Part shown: in pieces, positions 1 through 27,389 of the stretch
How the letters are laid out: each line of letters opens with the position of its first letter
Numbering within the stretch: position 1 is the first letter of the stretch
Source: a virus
Length of the DNA stretch: 27,389 nucleotides
Reading direction: 5' to 3' (one strand)
IMG/VR virus record: IMGVR_UViG_3300025009_002472
Span: 1-27,389 of that record
Notes under the pieces: generated by a model
The model's database searches: none
Told to the model about the DNA's origin: nothing
The model's input: only the letters and a program-made list of their open reading frames with translations
Translations under genes and position numbers: made by a program

Positions 1-679
1 TGCTCGCCACGGATTCACCAGCAACAACCGCGGCGGGCGTCGCCGTCTCCGTGAATTCGGCCAGACCCTTGGAAACCGGGCTATGTGAGTTGCGATCCTT
101 CACCGCCTGCTCGCGCTCCGCCGCCTGCAGCATGACCATATAGGCCCGCACGCCGGCCGCGATGGCCTTCGCTTCGCCCTTCAGTTCCGCTTCCGAGTCG
201 ATCGCCGCCGCGTCCTTGCTGTCCACAAACGCATATTCGAGGATGATGGCCGGCATTTTGGTCTCGGAAATGACCGTGAAGAAGTCGCCGCCGTGGGTGC
301 CTTTCTTGTCGTAAATCGGGCTCACGCCATGGGGGTTCTGCGTTTTGCTGAACTCCGCCCCGATACACTCCGCCAGCGACTTGCCTTCCCCGTGGAATAC
401 GCTGTGGATGGCCTCCCAGCCGTCCCCGCCGCCCGCATTGTGGTGGATCGAGATAAACAGGTCGGTCCGCGACAGGTTGGCGACATGCGCCCGCTCCATC
501 AGGGCCACCGTGTTGTCCGCGTGGCGGGTCATCACCACCTGGTGGCCGTCCTTCCACAGCAGTTCGCGCAGCGCCATGGCCACGATCAGGTTGGCGTCCT
601 TCTCTTTCACCCGGCCAACCGCGCCCGGATCGCCGCCGCCGTGCCCGGCGTCAACGCAAATCGTCATTTTCTTGCTCAT
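1..679 (-). CDS. N-acetylmuramoyl-L-alanine amidase (Amidase_3), endolysin; C-terminus cut by window edge
   Basis: This is a zinc-dependent amidase that cleaves the bond between N-acetylmuramic acid and the stem peptide, most likely the phage endolysin. My hand translation from the ATG at 679 is open to base 1 (226 residues visible). Amidase_3 landmarks are all present: VDAGHGGGDPGA at residues 9-20 (zinc ligand His13), Glu26 in the GRVKEKD segment, SIHHNA at 77-82 (zinc ligand His79), and LEYAFVDS at 147-154 with catalytic Glu148. The start is supported by GGGGAGGA a few bases upstream, inside the end of the preceding gene. No signal peptide is visible, so export would need a holin. After about residue 185 the chain turns into a charged linker, so a wall-binding or other domain may follow outside the window. 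It sits directly after a coiled-coil/membrane protein, as expected for a lysis cassette. Confidence 0.93.
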   Translation of the reverse strand, partial: MSKKMTICVDAGHGGGDPGAVGRVKEKDANLIVAMALRELLWKDGHQVVMTRHADNTVALMERAHVANLSRTDLFISIHHNAGGGDGWEAIHSVFHGEGKSLAECIGAEFSKTQNPHGVSPIYDKKGTHGGDFFTVISETKMPAIILEYAFVDSKDAAAIDSEAELKGEAKAIAAGVRAYMVMLQAAEREQAVKDRNSHSPVSKGLAEFTETATPAAVVAGESVAS

Positions 680-681
680 GT

Positions 682-870
682 TCAAATCCTCCCCTTCTCC
701 GCCAATGTGCGGAGCATAGTATCTGCCGTCGTTGCCAGCAGTTTCACCACCTTTTGCACAATCTGGTCAGCCGCCGCCAGCCCGGGCGGGGCCGGCACCC
801 CAATTCGAACCGCGTAGCTCTGGTAGACCCCATACAGCACATCCGCCAGGCGTGCCGCCGATTCGCTCAT
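682..870 (-). CDS. small helical protein of unknown function in the lysis block (62 aa)
   Basis: I do not recognise this protein. It is 62 residues, with alternating hydrophobic and charged positions that suggest amphipathic helices (for example VYQSYAVRIG and IVQKVVKLLATTADTMLRTL). There is no clear full-length transmembrane segment and no cysteines. Its ATG overlaps the stop of the preceding coiled-coil gene in an ATGA junction. It ends two bases before the amidase ATG and contains that gene's ribosome binding site. The tight coupling on both sides makes it a real gene of the lysis/late operon. A lysis accessory role is inferred from position only. Confidence 0.6.
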   Translation of the reverse strand: MSESAARLADVLYGVYQSYAVRIGVPAPPGLAAADQIVQKVVKLLATTADTMLRTLAEKGRI

Positions 871-1238
871 CCCCCGGCCCCCAGCGCGGCCGCCATGGCC
901 TTGAACAGCGGCTGGGCGCCGGCCCCGCCAACCAGCCCGCCAATCGTTGCCGCCGTGATGATCTTGATCCGAAACCTTTCCAGTTCCTGCAGCCGGCGGT
1001 CGGTCGATTCCTTGTGAGCCGTCAGTTCGGCTTCATGCCGCGCGTTGTCGATCCGCGCCTGCTTCACCTCGGCCATCATTTCGTAGAGCTTCGGCAGCAG
1101 TTCCTGATTGCTCTCGACATGCTTGCTAATCTGCGCGCACAGTGTTTTCACCGTTTCCTGCAGCACAGCGCGGTCCGCCTCAGCTTTGAGGTGGTCGGCG
1201 CAGTGTTCGCCGTCTTCGCAGCTTCCTTTCGGCCCCAT
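867..1238 (-). CDS. coiled-coil protein with C-terminal membrane helix, holin-like candidate (123 aa)
   Basis: Residues about 15-95 are highly charged, with heptad-like spacing (for example LPKLYEMMAEVKQARIDNARH), predicting a long coiled coil. They are followed by a hydrophobic glycine/alanine-rich stretch (IITAATIGGLVGGAGAQPLF) that could span the membrane. This resembles the layout of XhlA-type or other single-span phage lysis proteins, but I see no sequence signature that proves holin activity. The ATG at 1238 overlaps the stop of the zinc-ribbon gene (TGATG), which is why I prefer it to the GTG one codon upstream. Two genes later lies the amidase, which lacks a signal peptide and so needs a membrane partner. 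This is the best holin candidate in the window; a membrane-anchored spanin-like or structural role is the alternative. Confidence 0.6.
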   Translation of the reverse strand: MGPKGSCEDGEHCADHLKAEADRAVLQETVKTLCAQISKHVESNQELLPKLYEMMAEVKQARIDNARHEAELTAHKESTDRRLQELERFRIKIITAATIGGLVGGAGAQPLFKAMAAALGAGG

Positions 1239-1492
1239 CACGCACCCCCGGGCAAGATGATCCGGCTGGGCTCCGCCGGCGCGCTGTCCACGCCCTGCAC
1301 GTTCTGCCCACCCGCCTGCGCCGTCATGCGCTTCACGAACGACCGGACCGGCAGTTCATTGTGGTGATGGCATGAATCGCAGAAGATCCCGGCAAATACC
1401 GGGCGTTCGTTGACCATCAGCACGACCTTATGGATAATTTCCCCCTGCTTGATCTCATGCCCGCAAATCCCGTCACAAAATGGCTTCAGCAT
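1238..1492 (-). CDS. small four-cysteine zinc-ribbon protein (84 aa)
   Basis: The start at 1492 is chosen because GGAAGGGG lies at proper spacing upstream; a longer reading back to 1693 overlaps the giant upstream gene and has no such site. Cysteines at 6 and 10 (CDGIC) and at 38 and 41 (CDSC), followed by three histidines at 42-44, form a plausible zinc-binding ribbon. The segment between them is a short beta-type stretch (KVVLMVNERPVFAGIF). The C-terminal 35 residues are polar and probably flexible. The function is unknown; such proteins bind nucleic acid, protein or a structural zinc. It lies between the ejection-protein genes and the lysis genes and is coupled by TGATG to the next gene. 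Confidence 0.65.
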   Translation of the reverse strand: MLKPFCDGICGHEIKQGEIIHKVVLMVNERPVFAGIFCDSCHHHNELPVRSFVKRMTAQAGGQNVQGVDSAPAEPSRIILPGGA

Positions 1493-1518
1493 ATCGTTAC
1501 CCCTTCCATTTTTAGTCA

Positions 1519-1538
1519 CGCCCCCGGTATAGGGGGCG
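1519..1538. other. GC-rich hairpin between the giant ejection gene and the zinc-ribbon gene
   Basis: A perfect 7-bp stem (CGCCCCC paired with GGGGGCG, loop of 6) occupies the short gap between the two genes. In the minus-strand direction of transcription it is followed by TGACTAAAAATGG, not a T-run, so it is not a classical terminator there. On the plus strand it is followed by GGTTTT. It could act as an mRNA stabiliser, processing site or weak bidirectional terminator. Confidence 0.5.
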
Positions 1539-1548
1539 GGTTTTACGT

Positions 1549-4500
1549 TCAATCGCCACTGCTGCGGAACCGCGACGACTGCTGCCGGCGGCGGTCGGTG
1601 GTCCTGAATCTGCTGGCGGCACCGCTGCGCGCGCCACGGAACCGCGACAGGGCGCTGCGCTGGTAATAACTGCCCATCATCTCCGCATACCACTTCCGCT
1701 CCGCTTCGGTAAGGTCAGCGTTTTCCAGTTTCTTATTGAGCACGTCCGCCACCTGTTTCTTCGTGGTCTCGTCCGCCTCCGCCCAGTAGGCCATGGCTCG
1801 GTCAACGGTCATATGCTTCACCTTGACCGCCGCTTCCGGCATGGCCGCCTCCGCGCGCAGTTCTTCGTCACTGGTCCCGCGGGGGATGTACCCGGCCGCG
1901 CGCGCCGCGGCGATCTCCGTGCTCATGGCGCGCCCTGCCCGCAGGCCCTGCATGACCTCCGCGCGGGCCTCCTGCTTGGCTGCTGTCTCTTCCCTTCGTG
2001 ATTCCAGTTCCGCTTTTTTCTCAGTGCGTGCCGCCCCGCCGCCAAACCACCAGTAGTACAACTTCCCGAAATAGGGGATGGTCTGCCATGACTGCATATT
2101 GACCACCCGGAACTTGTCCCATTTTTCAGCAAAACTCTCACCGGTACGGGAAAAATCGAACTTACCAGCCATGACGTCGATATCAGCCTTGATTGCCGGG
2201 GTGATGGATGAAATATCCCGCGCCGGCAGTTCAAGCAGGGGAAACGGCGGTAACGCCAGCTTGGCCATGACCATGACCGGGCCATCTGTCCGCAACTGAT
2301 TGACCATGTACCGGTTAATGCCGACCAACCTGACGAAATTATCAATCACATAGTCTGACAGGTCCTGATCGCGCCCAAGCAACCAGTCTTTAATCCAGTC
2401 CGTACCCATACCGCATAACATCATCACAAATGCCAGGTGCCCGAGATTGGCGATCCCCTGTTTCACCTTCACACGGTCGTTCGTGCGCGAACCTTCCGCG
2501 ATCAGGTCAAGGCCCTCCCGCCTGAACACATCAAGCTGCTTAATCGTGTAGGTTTTTAACTGGTAAAATATGCGGCCCTGTGGGTGATTCAGGTACCGGA
2601 TAGGCATCTCTGACTTCGCCAGCGGCTGGAAGTCCAGCAGATGGTTGAACATCAGCAGTTTCACGTCATCAGTGGTCCGGCCGGCAGCCAGGTCATTAAT
2701 TACGGCCCGCTGATCTTCACCAAACACGGCATCCAACAGGCGCTGCGATTTGGCGCCGAAGCGGCCCGCCTGCGCTTCCGCACGCAGTTTCGTCAGCGTG
2801 CTGTTGATCAGCGTTTCCTTGCCCAACAGGTCGAGCTTATTGAAGCCAGTGGCGGTCAGCAGCCGGTCAAGCCATTGCCCGAGCTTGCCGGAGTCCGCCA
2901 TTTCCTCCCACGGCTTTTCAATGCCAAGGTCAACTGCGGTCATCTCGCTTTTCTTGCTTATCGCCTTGGCCAATGCGGTGACCGTGCGAAACGTGCCGTT
3001 GCTGTACAGGCTGTAGGACAAATCCTGCAATTGGGTGATTGTTGAAATCACGCTGCCGATGGTCATAAAATAATTGATCGTTTTCAGCTTGGCAACGCCG
3101 GGGTCAGTTTTGATGAAACCGAACCGCGCCTGCAGCGCGTCGGCAACTTCATTCTGCTGGTGTGAATTGATTTTGCCCTTTTCAATCAGGTCGAGTACCA
3201 GTATGCCGACGCTGCTCCCGACGTTAACCCGTGTCCCTTCCGTCTGCGCCGACTTGCCGAAGAACCGCCGCGCCTCGATGGCTTCGGTGACATCCTCGAT
3301 GTACTTCAGCGCCGCCGTCGGCGTGTCGTAGTAGTAGCTGTTCAGGTCGAGGGTGATAGTATCCACATACCGGGTTTTCAGCGCGCCCGGCTCCGCCAGC
3401 GCCAGCCGGCCGTTCTGGCCGTAGCCGCGAATCACGGCGTTGACAATCTCCCCTTTTTCCTCCTGCGTCAGGTTCGGATTGCGCGCCATAGCCCTGCCCA
3501 GCGCCTCCGTAATGCGGCCGAATGCCTCCGTATCCATAAGGGCATTCAACAACCCCTCGTAATCTTTTATCCGCCGCGGCGAAAATTGTTCGAGAAAGCT
3601 CACATCGAACCCGGCCGCCTCCGCCTCCGCGAATATCTCATTCCATACCGCGCGATAGGCAAGGTATTTGTCCCGGATACCGTACTTCTTCACCAGTTGG
3701 TCAATTTTGTCGACATCGCGGTTCTTCAACGCCAAGTCCATCGCCTGGTAATCAAGAACATCCATCTTGCGCATGGCATCAAGGAAAGGGGCTACCGCCT
3801 CCGCGCGCCGCTTGATATTTTGCACCACACCGTATTCAAACTTGCGGAGTGCTGAAAATAGTTCGGTGTTTATCCGGCGCAGCGTCGAAGATATCGGGGT
3901 AAGTATTGGATTCAGCAACCGGCCGGCCATGCTGATAGCCACCGGCACAGTATCCTTCTGCGCCTCCTGGACCTGTCGGTTTATCTCCTTGCGTTTTGCC
4001 GGGTCGGCGATCATGGCATATTGTTCATCCATCTGCTCGCGCTTCGTCTGATTACGCGGCTGGCCCTCTGGGCCAAATGGCCGGCCCACCGCCGGAACGG
4101 TCTGAGCCGTCCCCGCAGCCGCGCGCGATTGATCGGTCTTGCCGTTCGCGGAAGAACGTTTGCTGAGTAGCGCACGGAATTGCTCGACCCGCGCTTTCTG
4201 CTCGTCATCCAGCGAGTTAAAACGCTGTTCCGGGGTGATTTTGTTTTCTGGCGTGAATTCGCCGCTTTCATCAAAAACAAACTGCTTGGCGTACACCTGA
4301 TACCACCGGTGCGCGTTCGAATAGGCGGCGCTGGCGTACTTTCCCGCCTTCGCCCATTGATCGCCCAGCCACTGCCGCATCTGCTGCATGAATGGCTGGA
4401 AGGTCCGCTTGCCGGCCAGATACGCCGATTTTCCGATCTCAAACACGTGGTCGCGTACACTCCCCACCCCGTCACGGATCGCCTCGACCGCGCGGCGCAC

Positions 4501-7500
4501 TGGTGGCGGAACCAGCAGGTCGGGATTGATCGCCCCGCGTTCACTACTGAATTTATTCCCCGAACGCGGTGCGGCCGGGGACACCGATCCTGTTGACTTT
4601 TCGCCGACCTGTGGTATACTTCTGGTAGCCCCGCCTGCGGCTGCTTTGGGCGTATGAACAGAGCCGGAAACGGCATTGTTCCCGTCGGATGGCGTGGGCT
4701 TTTTGTACATCGTCACGCCACTCATTCTTGGTTTTTTGTTTTTCGGATTACTGATGATCCGTTCCACGTAATACGTTGTTCCGTTGAACTTTTTCACGTA
4801 GACGACTGAGGGATTATTCCCCTTCTTCCCTGGAATTATTTTATCGTATGAATCGAGAATTTCAGGTATGCGCGTAATGTCATCCCTTGTTACTGGCAAC
4901 TGACCGCGTTTAGCCTCTTTAACCGAGTCACCATGCTCATTGAGCATGTGCTTTATGTAATCGGGTCGAATCTCATGGGATAATCCGGAAACATCTACCC
5001 CGGAAATTTCTTTGATACGCGCAGCTTCGGTGTCCTTCACTTTGCCTATAATCTTCGGAGTTTTATTGCTGTTATCTAAAACTCTTGACACGTAATCAAT
5101 AAAATCATTTACCGCATACTGGTTTCGAAGCGTGCTAATTTGTTTATCAATCGCATCGACATGATACTGTAGGTTTCCCTGCGCCGCAGCTTCGCGCATC
5201 TGTTCGAGTGCACGCAAATCGTTCGTTTCGGTGATTGTCGTGTTTTCTTCCGCAGTCAGTTGCTGAACTGTGCTTTCACGGTCAGGGCTTGGCGATTCTA
5301 CCTGTCTGGTTATACTGGCGGTTTCCGTTTCACGTTGCATTCCCTGCGAAATTTTCTTATTTGCCTCATACAACAAGGCAACATATCCGCGTTCCTCACC
5401 CTGTAGAAACTCGACCCTATCACCGATCCCGGCAAATTCTGCTGCCTCCGCCGGGCTGACCGCCATAATTGGTTTACCATGCTGAGTACCAACAACAACC
5501 GGATTGTCTATGGTCGGGATTGGCATGGTGCTGTCGCCCAAGGAAGTTGCGACATTTTTCCAGAACCACCGCTGTTGTTCACGCGGCAACTGGTAGAAAG
5601 TATCCCGCCAAAATGATCCGCTCACCTGGTTGGGTGTAAGCCCTTCTGCAGCGATATCCTGCAGCGTGGCCTTGCCGCCAGCCTCAAGCGCAGCCCGACG
5701 AACCCAACGCGTCATTCGCTCATTAATATCGTCTTCACTCGCATTTTGTGGCGTTGCAATTTCTGAAACCTGCGGCCGTGAATTTTCAATTTCGGCCTGA
5801 TTTTTCAAAGTGTGCGCGGTCGGCTGGTCCATCTGCCGGGTGATGATCGCGCCCGCCTCAGCCCTGCTCATCCCGTCAATTTCCAGATCCTGACGGCCAA
5901 TCTCCCGCAGGGCGATCCGCTGCTCATCCGTGGCCGGGGCGGTGCGCAGATCGGTCACCGCCGCCGCGCCAGGGGCCGCGGGTGGGGCTGCCTGCTGTGA
6001 TCGCCCGTAGCTGGTTCCCATGGTGCCGACAGTAACGCCATCACCTGAGGACGGTGGCGGGATAAACGGCTGATTTCCTTCAGTAAATGCGTCAGTGATG
6101 CTTTGTGGATTACGTTGCAGCGCCTCATGGACCGCACCAACCGTGCTGAATACGCCACCCGTGAGCGCCCCGAGAATGAATGATTCGCGCCGGTCAGCAG
6201 CATTTTCTCGCTGGCCCAACGATTCACTTTGAATCCGGTATTGTTCGACCTCTTCCATTCCTTCGAGACCGGCACTGGTGACAAAGCGGGCCACCCCGAT
6301 CATGGCCCGGTCAGCGCGCGATATCTTGCTCAGCCCATTGAGCACGCGTAACTGCGGTGCAACGCTCCCGGCAAAGGCCGTGGCGAATTCGGCCACATCA
6401 AGGCCATACAAACGCATGTTTCCGGTATAGGTGTTTCGTGCCGCCTCCGATGCCTGTTCCTTCGTCATACCACTTCGCAACGCCTCATTGTAGGTGTCGC
6501 CAGCTTCGGTCACTGATTCGAATAGGCGGCCAAGAGCCGGTCCTACTGTGGCGCCGGCCAGCCCCGCAGTTATTGCGCCAGCACCAAATGACGTGGCGAC
6601 GCGCGCCGCCGCGCCGGCTCCACCGATCGGTATTGCCATCATGGCCATCGTCAGCGGCAAATTCATGATGAATTTGTCAGCCAAGGTCGGGTTTTGCGGA
6701 GCGACGCTGATCAGATCTTCACTGTTTCTCCGTACCCGGCGGACAATATCCCAATCTTCAGGTGATAACCCAAGCCGATTACCCGCCCATTCGACAGCAC
6801 CCGCGGCCGTTTGCCCGGCTTGACCGCTGCCGGCGGCCACATCGCGAAATGCGTCAATATACGGTTCCGCGACAGTTGCCCCCAGTGATGGCATCTCTGC
6901 CTCAGCTGCCGCGCGCACCGCAATATCAACGTTTTCCCGCGCTCGCTGATCACGCGCCATGGTCCCAGGGGCCTCATTGCCATAGGCAAATCGCTGACCC
7001 GTGGTGAGTGGTACCGTAACCTGCCGCTGGGGCTGCCGCCGCGGGCCACCCTGGCCGCCCGGGATCATCAACGACTGCCCGACATTGATGCGGTTCGGGT
7101 CGGGAATCTGGTTCAGATCGGCCATATCCTGCACCGTGGAACCGTAGCGCGCGGCAATGGCGCCAAGCGTGTCACCGCGCTGTATCGCGTGATAACCGGC
7201 CACGGTGAAAGTGCGCGTGCGCGGGGCCGCCTCGGCGGCCGGCGCTGTGAAGTCGGCGGTGGCCGGCGCGGGGACGGCCGCCTGCCCGCCGCCACCACTG
7301 GTTTCACCGGTCACGCGGCGGTATGTGGACATCACGTTCCGCACGTAATTGATCGTTTCGTGGAACGGGGGGATGCCGCGGTACTTCTCCACATTGCCCG
7401 GGCCGGCGTTGTACGCCGCCACGGCCTTGGGGACATCGCCGTGGAAGGTATCGAGCTGCTGGCGCAGGTAGCGCACCCCGCCGTCAATGTTCTGGGCAAG

Positions 7501-7866
7501 GTCGTCCGGGTCAACCCCGAGACCCCGCGCGGTGCCGGGCATGAGCTGCATCAGCCCGCGCGCGCCGGCTGGCGAGGTCAGGACCCGCCCGCGATCGGCA
7601 TAATGCCGGCCGCCGCTCTCCTGCAGGATGACCGCGCCAACCAGCCGGGCATCGACGCCATGCCGGTCCGCCGCCTCGCCAGCCAGCCGGGCAACGTCGC
7701 TGACCGGGCGCGCGGCCGCCTCCGGTGGTGCCGCAGGCGCGGGCGGGGCGGCGTTCTGGAATCGGGCTGAGAACTGATCGAACGACGGCGGTTCCTCGCC
7801 GCGCTCGCGGTAGACGTTGCTGAATGCCTCGTAGCCGCGCTGCAGGCGCGCCTGGTCAAGCGCCAT
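1549..7866 (-). CDS. giant ejection protein: lytic transglycosylase + LysM + BECR-type nuclease + polyvalent-type C-terminal region (2105 aa)
   Basis: The start at 7866 (MALDQAR) directly follows the previous stop (TGACATG); an upstream reading of 32 more residues is arginine-rich out-of-frame overlap. Residues 55-185 form a Slt-type transglycosylase: LQESGG with catalytic Glu83, GLMQLMPGTA at 104-113, AVAAYNAGPGNV at 148-159. A LysM domain follows at about 223-269 (GDTLGAIAARYGS). A hydrophobic stretch lies near 399-445. Around 920-1060 is a segment I match to phage BECR-fold nucleases (HMLNEHGD at 973-980, RGQLPVTRDD, NGTTYYVERI, MSGVTMYKK). The remaining ~1000 residues are helical, with a hydrophobic patch near 1805-1825, and end in an Arg/Ser tail with three SRFR motifs. 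T7 gp16 also begins with a transglycosylase and is ejected to form a periplasmic channel; this protein is much longer. Its position after two other internal-protein candidates fits. Transglycosylase and LysM are near certain; nuclease is probable; ejection is inferred. Confidence 0.9.
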   Translation of the reverse strand: MALDQARLQRGYEAFSNVYRERGEEPPSFDQFSARFQNAAPPAPAAPPEAAARPVSDVARLAGEAADRHGVDARLVGAVILQESGGRHYADRGRVLTSPAGARGLMQLMPGTARGLGVDPDDLAQNIDGGVRYLRQQLDTFHGDVPKAVAAYNAGPGNVEKYRGIPPFHETINYVRNVMSTYRRVTGETSGGGGQAAVPAPATADFTAPAAEAAPRTRTFTVAGYHAIQRGDTLGAIAARYGSTVQDMADLNQIPDPNRINVGQSLMIPGGQGGPRRQPQRQVTVPLTTGQRFAYGNEAPGTMARDQRARENVDIAVRAAAEAEMPSLGATVAEPYIDAFRDVAAGSGQAGQTAAGAVEWAGNRLGLSPEDWDIVRRVRRNSEDLISVAPQNPTLADKFIMNLPLTMAMMAIPIGGAGAAARVATSFGAGAITAGLAGATVGPALGRLFESVTEAGDTYNEALRSGMTKEQASEAARNTYTGNMRLYGLDVAEFATAFAGSVAPQLRVLNGLSKISRADRAMIGVARFVTSAGLEGMEEVEQYRIQSESLGQRENAADRRESFILGALTGGVFSTVGAVHEALQRNPQSITDAFTEGNQPFIPPPSSGDGVTVGTMGTSYGRSQQAAPPAAPGAAAVTDLRTAPATDEQRIALREIGRQDLEIDGMSRAEAGAIITRQMDQPTAHTLKNQAEIENSRPQVSEIATPQNASEDDINERMTRWVRRAALEAGGKATLQDIAAEGLTPNQVSGSFWRDTFYQLPREQQRWFWKNVATSLGDSTMPIPTIDNPVVVGTQHGKPIMAVSPAEAAEFAGIGDRVEFLQGEERGYVALLYEANKKISQGMQRETETASITRQVESPSPDRESTVQQLTAEENTTITETNDLRALEQMREAAAQGNLQYHVDAIDKQISTLRNQYAVNDFIDYVSRVLDNSNKTPKIIGKVKDTEAARIKEISGVDVSGLSHEIRPDYIKHMLNEHGDSVKEAKRGQLPVTRDDITRIPEILDSYDKIIPGKKGNNPSVVYVKKFNGTTYYVERIISNPKNKKPRMSGVTMYKKPTPSDGNNAVSGSVHTPKAAAGGATRSIPQVGEKSTGSVSPAAPRSGNKFSSERGAINPDLLVPPPVRRAVEAIRDGVGSVRDHVFEIGKSAYLAGKRTFQPFMQQMRQWLGDQWAKAGKYASAAYSNAHRWYQVYAKQFVFDESGEFTPENKITPEQRFNSLDDEQKARVEQFRALLSKRSSANGKTDQSRAAAGTAQTVPAVGRPFGPEGQPRNQTKREQMDEQYAMIADPAKRKEINRQVQEAQKDTVPVAISMAGRLLNPILTPISSTLRRINTELFSALRKFEYGVVQNIKRRAEAVAPFLDAMRKMDVLDYQAMDLALKNRDVDKIDQLVKKYGIRDKYLAYRAVWNEIFAEAEAAGFDVSFLEQFSPRRIKDYEGLLNALMDTEAFGRITEALGRAMARNPNLTQEEKGEIVNAVIRGYGQNGRLALAEPGALKTRYVDTITLDLNSYYYDTPTAALKYIEDVTEAIEARRFFGKSAQTEGTRVNVGSSVGILVLDLIEKGKINSHQQNEVADALQARFGFIKTDPGVAKLKTINYFMTIGSVISTITQLQDLSYSLYSNGTFRTVTALAKAISKKSEMTAVDLGIEKPWEEMADSGKLGQWLDRLLTATGFNKLDLLGKETLINSTLTKLRAEAQAGRFGAKSQRLLDAVFGEDQRAVINDLAAGRTTDDVKLLMFNHLLDFQPLAKSEMPIRYLNHPQGRIFYQLKTYTIKQLDVFRREGLDLIAEGSRTNDRVKVKQGIANLGHLAFVMMLCGMGTDWIKDWLLGRDQDLSDYVIDNFVRLVGINRYMVNQLRTDGPVMVMAKLALPPFPLLELPARDISSITPAIKADIDVMAGKFDFSRTGESFAEKWDKFRVVNMQSWQTIPYFGKLYYWWFGGGAARTEKKAELESRREETAAKQEARAEVMQGLRAGRAMSTEIAAARAAGYIPRGTSDEELRAEAAMPEAAVKVKHMTVDRAMAYWAEADETTKKQVADVLNKKLENADLTEAERKWYAEMMGSYYQRSALSRFRGARSGAASRFRTTDRRRQQSSRFRSSGD

Positions 7867-7867
7867 G

Positions 7868-10321
7868 TCAGAGCCCCATCGCGGCCAGCGCCGCCTGACT
7901 GGCGGCCGCTGACGTGCCCGCCGCCGCGCCCCGCGCGCCGCGCCCGCTCCCAGCTGGGGCATTGAACAGGCTATTTGGCAGATAGCGCGCCAAAACAGTC
8001 CGCACCTCGTCCAGTATCACCGCGTTACCGGGATTGGCAGTGGCCATTGAATGGCGGCTACCGTCGCGTTCGGTGTAGCGTATGAGCGCCCGCTGGATCT
8101 CCGGGGTATTCCATATTTCCTGCAAATAGATCGGGGCCTGATCGTTTATCGTTCCATCCCATCTCCCTCTTTCATCAACGTTCGCATAATGATCAACCCG
8201 ACCGACCAACGCCTCAATATTCTCACGGGTCCGATAATACTCATCATAATTCACTTCCGGACGTCCCGTTCTCGAACGTACAACCGATCCGCTTGCCCGG
8301 CCCGCCGAGCGCAAATCCTGCATACTGCGCTGGAAGTCATGTTGCTGTACCACATTTTCATCCCGAATGGAATCTCTGAGCTGCGCCAGATTAACTGATC
8401 GCTGATATGCGGCATTTTGCTTGGCTTGATCCATTACCCGACGTTCTTCCGTACTGATAACCATCCCGTTCCACTGCGCAAGTATGTCATCCTTTGTCCA
8501 CTCATTGTCAGGGAACGCTGTGTTGTGCCGTTGCGCAAGCTGCTGCAGTAAATTATCGGGCGGCTGTTCGTCACGGAACCGGCCAAGTTCAGCGGAAATA
8601 CTCGATGTAACTGACCTCTGGTTATTTTCACGGAGTTGTCTTCCACGCGCCGACGTTGCCGCTAATGCCTCCACATCCAACATAACATCTCCATTAACAA
8701 ATAATAATCTTGGCCTACCATCGTCGCCAATAACAGGTATTTTTGTGATAGGGTCAAGTTCATATCGAACCAAGCCTGGCAGATTACCAACTTGTGACAC
8801 CAACATTTGATAGACAGAAAATGGCACTTGCCCAGCCAATCGTCCAGTTTGCTGGTCTTCAACACCGTATTCCTGTTGTACCGTATCGAGCAAACGATAA
8901 TCATTATCATTCATCCCGATTTGATTCCCTTCGCTATTTTCATAGGTAATAGAACCGTCACGCGACACTTTAACTTTACGATATCCTTGCGCCGACATGA
9001 GCAAATCGGTATTACTCAAAATTGTGTTGGTCTGTGCGGCGAGCTGCAATGTTTTGTAATGCTGCTGCACCGCTTCTTCAAATGATTGGATGTCAATATT
9101 GAGCCCTCCCACCGATATACTCATGGCATATTCCGGGTATCGCGAGCGAAAATCATCCTGCTCCGCCTGTTGACGCTGCTGCTCCCACTCCTGCTGATCC
9201 TGTTCGAACTGGCGCTTCTGGTCCAGCATCCCGCGGTAGAGGTCCTGCCGGTATATGCTGTCCGGGATCTCCGGGGCGCGGCCATCAGGCGCGGCCGGCG
9301 GCTCCTGCGCTGGCACGGTCCCCGGCGGCGCGGCCGACAGGTCAACCAATCCCTCCGCCAAACTTCCGGCCATCGGCGCCGGCGGGTAGTAAAACTCATT
9401 TTCCGGCATGGCAACCGCTGCCGGGGCGGGCGCGGCAGGGGCTGCTGCTTCCGCCGGCGCCGCCGCCGGAGCCGGGGCGGCAGGTCCTTGGCCGCCGGAT
9501 TCCTGCTGCAGGGCCTGCTGGTAGCTGTTGCTGACGATATGGCCGCGCATCCACAGGTTCTGCTGTGTGGAACCGCGGTACGGGCCGTTGACGGCCTCGC
9601 CGCCCAGTTTGGCGTACAGCTCGCGCTGGCGGGCAAAGGACGATCCGGTCAGGCCGGGGATATCCATGATCATCTGGTGCACAAGCCGACTGTCGTTGGC
9701 TTGGAAGGTTGGCAGTTCCGGGGGACCGCCGGCCTCGCCCTGGCCGCCGCCGCCGCGCAGCTGGATTACCGGGATACCCGACGCAGAGCGCGGGGCTGGC
9801 GCCGGCGGAGCGCCTGCCGCAGCCGGCGCGGTGCGCACGGCAGGGGCTGGCGCGGAAACCGGCGGCGGCGCGGGCCGCACGGCTGCAGGGGGCGCGGCAG
9901 GGGCCGGGCGCGGCACCGGCTGGCCCGGCTCGATCGCGCGCGCTACGGGCGCGCCGGCTGCTGCTGCAGCACCATTCGGCGCCGCCCCGGGCGCGCCAAT
10001 CGTCATCAAATCCAGTGAAACATCCACTCCGTTGGGGTTGAAGCGCTGCGAGAAGTCGGTGACGGCACGCGCCGCCGCGCGCCGCTGGCCGGCCTGCATG
10101 CTGGCGGTCTGGTTTTCGACCACCAACTGACGAATTGGACCGGTTAAGTCAAATTCCTGCTGTTTCCGGGCGTTTTCCGCCTCGGCAATCGCCGTCTGCC
10201 GCTCGAGCCGGGCCTGTTCCTTGCGCTGCATCGACGCCTGGAACGACTTCCACGCTATTTCCTCGCCCTGCTGGACGCCGGCGAACGCCCCGGCCCCCAC
10301 CTCACCCCAATTGATGGCCAT
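7868..10321 (-). CDS. probable internal virion (ejection) protein with Ala/Pro-rich linkers (817 aa)
   Basis: I do not recognise a catalytic domain. The N-terminus has a glycine-rich stretch (WGEVGAGAFAGVQQGEE) followed by a charged coiled coil (residues about 25-65). Two long Ala/Pro low-complexity linkers follow (about 108-200 and 285-345), separated by a small folded segment. After another charged Gln/Glu coiled coil (QQEWEQQRQQAEQDDF) comes a polar, mostly soluble C-terminal half. Its size and place between a 253-residue basic membrane-active candidate and the transglycosylase mirror gene 15 in the T7 14-15-16 ejectosome. The start has GGGGGATCAC upstream. It ends with TGA one base before the next ATG. 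The role as an internal head protein is an inference from synteny; an alternative is a tail or scaffold-associated structural protein. Confidence 0.75.
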   Translation of the reverse strand: MAINWGEVGAGAFAGVQQGEEIAWKSFQASMQRKEQARLERQTAIAEAENARKQQEFDLTGPIRQLVVENQTASMQAGQRRAAARAVTDFSQRFNPNGVDVSLDLMTIGAPGAAPNGAAAAAGAPVARAIEPGQPVPRPAPAAPPAAVRPAPPPVSAPAPAVRTAPAAAGAPPAPAPRSASGIPVIQLRGGGGQGEAGGPPELPTFQANDSRLVHQMIMDIPGLTGSSFARQRELYAKLGGEAVNGPYRGSTQQNLWMRGHIVSNSYQQALQQESGGQGPAAPAPAAAPAEAAAPAAPAPAAVAMPENEFYYPPAPMAGSLAEGLVDLSAAPPGTVPAQEPPAAPDGRAPEIPDSIYRQDLYRGMLDQKRQFEQDQQEWEQQRQQAEQDDFRSRYPEYAMSISVGGLNIDIQSFEEAVQQHYKTLQLAAQTNTILSNTDLLMSAQGYRKVKVSRDGSITYENSEGNQIGMNDNDYRLLDTVQQEYGVEDQQTGRLAGQVPFSVYQMLVSQVGNLPGLVRYELDPITKIPVIGDDGRPRLLFVNGDVMLDVEALAATSARGRQLRENNQRSVTSSISAELGRFRDEQPPDNLLQQLAQRHNTAFPDNEWTKDDILAQWNGMVISTEERRVMDQAKQNAAYQRSVNLAQLRDSIRDENVVQQHDFQRSMQDLRSAGRASGSVVRSRTGRPEVNYDEYYRTRENIEALVGRVDHYANVDERGRWDGTINDQAPIYLQEIWNTPEIQRALIRYTERDGSRHSMATANPGNAVILDEVRTVLARYLPNSLFNAPAGSGRGARGAAAGTSAAASQAALAAMGL

Positions 10322-10330
10322 GTGATCCCC

Positions 10331-11092
10331 CTACGCCGCGCGCCGCTTGGCGCTCTTCCGGAACCGGTCCAGCGCCTTGCCGCGCACCGGCTTAATCACC
10401 AGCGGGGCCCCGGTGGGGTTCGAGACCACCTCCGGATTCTGCCGGCCGCGGTCGCTGCCCTTCAAGTTCTCGCCCACCAGAATGCGCCGCGCGCTGGTAT
10501 TTTTGCCAGATTCGGCTGCATCGTCGAAATACTTTTTCCCCAGCCATGCGCCGGCAACCTTACCCGCCAGCGGCGCGATGAATGTGGACAGCAGCCCCTT
10601 GTCCTCGCCCGCCTTGCGGGTTTGGAAGTCGGCCATGTCGCGCGAGGTGACCGCGCCGGCGTAATTCCCGCGCATGCTGGCGACATTCGACAACTGGTTC
10701 ATCCGCGTCCCGGCGTACTCGCGCTGCAGGGCGAGGTCCTGATTCGCCAGCTCGACCTTTGCCCCCAGAATGCGGTCGAGCGCGCTACCGGCAACGTTTT
10801 CCTCAAGCTCCGACGCCGCCGCGATGGCAGTCCCGGACTTACCAAGCCGGGACCCGAACCTATTCAGGAAATTCGACCGCGCCGCCTTGGCCTGATTGCC
10901 GACCTGCGTGCGCGTGACATCGAGCACCCCGCGCTTGATGCCTTCCGTGGTGTACGCCTCGCGCGGGGGCTGGAACCCGGCATAATCGCCGATGGCCTGA
11001 TTCTGGGCATCCATCGCCGCGTTCGACGCGTCCCAGTTCGCTTCTTCTTTTTTTCCGAACAGCGCTTTTTTAATGCTTTTCAGGAATCCCAT
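10331..11092 (-). CDS. probable small internal virion/ejection protein, gp14-like position (253 aa)
   Basis: The start at 11092 overlaps the preceding stop (TGATG) and has GAGGTG upstream; a 22-residue longer reading runs into the previous gene. The protein opens with a basic amphipathic segment (MGFLKSIKKALFGKKEE), then a long alanine/glutamine-rich helical region. Near residues 185-205 a weakly hydrophobic glycine-containing helix (LLSTFIAPLAGKVAGAWLG) could insert in a membrane. The C-terminus is strongly basic (KPVRGKALDRFRKSAKRR). That is reminiscent of T7 gp14, the first ejection protein that reaches the outer membrane, and the gene is followed by gp15- and gp16-position genes. No sequence identity to gp14 is claimed; the call rests on gene order and composition. 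Confidence 0.65.
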   Translation of the reverse strand: MGFLKSIKKALFGKKEEANWDASNAAMDAQNQAIGDYAGFQPPREAYTTEGIKRGVLDVTRTQVGNQAKAARSNFLNRFGSRLGKSGTAIAAASELEENVAGSALDRILGAKVELANQDLALQREYAGTRMNQLSNVASMRGNYAGAVTSRDMADFQTRKAGEDKGLLSTFIAPLAGKVAGAWLGKKYFDDAAESGKNTSARRILVGENLKGSDRGRQNPEVVSNPTGAPLVIKPVRGKALDRFRKSAKRRAA

Positions 11093-11379
11093 CAGATCAC
11101 CTCGATGTAGTATTTGCCGGCCGCGCTGAACCGCAGCAGAATCTGCGTATCGTTCCACTTCTCTTCATCCGCCAGTATGTGGTAGCAGGCGCCCGGCGCG
11201 CCGCTGGGCAGGTGCTTGCCCGGAATGTACCCGAACGGCCGCCGCTTCAGCTTGTGGTTGACCGCGATCGCCCGGCGCGTCCCTGACGGGTTGTCCACCT
11301 CACTGGTCGCAACGCTGACCTCAATCAGTGCGTCCCGGTGGTTCATGTCGGCCAGCGTGTTCCCAGTGATGTCAGCCAT
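11092..11379 (-). CDS. small beta-rich virion-associated protein, unknown function (95 aa)
   Basis: The ATG at 11379 overlaps the stop of the upstream fibre-like gene (TGATG). The sequence is predominantly beta-strand in character. It has a central NHKLKRRPFGYIPGK motif, a short turn-rich stretch, then WNDTQILLRFSAAGKYYIEVI. Small phage tail/capsid-associated proteins often share the pattern 'H-L-x-R-x-P-x-G-[FY]-I' followed by 'W...T..L.L..SA....' near the C-terminus, which this fits, but I cannot name the family. There is no signal peptide, unlike the gene just upstream. It sits between a fibre-like protein and the first ejection protein, so a minor structural role is the most economical guess. 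Confidence 0.6.
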   Translation of the reverse strand: MADITGNTLADMNHRDALIEVSVATSEVDNPSGTRRAIAVNHKLKRRPFGYIPGKHLPSGAPGACYHILADEEKWNDTQILLRFSAAGKYYIEVI

Positions 11380-12206
11380 CAGTAGCCCCACGCTGTCCAC
11401 ATATAGAGGTAACCAGCGCTATTTGCCGTGGTCAGTCCGCCAGTATTATCCCTCACCCGAAACCCATGGCTGTCACTGTTGTTAACCAATGTTGCGTACG
11501 TTCCGGGATCCCACGTCAAACCAGATCCATTCAAGGCGACCATGCTGAAATATTCCTCATAACTCGGGGCCTCGTTACTGGTGCTGACGATCACGCTGTC
11601 AGGAAGACAATCCATAGCCAAAAAAAACGAACCATCGCTGCCGCCAGGAGAGGTTGCATGGTAATTGCTGTAGACCACAACCCTCGTCACCGTGAAATTG
11701 ATCTTTGCCCCTCCTTGTACGTGGCCGGCACCCTGCTGCGTGCAGTAAATGGTACGCGTGTCAGTTCCATCACCAAGATACCGTCCGTTGACCATCTTCA
11801 CGAAGTTTTGTGAGGTGTCAGACTGTGAAACAAGTCGTGACGTGGGAAAAGTGAATGCCGGAGCAAACATCGTATCACTACTGATCGCGCCGCTGTCCAT
11901 GGCGTACGATCCGACACTGTGATACCCCATATTGTCCTGCGTGATGGTGTGCTGCGCGATGTCAGTGCCAAGCACTGTGCTGTCCTCAATCTGGCTGCTG
12001 GCGACACTGTTGATGCCGAGCTGATGGGCGTCAAAATTGTCGTTAAATTTCGACGACGACACCGACTGTCCGGGACTGAACACCCACGGGGTAGTCACCG
12101 GGTCAGCCAAGGCGTGGTAGACAGAAATCGTACCTAATGCCACCACCACACCCAACAACCGCGCAATACCGATGCTGATGGCGCGCACTGTCCGCTCGTT
12201 CTTCAT
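11379..12206 (-). CDS. fibre-like protein with N-terminal Sec signal peptide (275 aa)
   Basis: The start at 12206 overlaps the nozzle gene's stop (TGATG) and is preceded by GAGGGGG. Residues 1-34 form a clear Sec signal: basic MKNERTVR, a hydrophobic core (LLGVVVALGTISVYHALA) and a likely cut before DPVTT. The mature part begins with SSSKFNDNFDAHQ and a short ladder of SSQIEDSTVLGTDIAQHTIT type, a repeat style common in phage tail fibres. A beta-rich C-terminal domain ends in MWTAWGY. Placement immediately after the nozzle gene is normal for a fibre, but a cleavable signal peptide is not: it would send the protein to the periplasm or cell surface. Whether it is a virion fibre, a surface decoy or an infected-cell envelope protein cannot be decided from sequence. 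Confidence 0.7.
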   Translation of the reverse strand: MKNERTVRAISIGIARLLGVVVALGTISVYHALADPVTTPWVFSPGQSVSSSKFNDNFDAHQLGINSVASSQIEDSTVLGTDIAQHTITQDNMGYHSVGSYAMDSGAISSDTMFAPAFTFPTSRLVSQSDTSQNFVKMVNGRYLGDGTDTRTIYCTQQGAGHVQGGAKINFTVTRVVVYSNYHATSPGGSDGSFFLAMDCLPDSVIVSTSNEAPSYEEYFSMVALNGSGLTWDPGTYATLVNNSDSHGFRVRDNTGGLTTANSAGYLYMWTAWGY

Positions 12207-14128
12207 CACTGATACCCCCTCGCAATTCCGTATAGTGTCACCGCGGCAATACCCAGATAGTTATTCGTCGCGTCCTTCACCTGCAGCTGTGTCCAAAACC
12301 CCTGATTCTCCTCACCGAAGGTCAGGGAATAGCTGTAAAACGAGAAATCACCAAACACCGACCCGTCATCAAAAAGCGACTCGTCGAATATGGCGATGTT
12401 GGTCGAGATGCCGTCAATGACCCCGCTCTGAGTGTTCCCGTTGTAGGTATCGCAGGTCACCGTTATGCGGTCCTGAAGCTTCGCCACCATGCTGAGCTGG
12501 GTATACTCGAATATCTCGTTGATGGACTTTGCCCCAATCTTCCCCATCAGCCACCAATATTCGATGAACTGCGTGCCGGGAGCGGCCACGATCGCATCCG
12601 TGTCAACCGACTGGTAAAAGAGCTGCACCAGGCGCGGCGCCGCGGAGTCCGTCAGGGTAAACAACTCACCCTCGCCCGAAGCGCCGTAGTTGATATCGCG
12701 GGAGATCATCGGGCCCGCGCTGTAGCCGTAATCCGGGCCAACAAACACATCCTTTTCGATGTCATACAGCACTGCGTTATTGTTGTACGAGTCATCCGCA
12801 TCGGCCGCGTTGTACGAGACCACGATGTAATTGTCGTGCACGCATATGCTGATGTCCTCAATCGACGATTTCCTGATTTCCTTTTTGATGATATTCAGAA
12901 TATCGCTGCCGCGCTTCGTCTTCTTCAACGATTGCGGCGGATTGATGCCGTCGCAGACGCACAGGCCCTCGCGCGGGTCCCAGAACGTCAGATATGATCC
13001 GCGGGATATAGCCACTTCCTTGATCGAGCCCGGCGAGCATGTCCCGAACGCGCCGTAAAACGCCACCTGATCGTAGCCCTGCGCGCTGTTCCGGCGGTAG
13101 TACGCTACCCCCGATTCCTTGAAGGTCACCACGCTGTTGTTGACTGTGTTGCAGCCCATCGTTCGGCCGTGCCCGTCCTTGAAGAAACCGGCATTGCTCG
13201 GGTCGAATTCCTGCGGATGTTCCGCAACCGACCAGAACAACCGGTCATCCTCAGCCGCAGTGCCGAGAATAATCAGTACCCCGTCATGCTTGCACGCCCA
13301 TTTCGGCCCGACAATGCGATCGATGACGTTCGGGTCCATGTGCGTTTGATCGGTGGCGGCGACGCTGTCAACATAGGTCCCGGTGAACGGTGCAGTGATG
13401 CGGTCGTGGAAGAAGTAAGCGCCGCCATCATCGGAAGTTCGGTATACATTGACCGCGTTCGTTTGCGGATCGGTCGGCACGGCATAAGCAAGGTTGATGT
13501 TCTCGGCCGTCACATCGATCTGGTTGCTGGCGGCCGACATGGCCCCGTAATATTCGCGCAGTTCGGCGTTGACCTCGCGCACCTCGCGCGTCTTATACCT
13601 GTATTTCCCGGTGACGGAACCCGTTCCTGCCGATGACGCCACCGGGGCCGCCGGCTTTGCCAGCATGAAGGTGTGCATGTCATTCAGGCTGTCGCTGCGC
13701 AGCGTCATTCCACAATCGATACCGTTGAAGGCGAATACCTTGTCATCCCAATCGACAAAGCACACTCGTTTCGTGGCTGCTGACCAGGTCATACCGCTCG
13801 GGAACGTCATCGCGTTGGCCGTGAGTGTCGGCACCGTGCCGCTGAAACGGATCATAGTGCTTTTGCAAGCCGCATACAGGCGGTCGGCGGCATCACCGGT
13901 CGATGGATACGCCTGGTGAATGCCTGCGCAGCGGCCGGGGAACACATAGTCACTGGCAAAGCGCGAGCCGGGCCGGCGCGACAGGACACCGTCACGCAGC
14001 CTGATATTCGACAGGCGCATCGCCGCGGTCAGGTCAACGCTGATCGGATCATCAATGGTTACCAGCCCCAACTTGTCACACTCGATGTTCCATTCAATGC
14101 CACCGTGGTTTGTACGCTTGAAGGTCAT
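12206..14128 (-). CDS. tail nozzle / tail tubular protein B-like (640 aa)
   Basis: This is a large soluble beta-rich protein with no signal peptide. It contains successive four-strand-like segments such as MRLSNIRLRDGVLSRRPG near residues 37-54, then VFAFNGI, LFWSVAEHPQEFD, LTFWDPREGLCVCDG and AVLYDIEKDVF. Ordered motifs of this kind (start with 'NI...DGVLSRRPG', later 'LFWS....P.DF') are typical of podoviral nozzle proteins such as T7 gp12 and P22 gp10. Those proteins form the distal tube below the adaptor ring and gate DNA exit. Its order after the adaptor gene fits, except that four small genes have been inserted between them. The ATG at 14128 overlaps the preceding stop (TAATG) with AGGAATAGG upstream. 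Confidence 0.75.
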   Translation of the reverse strand: MTFKRTNHGGIEWNIECDKLGLVTIDDPISVDLTAAMRLSNIRLRDGVLSRRPGSRFASDYVFPGRCAGIHQAYPSTGDAADRLYAACKSTMIRFSGTVPTLTANAMTFPSGMTWSAATKRVCFVDWDDKVFAFNGIDCGMTLRSDSLNDMHTFMLAKPAAPVASSAGTGSVTGKYRYKTREVREVNAELREYYGAMSAASNQIDVTAENINLAYAVPTDPQTNAVNVYRTSDDGGAYFFHDRITAPFTGTYVDSVAATDQTHMDPNVIDRIVGPKWACKHDGVLIILGTAAEDDRLFWSVAEHPQEFDPSNAGFFKDGHGRTMGCNTVNNSVVTFKESGVAYYRRNSAQGYDQVAFYGAFGTCSPGSIKEVAISRGSYLTFWDPREGLCVCDGINPPQSLKKTKRGSDILNIIKKEIRKSSIEDISICVHDNYIVVSYNAADADDSYNNNAVLYDIEKDVFVGPDYGYSAGPMISRDINYGASGEGELFTLTDSAAPRLVQLFYQSVDTDAIVAAPGTQFIEYWWLMGKIGAKSINEIFEYTQLSMVAKLQDRITVTCDTYNGNTQSGVIDGISTNIAIFDESLFDDGSVFGDFSFYSYSLTFGEENQGFWTQLQVKDATNNYLGIAAVTLYGIARGYQ

Positions 14129-15291
14129 TACCTATTCCTCCACAGCAGCCGGCGGAAGGTGTTAACCATTGATTCGCGCCGATGTTCGCCAATCACAGAA
14201 ACAGGGACATAATATCCCCACGATACGCCAATGATCCCACCGGTGCTACTTGCGGTCGTCAGTGATATCGGATCACTGAAATATGCCAGAGTACTGTATG
14301 TATCTGTCAGCATATTCGTCCACGTCGGCTGAATCGAGATGTTTCCCACACCAATCGACGGGGCATCACCCATCCCACAATTATAGGTGTCGGTGTACGA
14401 AATGTAACAAGTCGAAGCGATTGCCCCGTCATTACCTGTATTGAATACTTCGGTGCAACCGTCGATAATGGTATTGGTGATAATTGTCGTGTCGCTCCCT
14501 CCGTTCAGGGCAGCGTTTGAGCCGTTGACGATATACTTGGCATTGCGCACGGTGCAGTGGTCGATGTAAGCATAGACATTCACCGGTAGGTCGCGCGGGG
14601 TGGGGCAATAAACGGCGTTCACATTCACGAATGAACTGTTATATATGCGCACCACACCACGCTTGTTCGTGTCGTCAACTCCGCCGCCGTATTCACGGTG
14701 CCCGATGACGCCGTTGAGTGTGTCGCCAGTATAGGTGATGTTGAAGAACAAGCAGTTTTGGACATCCAAAAAGACTTTGCTGTCCGTGCCAACGGTAGGC
14801 TGGCACTGTATCACGGCGTTGTGCGAAGACGACGGTACGACCATATTGATATTTCTGAATGCGAACCCGTCTATGCTAATGATACCGTCCTTTTTGCCAG
14901 ACGTCAGGAAGTTTGAGCCGTAGTTGAATATGGGAGTTGACCACGACCGGTATCCTGAATACGAACCAAAGGTAGGGCTATCAGATCCAACGGAAACACC
15001 ACGAAATTTGACATATTGGTCAGACAGCGTGACATAGTCCTGCATGTAGTCTGATGTGTCTCCTGTGCAGGAATATCCATACACCCACATCGTATCCGGG
15101 AAATTGGTATCAGTGGAAACCAACTTCGTCTTGCCATACGTAACGGTGATTACCGGGCTGTCAGGAGTGTAGCCATAGGCAGGCAGATTGCGGGCGCGAG
15201 TGTCACCGGCGCTAACGTACAGATTAATACCAGCTGTGGCAAAACACGGAGCGGCACACAGCACAAGTATCATCGCGATAATGTAACGCAT
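14128..15291 (-). CDS. secreted right-handed beta-helix protein, tailspike-like (387 aa)
   Basis: Residues 1-18 (MRYIIAMILVLCAAPCFA) are a compact Sec signal peptide. The mature chain starts with LYVSAGDTRARN, close to the DUF1565-like opening often seen before beta-helices. It then shows regularly spaced short strands of the parallel beta-helix type: ISIDGFAFRNINMV, VFLDVQNCLFFNIT, VRIYNSSFVNVNAV, YIDHCTVRNAKYIVNGS, TIITNTIIDGCTEVF. Such folds are used by phage tailspikes and polysaccharide lyases, and also by secreted bacterial enzymes. I see no obvious catalytic residue set. The C-terminus is basic (EHRRESMVNTFRRLLWRNR). The ATG overlaps the upstream stop (TGATG) with GGAGG in front. The beta-helix is well supported; tailspike versus secreted surface-modifying protein is open because of the signal peptide. 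Confidence 0.75.
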   Translation of the reverse strand: MRYIIAMILVLCAAPCFATAGINLYVSAGDTRARNLPAYGYTPDSPVITVTYGKTKLVSTDTNFPDTMWVYGYSCTGDTSDYMQDYVTLSDQYVKFRGVSVGSDSPTFGSYSGYRSWSTPIFNYGSNFLTSGKKDGIISIDGFAFRNINMVVPSSSHNAVIQCQPTVGTDSKVFLDVQNCLFFNITYTGDTLNGVIGHREYGGGVDDTNKRGVVRIYNSSFVNVNAVYCPTPRDLPVNVYAYIDHCTVRNAKYIVNGSNAALNGGSDTTIITNTIIDGCTEVFNTGNDGAIASTCYISYTDTYNCGMGDAPSIGVGNISIQPTWTNMLTDTYSTLAYFSDPISLTTASSTGGIIGVSWGYYVPVSVIGEHRRESMVNTFRRLLWRNR

Positions 15292-15803
15292 CAGTACGCC
15301 TCCACGGTTTCAACAACGTCGATAACTCTTTCAGCCAACTGTCCGTTAGGGGCAATGAATGTCTCCCATACATACCGGCGGCGAACCCGCATATTGGCGA
15401 TTTCGCTTTCTTCAATATCCTCATACGGCAATTCACCGTGGCCGGGAATAACTTCACGCGTATCACTTCGATTTGTGCGATCGGGCTTTTCACGCATAGC
15501 CTGGCGAACCCATTCAGCCGTCGGCGTATCGTTGATATTCTTTGCCACCACGCCAGTATCAGCGCCAAATACCCCCAGATTAACCACACGATGCCACGAG
15601 CCGTTGCTTGAAGTTACCGGCTCAGTTTCAGTCAAACCGCTGTTGCTGTCGCTGCCCAGCGCATCGTCAACATGGATATTCTGACGGTTGCCATTGTCAG
15701 CGAACGATGGCGTTGGTTCGACAGCGAGACAGAATATGGCAAAGGCGATGGCAATCCAGATCAAGATGCGCTCGAACGCTTTGCTGTGTCCGACCTTTTC
15801 CAT
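15291..15803 (-). CDS. secreted protein of unknown function with signal peptide (170 aa)
   Basis: The ATG at 15803 immediately follows a TAA stop. The N-terminus has a longer basic region (MEKVGHSKAFERI), a strongly hydrophobic core (LIWIAIAFAIFCLAV) and a probable cut after PTPSFA near residue 36. The mature protein opens with IHVDDALGSDSNSGLTETEP. That resembles the 'YVS..GSDSN.GL.PE.P' start of beta-helix secreted proteins, but it then departs into a polar, charged sequence with no helix ladder. The C-terminal part is rich in Arg/Glu (MRVRRRYVWETFIAP). It may be a short relative, or a truncated copy, of the opening of the neighbouring beta-helix protein. Its position within the tail-gene interval implies co-expression with virion genes. 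Confidence 0.65.
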   Translation of the reverse strand: MEKVGHSKAFERILIWIAIAFAIFCLAVEPTPSFADNGNRQNIHVDDALGSDSNSGLTETEPVTSSNGSWHRVVNLGVFGADTGVVAKNINDTPTAEWVRQAMREKPDRTNRSDTREVIPGHGELPYEDIEESEIANMRVRRRYVWETFIAPNGQLAERVIDVVETVEAY

Positions 15804-15878
15804 TTAGCACCTTGCCCGGTATTCGTTGCGCGGGACATCGCCACAGAACAACAGCAGCGCATCGATGATAAAGCGCAT
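15804..15878 (-). CDS. 24-residue hydrophobic peptide ORF, coupled on both sides
   Basis: The ATG overlaps the upstream stop (TGATG), and the TAA stop abuts the ATG of the next gene, leaving no untranslated base between three consecutive genes. The peptide reads MRFIIDALLLFCGDVPRNEY and four more residues. It starts with the same Met-Arg-x-Ile-Ile pattern as the signal-peptide genes on either side. Only a weak GGGA lies upstream, so coupling would be needed. It could be a real micro-membrane peptide, a coupling device, or the remnant of a signal peptide whose mature domain was lost. Confidence 0.4.
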   Translation of the reverse strand: MRFIIDALLLFCGDVPRNEYRARC

Positions 15879-16348
15879 CAGCGCATCCCGCGCACAGCAA
15901 TGTAGTCGCCGCTACAGGCAAGTCCGCTGCGCGTCTGGATCCACAGCGTGGGAACACGGAACGGGTACAGGTACAGCGTTTTGGCTGGCTGGTAATCTCC
16001 TTTGCCGGCCGCTGCTTCAGCATAGGTCAGGGAAACCAGAATATCGGTATCAGCAACCGTCACCTGGTACCAGTTGTACGTCGATCCGAAGGCAAAAGTA
16101 TCGAACGTCGCGTCAAGGGTAGTGTCGGTGAGAATTTCCGTACTCACACACGACGCGGCAATCGTATCAAACACAATTGCGCCATCAATCTTGCGCACAC
16201 TGGTATCCAAAGCCCAATCAGTTCCCGTCCAAACAAGGGGCGGAACGTTCCCATTACCGTCAGTCGGTAATGTGCGGACCGGGTCTAGGGCCTGAGCGGC
16301 CGTCACCAGCACCAGCGACATCATAATCACCACGATAATTGTGCGCAT
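15878..16348 (-). CDS. secreted beta-rich virion-module protein with signal peptide (156 aa)
   Basis: The start at 16348 is fixed by GAGGAGGAT just upstream; a 23-residue longer reading overlaps the adaptor gene and destroys the signal. Residues 1-20 (MRTIIVVIMMSLVLVTAAQA) are a textbook Sec signal with AQA before the cut. The mature protein is beta-rich, contains two cysteines suited to an oxidising compartment, and ends with a YPFRVPTLWIQTRSG...DYIAVRG pattern. I cannot assign a family. It follows the adaptor gene by 10 bases, so it is expressed with tail-completion genes. The first 12 coding bases (ATGCGCACAATT) are identical to those of the signal-peptide gene after the capsid gene. Confidence 0.65.
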   Translation of the reverse strand: MRTIIVVIMMSLVLVTAAQALDPVRTLPTDGNGNVPPLVWTGTDWALDTSVRKIDGAIVFDTIAASCVSTEILTDTTLDATFDTFAFGSTYNWYQVTVADTDILVSLTYAEAAAGKGDYQPAKTLYLYPFRVPTLWIQTRSGLACSGDYIAVRGMR

Positions 16349-16358
16349 TGCATCCTCC

Positions 16359-17054
16359 TCAGGTGAACATAAACGGTTGTTCGAACGGATTACCCAAACC
16401 ATACGGTTCAAGGGCATGCGGCGCGCGCGAATGGCGCTTCATCTTCGGCAGCATATTTATCGCCTCGGCAAGCAAACCGGCGGTACTATTCGTATTCACA
16501 TCACCACGGTCGGCCAGCGCCATCAGCGCGGCCTTGAGAATGACCACGTCCAAGGTCAGTTCATGCAGATCGCTTGCCCCGGTAACTGCCGGGGGCCCGA
16601 CAACCGGGACCGCCATGGGCGTGTAGCGCCTGAGATAGGTTAGGGTAAACGCGTCCCCGACAGCCGGCACCGGCAATATCCCGATCTGCGTCGGGCTGAA
16701 TTCGTAGCAGGCGCGGCCACTGGGAGTGTGCATCAGGTAATTGTCGCGCATATCGTAGCTTATGAATGTGTACGGCAAATATGCCACGCCGGTATCAGCG
16801 GCCAGCTTCAATTCGCCAAATTTGATGTAATCGGTTGGCAGGGTCTGCAGCTCCTGGGCAACCGTCACGGTGATGGTTGCCTGCTTGCGGAATCGCGTAC
16901 GGTCGATATCCAGTTCGAGATAGAACGCCTGCTTCTCCGCCTTGGCGATGTAGCGTTTCAGTTTGTCGTCGCCCCAATTGCCTGTGACGACACCGGCAGG
17001 AAGACCGTTACGGATTGCATCCCGCACCTCAACGACGGCTTCGGTTAGGTTCAT
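16359..17054 (-). CDS. head-tail adaptor (gp11/gp4-like tail tubular protein A position), 231 aa
   Basis: The N-terminal region is helical, with the adaptor-type pattern WGDDKLKRYIAKAEKQAFY (residues 27-45). A beta insertion follows (ATITVTVAQELQTLPTDYIKFGEL), and then another helical bundle near 165-210 (TLDVVILKAALMALADRGD). This helix-beta-helix layout, the ~230-residue length, and the location between head genes and the nozzle are those of podoviral adaptors such as P22 gp4 and T7 gp11, which form a 12-mer ring under the portal. The start at 17054 has AAAAGGATGACCG upstream and lies only 13 bases beyond the end of the terminator T-run, so its mRNA must come from read-through or from a promoter I cannot see. 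Confidence 0.72.
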   Translation of the reverse strand: MNLTEAVVEVRDAIRNGLPAGVVTGNWGDDKLKRYIAKAEKQAFYLELDIDRTRFRKQATITVTVAQELQTLPTDYIKFGELKLAADTGVAYLPYTFISYDMRDNYLMHTPSGRACYEFSPTQIGILPVPAVGDAFTLTYLRRYTPMAVPVVGPPAVTGASDLHELTLDVVILKAALMALADRGDVNTNSTAGLLAEAINMLPKMKRHSRAPHALEPYGLGNPFEQPFMFT

Positions 17055-17067
17055 CGGTCATCCTTTT

Positions 17068-17106
17068 AAAAAGGGGAGCGCGGCGCTCATAACATCCGCG
17101 CCCCCC
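17068..17106 (-). terminator. intrinsic terminator after the head genes
   Basis: On the minus strand an 11-bp stem (GGGGGGCGCGG pairing with CCGCGCTCCCC, one G-T wobble) with a 12-base loop is followed directly by TTTTT. It lies between the 82-residue head gene and the adaptor gene. In T7 the terminator T-phi occupies the equivalent place, after the capsid gene and before gene 11, and works by partial read-through. That would give high capsid and lower tail protein expression here too. Confidence 0.8.
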
Positions 17107-17125
17107 AATTTGATCATCTTCCCTG

Positions 17126-17374
17126 TCACCACGTGATGGCGAACAGGTAATTCGTTGAATTCGCCGTCAAACTGGTAAACGCCACTGTGCCAGCCGTCGT
17201 ATCCCAGTCCGCCGCGCCCTGCACAGCGCCCGAATTGATGGCAAACTGCACGTCACCACCAATTACCCAGTCGTAGCTGTCGGCCCCGCCGCTCAGCACG
17301 ACCTTGGCGATGCGGATGCGGATCCCCACGCCCGGGATGTAGATGTCACGCTCCTTCGAAATTGCTGCCGCCAT
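17126..17374 (-). CDS. small beta-rich head-module protein (82 aa)
   Basis: This short beta-type sequence (RDIYIPGVGIRIRIAKVVLSG, then DWVIGGDVQFAINSGAVQG and TSLTANSTNYLFAITW) has no signal peptide and no cysteines. It lies 10 bases after the capsid-accessory gene, with GGGGGTGACCC ahead of its ATG, and is the last gene before the terminator. It is probably a minor head or decoration protein, by position only. I do not recognise the family. Confidence 0.6.
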   Translation of the reverse strand: MAAAISKERDIYIPGVGIRIRIAKVVLSGGADSYDWVIGGDVQFAINSGAVQGAADWDTTAGTVAFTSLTANSTNYLFAITW

Positions 17375-17384
17375 GGGTCACCCC

Positions 17385-17948
17385 CTACCGGCAATCAACG
17401 TAGACGGGCTGCAGCGCAGTCGTCTCCGAGGTAGTCACCGCTTCACACACCCAGCCAACCGTCTGCATGGATGTCAGATCCGCAGCGGTCGTAACAACCC
17501 CACCGATGTAGAACGTGCTTCCGGCAAATCCCGCCTTGTCCGTGATGGAAATGCGACCACGCGCACTGATGCCAGACGCCGTGTTTGTGTCGCTGCCATC
17601 AACGTAGGCCGTGGTATAGCCACGGGTGAGAACAGTCAGCCACTGGCCAGTATCGGCCGCCTGGAGCGAAACGCCAAGAATGGTCCCGGTGTTCTCCGTA
17701 GCCGGTGCCTTGACCACCATCACGCCGGTGTCGTACCGACCGCTCAAACTCGTCGCCACCTGGCTGCCGAGGGCAATCTGCACCCAATCGCCAACCGCGA
17801 TGCTGTCGCCCCCAGCATTGACCGCAAATACCACCTCATTGCCGCCAGCCCTCGGCTCCGGAAACGTCGTCGACTGGAACGCCGCCGCCGGCGCCACCAT
17901 GGCCGCCAGCAGCACTGCCACCATCAGAACCTTGTGAATTGTGCGCAT
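17385..17948 (-). CDS. capsid-adjacent beta-rich protein with Sec signal peptide (187 aa)
   Basis: The start at 17948 has an ideal AAAGGAGG site; the longer reading into the capsid gene is alanine/tryptophan nonsense. Residues 1-23 (MRTIHKVLMVAVLLAAMVAPAAA) are a near-perfect signal peptide with AAA before the cut. The mature part is glycine/threonine-rich beta sequence (VFAVNAGGDSIAVGDWVQIALG, TILGVSLQAADTGQWLTVLTRG). This looks like the small beta-sandwich proteins, often annotated DUF2190 or head decoration, encoded next to many phage capsid genes. Those normally lack any signal sequence. Position suggests capsid decoration; the signal peptide argues for export. Both readings should be kept open. 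Confidence 0.65.
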   Translation of the reverse strand: MRTIHKVLMVAVLLAAMVAPAAAFQSTTFPEPRAGGNEVVFAVNAGGDSIAVGDWVQIALGSQVATSLSGRYDTGVMVVKAPATENTGTILGVSLQAADTGQWLTVLTRGYTTAYVDGSDTNTASGISARGRISITDKAGFAGSTFYIGGVVTTAADLTSMQTVGWVCEAVTTSETTALQPVYVDCR

Positions 17949-17962
17949 TGTCAGTTCCTCCT

Positions 17963-19144
17963 TTACACCTCGTACCCGAAGATGCTGAGATTCAGGTGCG
18001 GATTTTCGCTGATGACCTGGCCAACACACTGCCACTGCTGGTAGTGGATGCCAATGCCACCGAATGCCTGCCACTGCCGCGGCGACAGATGCGGCTGCCA
18101 CCCACGGACCATGACCGGCTTCGTGTACTTCGTGTTCGACGCCTGCAGGTAGCCGGGGCGCGCGAACTTCTGGTCCAGCACGATGCGCAGACCGCGGGTG
18201 ACCCGGAAGTGGTCAAATCCGTACTTGTCCCCGAACTCTTTGTCCAGGTGCGAATCCGTACGGTTGATGATCTTCCGGTCCTCCGCTTCCTTCTGGAACC
18301 GCATGTACTCTTCCAGCGAACACCACATATCCGTGCAGTATTCGTTGCCCGTGTACGTGCTCAGGTGGGCGTAAAGAATGTGCATCAGGGTGAGGTCCTT
18401 AATGCTCGTCACTTTGGCGAGGTTCTTGCCAAAGGTGTTCGTGCCGGTGCAGTCAAACATATTGGCGGCGAACAACGGGTTATCCGTGCGCGACAGACCG
18501 GCGTAATTGTTCGTGGCGCCCATGATGATGTTGTCAGTCGTCGACGCACCCCAGCCCAGCCCGTACCAGCGCATCGGCGTGGACAGCGACGTCGTCGGCA
18601 TGTTCTTCATCGTCCCGTCATTCCCATCGTAATACTGGAGGGAATTGCCCGCGAAACGCCGGGCGAGGCCCTCAGTGACACCAATCGAATGCTGCTTGAG
18701 ATACTTCGTTTTGTACTCAAGCATCGCGGCCGTGCTGCCCTGATTCGCGACCACCTGGTTGATGAAGTCGCTGTCCTTGATCTGCACGATCATTGCCGCA
18801 TAAGGTAGAGACAGCTGCTTGCTCCAGTCCTCAAGCGCCGGTTTCGGCGTAAACTGGCCGTTGGCGTTGACATCGTCCGCTTCCTGATTCTTGACCGTCG
18901 CGGTCCAGGTAATCGCCGTGCCGCCGGGCGGAATGGTATGCAGCAACCGATCCATGCTGCCCGTCTCGGGGTCCCTGTTGTTCATCGCCACCGAAGCCAG
19001 CATCGGCGACACCTTCTGGTTGTAGACCATGTCGATGCTTTCCGGCATGATGAAATTCTGGTTGATCATGGTCGTGATCGGATCCCACGTACCCTGACCA
19101 ATCGCCGTACGCATCAGGTCCAGTGCTGTAATCGTATCAGCCAT
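17963..19144 (-). CDS. major capsid protein, HK97-type fold inferred (393 aa)
   Basis: This soluble alpha/beta protein is 393 residues, within the range of podoviral major capsid proteins. It lies directly after a scaffold-like gene and two genes after the portal. It begins with a helical arm (MADTITALDLMRTAIGQGTW). There is an exposed-loop-like region near residues 60-110 (TIPPGGTAITWTATVKNQEA), a long central helix region with LARRFAGNSLQYYDGNDG, and a beta-rich C-terminus ending LNLSIFGYEV. Its start has GGAGAAGTAACA upstream. No signal peptide is present. The assignment rests on order, length and overall pattern; I cannot name a close family. A virion proteome would show it as the dominant band. 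Confidence 0.85.
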   Translation of the reverse strand: MADTITALDLMRTAIGQGTWDPITTMINQNFIMPESIDMVYNQKVSPMLASVAMNNRDPETGSMDRLLHTIPPGGTAITWTATVKNQEADDVNANGQFTPKPALEDWSKQLSLPYAAMIVQIKDSDFINQVVANQGSTAAMLEYKTKYLKQHSIGVTEGLARRFAGNSLQYYDGNDGTMKNMPTTSLSTPMRWYGLGWGASTTDNIIMGATNNYAGLSRTDNPLFAANMFDCTGTNTFGKNLAKVTSIKDLTLMHILYAHLSTYTGNEYCTDMWCSLEEYMRFQKEAEDRKIINRTDSHLDKEFGDKYGFDHFRVTRGLRIVLDQKFARPGYLQASNTKYTKPVMVRGWQPHLSPRQWQAFGGIGIHYQQWQCVGQVISENPHLNLSIFGYEV

Positions 19145-19167
19145 TGTTACTTCTCCACTCAGGCACC

Positions 19168-20181
19168 TTACAGCATGCCAGAATACAAGTTGTCCAAAAT
19201 CTGACCAGCCTCAGCAAACCGTTCTTTCTCGGTTTTTACCACGCTCTGAGGCGCACCCGTACCACTGCCCGGGGCCGGGAGCGCATCCTTCTTGAGCGCC
19301 CCCTGCTGCTTCAACGCCTCCTGCCGACCGCGTTCAACTGCGGCGGCAAGCATCGCCTGTTCGTGCATTGATTTGGCCACTGTCGTGACCAAATTGCCCG
19401 AATATGGCTCACCGGATTCGTCGATGGCCTTGCGGACGGCCGCGCGGTCAAACTGCACCCCGCGGGCCTCAAAGTCGCGCTGGACGAGGTCAAGGTCGCG
19501 ATCGGTGGCGAGGTTGAACATCACTTCCGCCATTGATTCGAGGTTCCCCTTCATCTGCTCGACCTGCTGCGACTTTTCCGCCATCAACTTCTCCAGCGTG
19601 CTCGCCCTGGTATGGGCCAAACGGGAGGGGTCATCCGGGGGAAGACCAGCCAGATGCTCCGCCAGCCGTGCATCCGTTTCGTTCGCCCGGGAAATCGTCG
19701 AGTAATCGCCCTTGAGCAATTGCCCTTGGATTTCCGGAGGAAGTTTGCGGACAGCTTCGAGTAGCGGAGCGACTTCCTGCATCTGCTGCTGAAATGCCTC
19801 TTTTTGAGTTGTGAACTGCTTGACCGCTTCCGAATGACCCGTTGTCTTTCGGCTGTAGTCGTCATGCATCAGCTGGCGGTCAAGGCGTTCATCGAGTTCT
19901 TGCTGCGTCAAATTGCCATGCCTGCCGCGATACAGATGCACCGGCGGTTCATTCGCAGATCCGGCAACGCCGGCTTTCTGCCCTGAACCGCCATTTTCAC
20001 TGCCACCTTCCTTGCTGCCTGCCGCTGCGGCGCCAGCTGCGGCGCCGCCTTCGCTGCCCGGGAGCGGGGGCAACACAAGCTCCGGCGGTTGCCCGCCAGC
20101 ACCTGCCCCATCACCTCCGGGATTGATCCCGAACAGCGCCGCCATGCCTCCGCCGGCGCCCTCAGGTAGTCCGTTGGCCAT
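19168..20181 (-). CDS. scaffolding protein (337 aa)
   Basis: The start at 20181 (MANGLPEGAGG) has GAGGAGG upstream. Residues 1-80 are Gly/Ala/Pro/Glu low complexity. Residues about 85-250 are highly charged, Gln/Glu/Lys-rich helices and coiled coils (QQELDERLDRQLMHDDY, FTTQKEAFQQQMQEVAP, EKLMAEKSQQVEQMKGNLESM). The C-terminal section is charged and helical. An acidic helical protein encoded between portal and major capsid genes is the standard signature of a scaffold, which directs procapsid assembly and is lost on maturation. It is separated from the capsid gene by 23 bases. Confidence 0.8.
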   Translation of the reverse strand: MANGLPEGAGGGMAALFGINPGGDGAGAGGQPPELVLPPLPGSEGGAAAGAAAAGSKEGGSENGGSGQKAGVAGSANEPPVHLYRGRHGNLTQQELDERLDRQLMHDDYSRKTTGHSEAVKQFTTQKEAFQQQMQEVAPLLEAVRKLPPEIQGQLLKGDYSTISRANETDARLAEHLAGLPPDDPSRLAHTRASTLEKLMAEKSQQVEQMKGNLESMAEVMFNLATDRDLDLVQRDFEARGVQFDRAAVRKAIDESGEPYSGNLVTTVAKSMHEQAMLAAAVERGRQEALKQQGALKKDALPAPGSGTGAPQSVVKTEKERFAEAGQILDNLYSGML

Positions 20182-20287
20182 AATGGCCTCCTCTGTACGC
20201 AAGCGATTGTTCCGTGAAGGCGGTGAGTTCGTCGGCGTTTGTTCGCAGTATCGCGAGTTCGCTTTCGATTGTTCCCCTGGTCTTCAT
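20162..20287 (-). CDS. short ORF between portal and scaffold (41 aa)
   Basis: An ATG at 20287 with GGAGGC at good distance opens a 41-codon frame ending inside the first codons of the scaffold gene (overlap 20 bases). The product (MKTRGTIESELAILRTNADE and 21 more residues) is polar with a short helix. It contains the scaffold gene's ribosome binding site. It fills an otherwise empty gap between two essential head genes, which supports it being translated, if only as a coupling leader. Confidence 0.5.
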   Translation of the reverse strand: MKTRGTIESELAILRTNADELTAFTEQSLAYRGGHYGQRTT

Positions 20288-20305
20288 TGAGTTCGCCTCC
20301 GTGAA

Positions 20306-22273
20306 TTACACCGAAATCTTCTTCTGCAAACTCTGAATATATTCCAGCAATTCCGTCACCACAGGGTTCTCAATCACCTGTTGGGCCTGCTGCTCATCCT
20401 GCGCGCCCATAACCTGCGCCAGGCGCATGGCGATCTGCTCGATCGGGACGATATTGGCGTTGGCCCGCAGCTTCTCGATGATTTCAGGGGACATACTCAA
20501 CCCCATCTCTTCGCGCGGCTCTCCCGGCGCCGTCTCGCCGATTTTCTGCAAGTACGCGATGCTCTGCATCCGCTGCATCTTGTTATAGGGCAGGGTGTCG
20601 CTGTTCTTGGTGATGACATCGAATTTGCCGACGCTCATGTCCCGCAGCATCAGCTTGGCGACGCCACCTTCTTTGGACACCCGTTTGAGGAACAGTTCCT
20701 TGTATGCCTTCAGTTCCTGAGCTGTGAAATCGGTAATGCTGTCATCGGGCCGCACGGTTCCGTTCTCGCTCTGTTCCGCTTTTCCAATCAATTGGTTGAG
20801 TTCCTCAATACCGCCCGCCACTGGTATGTTGAACTCAAAGAACTTTGGCGACCCGTCCGGATTGGTATCCCCGGTGATCCGGATGATCTGCTTTGCGGTC
20901 ATCTTCCGCTGGATGAACCATTTCTGGAAATTACCCAGCCGGAACAGGGCGTCATAATCCAGCATCTTGGCCCGCTGCTTGATGCGATGTAGACCGGCCT
21001 TCTGCATCAGGTCGACTTTCACCGCTGGGTCAGGCCCTGAACCAACTGACCCATTCAGCCAATCGCTATTGTCGAGCACCCGCTGGTTGCGCTGACGGAA
21101 ATACTCGATCAGACGGAATTTGTTTTCGTGCTGGGGGATAATTTTGACTTGGCGTGACCGCGGCCCAGCCTCATACTGATCATGCGACAACCCGATTGCC
21201 TTGTTCCCGCCGCGGTATGCGTTCTGGTAATCGGCAGCGTCATACCCGGTCGACTCATCGAACTCAAAAGGCGGGGCCGTAACCATGGCGTCATTGCGCA
21301 TAAGTGAGTGCGTCAACTGCGTGACGATATCCGTGTTGCCCTTGCTGACATCAATGTCACTAGTGCCAAGGAACCGGTCCGGCTCCATATCATTGCGCAA
21401 GGCGATCAGCGCAAAGTCTTCATAATCGGTGCCGGTTCGGTGCTCAGCCAGATTTCCATTGATTTCGTACGCGATGTGGAATTTGTCACCAACAGGCAAC
21501 CAATATTCGTGAACCATGGCCTTGCCGGCCGAAAGCATTGCCTGAATATGGGCATGCTCATTCTTGCTGACCACGCCATCGCCACCCGCGATCTTGAAAT
21601 AATCCTGTCCCAGCGCGCTTTGCGGGCTGCTGGAATCTTTCTCCAATTCCGCGTTCAGCTTTCCTTTGAGCTGCGGCCATTCTGCTTCAATCGCCTTAAT
21701 GCTCATCAGGAAGCTGTGGATGATGTATCCCTGCTTGGCAACGTCCCACTGGGTCCAATCCTCAACCAGAATATCAGCCGGGCTGGGATTGATATATTGC
21801 AGTTCGTAAAGACCACTTTTCCCCTTGGTGATGCGAGGCATGATGTAGCCAACCGGGGTACGCAGGCAGTCCAACACCGCCATGGACCAGCGCAACGCCA
21901 GCTGCTTCTGATCCCAAAGAAATGCGTCAACGGTAGAGATGTCCTTGGATATAGGGGCATCGTACGGCTCAACCGGCTCAAACGAATACTTGGGGTCGTT
22001 TGCTGTCAGCAGTGCCTGATGCATTTTCACTGCTTCATAACCATCTCTGTCGCGGTAATCGCCCTCACGGATGCGATTGGGAAGGTCATATATCCCCCGA
22101 AAATACCTATTGCCGTACTCAATCCGTTCCCGCAAGCGCACGGATTCGCTGTTTGACGTCCTGATCGAGGCCGTGCGCATGGCCTGCAGGTTCTTCAGCA
22201 GGGCCTCGCGCGCCGCCGCATTGCGCTGCAGGTCATCGGCCTGGCCGGCAACAGGCTTGCCATATTCAGGCAT
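20306..22273 (-). CDS. portal protein (655 aa)
   Basis: The start at 22273 overlaps the terminase stop (TGATG) behind GGAGGATAATG; a 12-residue longer reading is rejected. The protein has podoviral portal features. These include an N-terminal helical region with residue charge alternation (NSESVRLRERIEYGNRYFRG), a central wing with WSMAVLDCLRTPVGYIMPRI and AMVHEYWLPVGDKFHIAYE, and a long stem/crown helical C-terminus (ENPVVTELLEYIQSLQKK). Twelve copies would form the vertex through which DNA is packaged and ejected. It lies between the terminase and scaffold genes, the classic order, and its length is usual for podoviral portals (500-750 residues). Confidence 0.88.
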   Translation of the reverse strand: MPEYGKPVAGQADDLQRNAAAREALLKNLQAMRTASIRTSNSESVRLRERIEYGNRYFRGIYDLPNRIREGDYRDRDGYEAVKMHQALLTANDPKYSFEPVEPYDAPISKDISTVDAFLWDQKQLALRWSMAVLDCLRTPVGYIMPRITKGKSGLYELQYINPSPADILVEDWTQWDVAKQGYIIHSFLMSIKAIEAEWPQLKGKLNAELEKDSSSPQSALGQDYFKIAGGDGVVSKNEHAHIQAMLSAGKAMVHEYWLPVGDKFHIAYEINGNLAEHRTGTDYEDFALIALRNDMEPDRFLGTSDIDVSKGNTDIVTQLTHSLMRNDAMVTAPPFEFDESTGYDAADYQNAYRGGNKAIGLSHDQYEAGPRSRQVKIIPQHENKFRLIEYFRQRNQRVLDNSDWLNGSVGSGPDPAVKVDLMQKAGLHRIKQRAKMLDYDALFRLGNFQKWFIQRKMTAKQIIRITGDTNPDGSPKFFEFNIPVAGGIEELNQLIGKAEQSENGTVRPDDSITDFTAQELKAYKELFLKRVSKEGGVAKLMLRDMSVGKFDVITKNSDTLPYNKMQRMQSIAYLQKIGETAPGEPREEMGLSMSPEIIEKLRANANIVPIEQIAMRLAQVMGAQDEQQAQQVIENPVVTELLEYIQSLQKKISV

Positions 22274-23781
22274 CACATTATCCTCCGCCGGCCCGGGCGC
22301 TGCGCCCACGGGCCAAAGGGCACGGTCATGGTGTTGTTTGACGCGTCATAGGTGCCCGTCTGCACCTGCGGCGCCGCCGGGACCTCGCCGTCATCGATGT
22401 GGTACTTCGGCCCGCCGTAGATATTGGCGACATGATAGGCATTCTCAATCGCGTCACCGCGGTCAGGTGACCGCCCAAGCCGCTTCTTCAGTTCATCCTT
22501 GGTTTCAGCCACGATCACGCCGTCTTTGACCCGGAACTTCTGTGAGGTAAGGTCGGTCCGGAGCTTGAGATCATCCGGTAGGGCGGGACGGTTGCGTTCC
22601 AGCATCATTTTCAGACGGAATTTGATCATCGTCTTGCGGTTTTTGAACTTATCAGGGACGCCCTGCGTCTCACCGGACTTGATACCCATCACGGGCAGTT
22701 TGGCTCTGCTCAGGATATCGGTCACGCCACCGCCAACCCCGTCATCATCGATCCCGATCATGCGGGGTTTCCGACTGGCAGCCTTGTATCTTGCCATTAT
22801 CCGTTCGCTGGTCACGTCCACACCTTCTTTTTTCCACACGTCTTCGATCCGTGACCGGTAATCGCAGACGCTCGTCAGCACGGTTTCATCATCACCATAC
22901 CGCGCAACATCAACACCCCAATACTCTTCAGCGCTATCAGCGGGTATGATGATCCGGGTCATGGCGTTTGCCACGTCTTGGGCCGAGTACATGCTGTTCG
23001 CCATGCCAATAACGCCCCAAATACCCTCCATATACGCCTTGAGCATGGCCGGATCGTGCGCAAACACTTTTTGCAGATGCTCGATGTACCCCGCCGCCAG
23101 CCATGGGTTATCGGTTGGAAGCGCCTGGACATACCCGTGGCCGGGCAGCGTCTGCAGAATGAAATCGTCGTTCAGCCAGCATTGTTCCGGGTTGCTGGTG
23201 TACAGCACAAAGCTGAACGGCAGGAAATTCGGGTTACGGCCAACCCGGCTCTCAACAAGCATGGCCGACAGTTTTTCCACTTCCGACACTTCATCCCCGA
23301 AGGCGAAGTCAATATTCATCGACTTCACTTTCTCCCTGTCCTTATTGTCGCCCAGGCCGCCGTAATCGATGCGCGACCCGTTTTTGTGGATGAAATATTG
23401 TTTGCTTTCGCGCTCATCCCAACCCGGCCGGTCAAGAATGCGAACGCCATCGGCATCGTCGCGCAGCGTGAAAAGGGTTGTTTTCTTGAAGGTGACGGAT
23501 TCTTTGCGGAACATGTACCCACGAATACCCGGGTGATTCTCGCAGGTGTCGACAGAATACTGGCATCCGAAATGGCTTTTCCCGCCACCCATGGCGCCGC
23601 CGTAGAGCATGATCGGCGTGCAGTTTTGCTCGCGCCTGATCCGCTCAATTTCATCGATGCACAACTGCTGCTTGTCAGACCACCAGAACCGCATGGCCGC
23701 GCGCAACTCAAGCTCCCTCATTACCTCGAGGAACTGCTCCCGGGCCTTAGGCTCGCGCGGAAGGCTTAAAGCCAATCCCAT
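22273..23781 (-). CDS. terL: terminase large subunit, ATPase and nuclease (502 aa)
   Basis: The start at 23781 (MGLALSLPRE) is within the small-subunit gene (35-base overlap) with AGGCGAAA upstream; readings further upstream are frame-shadow of that gene. A Walker A-type loop GGAMGGGKS is at residues 61-69, with a Walker B/catalytic Glu in IDFAFGDE at 157-164. The RNase-H-like nuclease follows with its acidic triad: WGVDVARYGDD (Asp291), IGIDDDGVGGG (Asp345-347) and RGDAIENA (Asp443). The enzyme translocates DNA into the procapsid through the portal and cuts the concatemer. All motifs are intact. The type, by overall look, is a P22-like headful terminase, but that sub-classification is a guess. 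Confidence 0.96.
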   Translation of the reverse strand: MGLALSLPREPKAREQFLEVMRELELRAAMRFWWSDKQQLCIDEIERIRREQNCTPIMLYGGAMGGGKSHFGCQYSVDTCENHPGIRGYMFRKESVTFKKTTLFTLRDDADGVRILDRPGWDERESKQYFIHKNGSRIDYGGLGDNKDREKVKSMNIDFAFGDEVSEVEKLSAMLVESRVGRNPNFLPFSFVLYTSNPEQCWLNDDFILQTLPGHGYVQALPTDNPWLAAGYIEHLQKVFAHDPAMLKAYMEGIWGVIGMANSMYSAQDVANAMTRIIIPADSAEEYWGVDVARYGDDETVLTSVCDYRSRIEDVWKKEGVDVTSERIMARYKAASRKPRMIGIDDDGVGGGVTDILSRAKLPVMGIKSGETQGVPDKFKNRKTMIKFRLKMMLERNRPALPDDLKLRTDLTSQKFRVKDGVIVAETKDELKKRLGRSPDRGDAIENAYHVANIYGGPKYHIDDGEVPAAPQVQTGTYDASNNTMTVPFGPWAQRPGRRRIM

Positions 23782-24289
23782 TTTCGCCTGCCAGTAATTT
23801 TTGTGCTTTTGCCAGCAATTCCTCATCGCTTTCGCCGGCCAGCGGGCGGCCGTTAAAATCGGTGGCCGCAATTTTCGACGCAACGTCGGCGCCACGGAGG
23901 GCGGTGATCCGGCGAAGTATGGCCAGATCCAACTCAATCGAATCGATGTGGCCAAGCTGGATCATCTTGGCCAACCTGACGCGATCCGCCATGAGGCACT
24001 CAATCTCATACTGGCGGGCTTCCTCGATTGTTTGAGCGGTGGCGGTCTGGATTTCGCCATACCACTCACGCACAATCCGTCCTACCTCAGCAAAGCTCAC
24101 CTGGTATTTGAGTTCCACTTCAATCTGACGATACGAGTGCCCCTGCACGTACAGGTCAATTATGGATTTGGAGATCCGCGCCTTGAATGCTTCAGCGCGG
24201 CTCATGGTGTGCCCTTCCTGCGGTTTCTTGCTTTTCTCCGGATTTTTCACCCGGATAATTGGTTTGCGGATTTCCTTCTTCTTCGTCAT
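23747..24289 (-). CDS. terS: terminase small subunit, probable (180 aa)
   Basis: A basic N-terminal tail (MTKKKEIRKPIIRVKNPEKSKK) precedes a helix-turn-helix near residues 38-75 (IIDLYVQGHSYRQIEVELKY, then FAEVGRIVREWYG). A long charged helical oligomerisation region follows (IEEARQYEIECLMADRVRLA, DLAILRRITALRGADVASK). This is the layout of small terminases, which recognise the packaging site and load the large subunit. The ATG at 24289 overlaps the previous stop (TGATG), and its 3' end overlaps the large subunit gene. Confidence 0.82.
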   Translation of the reverse strand: MTKKKEIRKPIIRVKNPEKSKKPQEGHTMSRAEAFKARISKSIIDLYVQGHSYRQIEVELKYQVSFAEVGRIVREWYGEIQTATAQTIEEARQYEIECLMADRVRLAKMIQLGHIDSIELDLAILRRITALRGADVASKIAATDFNGRPLAGESDEELLAKAQKLLAGENGIGFKPSARA

Positions 24290-24525
24290 CAGAGCACCCG
24301 CCTCTTGCCGATCATGTCGCGGGCCCGTTCGACTTGCTGCTGATGCTCACGCACATCAAGCTCGACTTCCGTCAGGTTGCCAAGTTTTCGTTTCTTCGGT
24401 ATTGACGGCAGCGGGATTTTCGCCACGCCGTTTTTCCCCATGTTGAAACCCATGATTATCCCAAAACAATAAGCACCACCGATCATCAAACCGCCGACGA
24501 CGAAACAGATGAAATATTCACTCAT
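24289..24525 (-). CDS. small single-span membrane protein (78 aa)
   Basis: Residues 1-28 are hydrophobic (FICFVVGGLMIGGAYCFGII), forming an uncleaved-looking N-terminal membrane segment. A basic stretch (MGKNGVAK, then KKRKLG) and a charged helical tail (VREHQQQVERARDMIGKRR) follow. The topology would place the tail in the cytoplasm by the positive-inside rule. Its ATG overlaps the lipoprotein stop (ATGA) and its stop overlaps the small terminase start (TGATG). The function is unknown; phage membrane proteins in this position are often exclusion factors or lysis accessories. Confidence 0.6.
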   Translation of the reverse strand: MSEYFICFVVGGLMIGGAYCFGIIMGFNMGKNGVAKIPLPSIPKKRKLGNLTEVELDVREHQQQVERARDMIGKRRVL

Positions 24526-24860
24526 CCGTCATAGCCCCAATCACGACCATCAACTTGGTACCGGTGATAATAGATCTTCACCACTTTCCCGTTTTCGTCA
24601 CGGTCAACAAACTGCTCGCCGCACACGGGGCAGTTGAATTCGCGCATGATCAGCGGAATGTCAATATCGAACACCAGGGGGATATATTCCGTTTTGCTGA
24701 ATGACGTGCGGCTGGTGCCCCAGAGCCGCAGAAACAGGTTGGTACGACATTCCGGACAATAGATGCAATCTCCTGCCGGCGGGAGCAACTGCGATTCATG
24801 CTCGCACCCGACAGCAAGCAGCGTAATTGCGAGGCAAATAATTACCGCGGCATAACGCAT
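24522..24860 (-). CDS. zinc-ribbon lipoprotein, first gene of the late operon (112 aa)
   Basis: The N-terminus MRYAAVIICLAITLLAVGCE is a signal peptide with a lipobox-like LAVGC, putting the lipidated cysteine at 19. Cys35/Cys38 (CPEC) and Cys77/Cys80 (CPVCGEQF) then form two CxxC knuckles of a rubredoxin-like zinc ribbon, about 38 residues apart; an extra cysteine is at 32. The C-terminus is polar with YYHRYQVDGRDWGY. The ATG follows a strong AAGGAGACCAC site. It is the first gene after the attachment region, a usual site for accessory genes. A lipid-anchored envelope protein expressed with the packaging genes could be a superinfection-exclusion factor, but that is inference. A zinc ribbon on a lipoprotein is unusual. 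Confidence 0.7.
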   Translation of the reverse strand: MRYAAVIICLAITLLAVGCEHESQLLPPAGDCIYCPECRTNLFLRLWGTSRTSFSKTEYIPLVFDIDIPLIMREFNCPVCGEQFVDRDENGKVVKIYYHRYQVDGRDWGYDG

Positions 24861-24869
24861 GTGGTCTCC

Positions 24870-24968
24870 TTAATGATAGCCCCATCTGTGTAAATTCAAC
24901 AGTTCAACAGTGCCAACCAATTCAGTGCATTGCCCCGTATATTGCGGAGCGGTCTTTCTCATTGTCAT
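24870..24968 (-). CDS. possible 32-codon leader ORF upstream of the lipoprotein
   Basis: ATG at 24968 (with a second in-frame ATG two codons on) opens a frame MTMRKTAPQYTGQCTELVGT plus 12 residues. It ends in a TAA that overlaps the AAGGAG site of the lipoprotein gene. No ribosome binding site is visible ahead of it. The stop position is suggestive of a leader peptide, but chance is a real alternative. Confidence 0.2.
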   Translation of the reverse strand: MTMRKTAPQYTGQCTELVGTVELLNLHRWGYH

Positions 24969-24988
24969 TGTGATACCACAGATTTTTA

Positions 24989-25062
24989 GGCACACTGGCA
25001 CATGAAGGCACAAAATGGCACAAAAAGGCACAAGACGACACTACAGGGCACTGCAGGGCACA
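24989..25062 (+). repeat. array of GGCACA repeats with exact 10-bp period
   Basis: GGCACA or a one- or two-base variant starts at 24989, 24997, 25007, 25017, 25027, 25037 (GACACT), 25047 (GGCACT) and 25057. From 24997 on the spacing is exactly 10 bp, about one helical turn, so all copies face the same side of the DNA. This fits a cooperative protein-binding array, for example for an excisionase or late-gene regulator, between attP and the late operon. Confidence 0.8.
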
Positions 25063-25197
25063 CCATGCCCGTTTTGTTCATCTTTTGTCTATCGATTTTG
25101 GGAAATATTAGGCAAAATGAGGACAAATGAGGAAAAACATCATCGTTAATATTGTTGGCGGTTGTCGTCGCAACTCATTGGATTACGTATACAAAAA

Positions 25198-25242
25198 TGG
25201 TGCCGAGACCCAGGATTGAACTGGGGACACCAGGATTTTCAG
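25198..25242 (-). other. attP core: 3' part of a tRNA-Phe gene
   Basis: Read on the minus strand, this is a tRNA from the anticodon loop CTGAAAA (anticodon GAA, phenylalanine) to the 3' end. It contains the anticodon-stem 3' strand TCCTG, a 5-base variable loop, the T arm CCCAG-TTCAATC-CTGGG, the acceptor strand TCTCGGC, discriminator A and encoded CCA. The D arm, the 5' acceptor strand and the 5' anticodon stem are absent: the bases upstream (ATTTA) do not pair with TCCTG. A phage carrying the 3' end of a tRNA from the anticodon loop on, next to its integrase, is the standard signature of integration into that tRNA gene. Insertion would restore the tRNA. Confidence 0.88.
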
Positions 25243-25415
25243 TAAATACATGGTTCGCTATATCCGCTATAATATTGGTATTGTGCTGTCTGCAATAGGT
25301 TTTTGTAAACGTTTGTCTACCCACATTCAAAATATGATGCCATAAACATCAGTTTTCGCGCCAACAACAACAGGATTAGGCCGACTATAATTTCTCCCAG
25401 TTGATTTTGCTTGGC

Positions 25416-25487
25416 TGAAAACTGCTTTTGTCGATGGAGATTCGATTTGGTTTCTTGCCGGTCAAATGTCAGTGTGAAAACTGCTTT
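25416..25487 (+). repeat. 13-bp direct repeat TGAAAACTGCTTT, two copies 59 bp apart
   Basis: Identical TGAAAACTGCTTT copies at 25416-25428 and 25475-25487 each run straight into a TTTGTC-type site, so the two form a composite ~20-bp repeat. They lie just beyond the integrase stop. They are candidates for composite integrase/accessory-factor sites in the right attP arm. Confidence 0.75.
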
Positions 25488-25529
25488 GTCTACCAGTTGT
25501 TCACCGTGCGCAGGCAAAACGCGGAAAAA

Positions 25530-26918
25530 CTATTTTTTCTTCGGCTCGTCAAGCCAATGCAAAATAACGCTCACGCTGCCGGCTGGCGCGCCGAGTTGCT
25601 GCAGCTTCATCACCTTTTCCCGCACTTCATCCGGGTTTGCGCACGGCTGCTGCTGATCAGCCTCAGTTATTTTGTATGTCCTGCCGTACAGGTCGATCGC
25701 CTTGGTCCGGTGCACATACCGATCCAGCAGGATGCTTTTGCTGTGCCCCATGTGGTCCGCCACGGCCAGCAGGTAATCACCCATCGATACCCCCGCCGGC
25801 GGCTCCTGCTCGAAAAACAGGGTCCCCCTGGTGTGCCGCAGCGCCTTCTCCGTGAACCGCGGCGCCGGGACCATGGTTGCCGCCAGCCGGCATATCTTCC
25901 AGTGGATCTGCTTCAACTGGTCGTTGTTTATCCTGTCGGTCTCCGCGATGAGCATGTCGCTATCCACCGCGGCCACGTAATCGCGGATCAGCGCCACCGC
26001 GTCATCAGACAGCCACACCCGGCGCATGTTGGTGAACGCATCACTTTTCTGGTTCTTGGTCATGCCGGTATTGGGTGATATCAGCAGGTGCCCGGCATCC
26101 AGCCGCAGGTTTTCCCGGCGCGCGCGGAGTATTTCGGTGGGCCGCTGGCCAGTGTCCGCCGCGATATTGTGGGTGATCGCCCGGCGGTCAGCCGTTTTGT
26201 ACACCTCGAATGCGGCCAGCCGATACGCCGCCAGCTGGACCTTGCTCAGCACCCGCCGGCTGTCCACCTGGGTGGGTTTGCTGGGTGCCGGCATGATCCC
26301 CGCCTCAGCAATGATCTTCCGCACGTGTCGTGATGGCTCAACCATCCTCCTGCGCACGAAGTAATCGTAGACCACCGACAACGTGCAAAGGTCGCGCCGG
26401 ATAGTGTTGTTGCTTTTCCCGTCCTCATGCCGGTGCGCAATGAAGTCAGACAGGATTGCCATATCGATATCGGAAAGCCGGTAATCGCCAAGATATCTGA
26501 TCAGCGACGGCAGGCGCAATTCAGCTTCAATCCCCCTGTCACTGCTGGTGTATTTGATGATCCCGTCACCTGTTTTTCCTATGGCCGTGAGCGGGGATCC
26601 TTTGCCATCGGTGAGTGAATCGATCGCCTCTTTGAAATAGCTCTTCTGCCACCGGTCAGGAACGATACCCACCTTCTTCTGCAATGATTCAACCCGCAGC
26701 AGATCGCGGACCTTGACGGCTATGCGGATATCGTAGATCGGCCTACCTTCAAAATCGATGAACCGCCATTTCCTTTTGTGCACGACAACCATGCGCGGCC
26801 GGCCGGCATGATCAGACCGCAGCGGCATGCAATAAATGCTCTGCTCGCCTTTACCCGCCAGACGATGGCCAGCGGGATAAATATACTTCCAATATCGGTG
26901 TTTCTTCACGGATGGCAT
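25530..26918 (-). CDS. int: tyrosine recombinase, phage integrase (462 aa)
   Basis: It catalyses site-specific recombination between attP and a tRNA-Phe attB. The catalytic domain occupies about residues 220-415. It has Arg259 in TGQRPTEIL, a beta-hairpin lysine around TKNQK (288-291), KALRHTRG with Arg361, His392 in DHMGHSKS and nucleophile Tyr401 in DRYVHR. The usual His of the HxxR box is Lys358 here, a tolerated substitution in some family members. Residues about 80-210 look like an N-terminal core-binding helical domain (LSDFIAHRHEDGKSNNTIRRD). A 61-residue tail follows the tyrosine. The first ~75 residues are basic and may bind arm sites. The ATG has AGGA upstream and overlaps a small membrane ORF. 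The tRNA-Phe attachment core lies about 290 bp downstream of its stop. Confidence 0.93.
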   Translation of the reverse strand: MPSVKKHRYWKYIYPAGHRLAGKGEQSIYCMPLRSDHAGRPRMVVVHKRKWRFIDFEGRPIYDIRIAVKVRDLLRVESLQKKVGIVPDRWQKSYFKEAIDSLTDGKGSPLTAIGKTGDGIIKYTSSDRGIEAELRLPSLIRYLGDYRLSDIDMAILSDFIAHRHEDGKSNNTIRRDLCTLSVVYDYFVRRRMVEPSRHVRKIIAEAGIMPAPSKPTQVDSRRVLSKVQLAAYRLAAFEVYKTADRRAITHNIAADTGQRPTEILRARRENLRLDAGHLLISPNTGMTKNQKSDAFTNMRRVWLSDDAVALIRDYVAAVDSDMLIAETDRINNDQLKQIHWKICRLAATMVPAPRFTEKALRHTRGTLFFEQEPPAGVSMGDYLLAVADHMGHSKSILLDRYVHRTKAIDLYGRTYKITEADQQQPCANPDEVREKVMKLQQLGAPAGSVSVILHWLDEPKKK

Positions 26919-27034
26919 ATAAATCCTATCACTGTTATAGTGAGCCCCATAAACAACATCAATGGGCAGAACACAGCCAGTGTGGCGAACAACACGTAGT
27001 ATGCTAGTATGAATATGGCCGTCAACACATTCAC
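26906..27034 (-). CDS. small two-span hydrophobic protein upstream of integrase (42 aa, GTG start)
   Basis: A GTG at 27034 overlaps the preceding stop in a GTGA junction, and the frame runs 42 codons into the integrase gene (13-base overlap). Nearly the whole product is hydrophobic (VLTAIFILAYYVLFATLAVF, then LMLFMGLTITVIGFIC), enough for two membrane spans. It fills the gap between two supported genes exactly. The function is unknown; without comparison I cannot exclude a chance open frame. Confidence 0.45.
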   Translation of the reverse strand: MNVLTAIFILAYYVLFATLAVFCPLMLFMGLTITVIGFICHP

Positions 27035-27282
27035 GCCGCGCACCTGCGGTTGATGGCCTTCAGCAGATCGCGAAACTGGTCATCAGTGTAGCGCCGAAAA
27101 ACATTCTTCTTGCCCCGCCCCGGATTGTAGCTGTATTTGTTCAGGCTGCGATTTGCCGCCAGCAGCTTACTGATGGTGCTATAGCTCACGCTGAAGCGCT
27201 TACACTGCTCCCGCAGCGAAAATGTAGCATAGGCGAATGTGTTAAGCACCTGCTGCGCTGGCTGTACCGCTGTTGATTCCAT
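27031..27282 (-). CDS. small helix-turn-helix DNA-binding protein, excisionase/regulator-like (83 aa)
   Basis: The start at 27282 (MESTAVQ) is chosen because GGAGGAGGAGA lies directly upstream; the longer reading to 27312 would run across that site. A helix-turn-helix is visible near residues 22-45 (FSLREQCKRFSVSYSTISKL). It is followed by a basic wing-like segment (NPGRGKKNVFRRYTDDQF) and a final helix. This is the layout of MerR-like excisionase and small regulators that bend att DNA. It sits upstream of the integrase and may control integration/excision. The assignment as excisionase versus repressor is unresolved. Confidence 0.65.
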   Translation of the reverse strand: MESTAVQPAQQVLNTFAYATFSLREQCKRFSVSYSTISKLLAANRSLNKYSYNPGRGKKNVFRRYTDDQFRDLLKAINRRCAA

Positions 27283-27389
27283 TGTTCTCTCCTCCTCCGT
27301 TATTGCCATCATGAAGGCTGCTGTAAAACTCTTCGAAGTCAGACCGCTTCACCATGATCATATTGCGGCTCGGCCGCCGGGCCGGAAGG
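27242..27389 (-). CDS. C-terminal part of an excisionase-like HTH protein (cut by window edge)
   Basis: The minus-strand frame enters at the right edge as LPARRPSRNMIMVKRSDFEE and continues for 29 further residues to a TAA at 27242, overlapping the next gene by 41 bases. 'R...MI.VKRSDFEEF' is the recognisable end of HTH_17-type (excisionase family) domains, where the wing leads into 'V.RSDLE.F'. The tail is Gly/Asn/Ser-rich. With its N-terminus missing, only a tentative family call is possible. Confidence 0.5.
   Translation of the reverse strand, partial: LPARRPSRNMIMVKRSDFEEFYSSLHDGNNGGGENNGINSGTASAAGA

Follow-up and report, generated by a model that had tools for sequence, protein, structure and literature searches.

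Five genes within the virion module of this phage, here called SP1 to SP5, encode proteins that carry Sec/SPI-type signal peptides, and their translocation and cleavage in vivo are predicted. All five open reading frames were found on the minus strand of the window (the whole 27,389-nucleotide stretch analysed), where an initial annotation had placed them: SP5 (17385..17948, 187 aa; signal MRTIHKVLMVAVLLAAMVAPAAA, followed by FQS), which adjoins the major capsid gene; SP4 (15878..16348, 156 aa; MRTIIVVIMMSLVLVTAAQA, then LDP); SP3 (15291..15803, 170 aa; MEKVGHSKAFERILIWIAIAFAIFCLAVEPTPSFA, then DNG); SP2 (14128..15291, 387 aa; MRYIIAMILVLCAAPCFA, then TAG), which is repetitive and, by eye only, beta-helix-like; and SP1 (11379..12206, 275 aa; MKNERTVRAISIGIARLLGVVVALGTISVYHALA, then DPV). 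The Met codons chosen in that annotation are the correct starts, each with a strong Shine-Dalgarno-like (SD) stretch directly 5' of it, such as aaggaggaactgacaATG before SP5, gaggaggatgcaATG before SP4 (SD gaggaggatgca) and ggaggcgtactgATG before SP2. In none of the five does an alternative start with an SD stretch ahead of it fall between signal and mature part; the sole SD-preceded internal start among them is codon 78 of SP1.

Signals were called with a scorer of n-, h- and c-regions that uses a hand-entered von Heijne-type matrix and was calibrated on E. coli, where it called 17 of 18 Sec proteins, 4 of 123 cytoplasmic proteins and 6 of 36 inner-membrane proteins. All five SP proteins were called, and remained so at the strict thresholds of matrix >=6 and core >=2.5; the same scorer called none of the 12 other virion-module genes of the phage. 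The strict setting made no false call among 5,615 internal windows of other virion proteins; it called 0.5% of shuffled N-termini and, as background, 41 of 2,998 genes in other phage and prophage loci. The binomial probability of at least five calls among 17 virion-module genes, computed post hoc, is P = 2.6e-6. A basic n-region, a hydrophobic core and small residues at -3/-1 are present in every one of the five, SP3 being the weakest: its c-region is long (EPTPSFA) and one filter missed it, so that this protein could instead have an uncleaved signal anchor. AXA-type sites with the full n-h-c architecture occur in at least four of the five, the exact cleavage sites of SP2 and SP5 being ambiguous by a few residues. 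The predicted sites do not follow the Bacteroidetes Q-rule, with Q at +1 in none of the five.

The terminase large subunit (22273..23949; phrog_2, E 7e-29), the portal protein (20306..22273, no signal; phrog_156, E 3.6e-10) and the adaptor (16359..17054, no signal) stand in the usual order for a tailed phage with an SU10-type neck, all of them, like the other features given below with coordinates, on the minus strand. The adaptor proposed in the initial annotation is of SU10 type by its match to PF24175 (E 4.3e-16); the proposed nozzle (12206..14128, 640 aa, no signal) fits by position, but its profile support is limited to a weak head-closure match (phrog_8040, E 0.004). The major capsid protein candidate (17963..19144, 393 aa, no signal) is named from its position after the scaffold and has no library match. 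SP5 sits inside the capsid transcription unit, between the capsid gene and a strong GC hairpin followed by UUUUU (17055..17125; -29.7 kcal/mol, z -3.5), which is probably a terminator or attenuator ending the capsid-SP5-17126 unit; the 82-aa, signal-less product of the gene at 17126..17374 shows a weak match to the cement protein PF23968 (E 0.008, below cut-off). A promoter scan of the stretch performed no better than on shuffles. The SP genes are interleaved with the adaptor and nozzle genes and overlap or abut them: the SP3 stop overlaps the SP2 start (TGATG), the SP2 stop overlaps the nozzle start, and the nozzle stop overlaps the SP1 start. The phage is temperate, with a tyrosine integrase (25530..26918) and a genome of ~38 kb with closed ends, and by its gene order it is short-tailed (a podovirus). 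Among the genes of this closed genome that lack a signal, none stands out as a tail fibre, spike or receptor-binding candidate, and the head module contains no evident protease gene. A sixth export signal belongs to a lipoprotein candidate (24522..24860; LLAVG followed by C, paired CxxC motifs) encoded 5' of the small terminase gene.

Residues 50-141 of SP1 match the tail fibre family phrog_892 (E 3e-4 over 92 residues, an internal part of the profile). SP5 is a candidate head decoration or cement protein by its position; it matched no profile, and its PDB matches to designed beta-trefoils were rejected as low-complexity chance. The beta-rich or beta-helical folds suggested for the mature parts of SP1-SP5 drew no supporting Pfam or PDB match, and AlphaFold2 models from single sequences were of low confidence (pLDDT 37 for SP5, 29 for SP2), too poor for structure search. 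A reading of the five genes as endolysins or holins was rejected; the endolysin of the phage (Amidase_3) shows no signal and is located away from them. Cysteine content was dropped as a sign of periplasmic folding because the signal-less nozzle has 12 Cys.

The initial annotation had proposed looking for the same gene set in related phages, and no divergent relative was found. When viral contigs were scanned for the capsid, terminase and portal proteins and for SP1, SP2 and SP5, the same virus alone came up; tblastn against INPHARED with capsid, SP1, SP2, SP4, SP5, portal, adaptor and nozzle gave no match; and tblastn of the window proteins against all retrieved loci (phi10:1 included) gave none for SP1-SP5, for which homologues were detected only within the same virus. 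Alignment of the terminase led to remote terminases alone, and no further virion gene is shared in their neighbourhoods; genomes of Marinimicrobia and Bacteroidota contain SU10-adaptor loci with the same order, yet with neither strict signal calls nor homology. Two capsid matches within a single phylum were false, being sugar-nucleotide enzyme genes.

Structural proteins do normally lack signals, as had been supposed: none of 17 MS-verified phi14:2 proteins was called, nor, under the strict setting, any protein of seven other SU10-adaptor modules. The accompanying claim of new behaviour stands in part, for cultured Cellulophaga phages already have MS/MS-recorded fibre/spike proteins with signals, yet no paper was found that reports signal peptides on these flavophage virion proteins. 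Eight fibre/spike-region proteins (phi10:1 gp091-094, phi18:3 gp085-087 and phiSM gp08) carry signal peptides, that of phi18:3 gp085 being called weakly, and are recorded in GenBank as 'structural protein, experimental MS/MS'; the set compared here comprises phi10:1 gp091-095, phi18:3 gp085-087, phiSM gp08-09, phi19:3, phi13:2, phi46:3, Nekkels_1 and Ingeline_1. One Cellulophaga phage signal sequence reads MKHTISIVLFFILSLGLNA. In 13 of 14 distinct flavophage signals Q follows the small residue at the cleavage site, and Q at +1 is the rule of the signal peptidase of the Bacteroidetes host lineage (PMC5837995). One flavophage signal, together with ~20 mature residues, is 88-93% identical across phages of three families, and this conserved module sits on unrelated fibre/pectate-lyase bodies. 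The Cellulophaga phages share with this phage Sec signals on several late genes in a row within the structural region, there encoding fibre and pectate-lyase-like proteins. Their hosts are Bacteroidota, their sites obey the Q-rule and their signals are confined to the distal fibre/spike cluster, whereas the phage described here has signals also next to the capsid gene and in the interval from adaptor to nozzle, without the Q-rule; neither the signal/anchor module nor the bodies have sequence homology to SP1-SP5. This phage extends the pattern to a non-Q-rule host and to a gene beside the capsid gene.

Tailed phage particles are, in the taught view, built entirely in the cytoplasm. Cultured marine phages have signals of this type on proteins listed as found in purified particles, so certain outer parts of phages may be completed beyond that compartment. 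The explanation that I prefer, and to which I give an even chance, is that SP1-SP5 are exterior virion proteins that travel via Sec and are added to particles when the cell lyses or later. SP1 would be a tail fibre, SP2-SP4 likely spike or fibre parts and SP5 likely a head decoration protein, all of them accessory and exterior. Made late, alongside capsid, adaptor and nozzle, they would leave the cytoplasm by Sec, lose their signals to signal peptidase I and so stay in the periplasm or at the envelope while heads with portal, adaptor and nozzle are assembled in the cytoplasm; lysis by holin and endolysin would then mix the compartments and let the exterior proteins attach. What is observed here comprises the signals, the starts, the order of the genes and the absence of any obvious fibre or spike gene without a signal; export, cleavage and attachment at lysis are what I infer. 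A precedent comes from Cellulophaga phages, which have signal-bearing proteins of the fibre/spike region on record as found by MS in purified particles. In vitro, finished particles can accept P22 tailspikes and decoration proteins of the lambda gpD type; these proteins have the same likely role as SP1-SP5 and differ in being cytoplasmic, with no signal peptide. Against the preferred explanation, co-purified surface proteins could account for the MS detection in Cellulophaga phages, whose proteins are in any case not homologues, the seven other SU10-adaptor modules have no signals, and the virus is uncultured and known here from sequence alone.

The initial annotation had set late secreted surface proteins beside an outer virion layer added from outside the cytoplasm, and these are the right alternatives. 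The former is the chief rival of the preferred explanation, though rather unlikely: SP1-SP5 would be exported, non-virion proteins that cover or alter the surface of the host late in infection and owe their place in the late operon solely to timing; they could exclude superinfecting phages, mask receptors, act as debris decoys or degrade capsule. Lambda Lom is a classic host-surface protein encoded near tail genes (PMC12309495), P. gingivalis phage Q-rule proteins have been interpreted likewise (PMC10367356), and the lipoprotein candidate would be a sixth exported product. Lom-type and other surface or exclusion proteins are indeed, like SP1-SP5, Sec-exported and encoded near tail genes; Lom-type proteins, however, are usually single genes, expressed in lysogens and not interleaved with adaptor and nozzle genes, and five such genes within a head-neck-tail block would be unusual. 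Secretion alone would also leave the closed genome with no obvious fibre or spike, and it fits poorly with the tail-fibre match of SP1 and with the recording of signal-bearing flavophage proteins in virions. Less probable still are virion proteins whose hydrophobic N-termini do not serve export but act as membrane tethers in assembly or entry, become buried once incorporated, or are cut off by a phage protease. SP3, with its long core, could be such an anchor, and the capsid 'signals' of P. gingivalis phages were ascribed by their authors to prohead-protease cleavage (PMC10367356), but the n-h-c architecture and AXA-type sites are found in at least four of the five and in no other virion protein, the flavophage +1 residue follows the host signal-peptidase rule, and the head module has no evident protease gene. 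Capture from secreted host proteins, with signals as leftovers that play no phage role, is very improbable: the signals do resemble ordinary bacterial ones and the proteins have no phage homologues, but an intact signal and a separate SD site persist in each of five genes that are independent and unrelated, and the flavophage signal is among the best conserved parts while bodies are swapped. Misprediction or wrong starts, which the hand-entered matrix might invite, is scarcely credible given the empirical calibration, the specificity of the strict setting, the SD placement and the absence of SD-preceded downstream starts near the signal.

Other phage products also use Sec. Signal-peptide endolysins, SAR endolysins and Rz1-type spanins are late proteins that do so, as proposed for SP1-SP5, but their functions are in lysis. 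Filamentous phage pIII and pVIII are virion proteins with cleaved signal peptides; these unrelated ssDNA phages differ in that the entire virion is assembled at the inner membrane during extrusion.

A generalization, which I hold tentatively and somewhat short of evens, is that virion completion in tailed phages of various host lineages is divided between two compartments: a particle filled with DNA would be built in the cytoplasm and be joined, only when lysis mixes the compartments, by fibres, spikes and even head decoration that had been sent through Sec and matured by the host signal peptidase. The question can be addressed in the cultured Cellulophaga phages, for which virion MS/MS data exist. 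If the generalization is true, host-range parts would fold in an oxidising compartment and be processed by the host signal peptidase, and fibres and decoration would be kept apart from the particle until lysis, which bears on ideas of lysis timing. The annotation of receptor-binding proteins would also be affected, as such proteins are readily taken for secreted products of the host or for accessory ones, and the signal would have to be removed when they are expressed for structure or therapy.

Sec signal peptides on five virion-module genes, as proposed in the initial annotation, were assessed with a von Heijne-type scorer that had been calibrated against localised proteins of E. coli K-12 (17 of 18 Sec substrates called, against 4 of 123 cytoplasmic and 6 of 36 inner-membrane proteins). 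SP1 (11379-12206), SP2 (14128-15291), SP3 (15291-15803), SP4 (15878-16348) and SP5 (17385-17948) were all called from their annotated starts, as were 0 of the 12 remaining virion-module proteins. A strict setting retained all five, and gave 0/5,615 for internal windows, 0.5% for shuffled N-termini and 41/2,998 for genes of other phage or prophage loci. The post hoc P for at least 5 of 17 calls at this setting is 2.6e-6, which is conservative because the background takes in chromosomal flanks. Shine-Dalgarno sites lie directly 5' of the five signal Met codons, and no alternative start so preceded was found between signal and mature part in any of the genes. The observation of five predicted signal peptides is confirmed; that of SP3 scores weakest and could be an anchor instead.

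The window is a virus record of IMG/VR, and two further records hold the same virus, near-identical across the SP region. The ends of one (G001, 38,168 b; its coordinates are 32497 minus those of the window) have in common a 129-b stretch (99%) within a 60-bp tandem array, as would be expected of a circularly closed genome. This array (L010 1-240 and the end of L011, the two termini) encodes a repeat protein of 20-aa LPAGLTTIGGxCDLRGYSHA units. The virus encodes an integrase, a CI-like repressor and an Amidase_3 endolysin and is therefore a temperate phage; since its genes gave no matches to tube, sheath or tape-measure proteins, and given their order, I infer a podovirus. Every virion gene lies on the minus strand, in the order terS, terL, portal, scaffold, capsid, SP5, 17126, SU10 adaptor, SP4, SP3, SP2, nozzle-like, SP1, 11092, 10331, 7868 (numbers stand for genes) and a 2.1-kaa probable ejection protein (1549-7869). 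The latter has an N-terminal transglycosylase region, in which residues 60-183 are at most 59% identical to tape-measure/SLT proteins, and a very long remainder without match. Just before terS, a one-TM-helix gene (24289-24525) is overlapped by a gene with a lipoprotein signal (LLAVG↓C; 24522-24860), a possible spanin or exclusion protein with two CxxC motifs like a zinc ribbon.

SP1, SP2 and SP3 overlap or abut their flanking genes. After capsid, SP5 and 17126, in mid operon, a strong hairpin followed by U5 (17055-17125, -29.7 kcal/mol, z -3.5) is a probable terminator or attenuator. It resembles the terminator that in many phages closes the high-expression capsid unit, and SP5, lying between capsid gene and hairpin, is placed as a head decoration protein would have to be. 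SP1 has a tentative match to a tail-fibre family (E 3e-4). No fold of SP1-SP5, beta-helix, beta-barrel or other, was confirmed. Across the whole, apparently closed, genome the other virion-module genes resemble packaging, head, neck and ejection proteins, with no obvious fibre or spike among unsignalled genes, so that the receptor-binding protein is probably, by elimination, a signal-bearing one.

The background scan picked up Cellulophaga phage phi10:1, whose gp091, gp092, gp093 and gp094 each start with a signal peptide and are recorded as 'structural protein, annotation based on experimental MS/MS proteomics analysis'. Signal and MS/MS-based structural annotation also coincide in phi18:3 gp085-gp087 (gp085 weak by matrix) and phiSM gp08; 0 of 17 MS-verified proteins tested from crAss-like phi14:2 carry a signal. 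Over its first 42 residues, which cover the signal and the beginning of the mature part, phi10:1 gp094 shares 88-93% identity with proteins of phi13:2, phi18:3 and Nekkels_1 whose bodies beyond residue 42 are unrelated. This N-terminal module recurs in phi19:3, phi46:3 and Ingeline_1, three phage families in all, and comprises the signal plus about 20 aa. The N-terminal part of fibres is the usual site of virion attachment. Because one signal and N-terminus sit on unrelated bodies, the signal, judged by sequence comparison, moves with the fibre N-terminal part within a swapped module. Q at +1 is usual in Bacteroidetes signal peptidase I substrates (PMC5837995), and Q follows a small residue at that place in 13 of 14 distinct signals from these Cellulophaga-type phages (flavophages). 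Such Q-rule signals on MS-verified fibre/spike-region proteins (L101 6848-13879, L106 5907-10438, L205 4988-10680) seem to be unreported: signal-bearing tailed-phage virion proteins were not found described as a class in open-licence literature, and Q-rule signal proteins of Porphyromonas phages, noted in 2023, were read as host-surface modifiers (PMC10367356). The novelty initially claimed for a podovirus is thus qualified, the behaviour being apparently unreported but with MS-annotated precedent in cultured phages.

The favoured explanation, to which I give roughly an even chance, is that exterior virion proteins would be exported through Sec while the rest of the particle is assembled in the cytoplasm; lysis would mix the compartments and let the exported proteins attach. 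P22 tailspikes and lambda-type decoration proteins can attach to finished particles. The main rival, that SP1-SP5 are secreted host-surface proteins, is rather unlikely, and draws on Lom-like precedents and the neighbouring lipoprotein gene. That the hydrophobic N-termini are not export signals is quite improbable. No divergent relative showing whether the signals are conserved was found, so sequence alone does not settle the matter. The initial annotation, which offered secreted surface proteins or a virion layer gained outside the cytoplasm, is upheld in part: virion attachment is preferred and secretion to the surface stays as its rival.

In contrast to the flavophage signals, none of the five SP signals follows the Q-rule, which suggests a host probably outside the Bacteroidetes, and the signal-bearing proteins of the two groups are not homologous. 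Seven other phage or prophage SU10-type adaptor modules have a similar gene order but lack strict signals; signals in the virion module are therefore specific to the lineage rather than general. On an SU10-adaptor contig from a Marinimicrobia genome search (L198), the adaptor has beside it a row of about eight short genes of beta-type appearance that lack signals and may be unsignalled counterparts of SP1-SP5. The window would take the precedent of signal-bearing virion proteins into another host lineage and to additional parts of the particle. If its signals and those of flavophages are the same phenomenon, this has more than one origin and is not limited to fibre tips, since SP5 adjoins the capsid gene and SP2-SP4 lie between adaptor and nozzle.
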